From the NCBI GenBank assembly GCA_024220525.1, contig JAMYWO010000065.1:29802-93801 (forward strand): a DNA stretch of 64,000 nucleotides, read 5' to 3'. The position numbers and the translations under genes are program-made. Under the pieces are notes generated by a model. The model was not told the origin of the DNA. It ran no database searches and saw nothing but the letters and a program-made list of their open reading frames with translations. Shown here one piece after another: positions 1-64,000 of the stretch (positions are counted from its first letter, which is position 1; every line of letters begins with the position of its first letter). The DNA is from Cochliopodium minus. Lineage: Eukaryota; Discosea; Himatismenida; Cochliopodiidae.

Positions 1-1643
1 AGGCATTGGATATGGCTAAAATTGCTCATCAGAAAGATCCCAATGATTCACTCATGATAGCTACGATTGGGTATATCTATTTCATACGACAAAAATATAA
101 AAAGGCATTGCATTTTTTTAATGAGGCAATCAAATTGGATATTGGATTTGCAATGGCTTATTTGAATAGGTAAACCTTTATTATTTTATCACAATATATT
201 CAAAATTTTAAATAAAATATTTCAGTTATAATTGAACTGAGCACTAAAAAAAAAAATCATAGATAGTTCATATCAATCCAATTCAACCAATTCATATAAA
301 ACAATAAAAAAAAAATTTAAATAAAAATTAATTCCCAATCAAATTGAGCTATATAAGAATTCAAATATGGAAATGTTTTATTTTTAAATTGGATTGTTGT
401 ATAAATTTAAAATATCTGTAATAAAAATTTATATTACTGTATAATTGAATTGATATCACAATATCTTTATAATAAATTGAAATGATTTTCCAAAAAAAAA
501 AATTTTAGTGATCCTGATAAACATTACTTCATTAGAAAGTGAAATACTTTCATTTTTGTTTTAAATTCATCTTTGTTTTTTTTTTCAGTTTGATTAAAAA
601 GTTTTATATTAAAATTTAAAAGATTACAACATATATATGTAAATACATTCATTCACAAAGAAAAAAAAGAAAAGAAAGTACCATAACATCATCTTTTTTA
701 CTTTTAATAATTTTTTTTTTTTCTTCAAATCAAAAAGAGGAAACACACATTTAAGATTGGGAGATAAAGATAAAGCCCTCGAAGATTTTTCAACTGCAAT
801 CACTATCAACAAAGGTAAAATAAAAAAAAAAAGTTAATAAAAGAAAAATATAGAAAAAATCAACATGAGTTATTAACTTAAAGAAAGAATATTATGGAAA
901 ACTAAATAATGAAATAAAATTTGAACAAAATTATTAAAAAAAACTGATAAAAGATTCATTTAACATACAAAAATAATTTAAATAAATTTAAAAAAATATT
1001 AAAAAATATTTGAATTGAAACCAAAAGATTTGAATTAAATATTATTCAATGAAATCAAAACAAAATAAAAACACAATAAATAATAAAATAATTAATGAAT
1101 TAATTTATGAAATATTTAAAAAATCTTAAAAAATAAATGTTCAAATAAAATAACTTGAAATAAAATATGAAAAAAATAAAATATTAAAAATTTTATTCAA
1201 AATTTTTTTTTAAAAAAAACAGAGTTTGAATCAGCATATTTCGCAAGAGGAAATTCATGCATTGAAATGAACAAGTTAGAAGAAGCAGAAAAAGATTTGA
1301 AAACATGCGTCAGTTTGGCTCCCAACAAATCCCGCTCTCACATCAGATTGGGTCTTATCTATCACAAACAAGGCAACCATGAGAAAGCCATGTATGCCAT
1401 AACCAATGGTCTTTTGTTGGACCAAAAAGATAAGTATGGATTCGTTTGTAAGGGTGATCTCATGATTGACATGAAGGTAAACAAAAATTTTTTTTTTCAT
1501 TTTGTGATTTATTTTGTATTTTTGTGATTTAATTTTTATTTTTTATTTTATTTATTTTTTATTTTGATTTAATTTTATTAATTTTTATTTTTATTTATTT
1601 ATTTTTATTTTATTTTTATTTAATTTTTATTTCGTAATTCTTA

Positions 1644-1674
<31 letters not shown>

Positions 1675-1818
1675 ATTTTTTATTTTGAATATTTCAATTC
1701 TTTTTATTTTTTATTTTTTATTTTTATTTTTATTTTTATTTTTATTTTTATTTTTATTTTTATTTTTATAATATTTTTATTTTATTTTTATTTTTATTTT
1801 TATTTTTATTTTTTATTT

Positions 1819-1853
<35 letters not shown>

Positions 1854-2060
1854 GAATTTTTTTTTTTTAAGGATTACAATACAGCTCTTGAAGCTTATAA
1901 TACTGCGATTGAAATTGACGTAAAATATGTTAAAGCCTACCAACAAAGAGCCAAACTGTATGATTTGCTTCTCAAAAAAGATTTAGCAGAGAAAGACAGG
2001 GAAACTATTGAAAAGTTAACTTTTACCCTCCCAGAAAAAGATAAAAAAGAAAAAAAATGA
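1..2060 (+). CDS. TPR-repeat protein, 3' part (5' end outside window)
   Basis: Exons 1-169, 738-814, 1223-1476 and 1872-2060 join in one frame and end in TGA. The first exon is open at the window edge, so the start is missing. The product is built of tetratricopeptide-like helical repeats: segments such as KKALHFFNEAIKLD, KALEDFSTAITIN and EEAEKDLKTCVSLAP show the usual small residue/Ala-Phe spacing and follow each other about every 34 residues. The C-terminus is lysine-rich. TPR arrays are protein-interaction scaffolds and no catalytic domain is visible, so no specific role can be given. All three introns are GT-AG; the third is filled by a TTTTTA-type simple repeat. Confidence is good for the TPR call and moderate for the first splice junction, which was chosen because it keeps the repeat register. 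Confidence 0.75.
1530..1862. repeat. T-rich simple repeat (TTTTTA/TTTTATT-type) inside an intron
   Basis: Nearly the whole intron between the third and fourth exons of the TPR gene consists of degenerate then near-perfect repeats of TATTTTT units. Similar tracts occur at 13167-13217, 14264-14323, 37021-37110 and, as the complement, at 48561-48653 and 52505-52680. Confidence 0.8.
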
Positions 2061-2192
2061 TAAATAATTGAAATTTTGATTTTTCTTTGTTTTGTTTATT
2101 TTCTCTTTTTTTTTTTTAAAAAAAATTAAAATTAAAAATTATTTTTAATGTTTGTCAAACAAGTTTTTGTTTTGTTTTTTTTTTTTTAAATT

Positions 2193-5100
2193 TTATAATA
2201 TTCTTCCATCCATTATAAAAAAAGTGACTAGAAGTGAAGCAACAAAGTAATAGTTCTGGCCAGCAGTGACGTTCAAGTTAAGCAAATAACCTGATCTGTT
2301 AATAGAACCAAGATTAAGTTTATCATTGGTAGTGAATTCCTTTGAGAAAAAAGAAAAAATTAAAATGAAAAAATTTAAATTATTTTTTTACATAAAGAAC
2401 AAGAGGTTGATTCGCACTCACTGAGGTGTAACAAAAGTTTCTTTCAAATATTCTAAAAACTCCATTTTTGTTGTGTTGGCCAAACTGTTGAAAGACAGGA
2501 TTCCTATTAAAGCAAAGTTTAGTGATGGAAGATTTTTCTGTGTATTCAATGTGGGCGAATTCCCATTTTAATCCAGTGATGTCCAACTTGGTGCTTGTGT
2601 ATAAAGGAAATCTGCTCATGACCATTTTGTTAATCATTCTTGGCTTTTCGATGCAAAAGTGGATATCTTTAGTAGAAAACAAAATGCTATCCTGAATTTG
2701 TCCACTTAATGCCACATTGTATGTCGGAAAAAACATGAAACAACCATTGCTGTTATAGAAACTACAAGTAGAAGAAGGGATATTTAAGATTTGAATGGGG
2801 TCTATCTTTTCACATCTTTCTAATGAAACGGTTCTCAATGAATTGTTTTCTTTGGAGAGGGTTTCGATGTCAGAGAATTCAATGTTTTTCAAATCGTTCA
2901 AATTCAATTTCTTAAGACTGAACTCTTTCAAGAATTTGTGGATACTTTCTAACTCCAAGTTGTTACATCCACTGATATCTAATTCTTTAATCTCTTTGAA
3001 TCCCATTTTTAAAATCTCTAAAGTTTCCAAACCAAGGCTTGTACAAAATCCCAACTAAATAAAAATAAAAAATTATTTTAAAAAAGTTTTTTTTTTACAT
3101 CAAGATTTTTTAAATTTGGAATTTTTTTGGAAATAATTTTGAGTGAAGAGTCTTTCATGGATGAAAAGTTGTACACCCCAAATTCTTCAAGAGATTCAAG
3201 GAGAGGAAAATTTTCAAAAAACTGCTCGAAATCAAACTCTTCTTCGAAAGAAATCTGGGGGAGATGCAACAGTTTGAGAGAAGAGGAGTTGTTATTGATA
3301 ATGTGTAAAAGAGAAGGAAGAATAAGGGGAGACAAAGTGGCCTTGCTCTTCAAGTTTAGAACAGAAAGATTTTTGTGGTGAATGAAAACTTTGTCAAAGA
3401 GAGTTGTTTGAAGATCCACATCCAAATTTTTGGAAGGAGAAAACACAATTTTCTGGATCTTGTGGGCATTTTCGATAGCGTAAGGGAGAATCTTGCATCC
3501 ATTCTTTATTAATCTTGAAAAAACGATCAATTCATTCGAATCATAAGGAAACAAATCTAGTATCTGTGGAGCTATAAAAGGATTTAGTTCCAATGCAGTG
3601 TTGAAATAGAAAACAGATTTTTTGGAAAGATAATCTTCCAATTCTCCCTCTTTGAAAGTATCAACGATAGGATCTTGATATTTTACTTTTGGGTTCTTCA
3701 AATAAAAGTCGATGTAAGATCCAAAAAGAAAATTTCCTTCAATTTTTTAAACGGAAAAAAAAGTAATTATTATTTTTATTTTTTTTAAAAAAAAAAATTT
3801 TAAAAAGGTTTTGTACCTTTTGATAGTAATTCTTTATCTTCGGTCTTCACGGAAGTGGCATCAACCAAACTTTTTTCGGTTCTTGACAAAAGTTTCGAAG
3901 AAACAAAATTCGTCTTTTGAAGTTTGTGCACATACAAATTGGCAATAGAATAGAGGGCCAGGTGATTACCAGGATCAAACTCGAAGATTTTGTGGTAAAT
4001 TTCTTTTGCTTCTTTGTGTTTCGGGTATTCCTTGAGCAATTCTCCATATCTGATGTAACCGTCAATGAACTTTGGAAAGTTTTTTATTATGGTCTCATAG
4101 AGGCTCACTGCTTTACTGTAATAGACACTATTTCCCGAGGAGGTGGACTTATTCAACATGTGAAATACATTTGCGAGTTGAAAGGATGTATCCAAGCTCC
4201 CTGCTGTTGATCTCAGAGCGTTCTAAAAAAATAAATTAATAAAAAAATAAATAAAAAGTAAAATAATAAAAATTAAATAATAAAATTATATATTAAAAAA
4301 AAGTAAAAAAAACAAAAATTAATAAAAATTGTTTTCTTAATTTTTATTTAAATTAATTCTTACCGTCAACATTTCTTGCGCAGATCCCAAAATTCTTTCA
4401 TTTGCTTGATTGTTTGTGCTTTCTTTTACTTTGTAGATAAGAGCCATTCCTTATCAACAAAAATTCAATCAATTATTTCCAAAAAAAAGAAAAAAGAAAA
4501 AAGAAGAAAAAAAGATTCTGAAAAAAACTTTTTGAATTTTTTTTTTTACCTCCTGCATAGTCTACCAAGTTAATATGTTTCACTTTGGACTCTATCGAAA
4601 CAATGTCCGAGTCAACAAAAAAGAAACTATCAATGAAATTAGTGTTGTTGTAAGTTTCGTAGCAATTCGCTTGGAACTCTATGTTCATCAAACTTTTCAA
4701 TCTGTTCAAAATCAAGATCTTGTCATTATAATCAATCAAGTCTTTCACATTGCTCATTTCCAATTCAGCAGGAGACAAAATCTTTTCGAATTTCTCTTGC
4801 AACTTTTCTTTTAGTTCTCCATTCCAATAAAAGTCGGAATCTTCAGAGTTCTCATTGGTTCCGAGGATCAAATTCAAAAATTCTGAAGTGATACTCTTGA
4901 AGATTTGGTCGTTGGGAACGGTGAGTTGGGACATCATTTCTCGGTAGAGTGATCTCAGTTGGCATTTCATTGTTCTTACCAGTGCTTCCACCAACAACAA
5001 TTTTTTGATTTCGTCATTCTTTGAATTATATCTAACTCTTCCTATTTGTCTTTTTATTCATTTTAAAATAAAAGTTTTTCAAAATAAAAATTTTGACATG

Positions 5101-7549
5101 AAAAAATTTAAAAACAGAAAAATAAAAATTTGATTTTAAATTGTTGAAATTAAAATAAAAATTTTGTTAAATTTAAAAATTTGTTCTTTTTTTTTTACCT
5201 TATATTTACTCCCATTTCATGGAATACAAGAATTAATTTTGAAGGATCATTTCTGTGTTCCCTTTCAAAATTTTCGTCCAAATGTTGTGCGAGCATAGGA
5301 ACTGTGTTAACGAGAAGATCTCTGAAGGCCTCCTCCACTTCTGCTTTATGAATTTTATGATCATGGATTCCCATTCTAGAAAAAGCATCTGGAGACAAAG
5401 GTTTCTTCCATTTTTGAACAAATTCTTTGTTGAAAAGTTTTTGAATTAAATTATTAAAAAAAAAATTTTTAAAGGTAAAAACCTGGACGTAAAAGTTGAT
5501 ACAATGTCTTTTGCCAATTTGTTTTTCCGGGTGGCTACAAAAACATTTGTTTTTTGATTATCAAAATATTAAATAAAGAATTCAAAAAAACAAAAAAAAA
5601 AATAAGATTCTTTACTTCAGGAGGCATGTATCTTGCAAAATCCAAAACATAAAATCTCCCATCTTTTCCTTTTCCTTTATGAACCTTTTTAATATATAAA
5701 TGATAAATTAATAATAAAGTACAGGTTACATTTTTAATTTAAAAAAAAAGATCTTCTAAATTTTACTTCTATATCAGCAGGTCCATAAATGTTCACTTTC
5801 TTTTTGTTTCCAACAATATGTCCTTTGATATTCATCTTTTTACCCAACTTCTCCATCATTTCGTTCACTTTTGGTTCACTATCATAAACTGTATTTCCTG
5901 CATCAAAACTTCCATACCTAAGTTTAAATTTAATATTTTTAATCAAGGGTTGGAAACAAAAATTATTAATAAGGTTTGTCTTACACAATAGTATCTAAAA
6001 TAAAAAATATAAAAGTTTTGTTAGATTTGATTAAAAATTTCATCAATATTTTATAAAATGATTTACCTTTTCCTATTGGAAGTAATGATATTGCGGTAAC
6101 TCTATATCCTCTATAATCTATCAAGGCCATCAATGGAACATGGAGACCTATTTAATTCAAACAAACGATTTTATTTTAATTGAAAAATTGAATTAAAATT
6201 AAAAGTGAATAAATGCATTATTTGTTTATTCAACATTTGTTTTAAAAAGATAATTTACCTTCAATTTTGTGATTGAAATAAGTCATCAAGCCGTTCAGTT
6301 CATGTCCCGCTGCTTTCATTGCACCTTCATCCCCTCCATAAATTCCTTCAAAATCAATTGCAAACTTGAACAATATACCTATTTTAAAATTGAAATAAAG
6401 ATTTGAGAAAAAGATTAAAACTAAGAAAATTTTACCTTGTACAATGTATTTCTGAAAAAAAAAAAATAACAAAATTATTTGATATTGTTGAAAGGAAATT
6501 ATATTTTTACTTCACCTCCAGCAATCCCTATTTTAAAAAGAAATTTTTATTTTGATATTAAAAACAAAAAAAAGAAACGATCAAATTTTACCTCCAATAC
6601 CAACAGGTTTTATTGTTTTTTTCTCATTTGGAAGGCATTTCTCCGAAATGATGATTCTTCCATAAGTCTCCGCACAATAAACAAAGTCTTGTGCCAAATT
6701 TCTCAGCCCGTCATATTTCTCGTATGAATTCTCCAAGCTCATCAGCTCTTGAAACTTCTCATTCCACTCTGGAGGTTTTGGGATCACCTTCGAAGTTTTT
6801 GACCACTTGATCGCCTTAAGAAGTTTTGCTAGATTGCTGCTGTTCACTTGAGGATCCTTTTCTGTTTCTTCATTTTTGTTTTCCTTTATTGTATCTTCAG
6901 GATTATCATAATTGCTTGTATTTTCGATGAGATATTGGTTCTCTTCTGTATTCTTTGTTGTATATTTCTTCTCCTCTGTATATCCAGGTATGCTATATTT
7001 GTTTTCCTCCTTGATTGATTCTCCTGTTGGATTATATCCTTTTATTGTATCTTCTGGGTTATCATAATTGCTTGTATTGGGTATTGTATATTTAATCTCT
7101 TCTTCTTTTTCATTTTCTTTTATATCTTTATAATTTTCTGTATAATTGTTGTTATCATCACCAATCAAGTAATTAGATGATTCTGGTTGATTATAATTCG
7201 TGGAATTTGTTTTTATGTTATATCCCGTTAAAGAAATTTCATTTGGCTTATCATAATTAGAAGGGAGACCATAATTAGGAGGATGGCTATAATTTATCTG
7301 TTTATTATCATCTCCTCTTTGATTTTTATCACCTCTGTAACCAGAAAAATAATTATTAACTCTTATTTCATCTTCAAATTGATCTTTATCCTCTTCATCA
7401 TCTCCAGGTGGTAGATAATTCCTATTCTTTCCTTTATATTTCGATTTAATTTCTTCAGTTATCTTATAAGAAACCTCGGAAGATTCATCCTCAAAAATTC
7501 CAAGATAGTTTTCTAATTCATCCTGTGGTATAAGATAATTGTTTTCCAT
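2193..7549 (-). CDS. CLU domain-TPR-LRR protein with hydrophobic C-terminal tail, paralog A
   Basis: Sixteen exons (complement): 6592-7549, 6511-6527, 6436-6451, 6259-6378, 6067-6147, 5985-5994, 5767-5917, 5616-5684, 5483-5534, 5199-5424, 4550-5049, 4364-4449, 3817-4222, 3099-3736, 2392-3054, 2193-2339. They sum to 4140 nt, 1379 residues. Residues 1-290 are low complexity with NYL motifs (MENNYL at the start, RNYLPP later). Residues about 290-570 match the CLU domain known from Clu/CLUH proteins, with AGHELNGL, ALIDYRGYR, YGSFDAGNTV, GRFYVLDFARYMPP and LSPDAFSRMG. CLUH proteins bind mRNAs for mitochondrial proteins in the cytosol. TPR-like helices (about 760-890) and leucine-rich repeats (about 1000-1180) follow, then an unrecognised conserved domain. 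The last 48 residues end in a hydrophobic stretch and MDGRIL. Unlike B and C it lacks the intron after the 11-nt exon and has an extra intron at 3737-3816. The membrane role is inferred. Confidence 0.85.
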
Positions 7550-7738
7550 TTATTTAAAAAATTGAGTTATTTTTAATTCTTTTTCAAAATTGAAATATAA
7601 ATTTTTTTTTTTTATTTTTTTTTTTAAATTACAAACATATAAAATCAAATTTAAGAATCAAATTTACAAATATAATCTTCAAATGTAAAATCATTGATTG
7701 TTGAAAATTGAATAACAAAAGTTTTAGTTCAAAAAATG

Positions 7739-10700
7739 TTAAAAAATTCTGTTGTCAATCAAATAGAACATGATTAAGATGGGAATGATCATGTAGACAT
7801 TATTTCCCTGGCAAACTATAATACTCAGAAACATGTTTTTTCTTTGAATGGTACCAATGTGTTTTCTCATCCCTCCAGAAGTTTCCTTTTAACGAAATTT
7901 GTTAAGAAAAAAAAAGAAAAGAAAAAAAAAAGATCGATTACATATGCCATAAGAGGAAGATTTGAATTAGGGGATGAAAAGGAAAAAGTTCTTCCACAAA
8001 TGTTAAAGATGCCATTAGTTTTAATGCCAACTTGGTTGAAAACAGTTTTGTTACCCAAATTGAGTTTAATGCTGTGATTGCTTTCCATTCTTTCAATAGA
8101 ACAGTATTCCCAGTTTTTATTTTCGCCATCCACATTTATTTGAGCTACAAACTGATATTTGCACCAAAAAAGTTTATTGATCATCTTGGGTTTTATGATG
8201 TACATGGTGAAATCATTATTTCCGACTTTGTAAGTATCAGTAATACTCGAAAGGAAAGAAAGTTCTTTAAGAGAAAAAGGAATATAATATCCATTAGTAT
8301 TAAGGAAGTTACAGGTGGAGATGGGCAAGTGGAGAATATCATAGGGATCTATCAGATTACAATCTTTGAAAGAGAGATACTCGAGACTGTTTTCTGCTTT
8401 CAAAAACTGCTTAATCATGTCAAATGTCAGATTTTTGTTTGAACTCAAGTCCAAGTGACCTATTTTGTTCTCTGAGATAATCTTTAGGAGATTTTCAATG
8501 TTGATTTGATCACATCCACTGATATCTAGCTTTTTCAATTCTTTGAATTCTTTCAAAATTTCGAGACTTTCCAAACCAAGACTTCTACAATATCCCAACT
8601 AAAATTAAAATTAAAAGTTTGTTTTTAGAGTAAAAATTTGTTAAAGAAGAAACTTTTTTTGCGAATTTTTTTTTTTTTACATCAAGACTTTTTAAGTTTG
8701 GAATCTTTTTAGATATGATCTTGAAGGAAGAATCTTTCATGGATGAAAAGTTGCACAAGCCAAATTCTTCAAGTCCTGGAAAATGGGGAAATTTTTCGAA
8801 GAATTGATCGAAATCAAAACCTTCTTCGAAAAGAATTAGGGGAAGATGCACTGATTTGAGAGAAGAAGAGTTGTTGTTCACCATGTTCAAAAGAGAGGGG
8901 ATTATCTGGGTAGACACTATAGTCCCTTTTAAGTTCAAGTGTTCCAAACGAGCACAGTAAAGAAAAATGTCGTTGAAAATTCTTTTCTCTCTTTCTAATC
9001 CCAAGTTATCAATGGAAAACAGTTTGAGATCATCGATCGTCTTTGCGATTTTCTTGCAGTGAGAAACAATCTGGTTGAAACCGTTAGACATCAAAGAAGA
9101 AAGGTAGACGATCTCCTTGTTTTCAAAGGGATAGTTCTGCAAGATTTGAGGGATCAAGTAAGGTGTTGCCTCAGCAGCGACGTTGTAAAACTTGGCAGAT
9201 TTCTTGATGTAAAAGAGCTCTCTGTCCTCACTTGAATATTCGTTTATTCCATAATGAGTATCCAAAGCCTTTCTTTTGTGCCTCAAAATCAAGTTCATCA
9301 AGAGTCCGTAGAGATAGTAAGATTTGGAAGTAGATTGAACGTCATTGAGAGAAAGAGAAATGCATTTCTCGAGCATCTCCTCGCAAGATTTGACCAATTC
9401 GACATCAGAAACTCCATGATTTATGCTCCTCTCGTAAAAAGCTCTGAGTCTTTGGTAGTAGAAGTTTGCCAAAGAATACAAACAATCGATGTCTTCAGGT
9501 AGAGAGCTAAATATCTCCTTGTATCTCTTTTCTGCCTTTTCGTAATAAGCCATACACAACTCTAAATCTCCGAGTCTGATCCAAGACATTTTGTGCTCTG
9601 GCAAAGACTTGATGTTGCTTTTGTAGATTGTTTTCGCTCTTTGATACAGTTCCGTTTTTAAAGAGAATTGTTGTTCTACGTCTATCATTAGTTGGAAGAC
9701 ATTAGCGAGCTGGAATGTAGTCTCAATGTGTCCGGATGTTGATCTTTAAAAAATAAAATTTAAGTAAAATTGAATTACAATTTAAAATATTTTTTTTTTT
9801 TTTGGGTTTACTTTTGTGCATTCTTTGTTTTTGCAAATGAAAAATAAAAAGAAAATAAAATAAAAAAAAAAAGATTTTTTTAAAATTTTTTTACAGTCAA
9901 CAATTCTTGTGCAGTGTTCAAAATTCGGTTAGTGGTATCGTAGTTTTTCATTTCCTTAATTTTATAAACAAGAGACATTCCTAAAAGATTTTGGTTTTAA
10001 ATTTTGATAAAAAAAAGTTTTTTTTCGAATTTTTTTTTTTTTTTTACCACTTGCATAATCAATCAAGTTTAGATGTTTGACTTTCGTATCAACAGAAACA
10101 ATGTCAGTCACAAGGAAGAGGATCGTCGAAAGTTGTGCACCAGAATGGAAAAAAAGATCGCTGCAACCTTTGGAGAGTTTGATGTTCATCATCTTTATAA
10201 ATCTCTTCAAAAGAACAAGCATGTCGAGATCATCTACAAGTGTTCTGATCTGGAAATTAGGTTCCATTTCTCCAGGAGACAAGATTTTCTCAAATTTTTC
10301 CACCAATTTTTCTTTTAAAACCCCATTCCAGTATTGTTCCGACTTTGTCTGGTTTATGTTCCCGAAGATCAAGTTCATGAAGGAGATGGTGATCTCTCTG
10401 AAGACTTCTTCATTGGGAACGGTTAGCTGGGACATCTTTTCTCTGTAAAGTGCTCTCAAGTGGCTTTTCATTGTTCTTGCAAGTGCTTCTACCATCAAAA
10501 GCTTTTTGATTGTTTCATTCTTGGAATTGAATCTGACTCTTCCTATTTGTCTTTAGAAAAACCATTTTTATTTTAAATTTGAAAAAAAAAAATATTTTTT
10601 TTTCTTTTTTTACCTCATGTTCACTCCCACTTCATGAAAAACAAGAATGAATTCCGAAGGATCATTTTTGTGCTCCTTTTCAAACCTCTCATCTAATGAC

Positions 10701-13167
10701 TGTGCAAGGCTGGGAATTATTTCGATTAAAAGATGTTTGAATGCTTCTTTCACTTCTGCTTTGTGAACTTTATTATCATGGATTCCCATTCTAGAATAAG
10801 AATCTGGTGAAAGAGGTGTTTTTGATTTTTGAACAAATTCTTTTTTTTTTGAAATTTTTAAATTGTTTACTTTTAAAATTAAAAATTTTTTTTGAATTAA
10901 AATACCAGGACGTAAAAGTTGATACAATGTTTTTTGCCATTGACTCTTTTTGGGTGTCTTTGAATAATTTCTTTTATAAATTGAAATAATGGATTATAGA
11001 AAAAAAAATTACTTCAGGAGGCATGTATCTTGCAAAATCTAAAACATAAAATCTTCCATCTTTTCCTTTATGAACCTTTTTTAAAATAATTAAATGATAA
11101 AATGGTTAAAATTTTAAATTTAAATAAAAAAACATCTGAATTTTACTTCTATATCAGCAGGTCCGTAGATGTTCACTTTCCTAAATTTTCCAACGATGTG
11201 TCCTTTGATATTCATCTTTTTACCCAACTTCTCCATCATTTCATTCACTTTTGGTTCACTATCATAAACTGTATTTCCTGCATCAAAACTTCCATACCTA
11301 AATTCAAAGTTTTTATTTACATTTTTACTACAGTTGGAAGAAAAATTGAAAATTGTCTTACACAATAGTATCTGATATAAAAAATACAAAAATTTAGTTA
11401 GATATGATTAGTTATTCGTCAATTTTTTTAATCAAATAAAGCATTTACCTTTTCCAATTGGAAGTAATGAAATTGCGGTCACTCTGTACCCTCTATAATC
11501 TATCAATGCCATCAATGGAAAATGAAGACCTATTAATGTAAGGATAAATTTTAAAATTTGTTGAAAAAATTATTTTAAAGTTCAAAATGAAAATATTTGT
11601 TTATTCAATATTTGTTTTAAAAAAATAATTTACCTTCAATTTTTTGGTCGAAGTAAGTCATCAAGCCGTTCAGTTCATGTCCCGCTGCCTTCATTGCACC
11701 TTCATCCCCTCCATAGATTCCTTCAAAATCAATTGCAAACTTGAACAATATACCTATTTTAAAGTTGAAATAAATCAAGATTTGAAAAAAAGTTTAAAAC
11801 TAAGAAAATTTTACCTTGTACAATGTATTTCTGAAAAATAAAAAATGAAAAATTATTTTATTGAAAGGAAATCATGTTTTTTACTTCACCTCCAGCAATC
11901 CCTATTTAAAAAGAAAATTATTATTTTGAAATATAAAAAAAATAAACAATCAAATTTTGCCTCCAACGTTGACAGGTTTTATTGTTTTTTTCTCATTTGG
12001 AAGGCATTTTTCTGAGATGATGATTTTTCCATATGTCTCCGCACAATAAACAAAGTCTTGCGCAAGTTTTCTCAGTCCATCGTACTTTTGGAAGGATTCA
12101 TCCAAGCTCATCAGCCTTTGAAATTTTTTGTTCCACTCTGGTGGTTTGGGATCAGATTGGCCCTTCTTCCAAGGGATATCTGTCAATAATTTTGCAAGTG
12201 GACTGCATTCTGTATCTTCTTCACTTTCACTCTTACTTCTATCCTCATCTTCTTCATCTTCTACTCTGTCATTTTCATAATTGTAATTGTTATCGTTATT
12301 ATCATTGGAATTTTCCTCATCAGTGTCATTTTTGTTATCATAATTATTTTTGTATTGATTATTATCATCAATGTAGTTATTATTGGATTTATCATCGTCA
12401 TCTTCATCATTATAATTGTCTTTTAAATATTTATTCTCCACTATCTTTTCATTTGTTTCATAATTATTATATCCTCCTTTATATTCATTAGTATTCTTAT
12501 TATTTCCTCTATTATCATCCTTTCCATAATTGGATTCATTTCCCTTATATCCATATCCATAATTATAATTGGATTTTTGTTGATCATTCCCCTTGTAATT
12601 CTGATAGTTGTTATCATTCTGCTTATTTCCTCCAGTTGAAATTTCCTTGTCTTCTAATTCAGTCACCTGCTGATAATTGTTGACATTTCCATAATTATTA
12701 TTAATTTTATAATTAGATTTGGAAAGTATATTATTGTAGTTGTTACTTTTATTATCATTGTTGTTATTATTGGTGATTTCATTGTTATTATTGTTTCCAT
12801 TATTGGAAATGGGAAAATTGGAGAAAAAAAAATGGTAGGTAAAAGTTGATCTTGGGATGTTTTCTTCCTCTTCTTTGTTTTGTTGTGCTATAATCTTTTT
12901 TTCTTCAATCACATCTTCAGGCAAACTGCCATACCCTCCAAGATAATTAGAGAGAATCTCTCTTTCTTTGGGATGATTGGATTGCTCTTCAATGAATTGA
13001 TCAATATCGATATCTACTTCATCAGGAGGGAGATAATTGGTGTTATATCCACTAAATTTAGATCTGATAGATTCATTCAATTTTGTTGGTGTATCAGATT
13101 CATCATCCTCCTCAAATCCCAAATAATTTTCAATATCCTCTTCACCAATCAGGTAATTGTTCTCCAT
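7739..13167 (-). CDS. CLU domain-TPR-LRR protein with hydrophobic C-terminal tail, paralog B
   Basis: Sixteen exons (complement): 11961-13167, 11885-11901, 11815-11830, 11634-11753, 11449-11529, 11362-11371, 11147-11297, 11013-11075, 10906-10957, 10614-10839, 10048-10550, 9895-9980, 9812-9822, 8681-9743, 7942-8598, 7739-7885. The sum is 4410 nt, 1469 residues. Architecture is as in paralog A, with a longer Asn/Asp-rich linker (to about residue 330) between the NYL motifs and the CLU domain. The first intron appears to use a GC donor (exon ends GGAG, intron starts GCAAAA) where A and C have GT. A separate 11-nt exon (9812-9822) carries residues that in A are fused to the TPR exon. The tail has a hydrophobic segment around IIPILIMFYLI and ends DNRIF. 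The gene ends 190 bp after the start of A, in the same orientation. No signal peptide is seen, so the C-terminal segment is more likely a tail anchor than a GPI signal. Confidence 0.85.
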
Positions 13168-13217
13168 TTTTTATTTTATTTTTTATTTTTTATTTTTTAT
13201 TTTTTATTTTTTATTTT
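13167..13217. repeat. Short TTTTTTA array at the start codon of paralog B
   Basis: About seven units of a T-rich heptamer lie directly upstream (on the coding strand) of the ATG of paralog B, in the 173-bp spacer to paralog C. It is probably a simple repeat. Its position means the promoter or 5' UTR of B is almost pure A/T. Confidence 0.7.
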
Positions 13218-13339
13218 TGCATTTTTGAATTTTTTCATATTTGCATTAAAACAATGAAAATTCAAAAGATTTTTTTTTTGATTTTTTTAATTTAAAAACT
13301 TTGTATAAATTGAAAACTCTTTTTAAAAGAAAAAAGAGT

Positions 13340-14262
13340 TTAAAGAGCTCTTCCATCCATAATATAACAGAACATAAGAAATGGAAGAGCAAACATTATG
13401 TTGATTCCCTTTGTGATTCTTATAAAAAACATATTAACTTTTTTTTCAATCCTTCCAATGAGCTGTTTGCCATTATTGGTTATATCCTTTTTTAAAAAAA
13501 AAAAATAAAAAAGTAAAAAAAGTAAAAAAAAAAAAAGTTATTACATAAATTTCAATAGGAAGACTATTGGTGAAAACGAGATGATAAGATCTCCCAAAGA
13601 AGGAAGGTTTAAAAGCATTCATTACACCCATGTGAGCAAAAGCTTGCTGACCATTAAAGAAAAGTTTGGTGCTCTTTTGGGATTCGCTTCTTTCGATAGC
13701 AGCAAATTCCCAAAAAGTGTTCAAACCGTCCAACCTGTAATTGGTGTTGAAGGTATATTTCTGAGGCAACATTTTATTGAACGAAAAAGGTTTCTTGAAG
13801 TAGATCTGATAACCAGGGCCCCTGAAGGAAGTGTTGTCTTGAAATAGAACGGAAGTAGTGAAATCTTGGTCAGTGAAAGGAATGAAATAGCCGGTAGGAC
13901 CAACTAAACTGCACTTGGAATTTTGGAGTTGGAGCAATTGGTTCACATTCAACTGGTTGCAATTATGAAAAGAGATGAGTTTGAGGTTTCCTTCCATCTT
14001 GAGAAGTTTTTCGAGTTGGGCGTAGTTGAAGTTGTTTATGTTATTGAGGATCAGGGTTGACAAGTTTGTCTCCATCACAACGGGAAAGAAGAGCGATGAA
14101 TCGAATTGCTGGCAACCTGTAACATCGAGTGTTTCGAGATTCTTTATATTTCTAAGAATGTTAATTGTATCTAATCCAAGTCCCTCGCAAAGTGATAACT
14201 AAAAAAATTCAAAAATTAAAATTGTAAAAGGTTTAAATTAAAGTAAGAAATAAAAAGGTTTA

Positions 14263-14293
<31 letters not shown>

Positions 14294-17200
14294 TAAAAAT
14301 AAAAATAAAAATAAAAATAAAAGGTTTAAATTGTAACCAGAAATAAAAAAAAAAAAAATATATTTAAATAATTTACATCAAGTTTTTTGATATTTTCTGC
14401 TTTTTCGACAATTATTTTCAAAGAAGTTTCTTTGATTGATGTAAAACCCTTCAAACTCAACTCAATCAAAGCAGGAAGGAGAGGGAGCTTCTCAAAAAAG
14501 GTATCAAAATTAAAGTCTTTCTCAAAAGAGATCTCAGGGAAGTGAAAGACTTCCAAACGAGAAGCATTCTTCTTCAAGAGATCATGAATAAAAGGGACAA
14601 CTTGAGCAGTAAACTTTGTTCCCTTGAAAGATATTTCCTTGAGATTGATACAAGAAGAAAACAAGTTGAAGATTCTCTTTTCTTTTTCTGGCTCCAGGTT
14701 TTCGATGGATTGGAACTCCAACTTTTCCAAAGCTCTCAAATTTCTGTTGTTTTGTGAAACGATGTTGTTGCAACCCTTGCAGATCAACTCAGAGAGATAG
14801 AGAATATTCTCATTTTTTAGAGGGTACAACTTGAGGATTTCTCGGATGATGAGAGGATAAGCTTCTGCAGCAGTGTCAAAGAATTTGGCGGCCCTTTTGG
14901 TGATGTAATCCATTCTTTCATCTCCTTTGTACATGTCCATCTCTGGGTTAGTATCGGATTTGATGTTGGGGTTTCTGAGAAAGAAGTCCATCAAACTTCC
15001 ATAAAGAAAGTAAGCTTTGGCAGTAGTTTGAGAGTCTTCAACAGTCGCAGAGATGCACTCATCAATTCTCTCTTCACACTTTCTTAAACTTTCTGTGTCA
15101 GAGTAATGAGTCTTGTATTTCACGTGGTAAAAGTTGGCAAGGGCATACAAAGCAGAATGACAACCTTGAAAAAATTCTAACACTGCCAAGTACTTTTGTT
15201 CAGCTTCATCGTACTTGCCATCCAACAACAAGAGATCCCCAAATTTGATCCAAGCTAGATGGTGGCGAGGAGAAAGGTTGATCACTTTTTCGTAGTGATT
15301 GGAGGCCTTGTGGATGAGATCGTACTTCTTTTGATTGTTGGTATCCACTTCAGCCATCTTGTGATAGACATTTGCAAGTTGGTAAATTGTTTCTATGTTT
15401 CCCGATGTTGATCTAAATTAATTTTTAAATTAAGAAAGTTAAAATTGAAATGATTTTAAAGAAACCACAAAAACTTTTTACCTCAATGCCCTCTTTTTAA
15501 TGAAAATATTAAAATAAAAAAATTCAGATTATTAAAAGAAAAAATGAAAATAAAAAATATACAGCGAGCATTTCTTGGGCAATATCCAATGTCCTTGATT
15601 TAATGATGTCGTTAGTAGTTTCTTTAACTTTGTAAATAAGAGCCATTCCTATTGAAAATAAAAAGAAATCAAAAATAATTTAAAATAATTTTAAAAAACA
15701 AATTGTTAAGAAATAATTAAATAAAAAATTGTTATGGAATAAAATATTAAAAAAAAAGATAAAAAAAAATAAAATAAAATAATATTTTTACCTCCTGCAT
15801 AATCGATCAAATTGATGTGTTTAACTTTTGTATCAACAGAGACAATGTCAGAGACAATGAAAAAGAAGCCAGAATCAAGACTCTTGTCACAAGTAGGAGT
15901 GAACTTGATTCCCATGATCACCTTGATTCTATTGACCAACATGAACAGATGGTTATTGCTCAAGATGGATTTGATGGAAAAAGAAGGGTCCTCTTCTTCA
16001 GGAGTCAAAATCTTCTCGAATTTATCTTTCAACTTTTCTTTCAGAGGGCCGTTCCAATAAAGTTCAGACTTGACAGAGTTCTCGTTGTTTCCCAAAACCA
16101 AATTCAAAAACTCTACGGTGATCTCTCTGAAAATGTCGTCATTGGGGACTGTAAGCTGAGACATTTTTTCTCTGTAGAGGGCTCTCAATTGACATTTCAT
16201 TGTTCTTGCGAGTGCTTCAATGAACAAATAGATTTTTATGTCTATATTCTTTGACAGCAACCTAGCTCTTCCTAATTGTCTATAAAATAATTGGAGTCAA
16301 TAAATTTTGCATAAAAACATGAATTTTATAAAAGAATTTTAAATAGAAAAAAAAAAATTAAAATTTCTTTTTTTTTTTACCTCATGTTCACTCCCACTTC
16401 ATGAAAAACTAAAGGTAATTCAGACAGAACATAACCATGTTCGTTGAAATAATTTTCGTCCAAAGATTTTGCGAGATTTGGAATGGTTTCAAGTAGAAGA
16501 TGTTTGTATGCTTCTTTCACTTCTGCTTTGTGAACTTTGTTATCGTGGATTCCCATTCTAGAATAAGCATCTGGTGAAAGAGGTGTTTTCCATTTTTGAA
16601 CAAATTCTTTTTTTTTTGAAAATTTTTAAATTATTTACTTAAAAATTTAAATATTTGTTTTTGAATTAAAATACCAGGACGTAAAAGTTGATACAATGTT
16701 TTTTGCCATTGACTCTTTTTGGGTGTCTTTGAAAAAGTTGTAAAATTAAAAACATAAAGAAAAATGAAAAAAATAAGATTCTTTACTTGAGGAGGCATGT
16801 ATCTCGCAAAATCCAAAACATAAAACCTTTCATCTTCTCCTTTTCCCTTATGAACCTTTAAAAGGTGGATAATCAAAAAATTTTAATAAAACTACAATTA
16901 TTTTTACCTCGATATCAGCAGGTCCATAAATCAAAACCTTTTTCTTTCCTCCAACAATATGTCCCTTTATATTCATCTTTTTACCCAACTTCTCCATCAT
17001 TTCGTTCACTTTTGGTTCACTATCATAAACTGTATTTCCTGCATCAAAACTTCCATACCTAAGTTTAAATTTAATATTTTTTAATCAAGGGTTGAAAACA
17101 AAAACTATTAATCAGCTTGGTCTTACACAATAGTATCTAAAATAAAAAATACAAAAATTTTGTTAGGATTGATTAAAAATTTGGTCAATATTTTAATAAA

Positions 17201-18845
17201 ATGATTTACCTTTTCCTATTGGAAGTAATGATATTGCGGTAACTCTATATCCTCTATAATCTATCAATGCCATCAATGGAACATGGAGACCTATTTAATT
17301 CAATGAAAAATTATAAAATTCAATGAAATAAATGTTTATTAATTTACCTTCGATATTTTGATTGAAATAAGTCATCAATCCGTTCAGTTCATGTCCTGCT
17401 GCTTTCATTGCACCTTCATCTCCTCCATAAATTCCTTCAAAATCAATTGCAAACTTGAACAATATACCTTAATTAAAAAGAATGTTTATTTAACAGTCTA
17501 GAAAAAGATTTAATAAAATAAATTTACCTTGTATGATATATTTCTAAAACATCAAATTAATTAAGTTTAAAAAAATGGTTTTGAAGAAAAAAATTTTTAC
17601 TTCTCCTCCAGCAATACCTTTGTTTAAAGAGTAAATTCAAAAAAAGAACTCATAATTCAAAACAATTATTTTACCTCCAATACCAACAGGTTTTATTGTC
17701 TTTTTCTCGTTGGGAAGGCACTTTTCGGAAATGATAATTCTTCCATAAGTCTCCGCACAATAAACAAAGTCATGTGCCAACTTTCTTAACCCTTCAAATT
17801 TTTCATAAGATTCGCCCAGTCTCCTCAATTTTTGAAACTTTTTGTTCCACTCTGGCGGTTTCTGTCCAACAAATTCCGGTTTCTTCTTCCAAGAGATGCT
17901 ATCAGACAACATCTTTGCAAGAGGGCTGATATCATCATCTTCACTGCTAATTTCATCTTCTTCAGATTCCTTTCCTTTTTCTTCTCCTTTGTATGTCTCA
18001 TAATTGTTTCCCTCATAATTATATTCTCTTCCATATGAATTATCATTTCCATATTTCTCCTTATTATCTTGATCGTAATTGGATCTTGGATCATTATTAT
18101 CCAAAAGATAATTGATCTTTGTATCTCCAGATCCGGATTCTGTATAATTGTTATAATTGTTATAATTGTTATAATTGCTGTAGGAAGAGCTCTTATTATT
18201 CTTGGTGATGACATTCTTGAATTTATACAAATCATTTGAGCTTGTTTTTGAATATCCTCCTTGTCCTGGCTTCTTCTCACTCTCATCCGATTTATTTAGG
18301 GAATCCATAACAGAGATGGAATTATCATCTTCGCTGTATTCCATATACCCTGAATATTTCTGTATCATAACTTTCTTGTCCTTTGATACCACACTATCAT
18401 CTTCTGCCTCCTCTGTCAATGCATTCACCGAGATATAATTTTTGTTTCTTTCCTTTTCGCTCTCATCATCGTCATCATCACCTCCCTGCTCTGATGGGGT
18501 GTATGCAGATGTATACATCATATGTGTCTCTTCCTCTTCTTCAGATATGCTAGGAGAATTGTTTTTGTTGGTCTTATCTCTTTTTGGACTGAGTTGTATA
18601 TCTTCAGAACAATAACTATCCTCCTGAGATATCTTTTTATTCTTCAATGGTGTCTTTTTTGTAATATTTATATTGGGAATCTCATCTTCATCAGGTGGAA
18701 GATAATTTGAATTATATCCCATATATTTCGATTTTATCTCTTCTGTTAATTTCATATTGCTTTGGGAGGATGATATATTTGAATCATCATCATCAAAAGA
18801 TAAATAATTATCTAAATCTTCTTCAGCAACCAAATAATTGCTCAT
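13340..18845 (-). CDS. CLU domain-TPR-LRR protein with hydrophobic C-terminal tail, paralog C
   Basis: Sixteen exons (complement): 17675-18845, 17601-17617, 17528-17543, 17348-17467, 17210-17290, 17127-17136, 16908-17058, 16787-16855, 16675-16726, 16381-16606, 15792-16279, 15563-15648, 15482-15492, 14377-15412, 13545-14198, 13340-13486. The sum is 4335 nt, 1444 residues. The N-terminal 340 residues are acidic and Ser/Asn-rich with NYLVAEEDLDNYL at the start and SNYLPPDEDE near residue 45. CLU, TPR and LRR segments follow in the same order as in A and B. The LRR part is more diverged, and the unknown domain after it keeps a conserved pattern of aromatic residues. The C-terminus has a hydrophobic stretch (INIMFALPFLMFCYIM) and ends DGRAL. 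It is the promoter-proximal end of the array, with 366 bp separating it from the divergent AK6 gene. Confidence 0.85.
14264..14323. repeat. AAAATA-type simple repeat in an intron of paralog C
   Basis: About ten tandem hexamer-like A-rich units lie inside the intron between exons 14377-15412 and 13545-14198 of paralog C. Confidence 0.7.
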
Positions 18846-19211
18846 CTATCTCAAATTTATTTTGATAAAATAGAATTTCAGGCTTTTTTTTTTTTTGAAT
18901 TTAAAAAAAAATAAAACGTTTGAAAAAAAGATTTATATTCCATAAATGGGTACTTTTATCATAATTTAACTCCCAGATAGCTGATAATTTTTACAATTTC
19001 AACGATTAATCATTTCAATTATAATTTATAATCTAAAATTAAAAGAAACGGAGAAAACTGGATAAATATTTGTCAGTAAATTTGCAGAATGTATTGGATC
19101 GATTCTATCACAGTTTTGAGATATGTGAAAACTTTTTTTATTAAATTTTTGATAAAAATCAGAGAAATAAAAAAAAATTGAAGAAATAATTTCAAGAAAA
19201 GAAGCAGACAA
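18846..19211. other. Divergent intergenic spacer between paralog C and the AK6-like gene
   Basis: This 366-bp AT-rich stretch sits between two divergently transcribed genes and must hold both promoters. I see homopolymer A/T runs but no motif I can name. Confidence 0.5.
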
Positions 19212-20003
19212 ATGGAAATAACTAGAAAAAGACCAAATATATTGATTTGTGGAACACCAGGCAAATAAAATTTTGTTTATCAAAAAAAAATATATGATAA
19301 TCCAATTGATCATAGGTACTGGAAAAACAACATTATCAGAATATGTATCAAAAGAATTAGATTTCAAACATATCAATGTCAGTCAACTTGTTGTTGAAAA
19401 AGAATTGCATGATGGAAAAGATGAGGAATGGGATTCATATATTCTTAATGAAGACAAGGTAAATAATAAAAATTTAAATTATTACTAATCAATTCATCTT
19501 ATTTTAAGGATATTTTAAAATTATTAAAAAACATATCAATAAATCAAATATAAGAGTTGATATCATTATATCATCTATTTTTTTAATGATCTTTAAAGAT
19601 ATAAATTTAAATATTTGGAGATCTAAACAAAAAAATCAAAATGTACAAATTTCTTTAAACACAACAGGTGTGTGATGAATTAGAAGAAGTAATGTCTGAA
19701 GGAGGTATTTTAGTGGACCACCATTCTTGTGATTTTTTCCCAGAAAGATGGTTCGATTTTGTATTCGTCCTCCAAACAAACAACACAATCCTCTATGACC
19801 GACTTGAAAAGAGAGGCTACAAACAAAACAAAATCACTGAAAATGTAGAATGTGAAATCTTTCAAACAGTACTCTTTGAAGCACAAGAAAGCTATAAAGA
19901 AGAAATTGTGTTTAGTTTGGTCAGTGAGACTGTTAACCAGCTCGAGCCAAACTGTAATTTGATCAAAGAAAAAGTTGATGATTGGATCAAAGAAAAAAAC
20001 TAA
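19212..20003 (+). CDS. Adenylate kinase 6 / Fap7-like P-loop NTPase
   Basis: Exons 19212-19260, 19316-19458 and 19668-20003 sum to 528 nt, 175 residues, the usual length for this family. The P-loop GTPGTGKT is split by the first intron. Further marks are the N-terminal PNILICGTP, the ILVDHHSCDFFPERWFD segment and the LEKRGYKQNKITENVECEIF region, all typical of AK6/Fap7/CINAP. Family members are small nuclear or cytoplasmic adenylate kinase/ATPases that act in the final 20S-to-18S rRNA cleavage of the small ribosomal subunit. The first intron (19261-19315) starts GCAAAT and ends ATAG, so it is apparently a GC-AG intron; no GT is positioned to replace it. Function in this organism is inferred from family membership. 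Confidence 0.9.
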
Positions 20004-20269
20004 AAAAAAAGTGAAATAAAACAATATTTATTGTCTGTCAAAAGTTTTTTTGTACTTATATTTTTGTATTTATTTTTTATTTTTTATTTTTTAGTTTTTT
20101 TTAAAGTTTTTTCTTTATTTTAGTTATAATTTCCATAAATTTTGAAAATCATCCTAATCTTGACAGTCGATTCTCAAATCTCAAATCTAACAAAATTTTT
20201 TTTAATTTTTTTTTTTTTTCTGAAATGAAATAAAAATAAAAATAAAAAAAAAAAAATCAAAAAAAAAAA

Positions 20270-23200
20270 ATGCATAAATTTGCTAGCCTGCAAAGTTTCC
20301 AGAAATATTTTCTGTTATTTATTCTTTTCTTTCTATTGACATTTCTCTTTCTATATCCAGAGAAAGCAGTAAATATCATTTATTTTTCCTTGTGACAAAT
20401 TTAATTTTTTTCGTGACGTACAGATGGAAGGTATATCCCAATTTTATAGATTCATTTTGATTCAATAATTTCTTTATCTACTAATATTACCTTTTAAGAG
20501 GATAGCGAAATAAATTTGCCAGAGAAATATTTTGGATTGAAGGAGGCACGAAGATTTATCATCAAATCAAAATGGACAGATCTGGATAATTTCTATTATT
20601 CCAAATCCAGATGTATATCATTTGATCCCAATGGTATAAAATATAAAAAATATAAAAATAAAAATATAAAAATATCTTTAAACATGAAATTAAAAAATAT
20701 GAACAAATCAAAATAATTCAAACCTTACCATTTTTCTATCTTTTTATGAAATTTTTTGTTTTGTTAGAAAAATGATTTTAATTTAAAAAAAATATTAGAA
20801 CGATAAAACGAATCATTTAGAAAATAAAAATTGAATAATCTAAAAAATAGTGTTTGGTTCATGAAAAAGAATAGAAACAAAACTCTAAAAAATAATTTCG
20901 ATTTAAAACTAATTCCTTAACAAAAAATAGATGATTACGTAGCTGTAGAAAAAAGAAGTTGTATCTTCGAAAATGTGTGTGTAGATTTGACCAACAAGGA
21001 CTATAAAGAAACTCTGATCTTCTACCAGAAAAGCAAAGATAAATTCATCAGGTATGATCAAAACGGGATGATAAGAAACGATGTCAACAATGCTTCCACA
21101 CCATATCTCTCTACTAACGCATTTAGTGGAAGCAGTTTTTCAATTCCTCTCAAATATATGAATGTTGTTGTAAAAAATGAAAAGATGCCAAGATACAGAA
21201 GTAAAAAAAGAAAATCTAAAAAATCCAAAACTTGATGATTATCAAATTATTCAAAAATAAATTTAAAATTTTCTAAATTTTTTTTTTTTTTCCCAATTGT
21301 TAGCTCATACAGAATATGTTTACAATTTTTCAGTACTAGTTTCTCCTTCTTTATGGGGAAACGTGGGACACGTACTGATGGATTTAATGTAAAAAAAAAA
21401 TTTTATTATTAAATAATTGAATAAATTTATTATTAAATAATTTAAAATTTTAGTTAAATAAATTCATTTGTTTTTAAAAATTTGATTTCTTATCATTATT
21501 ACAAATTTTTATAAATAACTTTTTTAGGTACACAATTTGGTACAGTATGGTCGAACATAGGGAACTTCATTTAAATCCGAAAATATATATTCAAAGAGAA
21601 TTCCCCACAGCGAACAGATACAAAGAATGGATCAAGCTACTTTACAAAGATGATGTCAATTTGATCGATTTCAAAACTTTTAAAAAAAATTCCAAAAAAA
21701 AATTCATCTGCTTCAAAAAAGTTATGTTGGGTACTCCTTTTGGTTTCATGGGAAACTCTCCCAATCATTTTGGAACTAGAGAACGTTGTAAAAGCGAAAA
21801 AAATGTTGAAATGGGAAATACTTTTGGTAAATAACAAAAAATATTTTTTTTTTATCTTTTACAATCTTTATAAAATCAATTTTATCTTTCTTTAATTTTT
21901 TTTTGAATTATTTTCATTAATAATTTGATTATTATCATTTTTAATTTTCAATTTATTTTTATTAAATTATTTTAATTTATTTTTAATTAAATTATTTTAA
22001 TTATTTTAATTTAAATTTATCTTTCTTTAATTTTTTTGAAATATTTTCATTAATAATTTAATTTTTTGAAAAATGTATTAATTATTTTTTGAATTATAAT
22101 TCTTTATCATTTTTATTTTTAATTTTCAATTTATTTTTAATTAAATTATTTTAATTTATTATTTTGAATTTTAATTAAATTATTTTAATTTATAATTTTG
22201 AATTTTAATTTTTATAATTTTAATTATTTTAATTTTAATTATTTTAATTTTAATTATTTTAATTTTAATTATTTTAATTTTAATAATTTTAATCTTAATT
22301 ATTTTAATATTAATTATTTTAATTATTTTAATTTTTAATATTTAATTATTTAATTTTAATTAATTTAATAGTTTTTATTTAATTTTTAAAGGAAAAAGTC
22401 ATTATGTTTGGATGTACAGAAACTTTTTGATTAAAAAAATAATGGGAAGAAAATTTGTTGAAAAACCGCCTACAAAACATCAGATCACACTTTTCAAGAA
22501 GGAAGGGATGAGGACTATCACCAATTTTGACGAAATTATGTCTTTCATTCATCAAAAATACTCTGATCATCTCAATTTCATTGTTGTGAATCCAGAGAAT
22601 TTAAGTATAAGAGGTAAAATAAACAAAAAAGAACAAAAAAATTTTTATATTTATTTTTGTTTTTTAAAATTTATTTAATTTTATTATTTTTATTTTTCAA
22701 TTTCATTTAATTTCTATTTTTTATTTTTATTTATAAAGAAAATTTAAATTTTCTTTTCTTTTGTTTTCCTTTTAAATATAATTTTTAAATTTTAACTTTT
22801 TTTTATTTTAATTTTTGTTTTTAATTTTTATTTTTTATTTCTGAATGAATAAATTTATTTTTATAAATCATTTTTATATTTTTTTAAATTGATTTTTTAA
22901 TATTTACTTAGACCAAATAAAATTGATGTTAAAAACTACTCTTTTGATATCTCCCTCTGGTGCAATATCAATGGTTAAACTTTAATTTTTTTTTTTTATT
23001 TTCTCTACCAAAAACTAAATGGAAATTTTTTTTATTTCAGATAGGAATTTTTTTGCCTCACGGAAGCAGTATAATCGTCCCAGATTTCGTAGGGATAAAA
23101 GATCAAAATACATTTACATCTGATCACATGGAAGGTAAAAAAAAAAAGAAATTCAAAAAGAAAAATAAAAAAAAATTTTTAACATTTTAAAATATTTCTT

Positions 23201-23507
23201 TTGATAAATTTAACATTTTTTTTTTATTTTTTTTAAAAATTTATTTAAAATTTTAAATATTTTTTTTTTCAATGAAGCCCACTTGTGGAATTCTCTTTTT
23301 TGGATAAATGATCTTTATTACTCTATTGAGTCGAATGATGAAGTGAGTATTGTGGGCGTAAGTAATATCACAACCCCTTTTGATCCAAACACTTGCGAAT
23401 ACAAGACAAACTATCAGTATAGAACTTACAGAAACTTTGATATAATTATGAACTTGCAAAAACTGGACAGATTAATAGAATATTCTTTGTTTAAAATGAG
23501 CAATTAA
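20270..23507 (+). CDS. GT61 (DUF563/EOGT-type) glycosyltransferase, type II membrane protein
   Basis: Ten exons: 20270-20368, 20424-20430, 20499-20633, 20931-21200, 21304-21388, 21528-21826, 22392-22613, 22912-22973, 23041-23134, 23278-23507. The sum is 1503 nt, 500 residues. Residues about 8-28 form a signal anchor (YFLLFILFFLLTFLFLY), predicting a Golgi or ER luminal enzyme. The second exon is only 7 nt. The body matches GT61-type glycosyltransferases: the EKRSCIFENVCVD segment after the stem, SPSLWGNVGHVLMDL, the ITLFKKEGMRTITN strand (family pattern: LL.R...R.I.N), and the C-terminal LPHGSSII segment followed by HLWNSLFWINDLYYS. GT61 enzymes include the extracellular O-GlcNAc transferase and plant xylosyl- and arabinosyltransferases; the donor sugar cannot be told here. 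The usual PHGAG loop appears as SPSGAISM, which is unusual. Family call is confident, specificity unknown. Confidence 0.82.
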
Positions 23508-23869
23508 CAAAAGAAAAAATATTTATTGCTCCCAATATTATTTAATGTAAAAAAAAATAAAAATCAAACAAAATTTCCTTTGTTATTATTATTTTCATTT
23601 TAAACTATTTTAAACTATTTTGAGTTTTATTTATTTCTAATGCTTTTTATAAAGTCAAAGAAGAGGGAGGGATTGGATGATAATATGATTGTTGTTGGAA
23701 ATCCTTATTATGCAAATTTGCATCATTAAAAATTTACTGATATAATTTATTCCTCTTACATAAATTCATGAAATGTTTTACTATTACTTCACATCCACAA
23801 AATATATACTTTATATTTAATTGAAAAGAAAATTATATATAAAAAATTATTCTCTCTTTTAATATTCTT
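23508..23869. other. AT-rich intergenic spacer
   Basis: No open frame or RNA-like structure is recognised between the GT61 gene and the PARP-like gene. Confidence 0.5.
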
Positions 23870-24460
23870 ATGGATATATATTATAACACATTTTTCGATT
23901 ATTTGATGCTAAAATATGATAACAAAAATCAAGTAGATTCGATGATAATGGGTTGGCGTCGTGACGGAACATATGAAAAGCGTGCCAAAATGGTTTTTCA
24001 TGTTGGAAATGAATCTAGATTAAGGCCTGCAAATCCTGAATTTATTTCTTCTCTCAATAAAAATGATAATCTTTATAATCAAAATAAAAAGCTATATGAA
24101 AGAAATCAAAGATTGATGATGAATTCAAAAATTTTATATCATCAAACAGATTTAGAAATAGCCAATTCAATATCTAAAACAGGATTCAAAAGAGTGGGAT
24201 ATAAAGGTTTGGCTGGTTCTGGAATCTATTTCGCGACATCAAAAGAACACACAGAACATAAAGCCATTAATAAAGGTGTAATTTTTGAATGTGAAGTTTA
24301 TTTAGGAAATATAAAGACAATTAGCAAATATGGAGACGAAAGCATAACGTTCGAAAAATTACAAAAAGAAGGTTACGATTCTGTCTGTATACCAAGAGAC
24401 AATGGATGGGAATATGTTGTTTATATGGATGATCAAGTAAAGATTCTTAAACAAATTTAA
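23870..24460 (+). CDS. Small PARP-like ADP-ribosyltransferase
   Basis: Single-exon frame of 196 residues. From residue 88 on it resembles the PARP catalytic fold: LYHQTDLEIANSISKTGF (first His of the H-Y-[E/other] triad), GLAGSGIYFATSKEHTEHKA (Tyr), the FECEVYLGNIKTI strand, and GYDSVCIPRDNGWEYVVYMD near the end, where the ED/glutamate strand usually lies. The first 85 residues hold no known domain. PARP-type enzymes transfer ADP-ribose from NAD+ to proteins or nucleic acids. A glutamate in WEYVV could be the catalytic residue, but that alignment is by eye. No partner domain (zinc finger, WWE, macrodomain) is present, so this is a minimal transferase. The ATG is the first in frame. Confidence 0.72.
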   Translation: MDIYYNTFFDYLMLKYDNKNQVDSMIMGWRRDGTYEKRAKMVFHVGNESRLRPANPEFISSLNKNDNLYNQNKKLYERNQRLMMNSKILYHQTDLEIANSISKTGFKRVGYKGLAGSGIYFATSKEHTEHKAINKGVIFECEVYLGNIKTISKYGDESITFEKLQKEGYDSVCIPRDNGWEYVVYMDDQVKILKQI

Positions 24461-24598
24461 TTTTAACTTGACAATCCTTTAATTAAAATATTGTTTTTAA
24501 ATGAATTCTTCAAATTTAATTTTTTTGGTAACCAAAAAGATTAATCGAAAATTAATTTTAATCTTTTGTTGTGCAATAAAAAATTAAGTTTTATTTCT

Positions 24599-26074
24599 TT
24601 AATTGATAACACTAAAAATTCCAACTCTTTTGTGAGGAAAATTTTTGTGATTCATTATCTCTCCATTCACAAGTATTTCATTGGTGTTCATTTTAAGTTG
24701 TAAGACAGATTCAAAGAATAGCAAAATAACAGTAACGTTATCAGTGGAACCTTTCTTAATGGCACTGTCAACCATAGCTTCGGAAATTCGCATAAAAGAC
24801 ATCCCTTCTTCAAGAAACCTGTAAACCATCTTTTAAAAAATAATTAAAACAGAAAAAAAATTTAAAAAAAAAAATAAAAAAAAAATTATTAATTAATAAC
24901 TTTTTACATCAACTGCTTCTTGTGAACTAAAAATATCCTAAAAAATTAACAAAAAATTAACAAAAAAAATTAGTTTTCTATTATTTTTTCAAACCCAAAG
25001 ACCATCACAAGCAACGATGGCAAAATGATCCTCTTCTTTGTTATGTTGTTGAATCGAAATGTCGGGTACGTTACTTACCAAATCACCTGTGATGTTGAGA
25101 ATATTGTTGAATTCAATGTAGTTCTTTTCTACGAAATCCTTTCCGAAAGCTCCTTTAAACATAAAGTCTCCCAATCCCCTCGAAACAGCCAAATCACCAA
25201 ATATCTAGTAAAAATTTTTTTAAAAAAATTTTATTGTAATATTAATTTTCTAAATAATTTTAAATGTAAAAAAAATATATTCAAAATAATAAATTTATTA
25301 TTTTAACTTTTTTTCTTTTTATAAAAGATTACCCTGTTGTTTTGAACAAAACCGCCATATCTCTCGATTCTTTCCTTTTCTAAAGGTAAATTAGGCTTAT
25401 GATCATATGTCAAATCATAAGCCCGAAACTTTCTAGAAATCACTATTCTGGAGTCACCAGCATTACATGCGTAAAACTTATTGTTTCTTAGAAGCAACAT
25501 GGAAACGGTGGTTCCTGCACTTCTACCTCCATGCTCCCTCAAAAGTTGTTCATCTGTTTCTGCGAAAGATTCTTTAATGCTTTTTTTGACTTTATCTTCG
25601 TCGTTTGCAAGAAATTTCACATTCTTCGACAAGTTTTTAAATCTTTTTTTTAATCATTTAATAGGATAATTAAATTTTAAAATGAAATGAAAATGAAAAT
25701 TTTCTTCTAAAAATTTGGAAATTCATTTCTTCTTACAAATTTTTTTTACAGAATTTGCTTGCTTCTGATCCTCCATGCCCGTCAAAAACAGCAAAACAAC
25801 CAACAGCTTTTATGTAAGATTGAAATAAAGTTTAAATTTCTTTTATTGAAAGAATCTTACTTAATCCTTCGTTGTTCGTTCCTTCTATTAAATGACTATC
25901 TTCATTTTCTTGCCTCCTCCCAATTTTGTTACAGATTGATATTTTTATAAGTTCATCATCCAAAATCATTTCATGTTCTTCTTTTACTTTTATTCCAAAA
26001 AAATATTATTTCACTTATTTTTTTTTTTGATGAGTGATCATTTTATGTTTACCTAGTTTAATATGATGCATCAT
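24599..26074 (-). CDS. PP2C-family protein serine/threonine phosphatase
   Basis: Seven exons (complement): 26053-26074, 25861-25986, 25737-25806, 25333-25642, 24995-25204, 24908-24937, 24599-24829. They sum to 999 nt, 332 residues. All core PP2C/PPM motifs are present in order: RRQENEDS, CFAVFDGHGGSEA, SAGTTVSMLL, CNAGDSRIVI, LTYDHKP, GDLAVSRGLGD, AIVACDGLWDIFSSQEAVD and GSTDNVTVILL. The metal-coordinating aspartates (in FDGHGG, CDGLWD, STDNVTV) are all kept, so an active Mn/Mg-dependent phosphatase is expected. Length fits a stand-alone catalytic domain with short ends. The exon 3 donor was set at a GTAAGA site rather than the earlier GTAAAA because only this keeps the frame. No regulatory domain is visible. 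Confidence 0.9.
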
Positions 26075-26456
26075 TTTTATTTTTTTTTATTTTTAAGAGA
26101 TTCCATTTTGGCTTATAAAATATCAATGATTGAGGTGTTTATAATTTCAAACCATTACAAAAAAGCCCATAATCTAATAAATCGGTTAAATATGGTTTGA
26201 GCTGAAAAAGAATTAAATTTAAAGTTCAGAAATTTACTAAAATAAGATAAAGATTCAAAATGTATTGGTATTTCCTTCATTGTCAAACATCTATATCAAT
26301 TTTTTTTTGAATCAATTTTTTTGAATTAAAAAAAAAAAAATTTGAATACAAGAAAGAAAAATGAAGAGTTTGATCATTATTGTCAAAAAAGCAGTAAAAA
26401 TATAATTAAAAAAGAAATTTATTTTTAAACAATTATTATAAAAAATTTATAATTTT
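26075..26456. other. AT-rich intergenic spacer with homopolymer runs
   Basis: This spacer lies between the PP2C gene start and the PHD-SET gene end (both minus strand). No coding or RNA feature is seen. Confidence 0.5.
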
Positions 26457-29400
26457 TCAATTATTCCTGATGGAATCTATTGGAAAATTATTGTTCCCTT
26501 GAGATGGATTATTATTATAGATCCCTTTAGGTTGTCGATCAACATAGCCATTGCCATTGAGATTGATGAAAGAATTGCCATTATTTCCATTGATATGGAC
26601 TAAATTGGGGTTATCTTTAGAATAACTCTCTTGTTGAATGTGAGGAGTATGAGTTGAAGGAGGAGCATCATTAATTGGTGGCAGGATATTATCATTAGAT
26701 TTAGCTTCATTTTGGTGAGAATTTACAAGATTATCAGTGCCATTGTTAGAATTTCTTCTTTTCTTTGGATCAGGAGGCAATTCTGGTCCAATATCAGGAG
26801 GAGATGCAGGAGGGCTGTTGGGAGGCAAAGGAAGGGTAACAGGATTGTTTAAAATGAGATTATTATTGTTATTATTACTGAGGGTTTCGGTGATAAAATG
26901 TTGGTGGCTTCCATTGCTCTCCTCCAATTTTCTTTTGTTGGTAGATCCTGTTCCATTTTCTTGGATAGGATCATTAATGGGAGGTGGCACATAGATGGTA
27001 GATTGAGAAGGATGAGTGTGGAATTTAAAGATTGGAGGAGGTATCAATTCATTTTTTGAGGGTTGTATTTGTATACTATGTATTTGAAAAGAATGATGTG
27101 TGTTATTATTATTGTTATTATTTACAGTATTTATATTTATATTATCATTCTTTTGAATGACATTATTATTTTCAATCTTTTCATTGTTATTGTTATTATT
27201 ATTATTGATGCTTGGATTTGTGTTAGTATTATTGATAGAGATGATGATATTCTCATGTATCTCCTCTTGTTTGAATTGAACTACATTATTGTTATTTTCG
27301 ATGATTGTGTTTTGTGTACTATCAATAGGAGAAGAAGAAGGAGAACCCTGCAAAGGACTCTGATTTGCTTCTTCTGATTTGGATTCATTCTCTTCAGTAA
27401 GATACTTGGTCATCCATGCCTTCTTACCAACCATCTTCGGAAGAACAACTTCAGAACTCTCCTTCAATTCCTTCTTTATCTGGCCTTTGGGAGGGGTAGT
27501 TCTTGAAGAAGAGTTGTTGGAAGAAGGGATTTTGCTGCTATTCAAAATGGATCCATTCACATTTTGGGAAGAATGACCAAGAGGCTTCTTGTTCAACAAA
27601 TTGGATTGAGCTTTGGGGCTTGATTCCCTAAAGTTATTGTTATTTGACGGAAACAATGTTTTTTTGGCTAATGAATTGGTGGATGTTTTGAGGGAGGTTT
27701 TTTGAGACAAATGATTAGGAAGAGGGCTTTGTTTCTTCTTCTCTTGTTCCTCCAATCTGTCAATGGTCTGTACGATTGCTTGGAGTTTCCTTTCCTCTCT
27801 GCTCATCTTTGATGAATTTCTCCTTGATTTGGATCTTGATCTGGTTTCATGTGGGATAGGTGTGGGAGCAACATCAACTTGCAAATCTATAATCACCTTC
27901 TTTTTGGGAATAGGTTGTTGTTCGATCACAATCTTTGGCTCCTTCTCTTTGACTATTGTCTCCAACTTGTTACATTCAAGGAACGTATCGCTCAATTTTT
28001 TTCTGTCAATGTACCACAAGAGAACAGGACATTGTTCTTTAGTGCAAGCACATTCCAAACCATTTCTGAGAGATCCATAAGAATAATCAAAAGGGATGGT
28101 GATTTCACTTCCAGCTTCAATCTTGCAAGTTGAAAAGATTCCCAATCTCATCTTCCCATCTATCCATTTTTCAATCACCTTCGCGTTGGGAGAACATGAT
28201 CTTCTTAGATATCTTGAAACATTTCCATGTTTGGTGGCATCGACACAAAGACCCTTCTCAGGGAAGATCAATCCACGAAAATTTGGTTTGGTGAGTTTTC
28301 CTTTGAGATTCCTGTAAGCATCCCACGTGGTAAATTTTCCATAAAACTCTATTATCAATTGTGATTGATCAATGGCTCTATTTGTAAATACACCATATTC
28401 AAGATACCATTGATCATTCTGATCTTTCTTTTCCTCCCACATTTCAACCTTTAACACCTTCATGAAATCCTCCAAAGGATTATCCAATGAATTTGGATCT
28501 GATATTTCTTTTGGTTTGGTGATGTTGTCTGATACCTTTGTATATATGTTTTCATTTTTCAACTTCCATCCAGAAAAAGGATCTTTATTATCTGTGCCCA
28601 CAATGAAACTTGGTGAGCTCAATTGTTGTATATCCAATGCCATATTGTAGAATACTTCGTGTATTATTGCCACTTTGCAATTAAATATTATCGCAACTGA
28701 TCTCAATATATTCTCCTATATATTAATGGTATTAAAAATGGAGAAATTGTTAGTATTATATAAATTATAAATTTTTTTTCTCTTTTATTTCTTACAGATA
28801 ATTCCTCATTATGAGCATTTCTACAATAATGTTTCCAATATCTTTCCAATACTGCAACCTCTTTGGTATTGAAGTTGTAGTCTTCTTGATTTTTTTTCTT
28901 CTTCCTTTTCTTCTTGTTTTTCTTTGCATATTCTAGCCAATCATTCTTGTATATGATGGGAGAAAAAAATAAGGGTAAGAAAAAATTGATAAATTGAATA
29001 TATGGAACAAAAATAATTACTAATTTTATTTTTATATTTATAATTTTATAAAAGAGAATAAAAATTTTTTTTTTTTATATTGCATACCAAGAGTTCATTC
29101 CTAATGTCTTCATTATCTATATATTTGAACATATCAGCCTATAGAAAATAGATATTAATTTTTATTAGGTCTTTATAAATATTTTAAATTAAAAATATAT
29201 TACCTGTTTGGGAACGCATAGATGGCAATAAAAGGTTTCTGGCATTTTCTGTTTTGTTATTCCAAAATAGCATTCTGCATGTTGCCAAAATTCGCATTTA
29301 TCGCAGCAAATCATAAGTGATCCACTATCTACATTTTGTCCACATCTACATTTGATTTCTTCATCATTATCTTCTGAATTAGAATTTGAACTGTTATAAT

Positions 29401-29493
29401 TTTCATCCTGATAAGATATTTATAAAAAAGATAGAATTAGTATTATTTTTTTAATATATGGCTAATATTAGAAAATATTACCTTCAAATCCAT
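26457..29493 (-). CDS. PHD finger-SET domain protein, MLL5/SETD5/UpSET-like
   Basis: Five exons (complement): 29482-29493, 29204-29407, 29088-29138, 28796-28945, 26457-28715. They sum to 2676 nt, 891 residues. A PHD finger occupies residues about 24-70 (CRC...CCDKC...HAEC...CHLC), followed by a Lys-rich linker. A SET domain lies around residues 230-370: EYGVFTNRAIDQ, IIEFYGK, GNVSRYLRRSCSPNA, GSEITIPFDYSYG and the post-SET-like ECACTKEQCP. PHD-then-SET order with this SET sequence resembles MLL5/SETD5 and yeast Set3/Set4. In those the SET lacks strong methyltransferase activity and the protein scaffolds histone deacetylase complexes. Here RRSCSPNA stands where active SET domains have NHSC.PN. 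The C-terminal 450 residues are Asn/Ser/Pro-rich with no fold visible. It is probably nuclear and chromatin-associated. Confidence 0.85.
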
Positions 29494-30318
29494 TTGTATG
29501 TTTCTTTAATATGTATCCAGTATTTGATTGTTCTTATCAATTTGATCCTTTTTTTTTAATCTTGATATATTGTTTTATTTGCTTCTTTTATTGAATTATT
29601 TTTCTTTTATTGTTCAAGAATGGCAAACTTGTTGAACCTTTATTATTTTTTTTTGAAAATGAAATAGGTTTAAAATTTTTTTTTTTTTATATTTTTATAT
29701 ATTTTTATTTTTTGAGTGTATATTTTTTTTATGATTGTGATTATGTATGAAAATAAATTTAGCATAAAAATAATACTATTTTCTTATATTTAAAGGAAAT
29801 GTTTTTGTGATTGTTTTTCATTTTTTTGTTTGTGAATATTATTTGCTGAATTTATATTTTTAATTTTAAATATATCCTGTTTAAAAAAAATTACGTAAAA
29901 AAAAATAAAAATATTTTTATATTTTTTTTTTCTCTTGGCTCCAATTTCTCATTATATTATTCCATTCTATTCTGATTGTTTTTTGCTTTCCATGTTAATA
30001 TTTTTTTTCAAAATTATCAAATAGAAGTGGGATCAATAAGAGAAGAGAGATATTTTTTTTTTTTTTCAATAAATCCTTGAAAAGCAAATTAAAAAAAATC
30101 AATTAATCGAAATGTATCCATTCAATCTTCCTTATATTTAAACTAAATATTTTATTTGTATAAATTTTTTTCACCTTTTGATTAAAAAATAATTTTTCAA
30201 AGTTTTCAGTGCAAATAAAAAAAAAAAAAAAATTGAAGTATAAAAGAAAGGATCTACCTTGATTAGAAATTTCATTCAAGATTATCATAACCGAAAGAAT
30301 TTTTGAGATTTATAAACG
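29494..30318. other. Divergent intergenic region, AT-rich
   Basis: This 825-bp spacer lies between the PHD-SET gene (minus) and the pseudokinase-SH2 gene (plus). It holds long T tracts, no convincing frame and no RNA structure that I can recognise. Confidence 0.5.
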
Positions 30319-33300
30319 ATGATTAGGGAAAAATCGAGTAGCAAACTCGAAGTGGAGAAAATACAACATCTTTTGAATGAATATCTTGAAATAAAGAAGA
30401 AAATAGATTTGAAATTTTTAAAAGGATACGTAGGATTGAAGGAATTAACAAATACAAACTTTATAGATATAAAAATAGAGGAATTGAGACAACAAATGAG
30501 AATCTTGCAAAGAAAGATAAATGTGGATATGACATCTGAAATTTTAGAAACACCAAAATATGGGAGGAGATTTTTATCAAATGACAATCAAAAAGAATTC
30601 ACATCGAGAACATCAATAGATAGAATGAATCTTAGGTATGATTTTTTTCAAAATTTATATTTTTCTCAATCCTCTTTGACAAAAGATATTATCTATCTGG
30701 AGGATCATTGGTGAAAAGATTTTTCCCATATGGAACATTGCATACAGGAACAATATCAAGATTCGATGTATTTGTGGCATCTTTATCATTGGATGCCAAA
30801 AAGAATGAGTATGAATACATCTTCCAAGAATTCTCGAGATTACGCACGATACATCACAAACAATTCTCATCGTTTCTAGGAGGATTTGCAAGCATAGATT
30901 CCGTGAACAAACTCTATCTTTTGCTGAGCCCAGTACACGAGAAAGAAATGCTTCTTTCTGAAATAATCAAACGTAGAGAAAGTTTCACCATAGAGTCGCG
31001 AATGAAAATAGCAACATCCATAGCCCACGCAATGTATTGGCTCAGCATCAACCAACTCAACATAGAAACAAAATGTGTGCACGGGAACTTGTTTTGTGAG
31101 AACATCTGGGTGGGATCCGAGGACTCTATCTGCATCATCTATTTGGGTCTGAGGATTTTAAAGCATACCGGACAACTTGAAATATCAGAGTTACCAAAAA
31201 GCATTCAAAAGTATTTTGCACCCGAACTCAAGGAGCAGTACGAAAAAGACCGTATTTGCGTTCCTACCATCAAATCTGATATTTTCGCTTTTGGAATCAT
31301 TTTGAAGAAGCTTTTCCTCAGCAAGAACGAGAAGGTTGTGGTTGGTTGCAAGATGAGAGAGAAGCTCGAGCAGCTTGTGAAACTTTTCACTTACAAAAAT
31401 CCCAAGAGCAGACCTTCTTCTTGGGCTGAGGTCATTAAAAAGATTTCCTACTATAATTTTGTTCTTTTGAGAATCGAAAACTCTGAAGCAAGGAAAGTTT
31501 GGTAAATTTTGTTTTTAAAAAAATAAAAGATTATTTTCAAATTTCTTAATAATTAAAACAAATGATCTTTTTTTTTAACTAATGAAGATCATTAATTTGT
31601 TTAGAATCTATATTTTCATTTTTTGATTTTTATTTTTTTAAAAATGAATTTTCCTTTTTATTTTTGGAAAAGTTTAAATAAAAAATTGAATAATTTGAAT
31701 AAATGATCTTTTTTTAATTCATTTTTTTATGATTTTAATAAATAAATTTTTTGAAAACTGAAATATGAAAAATAAAATAAAAAAAAATAAATAATTAAAA
31801 AATGATCTTTTTTTGAATAATATTTTTATTAAAATTTTTGAATAAAATTTTTTGAAAATAAATGAAACTTTTTTTTTTAAAAATTAAAAATTTTTTTTTT
31901 AAAAAAAGGAGAGAATTGGTGGAAAACAAAGAAACTTACTTGGAAAAAAAGGAGAATGCTGACATCAAGAGGAGAGTCTCCAAACAAGTAGACAGGAACG
32001 ACACAGACAATCTCATGACTCCTCGCAGTGAAATGAACCTTTTGAACACCAACACCACCAAAAAGATAATGGGTCACACTAAAGAAATTGGAGGCAACAC
32101 CCAACGAGATTCCACCATGCTTGATAATCTTTCTTCTCCCAAAAGATCTCCCAATGCAAGAAAACAAACCATTTTTCCTGTTAATATGCAAAAAACTTAT
32201 ACTGCAATCCCAAGCAAAAATTCTGAGCAAGAAAGTAAAATTTATGATTTATTTTATCATTTTATTTAATTTTTTTATTTTTTTGATTTTTTTTTGATTT
32301 TTTTTTGTTTTTTTTTTTGATTTTTTTTATTTTTTTTTTTTTGATTTTTTTTATTTTTTTCACTTAATAGAAAAAGTGAAAAAAAAAATCATTTGAAAAG
32401 ATTTTTTGGGATCAATATACACAAATATTTTTTTTTTTATGTTTTTTTTTAAAAAAGAATTTATTTATAGAAGTTTTTTTAAATTTTTTCTTTTATTCTA
32501 TCATTTTTTATTAAAAAAAGAATTCATTTGAAAAAGAATTCATTTTTAAGAAAAATTATTTTTTAATTTTTTTTTTTAATTCATTTTTTTTTGAAAGATG
32601 CTTTAAGTTCCCCTCGAGATGAAATCATCCATCGTTACGATCTTTACGATCCACAAAAATCGGAGAGACTCCGCACCACCGATTTCCACAGGCTGGATTG
32701 GGACATTTTCCAGAATTTCATCAAAGGCCTGATGAAAGAGAACAAACATTTCAAAGTAGAAAACTACGAGACCAAAATGATTGCTCTGAGAAAGCTTGTC
32801 TGTTCTCCTGTTTCGAACTTTAAAATAAAAAATAATTATACAGGTAAAAAAAAAAATTTACCTATATATTTTTTTAAATTAATTTCAAAACCTTTTAATT
32901 TATAATCATAATTAAATTTGTTCATTTTTAATATTTACTAGTTCTATAAATAGAACGTTTATTTCATCAGTGAAAATAAAATTTTATTTGTTTTGAATGA
33001 TTAATAAAAAGCTTTTTATTTATTTTAAATTTGTATTAAAAATTTTTTTTTTTTTTTTGATAATTAATTTTCAGTTTATTTTTATATTAAAGGTTTTTTA
33101 TTTTAATGAATTATTTTTTTTTTTTACTTATTAATTTAAATTTTTTGTTATTTTTTTCTTATTAATTTACATTTTTTTTTTTACATTTTTTTTTTCATTT
33201 TCGAAAGTCACCATTGATCGTTTCAACATGATGGTCCAATGGTTTGGTTTCGACATCACCACCTTCAGCTTCATCGACAACTGCTACAAGATCATCAAGA

Positions 33301-33614
33301 ACCCCTGGTTCTACACCGAAATGAGCGAGGAAAACGCCCATCTGATCCTCTCCCAATTTCCGGGTTCCCGAAAGTGGCTTGTCCGTTTCAACTATAAAAA
33401 CCCTCCTTTTTATATCATTAGTTATTTGGGTGTTGACAACTTTGTTTGTCACGACAAAATCTCTTTTTCCGATGATTATTACTCTTTGGGTATTTTGAAT
33501 GAGAAGAGTGAGATGAATGTTGTCGTCAATCATTCTTTGAAGAAGTTGATCCATGATCATTATCACAGGAAAAAGATTTTTGACATCAATAATTATTTTT
33601 CTGTCAAATTGTAA
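30319..33614 (+). CDS. Protein kinase-like (probable pseudokinase) plus C-terminal SH2 domain protein
   Basis: Five exons: 30319-30635, 30686-31501, 31909-32234, 32598-32843, 33208-33614. The sum is 2112 nt, 703 residues. Residues about 108-380 have the kinase fold: glycine-loop-like LSGGSLVKRFFPYGT, VHGNLFCENIWV at the catalytic loop, IYLGL where DFG is expected, FAPELKEQ at the APE position, KSDIFAFGIIL, and RPSS near the end. The catalytic Asp of HRD is Asn and the DFG Asp is absent, so activity is unlikely. A basic low-complexity linker follows, then a segment ending NMMVQWFGF. A C-terminal SH2-like domain (about residues 600-703) shows PWFYTEMSEENAHLIL and WLVRFNYKNPPFYIISYLG, with the phosphotyrosine-binding Arg in LVRF. 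Kinase-then-SH2 order is the layout of the Dictyostelium Shk proteins, which carry an active kinase. It is probably a phosphotyrosine-reading adaptor. Confidence 0.82.
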
Positions 33615-34136
33615 AATAAATTCTGACATTTTTATTGTTAATAGCTTTTCTTTTTTTTTTTTCTTTCATAGAAAACAAACAGGGTTAAAATTTATAAAAA
33701 TTAATTTGACCTTTTTTCAAATCAAATATAAAAAAAAATTGAATTCTAAATTCTCTTTTGATTATCTGAATAAAACGAATTGATCTTTTTAAATTCAAGA
33801 ATCCTTGATCAAAATTTTAACCCAAACAAATGGTAATAAAAAATTTCAATATTTAATATCTATATGAATATCCCAATAAATGTAATCAATCAAACAAATT
33901 ATGATTGTATTCCCAATTAATTTTTATGAAAATATTATAAGGAAAAATAATTTGCATAATTATGCGTATCACCCACCATACACTGTATGTAAATATCAAT
34001 TATTAATAAATATTTATTTATATGAAACAGGAAAAAGATAAGAAGAGAGAAAAAGTAATCAGGATAAACAATGAGGTAAAAATTTTAGTTTTTTTTTTTA
34101 TTGCAAAAATAAAAGTGAAGCACATTAAATACAAAG
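33615..34136. other. AT-rich intergenic spacer
   Basis: No feature recognised. The downstream start was tested against a possible upstream ATG at about 34070 that would splice out of frame. Confidence 0.5.
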
Positions 34137-35801
34137 ATGAAAAAGAAAGAAGTGGTTTTAAGCAAATTGGAGCCTAATGAAGAGGAGATGAAAATAATAG
34201 CAGAAATTCTTTTAAAAAACAAAATTACGAAAAAATTTGAAATTGATGTACAACTATCTCCGAAACAATGCGGAATTTTGTTGGAAAATATCGAAAAGAA
34301 TGAAATACTCGAAGAAATTTTTTTCAATAACAACCGTATAATTATGGAGTGTATTGATATCATTTGTGAGAGATTATCTACAAATAAATCGATCAAAAGT
34401 CTTTCATTTTGTACATCATTCTTTGTTCGGAAAAGTGGAGTTGAAAAAATCTCAAAGTTTCTTTCGGCAAATAAAACAATCAAGTATTTTTATTTTTATG
34501 GAGAAGTGGGCGTGGATTGTTTGGAAACTTTTTGTGAGAATTTTAAAGGCAACAACACATTGGAAACGATTGAATTTTATGGGAGTTTCGTAAATGAGAT
34601 TAAGAACTTGGATTTTCTCGAGAAATTTTTCGAGAAAAACCAAAACTTTTTTGTTTTTAAAACCAATTTTTCAATGAATTATGAAATAACAAAAAAATAT
34701 TTCCAAATTTTGAAAAAAAACAGATTGTTGACTTCTATTGAAGTGAATATTGGTGATTGCGATGAAGAATTGATTTTGTGTTTCAATGAAATGTTACAGA
34801 ACAAAAATAATTTGAAAGAAATATTTATTAACGCTCCAAATATGAAAGAAAGAGAACTTGCCTTGTTTTGTCAAAGTTTAAACAAATATCAAAATTGTGA
34901 ATATATTTATTTCTTAAAAAATAATGATTTGGAAATTTTTTTCAATAATTCTTTGCTCAAAAATTTGAAAGAAAGTAAAAAAATCAAGAAAATAGATTTG
35001 GGAGATTTGTCAAACGAAACATGTCAATTATTGAGGGATTTTTTGGAAACAAATCATTCAATCTCAGATTTGAATCTAAACAATGCCAAGGTTTATGATT
35101 ATGGACCCATTTGCGAAGGATTGAAAATCAACAATTCAATAACTTCTCTTGTTTTATCTTTCATTAAGTTTAAACAAAATGATATTGAACTACTTTGCCA
35201 ATATTTCAAATCAACCAGAACTCTCAAAAAATTAATTTTTGCTTCAAATCTTTTTGATTCTCATTCCTTTGAATTATTATTTGATTCTCTCAAACAAAAC
35301 AAATCTTTGAAAACGTTATTCATGCAATCTTGTGACATCATGAACAACCCAACAAACTTGTCTGATTTTATTGAGAACAACGATTCTCTTTCTACTTTCG
35401 ACATGAAATCAAACAAGATTTACTCAAAACTAGATTTAATTTCTTCTTCTCTTCAGAGAAACTCCAAATTAAAAACTCTTGATCTCTCCAACAACAATCT
35501 TCTCGACAATGAAATCTTGATTTTGGTAGATGTAATGAAAAAGAACAATTCTTTAACATCTATAAAACTCGATAGGAACGATATTTCATATAATGAGAAC
35601 TTTCAACTTTTGAATGATCTTTTAGAATGCAATTTAAAATGGAATACTCAGATTCATCCCATTTTACATTGTTCTTTCCAAAACTCAATCTTCAAATTTG
35701 TTTTGGGATTGAAAGTGTTTGAAAAGAAAAGCAAGATCAAGATACCCAAATTTATTTTGTTTGAGATCATCAAAAGGGTGGACAGAAAATCTTTTCTTTA
35801 A
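34137..35801 (+). CDS. Leucine-rich repeat (RNI/NLR-type) protein
   Basis: Intronless frame of 554 residues. From about residue 60 to 500 it consists of irregular repeats of 28 or so residues of the ribonuclease-inhibitor type, with units such as NKSIKSLSFCTSF, NNTLETIEFYG, NHSISDLNLNNAKV, NSKLKTLDLSNNNLLDNE and NNSLTSIKLDRNDISYNE. Such arrays form horseshoe interaction surfaces. No nucleotide-binding, F-box or kinase domain precedes the repeats, and there is no signal peptide or membrane segment. The last 50 residues (from about WNTQIHPILHCS) look like a capping segment. The role is unknown; a scaffold or regulator of small GTPases or actin is possible by analogy only. Intronless structure is unusual among its neighbours. 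Confidence 0.8.
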   Translation: MKKKEVVLSKLEPNEEEMKIIAEILLKNKITKKFEIDVQLSPKQCGILLENIEKNEILEEIFFNNNRIIMECIDIICERLSTNKSIKSLSFCTSFFVRKSGVEKISKFLSANKTIKYFYFYGEVGVDCLETFCENFKGNNTLETIEFYGSFVNEIKNLDFLEKFFEKNQNFFVFKTNFSMNYEITKKYFQILKKNRLLTSIEVNIGDCDEELILCFNEMLQNKNNLKEIFINAPNMKERELALFCQSLNKYQNCEYIYFLKNNDLEIFFNNSLLKNLKESKKIKKIDLGDLSNETCQLLRDFLETNHSISDLNLNNAKVYDYGPICEGLKINNSITSLVLSFIKFKQNDIELLCQYFKSTRTLKKLIFASNLFDSHSFELLFDSLKQNKSLKTLFMQSCDIMNNPTNLSDFIENNDSLSTFDMKSNKIYSKLDLISSSLQRNSKLKTLDLSNNNLLDNEILILVDVMKKNNSLTSIKLDRNDISYNENFQLLNDLLECNLKWNTQIHPILHCSFQNSIFKFVLGLKVFEKKSKIKIPKFILFEIIKRVDRKSFL

Positions 35802-35888
35802 AAATTGAAATAAATAAATTTAATTTATTTTTAATTTAAAAATTTTTTGTTTGTTTTATTTTTAAAAAATTGTTTGTAAATTATTTTT

Positions 35889-36902
35889 TCATTTATTATA
35901 ATTGAAGCGAACATAATTTCTTTTACAATATTTAGAACAATAATTGTGTTTCCCTTCTCTTTGTCTCAACTTGCAATTCCTGCAGATATTTCTAGCTCGA
36001 GTGAAACTCTTCTCACAATTCCAGCTGCAAAAAAAGCTTCCAACTGAAATAGGATGAATAGAACAACAGTAGCAAGCAGGTCTCTCATGACCATTTTTTT
36101 TTGGGAGATTTTTGTTTAAAGAATTTTTCAATTCGTTATTATTATAATTTAAATTAAAATTATTATTGTCATTTAAATTAAAAATATTGTCATTATTTAT
36201 TCTTAAATTATTATTTCCATTAAAATTATTATCATTTCCATTGTCATTATTTCCATCAAAATTATTGTTACCATTGTAATTTAAATTAAAATTATTATCA
36301 TTGTTTGTTCTTAAAAAATTATTATTGAGATTATTATTTAAATTTAAATTATTATTTAGATTATTGTTAAGATTGTCATTATTATTTAAATTTAAATTAT
36401 TATTGTTATTAATTAGATTATTGTCATTGTTTGTTCTTATAAAATTATTATTTCCGTCGTTATTGTTATTTAAATTAGGGAGATTGTTATTCCCGTTGAA
36501 ATGATTGTTATTATTGTTCTTTCTTCTTTCTTCTCTCTCCTTCATGAATTTATTTTCATTATGGACAAGCTGATTGAGATCATACTTGATAGAAACGCAA
36601 TCTTTACAAAAATGAAAACTGGGGAGATTCTCGCGAACCTTACAACCCAAACAGAATCTGTTAAGAGAATACGAGAAAAAAGAGTTTTTCCCTTCAACTT
36701 TCACCCTCTTCTCTAAAATGTAATTCAATTCAAACCATAGCGGAGAATTTTTCGTTTCGAAGAGATTTTTGATCCAATGTGACATCTCGTTCAAATGATT
36801 CCCCACTTCTGACAATTTGATCCATCTATATCCATTTTCTCCGTAACTCGTGTCTATTTCTCCTTTAAATCTGTTTTTAGAAGAAAGGGGTTTTTTATAC
36901 AT
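35889..36902 (-). CDS. Cys-rich protein with central poly-Asn tract, unknown function
   Basis: Intronless frame of 337 residues. The N-terminal 85 residues are moderately hydrophilic with a Trp-rich segment (YRWIKL, MSHWIKNLF, PLWFELNY). They are followed by a first Cys cluster (CLGCK...FCKDC), then about 120 residues of Asn/Leu-rich repeat, then a second Cys-rich part with CYCC, FFCSWNCEKSF and CRNCKLRQ...YCSKYCKRN. The paired CxxC and C-S-x-x-C spacing suggests two zinc-binding knuckles at the C-terminus. I do not recognise the family. A nuclear, nucleic-acid- or protein-binding role is a guess. The ATG at 36902 is the first in frame and lies just after a T-rich tract. Confidence 0.65.
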   Translation of the reverse strand: MYKKPLSSKNRFKGEIDTSYGENGYRWIKLSEVGNHLNEMSHWIKNLFETKNSPLWFELNYILEKRVKVEGKNSFFSYSLNRFCLGCKVRENLPSFHFCKDCVSIKYDLNQLVHNENKFMKEREERRKNNNNNHFNGNNNLPNLNNNNDGNNNFIRTNNDNNLINNNNNLNLNNNDNLNNNLNNNLNLNNNLNNNFLRTNNDNNFNLNYNGNNNFDGNNDNGNDNNFNGNNNLRINNDNIFNLNDNNNFNLNYNNNELKNSLNKNLPKKNGHERPACYCCSIHPISVGSFFCSWNCEKSFTRARNICRNCKLRQREGKHNYCSKYCKRNYVRFNYNK

Positions 36903-37020
36903 TATGTTAAATAATTGTTTTTGAATAATAATTTTTTTTTTATTATTTTTTTATTGTTATTTTTAATGAGATAATGTCATTATTTTTTTGGTTTCATTTT
37001 TATCAATTTTTTGTTATGAT

Positions 37021-37110
37021 TTATTTTATTTTTTATTTTTTATTTTTTATTTTTTATTTTTTATTTTTTATTTTTTATTTTTTATTTTTTATTTTTTATT
37101 TTTTTATTTT
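37021..37110. repeat. TTTTTTA simple repeat array
   Basis: About twelve near-perfect heptamer units lie between two genes that run on the minus strand; the flanks are also T-rich. Confidence 0.85.
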
Positions 37111-37145
37111 ATTATTTTATATTTTTATTATTTTATATTTTTATT

Positions 37146-37773
37146 TTATTTTTTTATTTTTAACCTTTTTTCTGCTCTGGGTTTCCACTGGTCGTAATAT
37201 CTTCCATCACTTTGTTGCATAACGTAGACGAACATCCCCGTAATGCTTTGCATGAATCCCCTTGTATTGTTGTCATCCAACCTTCCCACATTCAACACTC
37301 CACCTGGCAATCGAAAATAATGTCCGTTCATTTCATTTCCCTCCTAAAATTTATCAGATTGATAAATTTATAAAAAAAAAAAAAATTCAATTTGAAATTT
37401 ATTGGCAATTTATAAGTATCCTATAAGATCATAGAACTATATAATATTCAGCATATCTTTTTTTATAAACTTACCATGTTTTCATCATTCCCTGCTTCTT
37501 CTTGCGCTTCCCTATTATTAAAAAAAATATCCCTCACAATAAATATCTCTTTGTTATAAATTGGAATCTTCCCTTTTATTGATACCTCATTGCTGCATGT
37601 CTTCTTATAGCAAAGAATTTCTCTATGCTATCAGCATTCATTTTTCTTTCTCTATGTGATAATCCTCCCCCTATAAAACATAATGACAGGGGATTCTTTA
37701 TCTTGTGAGATCTCATTTGTAAAAGCAAATATAATTCATCCTCAACGAATTTAGTGAATATCAAAAACGCCAT
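37146..37773 (-). CDS. NUDIX hydrolase-like protein
   Basis: Exons (complement) 37586-37773, 37475-37511 and 37146-37343 sum to 423 nt, 140 residues. The spliced product holds FIGGG...AAMREAQEEAG, matching the NUDIX box core (G...REUxEExGU) with the REAQEEAG part carried on the 37-nt second exon. The GG-to-RE spacing is longer than the canonical box, because the segment between holds about 20 extra residues. Upstream is a strand AFLIFTKFVEDELYLLLQMR, the usual beta sheet before the box; downstream GMFVYVMQQ fits the next strands. NUDIX enzymes cleave nucleoside diphosphate derivatives. The start was placed at ATG 37773; an upstream exon around 38000-38120 cannot be excluded, and the 3' end runs into a T-rich stretch. 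Confidence 0.65.
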
Positions 37774-38124
37774 TCTCCTTTTTTTTTTATATATGTTAGA
37801 TTTTGACTGAGATCCCAATTGATTTTAAACCATTTTGACATTCATTTTTGATCAAATAAATCTTTCACTGAATGATTCATCCAATGTCACAAACAAATTT
37901 ATTTTTTGAAAAAGAGTGAATTTGGTTTATTATGCTTTTTAAAAGTATATTGTTTTATTTGACAACAAAGAATTTCACTTCCATTGTCAAATAAAGACCT
38001 AAATTTGGATATTTTTTTCACTTTTTTCAAAGCGAATATTTTTAATTTCAACATTATATTAAAATTAAAATAAAATTTAGGTACCATTTCTTTCCATACC
38101 ATATCTTTAAACAAGAAATTCAAT
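37774..38124. other. Divergent spacer between NUDIX-like and first PX gene
   Basis: AT-rich spacer. A minus-strand open frame at 37899-38123 has no recognisable content but could hold an extra 5' exon of the NUDIX gene. Confidence 0.4.
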
Positions 38125-39829
38125 ATGATGGATGAATTTGATGTTGGAAGATTTCAAATGGTTCATATTTATTTTCTATATTATCAAAATGTTCATATAA
38201 TAGCAATTAGGATAATTTATTTCGCAAATGAAAAGATGATAATAATATATCCAGCCAATAAAACATATAGATTGAATATCATGCAATAATATAAAATATC
38301 CATACCATTAATTTTGTTATATTTTTTTATAAAGGAAAAATTAAAGATAAAAATAACAATAGATCCATCAAACAGTTCGACAACTTACTATAAAATAAAT
38401 TTGAAAGATGGATATTTGGAAACTGAGATAGAAAGAAGATATAGCGATTTCGAATATGCACAAAAGAAATTGTTTGAAGATCCACAATTGAAATATTTTC
38501 CAATACCTTCAATACCACAACCAGATGATTTGCAATTTGCAAAGAAATATATATACAGTAAGAAAAAAAAAAATCTCTTTCTATTTATAATTATAAATAA
38601 TCACAAAATAATTATATCATCGATATTCATCAACAATATTGAATAACAGATCCTTAATGTTGTTTTTTATTTTTTTATAGAAAATTTACTTCAAAAAAAA
38701 TTTATTTTAAAACACATGATCTCAATTGAATGTTGTAAAAAGAATTTATTGAAATAATATTCTAATAATTTTATTGCAAGTTTGTCTATAATTTTTACTT
38801 AAGGAAAACGTAAAATTTAATTTTAAAATGGTTTTAAGAAAACAAAATTTATTTGTAAAGTGATCAATACGACAAAAAAAAAAGTGATCAATATTATATT
38901 CTTTTTGATTTAAAATAAATTTCCCAAAAAATATTCACAAATTTTTCTTGTAGAAAATAGTGCAGAAGCACAAATAAACGAACGCAGGTGGGCTTTCAAA
39001 AGATGGCTGAAGAGAATGTTCTCAAACGAAAAGTTACATTCAGCATCCATCTTCAGAGATTTCTTCAAGGACAGCTACAGGCAGATTGTCGAGCATGAAT
39101 TGAAGAATAAAAGCATCTTTGAGAAATACAGTCCTTGGAAGTTGTTGCCTCAAAAAACTGTTACTAAGGACACTACTTTGGAAGAAATGGAGAAAATGTA
39201 TCTTTCTTTGTTGGAAATATCCGAAAAAATGATGAATATTTATTCTCAAATACAAGACAATCAAGAGGTACAATTTTTTTAGAATTTTTTTTTTCATTTA
39301 TAAAATGATTCGTGGAAATATTATCATTTTTATTTTTGTTTTTTCCAATTGAAAAATAAGGATTAATGAGAACAAAATTTATACTAACATGTTTTTAAAA
39401 TATTGAAATTTTGATTATTTGTTTATTTTAAAAATTCTTCCTCCTTCATTTATTCATGCATAGGCTTATCACATTGAACCGTTCAATTCTGACAAACCAT
39501 TCATGGAAAATTCTCTCGTAGCTCCTTTACTCGAAAGCTTGGGTAACATGGCCTTGGTAATCCAATCGGAAAACGGCACGGACCTATGGCTCAAACTCAT
39601 CTACAACCTCAAATACATTTGCTACGACTTCTCCAACTTCAAAAAGTCTGTTGGTGATGTTTCCGAGCCCAAGTTGTACCAAGATTACACTAAATGGTTC
39701 CTGCAGTGTATTGACTCTGACTTGAAATCTTGCATTCCTCCTCTCCTCAAGTTCTGTTACCATTATCACGACAAGTGTTTGAGTGATTTGCAATCTTTGT
39801 GCAACAATTTGAAAATTGATTTGAATTGA
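38125..39829 (+). CDS. PX domain protein, sorting-nexin-like (first of a tandem pair)
   Basis: Exons 38125-38160, 38335-38557, 38954-39267 and 39464-39829 sum to 939 nt, 312 residues. Residues about 15-100 form a PX domain: IKITIDPSNSSTTYYKINL, the phosphoinositide-binding ERRYSDFEYAQKKL (RRYSDF core), and PIPSIPQP, followed by RRWAFKRWLKRMFSN, the family's R..L..FL helix. PX domains bind phosphoinositides on endosomes. The C-terminal 180 residues are helical (EKMYLSLLEISEKMMNIYSQI; WLKLIYNLKYICYDFSNF) and could form a BAR-like bundle. The short first exon is the least certain part, since its donor GTTCAT is weak. Its neighbour at 40049-42062 has the same domain order and related exon boundaries, so the two arose by tandem duplication. 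Confidence 0.78.
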
Positions 39830-40048
39830 GGAACCGCCTTTTTTTTTTTGTGAATACATCAATTATTAAAAAAAAAAAACAAAATTTGTAAAGATAATTT
39901 TCTTGGAATATTTTACCTTTTTTTTGAATTTTTGTTTGTTCAATCATTGAGCTTTTTTCACAAAGAAAAAAAAGCATCATCTTTCTTCTTACTTTCACCT
40001 AAATTTCAATCATACCATAATAAAAAAAAAAATTTGTTTTTTATAAAG

Positions 40049-42062
40049 ATGTTTCTTCAAGAAGAAAAAAGAAAACCAAATTATGAAGACAATGGAATTC
40101 AATGTGAATATTTTGTAAAAACATAAAAATTATATCTATCATAACACATATATAACTGCATATAATATTATATCCCAAATAAAATTTAATTTTGTACTCG
40201 ATTCTCATCATTTTTTGAATAAAGAATGGAATGGAAATCAAACATTTTGATGAAAATAAAACCACATTTTATGATATTGTATTTTCCATCACAGAATTGG
40301 ATGAAAAGATCACCATAAAGAGGAGATACAACGATTTCGATTCCATACAGCTGAAATTAATGGAGGTGCTGAAGAATTTTCCATTGCCCTCAATACCTCC
40401 AAAAGATTATGGGATATGGAGTTCTATATCGTATCTAATTGGTAAATATATAACATTAATCATTGATAGGAAAAATATTAATGGACACTAGAATATAAAA
40501 TTATTCAACAATACAACTATGATTTCTTTCAATACAACAAATTTGCATGTTATAGTTTATTTCATGATTATTTAATTGAAATTATCTTTGGCATTCAAAT
40601 TTAAAAAATAATTCATTCCCAATTTGTAACCCAATTAATTCTCGAAAAAGAAGATTTTTAATTTTTTTGCAATTTTTTTACAAATATGATTTCATTGGGT
40701 TTATAGATCAATGAGAACTTTATCAAAGAAAAAAAAAAAATGTTTCATGTTTGCTCAAAAAATTTTAATCTCTTCATTAATTTATTGATTAATTTTAAAA
40801 AATAAATGATACAATTAATCAAAAACTTCCTAAGAGAAAATCGAATAATTTTTTTTTTTCCAAAAAATTTTTTAAATGAATTTACTTTAAGAACATATAT
40901 ATTTTTTTTTTCGAAAGGAAATTCGAACGAAGAAGAGTTGAAAATAGAAAACAGAAAGTGGGGCTTCAAAAGATGGTTCGGAAAAATGCTGAGCCACCCC
41001 AAACTGAAAAACTCGCCCAACTTCCGCGAATTCATCAGCTCCGAGCGCTACCCGCAAGACCCCAAGCTCAACAAGGGCTGGTCTTTCTACAAAGTCACCG
41101 ACTTCATTCCTTTCATGAAGACGAGCATGTCTCAGTTGGACAATATCGAAAAAATGATCCGCCAGCTTTCCAATATCTCCGACCTCTTTTGTCAGAGCAA
41201 GGTCAATGTTCTCAAGGATTTTCCTCATTTGGAGAAGATTGATGAGTTTGTCAAGAAGGAGAAGATTTTGGAGGGCACTCATCTTGATTCTCTTTCTAGG
41301 TAAAATAAAAATTAAAATTGATTAAATTGTGGTTCATTTATAATTAAAAAAAGAAATAAAAAATAAAAATTATAGTAAAAATAAAATTGAAAATAAATAA
41401 AAATAAAAATAAAATAAGATTGAAAATAAGAGATAAAATATTATAAATTAAAATTAACATAAACAAAAAATCAAAAATGAAAATAATTGATTAAAAATTT
41501 AAAGTAAAATTAAAAATTTAAAGTAAAATTAAAAATAATAAATAAAAATAAAATTGAATAAAAATAATAAAAATGTAAATATGAAGTATTAAATTAAAAT
41601 TCTAAAATTAAAATCAAATTTTCAAATTTTCAAATTTTATAACTCGTAAATTAAACAACTCATAAAATTAATTTTATTTTTTCTTTGTTTAGTTTCTTTC
41701 ACCAAAAATCAACGCTTTTCAGGGATCACGGGAAGAAAATATGGACAGACTACATCCTCACACTCAAGTACATATTGCTGGACATCGACTACATCAAAGG
41801 CAAGTCAGTCGAAGAAGAGGAGCTCACATGGTTCCGGGAGTCCATCGAGAAGGAGCTCAAAGACGTTCTGCTTCGTTTAATTAAATATTCCTTTAACTAT
41901 CACCTCAGTTGTTCCCTTCATATTAAGGATCTTCTTGATGGTATGGGTGGTGAGGAGGTAAATGATGATCGTAATGATGGGGATAAGATTGTTGGGAGGG
42001 ATGATGATGATAAGGTGGATAATGATCAGGATGAGGATTTCAGTTTTGGTCGAAATATTTGA
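40049..42062 (+). CDS. PX domain protein, sorting-nexin-like (second of a tandem pair)
   Basis: Exons 40049-40114, 40225-40441, 40918-41299 and 41693-42062 sum to 1035 nt, 344 residues. The PX domain (about residues 22-105) shows FYDIVFSITELDEKITIKR, RRYNDFDSIQLKLMEVL and PLPSIPPKD; then NRKWGFKRWFGKMLSHPKL mirrors the first paralog. The rest is a helical region (SMSQLDNIEKMIRQLSNI; WTDYILTLKYILLDIDYI) probably of BAR-like type. The C-terminus carries a Gly/Asp/Asn-rich acidic tail absent from its neighbour. The third and fourth exons are strikingly richer in C/G at third codon positions than the surrounding genes (see findings). Probable role: binding phosphoinositides on endocytic membranes. 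Confidence 0.78.
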
Positions 42063-42314
42063 ACTTTCTCAAAAAAAAAAAAAATTTTTTTTTTAATCTG
42101 TTTTTGTGTATAAAAATAAAAAATTAAAAATTAAAATCAATTTGACAATAAAAAATGAAGTTTTTTGTTTTTAAATTAAACCAAAGAAAGTTTTAATTTT
42201 TGAATTTATTTTATTGAATTTCCTCATTCATTTTAATAATTAAAATAAAGGTAGTTAAATATTTTCTATTATTTTTATTTTTTGATTTTTTAAAAATTAA
42301 AAAAAAATAAAAGA

Positions 42315-44700
42315 ATGAAATTTAAAATCTTTTTCAAAAAATTTATTTTTAAACCTTCGAACAAATTCTTCTTGAATAAAAATCTCTATGGATTGAAGAT
42401 GTATTCAAATATGAGAGTATTGGATGTAGATATAAAATTGGATCAAGGAGATGATTCTATTGAGAAAAATGTAAAGGATGTATTCTTGAATCTATTCCCT
42501 AATAATGATGTATCAAAACTTTCTTTAGCTAAATTGAATGGAGGATGTACCAATCACTGTAAGAAAAAAAAAATTTTTCTTCTTACTTTGCTCTCAAAAT
42601 TAAATTGCTTTAAAATAAATACTACATATTCATTGATGGTATTATATTGCTAATAATGAATACATCCATCCTATATTTAAGTGTATATATTTGTGAAGAA
42701 ATAATTGAAGAAAATTTATATAAAATGGAGAAATTTATAAAAGAAAATATCTCCACACATTGATATAATTTAAAAAAGAATCGAATATAAAAGTATATAG
42801 GATTGATGAAGGCGAAAATAAATATGTGGTCAAGATATTCGGCGAAAATACAGAAATGTACATCGATAGAAAGAATGAAATGATGCTGATGGATCAGATG
42901 GGAAATATGCCATTCATCTCGAAATTGTAAGCGGAGATATTTATTTTATTTTTTTAAATTATAATTTAAAAAAATATATATTTTATTTCGTATTCAAACT
43001 TTATTCTTTTTATAAATCAAAGATATGGAAAGTTTAACAATGGAATAGTTTATGAATATTTTGATGGAAAAATTTGTGACGCGAAGGACATGCTAAATAA
43101 CCAAAGAGAAATAGCAAACAAAATGTGTATGTATCACAAAATGGAAGTGAAAAATCTCAATGAAAACAAAAAAAAAGATTTAATATGGAACAAATTTGAC
43201 AGGTAAAAAAAATTTTTAAAAAAAAAATTTGAACAAAATTTAAAATATTAAATTTTAAAAAAATTAAATTACAAAATAAATTACAAAAAGAATTGTTGAA
43301 TATTTTTTAGATTACTCACTTTGATTGATGAAAAGAGTTTTTCAGGTTGGAAATTGAATTATAAACAAGTCATTAAGGAGGTGGAAGATACTAAAAAATT
43401 TTTTGAAGAAAAGATGCTTTATTTCCCAAATCACCCAAAAATCAAAAGAACAAGTAATGATACAAAAGAATCTCGTTTGATCTTACCCATTGGCTTTTGT
43501 CACAACGATTTCAATATTTATAATTTTGTTTTAACAAAAGAAAGTCAAGTAAAAATATTGTTAAATGAAAATATTTTTATTTTTTATTTTTAATAATTTT
43601 TAATATTTTGATTTTTGATACAATTATTTATTTTTTTTAATTATTTTTCAATTAAATTTTTTGAAATTATTTTTTTATTTTTCATTCATACTTTTGTTTT
43701 TATTAATTAAATTTTTATTATTAAAGTTTATTTTTATTTAAATTTTTTTATTATTCCAAATGATTTACATTATTTTGTTTTTTTTGTTATACAAGTCCAT
43801 TCCCCAAAAATTGTAAATATTTCATAATTTTTTATCATTATTATCAACTTTTTAATTAATTTTTTTGTTATTTAAGTTTATTTTTATTTATAATTTTTTT
43901 ATTATTATTATCAATATTTTTTATTTTATTTTTTTTTTTATACAAGTTCATTTTTTTATTTTTTTTAATTTATATTTTTTTTGAAAGTTTAAGGAAGTCT
44001 CACTTATTGATCATGAATACTGCTCTTACAATTACATAAGTTTTGACTTAGCCAATTTCTTCAACGAGATAATGGGACTTGAATGGAAAGTGGAGGATTA
44101 TCCTGATTATTCATTCCAAAAAACTTTCCTAGATCATTACTTGCGATCCTTCAATTCTTCTTCCACAAATAAAAAAGTGGATCTTATTCATTTTTCACCT
44201 CAATTATATGCTGAAATTAATTTATTTGCAATATTGGCAAGTAAAAATTTTTATTTAAATTAAAGTTTTCATTTTAATTTAATTTAATTATTTTATCCTT
44301 TTATTATTTTTTTATTTCAAATTTTTAATTTTTTAATATTTTTAAGAAATTTTATTTAATTTTATTTATTTTATCTTTTTTTATTTGATATTTAAATAAA
44401 TTTAATATTTTTACTTTAAATTCATTTCATTTTTCTTTCTTATTTATCATTTAAATTATTTAACTTAAAATTCCAATTATTTGAAATTTTTTAATATTTT
44501 TTACTGAAAAAGATCTTCATTGGGTAATTTGGGGAGAGATTCAGTCTAGAACACAAAAGTTGGACATAGATGTCAAAGCCTATACACAACAAAGACTGGA
44601 TGTTTACCTCAGCTCCAAACACAGCTTCATTGAACTTTATAACAAAATCGGAAAGAAAGGAACATTGGAAAAAAATGATCAATTTAGAATGACAAAATAA
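42315..44700 (+). CDS. Ethanolamine/choline kinase family protein (first splice junction unresolved)
   Basis: Exons 42315-42558, 42779-42926, 43023-43202, 43311-43548, 43988-44240 and 44513-44700. Exons 2-6 join in a single frame. Hallmarks: LNGGCTNH (family GG.TN loop), YVVKIFGENTEMYIDRKNE, the Brenner-type GFCHNDFNIYNF with catalytic Asp, and LIDHEYCSYNYISFDLANFFNE (metal-binding DxEY). The enzyme phosphorylates ethanolamine or choline as the first step of the Kennedy pathway; which substrate cannot be decided, though the sequence looks closer to ethanolamine kinase. Exon 1 ends in phase 1 with T, and the best acceptor (before 42779) supplies AA, giving TAA. Either a small exon is hidden in the 220-bp intron, the acceptor differs, or there is a base error. 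The start may be 42315 or the in-frame ATG at about 42402. Confidence 0.8.
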
Positions 44701-44931
44701 CTAAAATTTTAAAATCTAAAAAATCTAAAAAATAAAAAAAATAAAAAATAAAAAATAAAAAATAAATTTAATATAAGGAGAAATAAAGAAAGAAAATGTT
44801 TCTGCTGAAAAATAAGATTATAAGAGAATTTACTATTAATTAAAAAATAAATCTGACTATTTTTTTCCTCACTAAGTTTTCTTTTTAAATATTATTAAAA
44901 TTAAAAATATAAATTAAAAATTAAAAAAAAA

Positions 44932-47290
44932 ATGAGCACAGATGACTTATTTGAGATTTCAGATAAAGCATGGAATGATGTTTCTTTAGATTCAAGAGAG
45001 ATTGATCCTTTATTCAGTGCGAATACTCCCTTCCAGGAAATCCACAAGGATATCTTCTTCAAGATTTCCATGGGGAATGTATGTGGTAATTTCTATGCAA
45101 TAAAAAAGAACATAAAGAATAATCAAGACATTTGAACCTTAAATGAAACATAATTAAATTTTTTAAATTTATCTCCCAAATTTTTATAGAGGAATATATT
45201 AATAATTATACGAAATGATATTGTTTATCGACTCATATTCTACCATACCATCCTCCAAATAAAAATATAAATTAATATTAAATTCAATTTCATCTCAAAT
45301 AAAAATATAAATTTTTTTATTTTTTTTTTCAAAATTTTGTTTTAGTGATCAAAACTATTGAAGGATTAGTTATTATTGATACAGGTCTTCCATTGCTAGG
45401 TGAGATGTTATACAATGAATTGAAAGAGATATTTGAGGAATTCAGAGAAAAGAAGATATGGATAGATAGCATAATCTTCACACATGGGCATGCAGATCAT
45501 CTAGGGGCAGCATTCATCTTGCAAGGCAATTATCAAAAAAAAAAAAAAAAAAAAAATTTTCAGCTAAAAAAAAAAAAAAATTTTCACCGAAATAAAAACC
45601 GTTTAAAAATGAAAAAAAAAAAAGATTTGCAAAAGAAAGATGGAGGAAGAGAAATTAAAATGATTGGACACGAAAACATCAAAGGGAGATTGGAAAGGTA
45701 CGTTCAAACGAAGGAGTACAACAACCTCATCAACTCTAAACAGTTCGGCTCAAAAGTTATACTTCCTTATCAGTCTTTCTTGGCTCCCAATGTTACTTAC
45801 AAAGACAAATTAAATTTAAAATATGGAGAATTTGAGTTAAACATTTTTTTTAAAAAAAACTTTTTAAAATTTATTTAAAATTTATTTAAAATTATTTTTA
45901 ATTTATTTTTAATTTATTTTTATTTTATTTATAATTTATTATTAATTCATTTTAAATTTATTTTAAATTTTGATTTTGATATTTTTAATTTTTTTAATAT
46001 TTTTAAAAAAAAATTATAAGGATAAATTTATTCCACGGAAAAGGCGAAACAGATGATGCCACATATATGTAAAAATATTAGTTGTATTTTAAAAAAAAAA
46101 AATAAAAATACTTTTTTTCAATAGATTTCTTCCAAAATCAAGAATACTTTTAACTGGAGATTTTAGTAAAAAAAAATAAAATTTTATTTTATTTTAATTT
46201 TTTAATTTATTTTATTTAAATTTTTTATTTTATTTTATTTAAATTTTTTTCATAAGTTATTTGGAATTGCCCTAATTGTGGAAATCCCCAAAAAACACAA
46301 AGGTTCCCTGAAGAATGGGCCAAGACTCTCCGTAAAATGATTGAACTCAAACCCCAAACCATATTACCTGGTACAAAAAATTAAATCAAAATTTGATATC
46401 TTCAACATTTTTTTTCTTTTTTTATTTTTTCTATTTAATATTTTTTTAATTAAATTTTTTTTAAAAAAAAAATTCTTTTAAAACTTTAAATTTTAGGACA
46501 TGGAGCTATTGTATTCAATAAAAATTCAGAAGATAGATGTTTCATATTATTGGATGATACTGCTTCTTTGCTCGAAGACATTTGTACTCAGGTTGTTAGA
46601 ATGATTAACAAAGGTGAAAATAAAATCAAAAAAATATTCTCAATAAAAAATTTTTCTCAAAAATATTTAAAAAAATTATTTAAAAATTTTTTTTTAATAA
46701 AATATTCTCGAAAATATTTAAAAAATTTTTTTAAAAAACTATCTCAATAAAAAATTTTTGAAAAGGGTTTACTTTGTACCAAATACATCAGAACATGAAT
46801 TATAAAGAAAATCTCCTTAAAAAACCATACTTGAGACCTTTTTACGATTCCCACACTTTCATTGTCAACACTGTATGGAGAAACAAAGCAGGATGGTGGA
46901 ATGGAGAACTGTGTAAAAAACAAACTAAAAATTTAAAATTTTTTTTTTTTGAAAATTTTTTTATTTTTTGTTATGTAAACTTCTTTTAAAAAAAAATTAT
47001 TATTAGGGGATTTAAAACTTTTCGATCAAAATGAATTTGCTAACGTTTTGGTCAAGTTAAAACCCAAAACAGAGCTTCTCCAAATAATCAATGAACTCAA
47101 CCTTCAAAAAAAGCACTCCTCTGCCCTTTTTTTAATGGAGATGGTTCTAAGAGTTTACCCCAATGATCCTGCTGTTTTGGATGCTGCAAAACAAGTTTAT
47201 AAGATTCATTCTTCCTTTGATGTTAATCCCACTTCTATGATTAGAAACCAGTTCATTTACCATTACAACAAAATAAAATCAAATTTGTGA
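44932..47290 (+). CDS. Metallo-beta-lactamase-fold hydrolase with alkyl-sulfatase-type C-terminal domain
   Basis: Nine exons: 44932-45085, 45346-45525, 45625-45835, 46021-46068, 46125-46165, 46257-46370, 46497-46613, 46766-46912, 47007-47290. They sum to 1296 nt, 431 residues. The MBL metal site is complete: THGHADH, then FHGKGETDDATY, the LLTGDF aspartate and PGHGAIVF. IWNCPNCGNPQKTQRFPEEW and YLRPFYDSHTFIVNTVW followed by GGWWNGEL-like KAGWWNGEL are typical of MBL hydrolases with an alkyl-sulfatase dimerisation domain, and a short SCP2/TPR-like helical segment ends the protein. Substrate unknown. No signal peptide, so cytosolic. The second intron (45526-45624) would be GC-AG; retaining it keeps the frame open but inserts a Lys-rich stretch between the metal motif and IGHEN, so splicing is preferred. 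Confidence 0.85.
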
Positions 47291-47356
47291 TTTCATTATT
47301 AAAAAATAAATTCAGATTAATTTTAAAGTTAATTTTTAAAATTTTTTTTTTATTTT

Positions 47357-48555
47357 TTAAATATTTTCATTTTCATAATCACTGTTGATCAAAGAGCTTC
47401 TTTCCTTGTTGACAAATTTTGATTTGAAAGATTCGTAAAGGTGGATTTCTTTCTTTTTTAAAATGAAAATAATTACTAACACCGCCAAAAATACTCCAAC
47501 AACCGAAAAAATGATTGCCAAAATTGCAAAAGAAGATAACTCTTTTTAATCAAAATTTTTTTAAAAAAAAAAAAAATATTAAAATATTTAAAAATAATTT
47601 TTTTTTGTTTACTGTTATTGTTTTTGGGAGCATTAATCCCCATAAGATTTTCATTTAAAATGTTGCTTCCAGAATCAAAATAATCGAATTGGATTTGAAA
47701 ATAGAGATTGTTCTGTAAAAAACTGTCTTCAAGTTGTGTTTGAACAATGTTGGCAGCGTTACATATACAATTTGGAGATCCACAACTACTACAGTTTGGA
47801 GGAAGTTGGAATGTTGATTCGTTTACATAGATCCAAAATTTACCTGATGAATGTTTTTGAACAAATAAAATAAATAAAATAAAATTTAATCACAAAAGTG
47901 AACTTTTTTAAAATATTAAAATTCAAAAAAATAAAAATAAAAATAAAAATAAAAATAAAAATAAAAAATGATTGAAAAAAATCATTAAAAAATAATCAAA
48001 AATTAAAAATTTTATTAAAAAAATAAAATTAAAAATTAAAAAATAAAAATTAAAAATTAAAAAATAAAAAATAAATAAAAACAACTTATATTAAATTCAA
48101 AAAAAATAAATATTTAAAGTATAAAATTAATAACAAAAATATAAAAAATTTAATATTAATAAATAAAAATATTAATAAATAAAAATATTTAAAAATAAAA
48201 ATATTAAAAAAAAATAAAATTTAATCATACCATAATTCATATGATTTTGAGAAGCAGCGTAAGAACCACCATCAGGACCCAACAATTCATAACTAAATAC
48301 AAGTTTGCTGTTGGAAGAGTTGGCCACCCAATTGTATTCCTCCAAAAATATTTTGAATTCCAAATATGAAGCACATTGTTCTTCCAAACATGAAAACATG
48401 CTTTTACTAAATCAAAATTTTTTTTAAAAAAATTTTTTTGGAATTTTTTATTTTTATTCCAAATTTTTCTTTTTGGAATTTTTTTTTTTTAACGAAAATT
48501 TTTTTACCAACCCAATAAACAATCATAAAAAGTATCAACATCCTCATTACAGTAT
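47357..48555 (-). CDS. Type I membrane protein, 3' part, truncated at a contig join
   Basis: Exons (complement) 48508-48555, 48231-48406, 47613-47843 and 47357-47541 are in one frame. The ectodomain is cysteine-containing (YCNEDVDTFYDCLLG, MFSCLEEQCASYLEF, PPNCSSCGSPNCICN). The last exon encodes a single transmembrane helix (AILAIIFSVVGVFLAVLVII) and a 35-residue cytoplasmic tail. This predicts a cell-surface protein; the family is not recognised. The 5' end would lie beyond the A-rich repeat and the single N at 48654. The next sequence there encodes a plus-strand gene, so upstream exons are missing from the assembly here. Confidence 0.65.
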
Positions 48556-48560
48556 CTTTT

Positions 48561-48653
48561 TAATAAATAAAAATGTAAAAATAAAAATAAAAAAATAAAA
48601 AAATAAAAAAATAAAAAAATAAAAAAATAAAAAAATAAAAAAATAAAAAAATA
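48561..48653. repeat. TAAAAAA simple repeat ending at a single N (48654)
   Basis: Near-perfect A-rich heptamer array. It stops exactly at an ambiguous base, after which the coding context changes, so it is a probable contig join made at a repeat. Confidence 0.75.
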
Positions 48654-48654
48654 N

Positions 48655-49461
48655 ATTGAATGTGATTCAAATCAAAATTTTGTGAAAGGAGAATGTTTTG
48701 TGAAAACTTTTTCTTTTTCTCATTCAAAAGTGAATTGCAGATCAAGTGATTTCAATGTTGATGTTGATTGTCCAAATTCAAAAACAAACTGTGTTGTTTC
48801 AAAATCTTCTTTCATTTCTTCTTTTGATAACAACAATAATGATTACATCAGTGATGATGGAAAAGAAACAGAAAAAGTTGAAATTTTGAAAGAAATCACT
48901 TTTTATGATCAAAATTCAATTCTCAAAACAATTTCAAAACCAAAATGTGATCTTTTTCAAGTTATTCCTTTGAATAGAGATCAATTTTTTGAATGTGGAT
49001 ACTTTTGTTTTTTGAATCAACTCGAAACAGTTTATGAAAGTGAAAACAAAATATTGTGCCAAAATCCTCCTTCATTCTTTCAAGAAATTAATTCTGATTT
49101 GTTTGTAAACAAACCAAAAGAAGAGAAAAAACTGAATTACTTGAAGATTGTGAATGTTCAATCTTTTTGTTCGATCAAAGAAGATTTAGATATTGAAAAT
49201 AAATTGGAAGAAGCTTTCAAATTGACAAAGAATGACGAAGAAAAAGAAATCGAAAACCTCAAACATTTATTGTCAGAACAAAAGAAGGAATTGGAAGAAC
49301 AAAAGATTAAAGATGAAAACCTTGGGAAACAGTTGTCTGAACAAAAACTAAAAGAAGAGATACTAGAGAGAAAGTATGAAGGAGAACATAGAAAGGATCA
49401 TCAAGAAATGAAAATACTCACTGAAGAAGTTGAAAGTTTGATGAAATACTTTAAAAAATAA
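48655..49461 (+). CDS. Partial protein with C-terminal coiled coil, unknown function
   Basis: An open frame runs from the N at 48654 to TAA at 49461 (268 residues); the 5' end is lost. The first half has scattered cysteines (ECDSNQNF, GECFVKTF, VNCRSSDF, VDCPNSKTNCVVSK) and Ser/Asn-rich stretches. The last 70 residues are a strongly charged heptad region (EEKEIENLKHLLSEQKKELEEQ and following), a coiled coil with an internal LSEQK repeat. No family recognised. Confidence 0.6.
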   Translation: MECDSNQNFVKGECFVKTFSFSHSKVNCRSSDFNVDVDCPNSKTNCVVSKSSFISSFDNNNNDYISDDGKETEKVEILKEITFYDQNSILKTISKPKCDLFQVIPLNRDQFFECGYFCFLNQLETVYESENKILCQNPPSFFQEINSDLFVNKPKEEKKLNYLKIVNVQSFCSIKEDLDIENKLEEAFKLTKNDEEKEIENLKHLLSEQKKELEEQKIKDENLGKQLSEQKLKEEILERKYEGEHRKDHQEMKILTEEVESLMKYFKK

Positions 49462-50089
49462 CTTCCGATCAATAATATTTTTAATTTTAAAACAAATTTT
49501 GGAACAAATTAAAACTATCTTTTATCTAATTTTATGAAATTTTATCTTTTTTAATATTCACTCCAGAATAAAAAATAAGATGAAGAGTTTATCAAGTTTA
49601 ATTGATTCATAGGAACAAGATGTTGCTAGTTAGCAAAACATATCAATCAAATTTTTTTTTTTGCAATAAAATAAAAAAATACGTAGAACAAATTTGTTTA
49701 CCGAATCCAGTAAAATGAAAGAGAAAATAGAATTCAAAATTAAAATCTTGAGTTATTTAATTTTAATTTATTTTAATATTAATTATAATTTATTTTAAAT
49801 TAATTATAATTTATTTTTTTTGTTAAATTTATTTTTCTATTATTTTTAATTATTTTTTTTAATTATTAATTTATAATTCTAATTTATTTTAAATTATTTT
49901 AATTTATAATTTATTATTTCATCCTCAAAATGATCTGATTCCAAAAATAATTCAAAATTCAAAATTCTGATAGGGATGCACTTTTTCAAAATAAAATATT
50001 TATCAATAAAAATTAAAATAAAAATTAAAACAAAAAAAATCTTTAAAAAAAATTAAAATAATTATTGTCAATAAAAATTCTTTATTTTT
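49462..50089. other. AT-rich intergenic region
   Basis: No feature recognised in this 628-bp stretch; it lies between convergent genes and should contain two polyadenylation regions. Confidence 0.5.
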
Positions 50090-50892
50090 TTAGTTCAATA
50101 GTTCACTAGAAGACAAATCTCCATTGGTCTTGGAATCCATGCCATCGAGAGGAATCTCCTGTGTCTTAGGCCCGTCGTGCTCCTTGATGTTTCTCACCAA
50201 ATATCCGCTTACGGTGTAACAAAAAGCAGCAAAAGAAAAAATGATGACATATCCAAGGTCATAAATCCTAAAAAATAAAATTAAAAAAAAATTTGTTCAA
50301 AAATTAAAAAAAAATAAAAAATGAAAATAATTAAACAAAAACAAAAAATAAAAAAAAATTTGATTGAATGAAAAAAATTTTAAAAAAATAAATAATATTT
50401 TTGAACAAAATTTGATTCATAAAATAAAATAAAAAAAAAAAAAAAAAAACAGATTGAAGAATAAATTTTTTATTATTGAATGAAAATAATAACCTTATTC
50501 TGTATCCTACTTTTTGGAAAGTGTCAATGATGGGTCCAGCTAAAATGGATAAAAAAAATTAAAAAAAAATCTCATCAAAATAAAAATAAATTTTAAATTT
50601 TAAAAAATAAAATAAATAAAATAAAAATAAAAATAAAATTAAAATTAATAAAAAAATAAAATTTGAAAAATAATTTTATTGAAATTAAAATAAATTACCA
50701 ATCGCAGGAGCCATGACACCTTTTTTTTTTTTTTAATATTAAAAATCAAAATAAAAAAATAAAAAAAAGTTTTTTAAAATACTTGGGATGGAAAAGGAAG
50801 TCTGCCAGATGGACAGATCTCTGGCATAATTTTCTTTGGAGGGCAAATTGTCGTTGATCAAGGCCCAATCTACACTGGTGTACATACCGTAC
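50090..50892 (-). CDS. MFS transporter, C-terminal part (5' part lost in N gap)
   Basis: Exons (complement) 50783-50892, 50699-50719, 50494-50539 and 50090-50267 join in one frame. The segment YGMYTSVDWALINDNLP, then YARDLSIWQTSFSIPS and VMAPAIAGPIIDTF, fits the helix 10-11 region of MFS sugar-type transporters (family pattern: G.Y..VDWAL..D.LP...AKD.G.W). A last helix (YDLGYVIIFSFAAFCYTVSG) and a short cytoplasmic tail follow. It is predicted to be a membrane carrier with unknown substrate. The 21-nt second exon here is another small exon. A further open minus-strand stretch at 51044-51111 may or may not belong to it; its phase does not match, so it is left out. Confidence 0.65.
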
Positions 50893-51111
50893 CTGTTGTA
50901 AAAAAAATCAATTAAAAAAAGAAATGAAAAGAAATTTAAAAATAAAGGAAAAAAAAAAAACATATTAGATTATTTAAAAATAAATAATAAAAAAAATAAA
51001 AAATGAGAAAATAAATAAAAAATAATAAAAAATAAAAAATTACTTCTTTATTTCCTGCTCCAATTGTTGGATAAGATGCGATTGGAAAACTTACTCCTGT
51101 TGTACAAGAAA

Positions 51112-51355
51112 NNNNNNNNNNNNNNNNNNNNNNNNNNNNNNNNNNNNNNNNNNNNNNNNNNNNNNNNNNNNNNNNNNNNNNNNNNNNNNNNNNNNNNNNN
51201 NNNNNNNNNNNNNNNNNNNNNNNNNNNNNNNNNNNNNNNNNNNNNNNNNNNNNNNNNNNNNNNNNNNNNNNNNNNNNNNNNNNNNNNNNNNNNNNNNNNN
51301 NNNNNNNNNNNNNNNNNNNNNNNNNNNNNNNNNNNNNNNNNNNNNNNNNNNNNNN
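51112..51355. other. Assembly gap (244 Ns)
   Basis: A run of N bases. Coding sequence on the minus strand enters it from both sides. Confidence 0.99.
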
Positions 51356-52500
51356 GAGAAGATTGAGATTGAGAGAATTGAGAACATTCAATTTCCATGT
51401 TCAACTCTTCTTTATCACTATTCGGAGCACTTGTTTCCCTTATAGACTTCCATTGTTCAAAAGATGTTATTTCGTTTCGATTCTCATAAATGGAAAACCA
51501 TGTGTTGAGGTTGTTTAGGAACTCCCCCAACTAAAAAAATAAAATAAAAAATAAAATAAAAAAAAAGAAAATAAAAAAATAAAAAAATAAAAAAATAAAT
51601 AAACCAAGTATGCTGGATGGTCCATTTTCCCTTCTTTCTCAAATTTCTCCATTATTGCTTTAGAAACAAACAAGACTCCTTTTAATGATTCATGTTCCAT
51701 CATATCAGTAGGACATAACCACCTCAAGTTGATCTCTTTCCCACCTAATGTGAAAGTTGACTTCTTGGACTTTTTTTTGTTTTTTTCGAGGAGTGTCCGA
51801 AATAGATTCAGTGATGACATCGCTCGATGTTGGGTTTGGTCTTTGTTTTTTCATTTCTGCCAAAAAAAATGGGAATCCATTTCATCATATGGACAACTTG
51901 TTCATTAATCTTTATTCCTCTTCCAAAAACAAAACCCCTAAAAATCTCAAGGCTCCCCAAAATTAGTATACAAATTATCTAAGATAAATTATATTATAAT
52001 TATTATTATAGTTTGTATTGGATCATGAACGAATATGAATATATTATAATTTATATCTTAAAAATAATTTTAAATATAATTTATAAATAATCGATATAAG
52101 ATGTATCAAATTATTTTCCTTATGAAATAACCGCCATATATAATATTATTATTCGATAATCGCAATATTATTCTTGATTATTTCAAATAAATTAGTTTTT
52201 TCGATTAAAATATTAATCTATTGATTAAAATTATGGAAATAGTCGATTAGTTTTGGGTAGGCCTGAAAAATCTTTACCAAGTGCGTAGCATCCTTGATCA
52301 GTCTCACATGTCTGTCAGTTGGAGAAACAGGATCATCAGACTGATGATCCTTCAACCAATCTTTGTATTTTGGTAACTTTTTAAATGAGGTATCGTCTGG
52401 TAAATCCTTGTAAATTGCGTCTCCTGAGTAAACTGAGTCTGTTGAAATCCACTCTAATTTTACTTTATGCTTTTCAAGTGCCGTTTCAACTTCTGAAAAA
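51356..52500 (-). pseudogene. Fragmentary transposase-like coding region
   Basis: Minus-strand coding pieces: an exon read from 52500 downward (KLEWISTDSVYSGDAIY ... RLIKDATHLV), one from about 51820 to 51604 (INLRWLCPTDMMEHESLKGV, SKAIMEKFEKEG), and one from 51530 into the gap (LGEFLNNLNTWFSIYENRNE). The order and the DATHLV and NTWFSIYENRN motifs recall P-element/THAP9-type transposases (H-L-hK before a GTP-binding insertion, then a helix with W.d..N.R). This is pattern memory only. A poly-A run near 51775 separates two plausible frames, which suggests a frameshift or a base-calling error. The AT-rich stretch 51960-52230 has no frame. Confidence 0.35.
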
Positions 52501-52504
52501 AAAA

Positions 52505-52520
52505 TTAAAAATTAAAATAT

Positions 52521-52551
<31 letters not shown>

Positions 52552-52680
52552 GAATAAAAAATAAAAAAATAAAAAAATAAAAAAATAAAAAAATAAAAAA
52601 TAGAAAATAAAAAAAATAAAAAATAAAAGAATAAAAAAATAAAAAATAAAAAAAAATAAAAAATAAAAAAAAATAAAAAA
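52505..52680. repeat. TAAAAAA-type simple repeat
   Basis: Degenerate A-rich heptamers abut the duplicated zinc-binding segment. An equivalent tract (54875-55055) abuts the second copy in the same position. Confidence 0.8.
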
Positions 52681-52682
52681 AA

Positions 52683-52951
52683 AATTCATACAGTTCCTTT
52701 CCAATTCTAGAATTCACACCGTAAATACAAGTGCTGCAAACTAGATCTCCATTTTCCAAAATCCCCAAAGATTCAGCTTCTTTTCTTTTTAAAATCTTAT
52801 TCTTTGGAGGAGTTTCCAATTTGGAGTTGTTCTCTTCTTAGCTTAACCCGCACTCGCAACAACATTGAATAGCAAGTTTATTTTTTTAAAATCTACTATT
52901 TCTTCAATGAGAACTGGTAAACAATAGTTGCACACCTTCACTTTCGCATTC
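52683..52951 (-). pseudogene. Duplicated zinc-binding-like segment, copy 1 (broken)
   Basis: On the minus strand this reads C-N-Y-C-LPVLIE, a C-x-C-G site, KRKEAESLGILENGDLVCSTC and NSRIGKE, closely matching copy 2 at 55061-55328. Relative to copy 2 it has a one-base loss in an A-run (shifting frame after FKK) and an in-frame TAA where copy 2 has a Tyr codon. It is therefore non-coding as it stands. It ends at a single N (52952), beyond which a short minus-strand start region (down from 53095, MRISKHQKLQEVKNN) follows. Confidence 0.6.
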
Positions 52952-53239
52952 NATTACTTGATAGATGATTTGGATAATAATCTCTCTATTTTCCCATAGA
53001 TAATTTTTTATGTCCATTATATTTTTATCCCATTTTATCTCCCATATGGGATTGTTCTTTACTTCTTGTAATTTTTGATGTTTTGATATCCTCATTTTTT
53101 TTATATTTTTTTATGTAAATTTTACATAAAAAACTTGAATTAATGATTGATTTTACAATAGGATTAAAAAAGTTTATTTTCCATTTAGTGTGGGTTCAAA
53201 GATTGAATTTCTATACACTCCTTGCCAGTATATTCTTGA

Positions 53240-54250
53240 CCATCCTTCTGATCATCTGCTTGTGATCTTTCTTTTGAATTTGATCAATCTGTCACCCGTT
53301 GGAGAAGAACATAATAAAATGTCCGGATATTTCACTTTCCAAGAGTAATAGATTCCCTTGTTCCACTTTGAAGGAAGATCCCAATGATCAAGTTGGTTGA
53401 GGTAAAAGAATTGGGACCATTTATTCTGATTGACAGTTGTGATTTTCAAACATCTTGAAGACTATGTTCCGGAAATAACTTTGAGCTTCTCCATTGAAAT
53501 CTTTTTAAAGATAACTTTCAAAAGTGTTTTCTCCTTCTTTGACAAACTTTATAATGTTGACCATGATCCCCATCAAATAATAAACGTCGGTTTGTGCACT
53601 GTGATGCCCAACTTATTATAACAGCTTTCAACAGAAAGTCTTGACCCGAAAGTGTTTACAACCAAGTCAAGGGTGTCATATTCTTCGAATTCGATTGTTT
53701 TCTCACCTATCTTAATAAATTTGTCTTCTCTCACTCCCTAAAATCGTACAAAATCCAAAATCGGATCCCTTACCTTTTAATAAATGTTTTATTTTGAATT
53801 TTTATTTTATTCCAAAATTTATTTTTACCATTGTGACTAACCAAGATGGCCGTATTAACACCCTCCACAAATAGATACCAAATACTCTTTAAATTCTTCC
53901 AAAACTTGCCCATCCTTTTTTGCTTCACTATTTTCTTTTTAGTGATCTCATAGGAGAAACCTCTTCCTTTTGGTTTGAATCCAGGCCTGTTTCCAACAAC
54001 TTTAAAGGTATCATCGATCCATTGCATGACCAACAACAATCTTGCCAGTTCTTTCCCTTTTGAACAAATTCTTTCCCTGTTACAAAGTTTGTTCTGCAAT
54101 AGTATGTTTCCAAGAAATTTACCTGTTCGGGATCAGTGATTCCTTGGCAAGAGCGATATCCAAGTCTATCAGCCTTTTTTGAAATTAAATCACTCAACTT
54201 TATGAAAAATTGTTTCACACTCTCTTCCTGATATTCAGTTTTCAAAATTT
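53240..54250 (-). pseudogene. DEDDh exonuclease-like remnant, frameshifted
   Basis: Read on the minus strand: KTEYQEESVKQFFIKL ... LGYRSCQGITDPEQ; then KELARLLLVMQWIDDTFKVV ... FVEGVNTAILVSHNG; then EYDTLDLVVNTFGSRLSVES; then a change of frame into GHHSAQTDVYYLMGIMV. The SHNG and HxAxxD-like (HHSAQTD) motifs with their spacing suggest the ExoII and ExoIII motifs of a DnaQ-like exonuclease. The frame changes at about 53615 and again further on, and stops interrupt it. It may be a decayed transposon-associated gene or a low-quality contig. Confidence 0.4.
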
Positions 54251-54359
54251 CCCTATTAAAAACATAAATAATTTAATAAAAATAATAAATGAATAAATAA
54301 AAAATATTAAAAGTTTAAAAATAAAAAATAGAATAATAAAAACTTTAATAAAATAAAAT

Positions 54360-54660
54360 ACTTCCTTCGCTATTTAAGAACCACTCTGTTTGGACAATAT
54401 AAGAAGAACAGAACCAGCTGATTTGGTTATGTCACTTTGGTTCTCTTTTAATTCTTTCAAATAAATGGACAGATCCTTTAAGTCATTATTATTCAACGGA
54501 GAAAATTGCGCACTGGTCAAGGTTAAGATTATCTTGTGAATTAGTGTGTCATTGCAAAACTTCCTATTAAAGTCCACTTACATATTGGCAATCAATAAAG
54601 TGGCCTTCGAAGAATTCTCCATTTTTTTTAGCTTTCTCTTTTCTGAAAAATAAATAATAA
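54360..54660 (-). pseudogene. Coding fragment, unknown (same minus-strand cluster)
   Basis: Two open pieces read EKAKKNGEFFEGHFIDCQYV and NRKFCNDTLIHKIILTLTSA ... TKSAGSVLLILSKQSGS ending in a stop. They share codon use and strand with the fragments around them and may be exons of the same element. No family recognised. Confidence 0.35.
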
Positions 54661-54874
54661 AAAAAATAAAAAAATTTGAAATTTGAAAAAATAAAAAATA
54701 AAAAATAAAGAATAAAAAAATAAAAAAAAAATTTGAAATAAAAAATTTGATATAAAAAAATATATAAAAATATAATATATAAAAAAAATTTGATATAAAA
54801 AAATTTGAAATAAAAAATTTGAAATGATATATTTTTTCCCAACAATGCTCCAAAGAAAATTTGAAAGTAGAAAA

Positions 54875-55055
54875 TGATTAAAAAAATAAAAAAATAAAAA
54901 ATAAAAAAATAAAAATAAAAAAATAAAAATAAAAAAAATAAAAAAATAAAATAAAAAAATAAAAAATAGATAAATAAAAATAAATAAAAAAATAAAAAAA
55001 TAAAAAATTAAAAAAATAAAAAATAAAAATAAAAATAAAATAAAATAAATAAACA
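54875..55055. repeat. TAAAAAA-type simple repeat
   Basis: A-rich degenerate heptamers directly adjacent to copy 2 of the duplicated segment. Confidence 0.75.
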
Positions 55056-55060
55056 AAATA

Positions 55061-55328
55061 AATTCATACTGTTCCTTCCCAATTCTAGAATTCACACTGG
55101 AAATACAAGTGCTGCAAACTAGATCTCCATTTTCCAAAATCCCCAAAGATTCAGCTTCTTTTCTTTTTAAACTCTTATTCTTTGGAGGAGTTTCCCATTT
55201 GGAGTTATTCTCCTCGTAGATTAACCCGCACTCGCAATAACTTTGAATTTCGAGGTTATTATTTTTAAAATATACTATTTGTTCAATGAGAACTGGTAAA
55301 TAATAGTTGCACACCTTCACATTCCTCT
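55061..55328 (-). CDS. Duplicated zinc-binding-like segment, copy 2 (open)
   Basis: This minus-strand exon-like stretch encodes VKVCNYYLPVLIEQIVYF, a CECG site, KNKSLKRKEAESLGILENG and LVCSTCISSVNSRIGKEQ, then a GTATGA donor into an A-rich intron. Four cysteines (C, CxC, CxxC) could bind one zinc. A possible upstream start reads MGQVGEALKLGLLKEECEG but lies in a different frame, so the 5' join is unclear. It is probably the first exon of the transposon-like gene whose other pieces lie at 51.3-54.6 kb. Confidence 0.4.
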
Positions 55329-55736
55329 TTTAATAATCCTAGTTTCAAAGCTTCTCCAACTTGTCCCATACTCTTTCTTAGATTTCCTCTCCAACAGATG
55401 TTGTTATATTACTTGTATTCTATTTCACAAAAGAAACAACACTTTTTTCCCTTTAATGAAGAAATTAAAATTTAAAAACATCTATTTGAAGTTTTTTTAT
55501 ATTTTTTCCATTATTTTTTTTCAGAGAAAGTTTGACAAACTTTTTGTTATGCATCTAACAAAAAGTTGGTATATAAATAAATAAAATATAATTCAAAATA
55601 ATAGCTTGTATTTCGTTTTCTTTCAATTATCTTTTAATTTTAGCAATTGATGTTTAAAAATGAGTTTTAATGATTCCTGATTTTTGTATAATATAATAGT
55701 ACAAATCAATATTTTCACGTTATAAAAAGAATTTTG
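55329..55736. other. Spacer between transposon-like region and GLUG gene
   Basis: Apart from the possible MGQVGEALK start on the minus strand near 55352, no feature is seen. Confidence 0.4.
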
Positions 55737-57616
55737 ATGAAGTTTTGGAACCATCTGCCTCGGAAGGTAAATTATCAATTGATTCAAAACATCGATTGTA
55801 TCAATCTTACTTCCCCAATTGGAAATGATACCTTCAAATTCCGGGGTGAATTTTTTATAATCACCCTTTTTATAAATATAAAAATATTTTTTATAATTTA
55901 GGAACCCTCAATGGAAATCATTTTTCAATTTTAAATTTGAACATAATAAGCAATTCTGGATATGTTGGATTATTTGGATACGGACTCGATTGCAGAATTT
56001 ATAATCTCACTCTTATTGATATAAATATAATTTCTCCCAATTCAAGCCAATATGTTGGAGGATTATTTGGCTATTGTGATGGATGCATAATAGAGGGAAT
56101 AATCTTCAATACCTCTTCCACATCAAAAAATATAATTTCAGTTAATTATACATTTACCACCGTTGGGGGTGTGATTGGCAAAGTAACAAATTCTTCTTTG
56201 GATAACATTATAGTGCAAAATACTTTTTTGGAAGGATATTCAACGTGTAAGAACATCATTCATCAATAATTTACTTTTTCAAAATCTTTTTATCAGTCTA
56301 TGCAGGAGGCTTGTTTGGGTAAAAGATTTCTCAATATTTTATTATTTTAATTGATTTATCTTATATTCAAGGATCATTAATGAATCTGAAATATTAAATT
56401 CTTATAATTATGGATTTCCTTCAAACCAGCAAGATATGATTGTAAATATAAGTAACTCTGGTATGAAATCAGAATTTTCATCCATGATATTATAAATTAT
56501 TTTTTTTTTCCACACAAGTAAATCATGTAGGTTTGGATTTCAAAACATCATTTAATTACATATGAATTAATTTAATAAATAGGAGGTTTTTTGGGATATA
56601 CTTTATCAAGCACATTCATTGGTTGTGGGGTTAGTAATGGTAAGGATGATCCTTTTTTTTTAAAAAAAATTTTTTTATTGGTTTTTAAAAGGCGTTATTA
56701 AATATTATGGAAGTGGATATGCAGGTGGATTTGGAGGATACATTCAAAACCCGTAAAAGATTTAATAATTAGTTTTTTTTTTTTTTTTGGATTTACTTTT
56801 TAAAAAAGAAATATCGACCAATGTTATGTTAAATCATCTGTAAGTGTAATAGCAAATTTTTCCACTGGCTCGGGTGGGTTTGCGGGGTGGATATTAACAA
56901 ATGGTATTGTTCATCTTACACATTTTTTATTTTAAATTATTTTGTTCTTTGAAAAATAGTTAGTAATGGTAACGTGAGTTACACATACTCCAAAGCAACT
57001 GTAATTGGAATTGGTAGAGTAGGTGGTTTAATTGGGTTTCTTAGTGGTGCACCTCAAGACAATGTATTTTTTGAACAATGTTATGTGTCCAATAAGATCT
57101 TATCTAGTTCCGCTTATGTAGGTAAAGTTATTGGGATGAATAATGCAAATTCCAGTTTGAATTTCTTGTTTTACAACAATGAATCAAATATATTTCCTCC
57201 AATAGCCAGTGGAGATTTTTTTTCCACTTTTAATTATGGTGGATATAATTGTAGCGAGCTTTATTCTAAAATCTATACACAATTTGACCAAACAACAGTT
57301 TGGTCAGGAGATAACTTACGAAAGGGTAATAGAAATTTTTAAAATTTTAAAAAAAACCATTTTATTTTTATTATATTTATTTATTTATTAGAATATCTTT
57401 CAACTTTTGGTTCGGAGAACTGTTCTACATCTTCAACAGATCTGCCATCTGCCTCTCTCCAACCAACCACACCTGCTCCTTCGACCATTGAACCATCAAC
57501 AACAACTCCTTCGACAACCACTCCATCCTTGACTGAAACTTCTTTTACTTCACCAACCCCTTCAACTATCTTCCCATCTCCAACAACATCTCCAAGCACA
57601 ATATCTCCAACATCTT
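55737..57616 (+). CDS. GLUG-repeat, mucin-like surface protein (3' end cut at an N; unusual 5' end)
   Basis: Nine exons: 55737-55845, 55902-56246, 56297-56318, 56372-56460, 56583-56639, 56692-56752, 56809-56903, 56960-57325 and 57392 to the N at 57617. All junctions keep frame. The body is a series of Gly-rich beta units (YVGLFGYGLDCRIYNL, YVGGLFGYCDGCIIEG, TVGGVIGKVTNSSL, GGFLGYTLSSTFIGCGVSN, YAGGFGGYI, VGGLIGFLSG), the GLUG motif found in secreted adhesin-like beta-helix proteins. It then passes into a Ser/Thr/Pro-rich mucin-like stretch. N-glycosylation sites are frequent. The available 5' end (MKFWNHLPRK) lacks a signal peptide, while the gene at 59806 has one followed by the identical 77 nt, so this 5' end may be chimeric. 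Confidence 0.7.
55767..55843 (+). repeat. 77-nt exact repeat, copy 1
   Basis: Identical to 59926-60002 base for base. It encodes the VNYQLIQNIDCINLTSPIGN start region of the GLUG proteins in both places, in the same frame. Confidence 0.9.
57440..57616 (+). repeat. Near-identical mucin-coding repeat, copy 1
   Basis: This Ser/Thr/Pro-coding stretch matches 58384-58558 with one 3-nt indel and a handful of substitutions, and is cut by the N at 57617 in the middle of a Ser codon. Confidence 0.85.
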
Positions 57617-57617
57617 N

Positions 57618-59702
57618 TAGAAAAATGTTACGTTAAATCAACTGTAACTATGGTTTCAATGTCGACTGCTGGTTTGGGGGGGTTTGTTGGGTGGCTATTT
57701 CTATCAGGTAAAAGTTTTAGAATAATCTTCATTGAAAATTTGTTAGCGGCGCATCTTATCCTCACAAAAAAATTTTCATTCCACAAAATCTGCTTTTATT
57801 TAAAATAATGATTTTATTTTATTTTAAAAGGTGATTTAACTGGTTATATAAGTGACATATATTCCAAAGCAAGAATAAATGGAGGTTTTGGTAGTCAGAT
57901 AGGGGGTCTGGTTGGTACAATGAGTAGTATTGGAAATGGAAGCTTTGTTCAATTCACTAACTGTTATGCTTTCAACAATATCACCTCAACTGGTTCGCAA
58001 CTAGCTGGAATAATAGGATCTGTATCATCTTCTCTTAGTAACAACTGTAGTTTGGTGAATATTTTTTTCAACAATGAAACTGCTCCTTTTCCTATCATAG
58101 CCAACGGAAATTGTGCTACTATTTCTTCTTCTTACGGATTAAATTGCTCTGATCTTTACAACCAAATAAATTCCACTTTCAATCAAGCAACAGTTTGGTC
58201 AGGAGATAACTTAAAAATGGGTAATTCTTCATAAATTCATTTTTACTTTATTAAATTGTTTTAATTGTTATTATTGATTGATTTTAAAAGAGTACCCTGC
58301 TGATTATGGGTTTTCTACTTGTTCTCTAACAACAACAATTTTACCTTCACCAACAGAGTCCACAACCACACCACCTTCAACAAATCTGCCATCTACCTCT
58401 CTCCAACCAACCACACCTGCTCCTTCGACCATTGAACCATCAACAACTCCTTCGACAACCACTCCATCCTTAACTGAAAATTCTTTTACTTCACCAACCC
58501 CTTCAACTATCTTCCCATCTCCAACAACATCTCCAAGCACAATATCTCCAACATCTTCTATTAATCCATCAACAAACTTCCCTTCAACAATAATATCTTC
58601 TACTTCAAACCCCTCAACAACACTTTCATCTGTGGCTCCTTCAACAACAATACTATCATCCACTTCTCCAACACCAACAATTTCACCTTCGCCAACAGAT
58701 TCCACAACCACACCATCTTCAACCCAGCTTGTATCATCAACAAATATTCCTCCAACAATATCAACGCCAACTGAAACTCCTTCAACCGTAAATCCTTCAA
58801 CATCAACTTCTTCGAACTCAGTAACATTGGCTTCAACATTTTTACCATCAACGATAAGTCCAACAAGTATTCCCCCAAATTGTTTGTATAATGTTTTGAA
58901 TTGTGAAAAATGTGGATTGGGGAATGGTTTGAAAGTGGATTCTTCTCAATTTGATATTTATTGTAACTTTTCAAATTCAAACTGGATTTATTCTTTTTCA
59001 AACAAATTCTCGAATACAACATTGATTAATGAATCTTTTACTTTGAATTCAACAAGCTTGTTGATAATTGGAAATTTTAATCAATCTTCAAATTCAACAA
59101 TTGAAATTATTGTTTCGGATTCAAACAAGAACGGAGCATTAAATGTTACAGGATGTGTTAGATTGGATGGAATCTTGAGTTTGGTTTTAGATAAAAGACC
59201 TCAAAAAGGAGACACAAATATTATTTTGATAAATTATAATTGCTCTCAAGCAATCAATTTGAAGAGAAATGTGCAAACTATTCAAACATCAAAATTTACA
59301 TTGAAACCAACATATGTGAACAACAAATGTGATAAAGTTGAATCAAAACTAAACAATCAACAGAACACACTTTCGGTGACTGTTTCAACAACATTGAATG
59401 CAAATTGTAGAGGTAAAAATTAAATTTAATTTTTTTCTTTTTTTTTGTTGAATTTATTTTTTTATTTTGTGATAAAAGGAATTTCAACGGGAGCAATCAT
59501 TGGAATTGTTTTGGGGGTTGTTGGTGGAACAATAATAATAATGATTATTGGTGCGATTTTCTTTTGGAAGAGAGAAAAAGAATTTGACAAAGTTATTACT
59601 GGTATCAAAATGGAAGAGAAACCAAGCATGAAGAAAAGTGGGACTTGGAAAAGCAATAAAGGTCATGAAGAGAATACTAAATGGAAAAATTTTGAAAATT
59701 AA
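57618..59702 (+). CDS. GLUG-repeat/mucin-like type I membrane protein (5' end cut at an N)
   Basis: Exons from 57618 to 57707, 57831-58220, 58291-59412 and 59479-59702. The first piece (KCYVKSTVTMVSMS ... GGFVGWLFLS) corresponds to the seventh exon of the upstream GLUG gene, so the 5' exons are missing. Then come further GLUG units (IGGLVGTMSS, LAGIIGSVSS), and about 190 residues of Ser/Thr/Pro repeats predicted to be O-glycosylated. A Cys-containing membrane-proximal domain (CLYNVLNCEKCGLGNG ...) follows. The last exon encodes one transmembrane helix (GAIIGIVLGVVGGTIIIMII) and a basic 50-residue cytoplasmic tail. This is the layout of a cell-surface adhesin or receptor; the ligand is unknown. 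Confidence 0.78.
58384..58558 (+). repeat. Near-identical mucin-coding repeat, copy 2
   Basis: Partner of 57440-57616, inside the Ser/Thr/Pro-rich exon of the second GLUG gene. Confidence 0.85.
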
Positions 59703-59805
59703 AAGCACAATACAAAAAAGATCAAATCAATTTAATTATTCTTAAATAGATTTATAAGAAATAAACTATTAATTAAAAATATTTAAATAAATTAAAAAAA
59801 CGGGA

Positions 59806-60002
59806 ATGAAATTATTATTATATTTGTTTTCTTTGGTTTTATGTTTATCAATATCATCATTTTCTGCAACTGTTTTAATTACAGAATGTAATGATTTGGA
59901 AATTATCCAATTCAATGATGATACAGTAAATTATCAATTGATTCAAAACATCGATTGTATCAATCTTACTTCCCCAATTGGAAATGATACCTTCAAATTC
60001 CG
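59806..60002 (+). CDS. N-terminal exon of a GLUG-type surface protein (cut at an N)
   Basis: ATG at 59806 begins a clear signal peptide (MKLLLYLFSLVLCLSISSFS, cleavage near SSFSA). It is followed by TECNDLEIIQFNDDT and then the 77 nt shared exactly with 55767-55843. The frame runs into the N at 60003, after which the sequence is no longer coding. It is the 5' end of a third family member, or the true 5' end of one of the two truncated genes misplaced by scaffolding. Confidence 0.7.
59926..60002 (+). repeat. 77-nt exact repeat, copy 2
   Basis: Partner of 55767-55843. It ends exactly at the N at 60003. Confidence 0.9.
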
Positions 60003-60003
60003 N

Positions 60004-60839
60004 AAATTTATAATCACAAAATATATACATCAATTCTTTAATTTTGAACAATATATCAACAATTTTTTTTTTTTTTTTTTTTAACTGAAATAATTTTAAT
60101 CACAAATTTTTAATATAACCACAATGAGGAGAATCTGATATAAATAAGTTCAATTATCTTTTAATAATTATAGATACAACATCAATCTAATAACTACATT
60201 TTTCATTTTTTATGGGGGGATGGAAAAAAAAGATATATATTAAAGTATAATAATTTTAAATTTATTCTAATAGAACATCATTTTGACCCACACTAATTAA
60301 TGTGATAATCCAATTCTTCAGACAACTTTTTAAGGCAAATTTTATGAAGTCTGTTCTTAATATTTCACAAGCATGTTTACCACAAATACTACAGTAATAC
60401 TGAAGAAAAAGCTCTAGAAATAATGATTAAATTAATTGTTGGATTTCTTTTCTTCAGTTTAGGAGCAGGGAATATTTTTGAAAATCAATGATATTTATCT
60501 AATTCTTCTGATTTAAATCCTTTTCCTTTTCTGTATATGTTTTTCAAAATTTTGAAAAATAATTATCTGAGAGTAAAAATTCTACGCTTAGATTAATAAA
60601 AATTAATTATTTTCGATTAAAGCCCTTTATTCAATTGAAAAAAAAAAATCACAGGAGAATCATCAAATTCAAAAATTTCCTTAATTTGATATCCACAATA
60701 GTTTTTGAGTCAAATTTTTGTCTTAAAGGCAAAATACTAACATAACTGAAAATTTTTAGTCCAACACTGAGTCTTTAATTTTTCTATAATCAAATATATT
60801 CACATTTTTGGTTTGAAATTAGATAAATTATTATCATTA
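60004..60839. other. AT-rich region without recognised genes
   Basis: This 836-bp stretch lies between the truncated GLUG exon and the 3' end of the Ulp1-like gene. No frame longer than background and no RNA gene recognised. Confidence 0.5.
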
Positions 60840-63800
60840 TTAAAGTTGAGATGAGAGTTGGAAGGTTATAAATTTAGCTAAATTTTCTGGAACATAAATT
60901 GTTTTTGCAATTTTTTTTGGCTGTTCTATTTGATTGTTGAAATAGTTATTGAGTTTAGATGATAAAAGATAAACATGACCTTCTGGAAGTTCCAATAGAT
61001 ATTTTTCTTCTTCTACATATTTTGTGTATGGTTGTTGTAAAGTCATGTAACCATAATATACGTTACGAATCAATATTTCAGTCATTGGTTTTCCAAATTT
61101 GTCAAGTTTAATTACTTTTTGTGGTGTTGATAATTGTTGGTAGATTTGATTAGCAACCATAGCCGATATTTCTACCACAAAATCACTCTCTGGCATATTG
61201 TCATCTTTTGATTGAAAACTACAAAATAAATCTCTGAGTTGCTTTGCTAATTTAGCTGGCAGATTTAATTTGTACATAACTGTTGAATATTGAAAAAAAA
61301 TTAGACTAAAATTAATTTTAATATTTCAAGTACAAATTCTAGACATATTCTTTATTTTTCAACAATTACCTTCTTTTCGGGAGTTATCGTTGTTAGTATT
61401 ATTTTTATTTGTATTTGTATTGTTGTTATTATTTGTATTTGTATTGTTTGTATTAGCATTATTGATATTATCATTATTTGTATTTTTATTTGTATTATTT
61501 TTATTTTTATTATTGTTATTGTTTGTATTATCATTATTTGTATTGTTATTATTTGTATTGTTATTATTTGTATTATTTTCATTATTTTCGTTGGAATCAT
61601 TAGTGTGATTGTTATTCTCATTCGTTCTTTGTGATTTGTCTGAGTTGTTAGATTGTTTAATCTGAAGATAAGATTTAGATGCATTAATTAAAACCATTAT
61701 AATTGAATCTTTTTTTTGATTCCAAAAAGGACTGTCAACTTTATTATCGAAAAGGTTTTGTGGAGAACTAAGAAGAGATTCAAAAAATGCCAAAATGAAC
61801 CATCCACAAGAGTATTGATCATGTTGTAATTGTGAGTGAAAATGAATGGATACAGAAACATCTCGATTGAACAATTTGAAAAGATTTTCTATATGCTTTG
61901 AATGTTCCCCATTTGTAGAGATAGAGTTGAACAATTGAATTTCACGCTTACCATCATATACAAACAAAATCCAATGATTTTCTGTTTTATATGGTAATAT
62001 CATTTTTTTGTTGAAATCAATCAGTTTTTGTTTATGGTTGTAGCTTATCCATAACAACAGGCGTGGATGGACGATGATGTATTCACTACTTTGTTTAGAA
62101 TATTGAGAGGCAATAAAAAGAAGACCAAAAAAGATATCAGATTCAGAAAGTATTTTCTCTCTGTTTTTTTCAAGTTGAACAATTCCCGAAGAGAAAGCAA
62201 AATAATGTAACAGCTTTTTACTGTCTGTTTTTAAAGAATCCAGATAATCAACATGAGGGGGGAGATCAATCACTCTCACTCCATTATTAACATCCAATTC
62301 ACTAAAATAGAATACAACCAAAATTACGTTTAATAAATGAAAATAATTAATTGGCAGACAAAGTTAAATTATTTCCTTGTATTATTTGAAAATAAATATT
62401 AAAATTATTTTACTCAATTGTCTCGTTTTGGAGAAGAGGATTCTCCTTTATGTAATATTTCCCATATTCAGTCAGTTCAAATTGGTGTTCAAATACACTA
62501 TTCTTTTCATTATTAGTTGAAATATTTTTGTTGTCATCCAAAGAAAGTTTAATACTTTTCATATTATTTTTTGAGAGATCCAAACTTAATTGTTTTTGGT
62601 CTCGTTCATCAATGACAAAAGGGACCAATTTGGTTGATAATAACTCTGTGATAATTTTTATTTTCGAATCTGACATGTATTTCTTCTAAGAAAAAAAGAA
62701 ATAAACACTATAATTGTGCATTATTATGTGGAATGGATTCATTTTAACAATAAATATAATAGAATAATTAAAGATTAAAAGAAAAAATTACTGCAAAATA
62801 TTTTTTCGTGATATTAGAGTACTCAATCTTTTTGTATCCTTTAGAGTTTGAAACGAATTGAACCAATCTTAAAACTTCTTTTTGATAAGTAGAAAAGAAA
62901 TATAAGTCCCTGTTGCTCAAAAACATTCTTGCATTCTCGATGACAAGAAGATCGTGGATATCCATTAGACCAATCGGAATTTCAAAGAAACTTTCAAAAC
63001 AAAAATGATTGGAAATAGAGATAGCTGGAGTTGACCTACAAGTAATCAAAAAGAAGAAACATTCCATTATAGAGATGTTGATCTTGTTTTGTAAAATTGT
63101 GGTCTCTTTATCAGAAAGCTTTGTTAGAAAGTAATTCTTTATCAATTGCAATTCTTCATCCTTCAAAGGAGGTATAATTAAACTAACAATGGACTCATTG
63201 GTGGATGAGTTTTTTGCCATCACAAAATCTTCATTGAGTCTATTTTGAAATAAAAATTTTAAACTAAATGCTCCAAGAAAAATATTTTTGGGAGTTACTT
63301 TTTCTTTTCAACTTTAGGCAATTTGGGTTTCTGATTGAGTTTGATGTTTTTTTCTGGGTTAACAGTAACAAACAATTAGTTTTGATAATAGATCAACTTT
63401 AATGTTTATAGATAAGGTAGATTTTGTTGAAATAAAACTATGATTATCTAATTCAAAAGAAAATTTCATTCTGATTAATTAAATTATTTAATGAATTAGT
63501 ATATATATATTGGATTTATGAGCGATATTATATATAATTAATGTTGGGAAATATAAGAAAAATTATCGAGTCTTTGAAATAAGAACAAAACTTGGAAATT
63601 TAGAGTGTTGACCACATTAGATGATAATGTGAAAATAATAATGCAATGAATAGGGACTTTATTGATTATAAGATAATATACCTTTAATCAAATTTTTTTG
63701 TGATCTCTTTTTGGAAATGTTTGTATTGATAGGGGTTACTTCTTTTGTGTCTATTTGTTTATCTCCAATTTCTCTTTTTTCTTCCTCTACTTGATTCTAT

Positions 63801-63952
63801 AGAAAGATTAGGTAAATAAAAATAAACATTTGGATAACCTTATCTCTAATGAAATAATTTGAGATCTCATTCCAATCTTGCTCTAATAAACTTTGCTTAA
63901 ACTTCTCTCTTGTTAATTTAAAATTCTCCATTTGTTTGGATTCAGCATTCTT
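60840..63952 (-). CDS. Ulp1/C48-like cysteine protease with poly-Asn insert (5' end outside window)
   Basis: Exons (complement) 63839-63952, 63682-63796, 63299-63353, 62792-63239, 62414-62685, 61370-62301 and 60840-61279 sum to 2376 nt, 791 residues, in one frame; more exons may lie beyond the window. The first 100 residues are charged and Lys-rich. The exon at 61370-62301 carries the Ulp1-type fold: a strand EYIIVHPRLLLWIS, TENHWILFVYD (catalytic His), IQLFNSIST (position usually YDS), and QHDQYSCGWFILAFFESLL (Gln oxyanion residue and catalytic Cys). Ulp1-family enzymes remove SUMO or related modifiers. The usual Asp is Asn here. About 90 residues of Asn/Thr repeat follow, then a C-terminal 146-residue domain (MYKLNLPAKLAKQLRDLF) of unknown role. 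Such proteases also occur in transposons, but no transposase is seen beside it. Confidence 0.75.
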
Positions 63953-64000
63953 CTTTGTTTTGAGTTAATAAAACAAGTAAATTTATGATAATTAATGATT

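Follow-up and report, generated by a model that had tools for sequence, protein, structure and literature searches.

Three tandem genes with a common layout

The window, by which we mean the whole stretch of 64,000 nucleotides that was analysed, carries three neighbouring genes, here called G1, G2 and G3, in tandem on the minus strand. Manual splicing gave an uninterrupted 16-exon model for each of them, with a single, terminal stop codon and with GT-AG introns throughout save for intron 1 of G2, which is GC-AG.

2193..7549, minus strand: G1, CLU-TPR-LRR-C-domain gene, 16 exons, 1379 aa (spliced model)
7739..13167, minus strand: G2, CLU-TPR-LRR-C-domain gene, 16 exons, 1469 aa (spliced model)
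13340..18845, minus strand: G3, CLU-TPR-LRR-C-domain gene, 16 exons, 1444 aa (spliced model)

The layout common to the three proteins is an NYL-rich N-terminus, a CLU domain, a TPR/LRR region, a domain without a significant Pfam match and a last exon of 147 nt. The first-pass annotation had described three paralogs with one domain order at 2193-18845, and this observation held, with the coordinates correct. A fourth paralog is found on contig C29, where the sequence stops at the contig end, upstream of its tail. The host is a protist with an AT-rich genome. The genome profile search returned 105 matches to mitochondrial carriers, which points to real mitochondria in the host; cytochrome c gave no match in that type of search, from which small exon-split genes may escape.

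The whole-protein Pfam scan covered G2 alone and matched PF13236 with E=1.4e-64 and 218.4 bits (cut-off 24). In the genome profile search PF13236 matched exon by exon in all three genes, and the CLU domains of G1 and G3 are defined by these matches.

5616..6769, minus strand: G1 CLU domain, split over exons (exon-wise PF13236 matches; bounds approximate)
11013..12138, minus strand: G2 CLU domain, aa 344-555 (Pfam match mapped on the exons)
16787..17852, minus strand: G3 CLU domain (exon-wise PF13236 matches and exons; bounds approximate)

The eIF3_p135 or M region of G2, the protein scanned, reached 19.5 bits against a cut-off of 22. No Pfam match to an N-terminal beta-grasp domain was found in G2, whose N-terminus is of low complexity and rich in the NYL motif.

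14377..15411, minus strand: G3 exon 14, with TPR repeats and then the beginning of the LRR region (TPR_17, 33.4 bits, cut-off 24.4)
8353..9020, minus strand: G2 LRR region, exons 14-15 (LRR_4, 21.9 bits, cut-off 27; bounds approximate)

The C-terminal TPRs are above the Pfam cut-off in two of the three proteins, G3 and G1 (26.9 bits, cut-off 24.4), and under it in G2 (14.4 bits, cut-off 23.5); a PDB search with G3 adds a match to consensus-TPR proteins at 2.6e-32. The assignment of LRRs in the array is weak: the LRR model scan took in G2 and a stretch of G1, and the latter gave 28.5 bits with LRR_4, the one score above the cut-off of 27, in a query whose first letters are inexact. The LRR region is 34-44% identical between paralogs.

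An expanded CLU family and a homogenised core

The CLU family of the host genome is hugely expanded and modular. CLU gave 119 exon matches, of which 117 are marked as exceeding the family cut-off; the 119 form 63 clusters spread over 49 contigs. One locus (L015) has RCC1 and eIF3_p135, both above cut-off, in a single open frame; another (L026) has SH3, above cut-off, and the start of CLU in one frame, where the CLU piece alone scores 19.3 bits (cut-off 24) and the remaining CLU lies in the next frame. Some CLU genes are probably also fused to C2 and SPRY modules. A classical copy, with CLU, eIF3_p135 and TPR in a single open frame of 1000 aa, is present in this genome as well (L014).

Within the array the three CLU cores, each comprising the CLU exons and their introns, resemble each other at the DNA level.

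5199..6800, minus strand: G1 putative gene-conversion core
10614..12200, minus strand: G2 putative gene-conversion core
16381..17900, minus strand: G3 putative gene-conversion core

The bounds are approximate and rest on intron identities, pattern runs and dS. The closest pair changes along the core: G1 and G2 are 75-89% identical in introns 1-4, G1 and G3 90-91% in introns 5-6, and G2 and G3 90% in intron 9. Introns 10 and 11 are just 2-9 points over shuffles, and the LRR intron 1-6 points. At 596 informative sites the pattern switches 275 times against a null mean of 396 (0/10000 as low), and the longest runs are 18 for G1-G3 (null mean 5.6) and 20 for G2-G3 (null mean 5.0), each unmatched in 5000 trials. 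Synonymous divergence is lowest in the core (dS 0.42-0.69), rises to 0.90-1.05 directly past it, and is at least 1.56 or saturated elsewhere, with the exception of one 48-codon tail pair (dS 1.00). Between paralogs the core has a dN/dS of 0.11-0.18, while identity is only 25-44% in TPR, LRR, C-domain and tail, where most synonymous sites have reached saturation.

This patchy likeness, introns included, is best read as gene conversion, which by itself says nothing on function. The alternative that the genes are ordinary duplicates, with cores alike through purifying selection on CLU and a tail that merely comes with an unrelated domain and has no special role, would agree with the family-wide conservation of CLU and the low dN/dS of the core. 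Selection at the protein level yields neither introns that resemble each other pairwise in alternating patches nor synonymous divergence that is low in the core alone; this reading is thus contradicted for the core and we consider it very improbable overall. The homogenised core is seen clearly in one array only: among three other tandem CLU pairs examined, C443 has a weaker gradient, and DNA similarity is absent from C190 and C115. The first-pass annotation mentions neither the 63-cluster family with its swapped modules nor a conversion focused on the CLU core.

The C-terminal domain and the hydrophobic tail

The domain upstream of the tail is represented here by its exon-15 part.

2392..2775, minus strand: G1 C-terminal domain, exon-15 part (paralog alignment)
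7942..8322, minus strand: G2 C-terminal domain, exon-15 part (paralog alignment, AlphaFold)
13545..13922, minus strand: G3 C-terminal domain, exon-15 part (paralog alignment)
2193..2339, minus strand: G1 last exon, 147 nt, ends DGRIL, predicted strand-strand-hydrophobic helix (splicing, dG scan, AlphaFold)
7739..7885, minus strand: G2 last exon, 147 nt, with DNRIF at its end and a predicted helix at exon residues 30-46 (splicing, dG scan, AlphaFold)
13340..13486, minus strand: G3 last exon, 147 nt, ends DGRAL (splicing, dG scan, AlphaFold)

Database searches with the C-domain gave no significant match, the best E being 0.042 (Pfam), 0.038 (NCBIfam) and 0.19 (PDB sequences), all to unrelated families, and the tail alone reached 0.013. 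Exon-15 part and tail were folded separately, never together. AlphaFold predicts the former to be all-beta from residue 64 onward (pLDDT 40), and the 48-aa exon to contain strands at 9-14 and 21-25 and a helix at 30-46 with moderate confidence (pLDDT 67), leaving about 4 residues between second strand and helix. In Foldseek the exon-15 model was uninformative and the tail model had no useful match. A profile built on domain and tail together gave no convincing match in 20 other CLU stretches (best 9.8 bits, in C29), and single-sequence genome searches matched G1-G3 only; the tail is thus a trait of this subfamily, not of CLU proteins in general.

The last exon encodes 48 aa and a stop, in phase 0, in all three genes. 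Its dN/dS between paralogs is 0.26, 0.33 and 0.69, rough values with mostly saturated synonymous sites; since frame, length and stop are kept despite this saturation, the exon is very probably real coding sequence. In all three proteins the 19-residue window with the lowest dG of the entire chain falls inside the last 24 residues, and no 19-residue window elsewhere is at or below 1 kcal/mol. Of 2000 composition shuffles each, 3, 6 and 8 match the tail inside the final 48 residues, and whole-chain shuffles match the same minimum anywhere in 26, 39 and 35 of 200, so it is the position of the minimum and not its value that is extreme.

The best 17-23-residue windows have predicted insertion dG values of -0.02 (G1), +0.54 (G2) and -0.09 kcal/mol (G3). 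The C-terminal helices of 7 LURP-one and 3 Tubby proteins, at 1.2-4.4 kcal/mol, are all less hydrophobic, although with windows of 14-16 residues one LURP-one protein (0.92) overlaps G1 (0.92) and G3 (0.99). In the sequences that we take them to have, the anchors of CYB5, FIS1 and SEC61B score -0.25 to -0.66 and that of VAMP2 -4.5 kcal/mol. The hydrophobic run is about 14 residues long, has a proline inside in G2 and G3, and is followed by 5 residues; a conserved Asp-x-Arg is nearby and there is no basic cluster at its ends.

Tubby, scramblase and LURP-one barrels, in which 12 strands surround the C-terminal helix, end in strand-strand-helix with this helix buried. Kinship to them by sequence was tried and rejected, the tests being negative, weak or powerless. 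The Tub, Scramblase and LOR profiles did not match the C-domain in HMM searches, and hhalign of the C-domain against LOR (7 LURP-one proteins) gave a probability of 0.2-0.3%. In profile alignment the tail scored weakly above shuffles with the LOR C-terminus (15/500 reach it; the reversed tail is equal, 14.0 vs 14.2) and below the shuffle mean with the Tubby C-terminus; the LOR-Tubby positive control also fails (249/500), so this test has no power. In a separate alignment of the tail with LOR, the best placement, which 14 of 300 shuffles equal, falls on the first part of LOR and not on its end. Searches of the host genome gave no match to the Scramblase and LOR models, nor to the Tub model, whose controls were likewise silent, which makes that search uninformative.

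Interpretation and comparison with known systems

The reading we prefer, tentatively and at slightly less than an even chance, is that of a CLU core kept by conversion and joined to divergent arms. The core would do one common job, docking on the ribosome or mitochondrial partners used by CLU elsewhere, and the TPR-LRR-C-terminal arm would choose partner or cargo, differently in each paralog. Gene conversion would keep this shared chassis alike while TPR, LRR, C-domain and tail drift. The hydrophobic helix would close the terminal beta-rich domain and pack inside it; this is slightly likelier than a free transmembrane anchor.

The first-pass annotation had proposed that these could be tail-anchored CLU proteins whose LRRs would recruit partners at an organelle surface. 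As we take this proposal, the 14-16 hydrophobic residues near the C-terminus would insert post-translationally into the mitochondrial outer membrane or the ER and hold the CLU core permanently at the organelle surface, the remaining protein being cytosolic. We give it about one chance in three. The observations of the annotation stood: the 147-nt exon and its three endings are present in the spliced models, and the membrane prediction which it called for on the last 48 residues finds a membrane-compatible segment at the C-terminus of each protein. This segment is single, as in tail-anchored proteins, lies just 5 residues from the end, is close in dG to the CYB5, FIS1 and SEC61B anchors, and exceeds the LURP-one and Tubby helices in hydrophobicity over 17-23 residues; fly CLU, moreover, meets ribosomes at the mitochondrial outer membrane, according to PMC4823986. 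Other features speak against an anchor. The short run, the prolines and the near-absent linker to the predicted strands would give the segment the look of a helix of a folded beta-domain; basic residues do not cluster at its ends, Asp-x-Arg is close by, whole-protein shuffles match the minimum in 26-39 of 200 cases, and VAMP2, a strong anchor, has a far lower dG. By analogy with NLRs, a constant CLU signalling core might instead carry LRR and C-terminal arms whose diversity would serve to recognise symbionts, pathogens or self. The large family, the tandem arrays, the core-centred conversion and the divergent arms agree with such receptors, but TPR, LRR and exon-15 part have a dN/dS of 0.23-0.32 where computable (dS saturated), indicating purifying and not positive selection, and the papers listed, which came from searches under other terms, showed no immune role of CLU; we regard this as improbable. 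A broader proposal, which we hold to be unlikely, makes CLU, otherwise familiar as a lone mitochondrial mRNA factor, the constant, conversion-kept core of a large and shuffled adaptor/receptor family with diversifying LRR, RCC1, SH3 and other arms, the subfamily of the array being anchored to an organelle membrane by its C-terminal helix.

To our knowledge, CLU proteins usually number one or few per genome and the biochemical job of the CLU domain is unclear. A genome with about 63 CLU clusters, at least two of them fused to other modules in one open frame, and an array with only its CLU core kept uniform make it possible to separate the common core from the varying arms, and comparison of the paralogs would allow a direct test of what the CLU domain binds. 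Should the tail be a membrane anchor, these proteins would carry their own localisation within a family otherwise described as soluble (PMC4541047).

Like the Tubby, scramblase and LURP-one proteins, G1-G3 would have a beta-rich C-domain, a strand-strand-hydrophobic helix and an Asp right after the greasy stretch; they differ in having a more hydrophobic helix and no detectable sequence similarity. With tail-anchored membrane proteins they share a single C-terminal hydrophobic segment with a short polar end, but the run is short, contains proline in two of three, and is joined without a linker to predicted strands. Trypanosoma FLAM3, with an N-terminal CLU and long repeats, is likewise a case of CLU outside the classical mitochondrial protein; it is, however, a flagellar attachment-zone protein, and the accessible text mentions neither LRR nor hydrophobic tail (PMC4541047). 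CluA, Clueless, CLUH and Clu1 have in common with G1-G3 the PF13236 domain, the M/eIF3_p135 region (weak and under cut-off in G2) and TPRs. Unlike them, G1-G3 have an NYL-rich low-complexity N-terminus and no recognised beta-grasp domain, which is also missing from the yeast CLU protein (PMC4823986), and they add the putative LRR region, the extra C-domain, the hydrophobic tail and dozens of paralogs. Dictyostelium CldA (CLU and SH2) is likewise an amoebal CLU joined to a protein-interaction module, and its partner LrrB bears LRR and SH2 (PMC3085826); here CLU is joined in cis to LRR, RCC1, SH3 and other modules, within a far larger family.

Structure and surroundings of the three genes

The window lies in an assembly of 598 contigs (44.65 Mb) and is AT-rich, with a GC content of 18-33% in 2-kb steps; its introns mark it as eukaryotic. 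Manual splicing gave three tandem CLU genes on the minus strand, G1, G2 and G3, coding for 1379, 1469 and 1444 amino acids in 16 exons apiece. None of the spliced models contains an internal stop, and all introns are GT-AG except a single GC-AG.

Features of the window
1-2060, +, TPR-repeat gene; frame 1180-1524 matches TPR_1 at 3.5e-13
2193-7549, -, G1
7739-13167, -, G2
13340-18845, -, G3
5985-5994, 11362-11371, 17127-17136, -, micro-exons in the spliced models, in addition to exons 2-3 of each gene
19246-20003, +, nucleotide-kinase-like gene upstream of G3; AAA_18 in frame 19659-20000
23843-24457, +, PARP catalytic domain frame
26460-28715, -, SET domain frame
30642-31502, +, protein kinase frame
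45303-45875, +, metallo-beta-lactamase-fold frame

The TPR-repeat gene and G1 are convergent with about 130 bases between their stops. The nucleotide-kinase-like gene resembles adenylate kinase isoenzyme 6, judged by eye.

The proteins start with a low-complexity N-terminus in which NYL-like motifs recur (by eye), followed by the CLU domain common to all three (PF13236; Pfam E=1.4e-64 in G2) and a helical stretch that in G2 matches eIF3_p135 weakly. The first-pass annotation proposed the order CLU, TPR, LRR and an extra domain; the CLU domain and the TPRs of G1 and G3 are clear, the TPR match of G2 is under the cut-off, and the LRR profile matches are weak (G1 and G2). Database searches with the exon-15 domain (about 128 amino acids) gave no significant match. 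The proposed last exon of exactly 147 nt is found in each spliced model. Micro-exons of 10, 16 and 17 nt lie within the CLU domain and are identical in size in the three genes; a further 11-nt exon is present in G2 and G3 and missing at that place in G1, and the TPR part of G1 carries one extra intron.

Probable exchange between the CLU cores

Identity and synonymous divergence shift sharply along the genes.

Pairwise divergence among G1, G2 and G3 (core: CLU exons and introns)
N-terminus: identity 30-42%; dS 1.56-2.25
Core: amino acid identity 88-89%; dS 0.42-0.69
Directly after core: amino acid identity 62-65%; dS 0.90-1.05
TPR, LRR, C-terminal domain and tail: amino acid identity 25-44%; dS 1.9 to saturated, one 48-codon pair 1.00

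The core introns resemble each other in alternating gene pairs: introns 1-4 in G1-G2 (75-89%), introns 5-6 in G1-G3 (90-91%) and intron 9 in G2-G3 (90%), with introns 7 and 8 intermediate. For introns 10 and 11 and for the LRR intron, identity exceeds that of shuffles by 1-9 points, and the last introns show 63-70% vs 54-59% in shuffles. In the aligned core and near flanks 596 sites pair two genes against the third, and the pairing switches 275 times. In shuffles it switched 396 times on average and never fewer than 356 times (0 of 10000 reached the observed count). None of 5000 shuffles equalled the longest run of G1-G3 or of G2-G3 pairing, and 168 of 5000 equalled that of G1-G2. These sequence patterns are best read as patchwork gene conversion with the CLU core at its centre. 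Among three other tandem pairs compared, the one on contig C443 has a weaker gradient (about 80% vs 70-75%), and those on C190 and C115 lack DNA similarity.

The C-terminal tail

The hydrophobic C-terminal stretch claimed for the three paralogs is borne out, as the minimum predicted insertion energy of each whole protein (19-residue windows) falls in its last 24 residues. It is the position of this minimum that is unusual and not its value, because composition shuffles rarely match it within the last 48 residues (3, 6 and 8 of 2000 for G1, G2 and G3) and do so more often anywhere along the chain (26, 39 and 35 of 200).

The first-pass annotation took the tail for a possible membrane anchor. 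The best 17-23-residue windows (-0.09 to +0.54) are close to the CYB5, FIS1 and SEC61B tails (-0.25 to -0.66), with the VAMP2 tail far lower at -4.5. Seven LURP-one and three Tubby helices are higher (1.2 to 4.4), and a PLSCR1 helix gives 1.0; with 14-16-residue windows one LURP-one protein overlaps G1 and G3. AlphaFold, given the 48-residue last exon alone with the three paralogs as alignment (7 of 48 columns invariant), predicts two strands followed by a helix (pLDDT 67) which spans the greasy stretch and a conserved Asp-x-Arg. Tubby-like barrels end strand-strand-helix, with the greasy helix buried inside, and the predicted order of elements is the same. This order would also fit a short anchor placed after a domain. 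Tests of Tubby/LURP-one kinship by sequence and fold were negative, weak or without power: 15 of 500 shuffles equalled the score of the tail against the LURP-one C-terminus, the reversed tail did so too, and the LURP-one-Tubby control failed. The energies, being lower than those of the LURP-one and Tubby helices, favour an anchor. We slightly prefer, still tentatively, that the helix completes the C-terminal domain, and consider the anchor possible though somewhat less likely.

CLU genes in the genome and their possible role

The PF13236 model gives at least 119 matches genome-wide, and 117 of these are flagged as exceeding the family cut-off. They group into 63 clusters over 49 contigs (one contig and strand, split where the gap exceeds 1.9 kb). 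The clusters are not equal to proven genes, and some may be fragments or pseudogenes. The subfamily of the window has four known members: besides G1-G3 there is a gene on contig C29, which runs off the contig before reaching the tail. Searching 20 CLU stretches with a profile built from the domain and the tail gave nothing convincing (best 9.8 bits, C29), and single-sequence genome searches matched only G1-G3. A selection of 27 open frames, drawn from 15 of the 20 stretches, was scanned with Pfam.

Modules in other CLU stretches
L014: classical CLU within one 1000-aa frame
L015: RCC1 (over cut-off) and eIF3_p135 in one open frame; TPR under cut-off
L022: C2 over cut-off, directly upstream of CLU
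L025: SPRY over cut-off downstream of CLU; LRRs under cut-off
L026: SH3 over cut-off, sharing an open frame with the start of CLU (this piece alone 19.3 bits, under cut-off; remainder in next frame); LRRs downstream
L027: LRRs under cut-off
L029: plant-TOM20 at 22.6 bits (cut-off 20.6), probably owing to TPR-like repeats
L032: F-box slightly under cut-off, may belong to a neighbouring gene

As the C2 of L022, the SPRY of L025 and the LRRs of L026 are located in neighbouring frames, we can only infer that they are joined to the CLU gene. The frames run from L018, L020, L024, L028, L030, L031 and L033 held no partner module, those of L020 and L033 having CLU and nothing else. At 4732-8969 of L014, 3' of the classical CLU, lie frames that, judged by eye, resemble a caspase-like protease, a NACHT-like NTPase, and ankyrin and MORN repeats.

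The simplest reading is that G1-G3 would share a docking function of CLU, and that their TPR-LRR-C-terminal arms would bind different things. A genome search gave no match to cytochrome c, although mitochondrial carriers give 105 exon matches. A single-copy Fe-hydrogenase-type gene (G000 C1:398263-399345) perhaps codes for a cytosolic Nar1-type protein.

Literature searches on CLU combined with LRR, RCC1 or SPRY, on CLU expansions and on membrane anchors turned up this architecture in none of the open-licence matches listed. According to one study, fly Clu binds mRNA by its TPR part, requires both the Clu and the TPR domain for function, and encounters ribosomes on the outer membrane of mitochondria (PMC4823986). 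Proteins other than the classical one have already been described with CLU: Dictyostelium CldA, where it occurs together with SH2 (PMC3085826), and trypanosome FLAM3 (PMC4541047).
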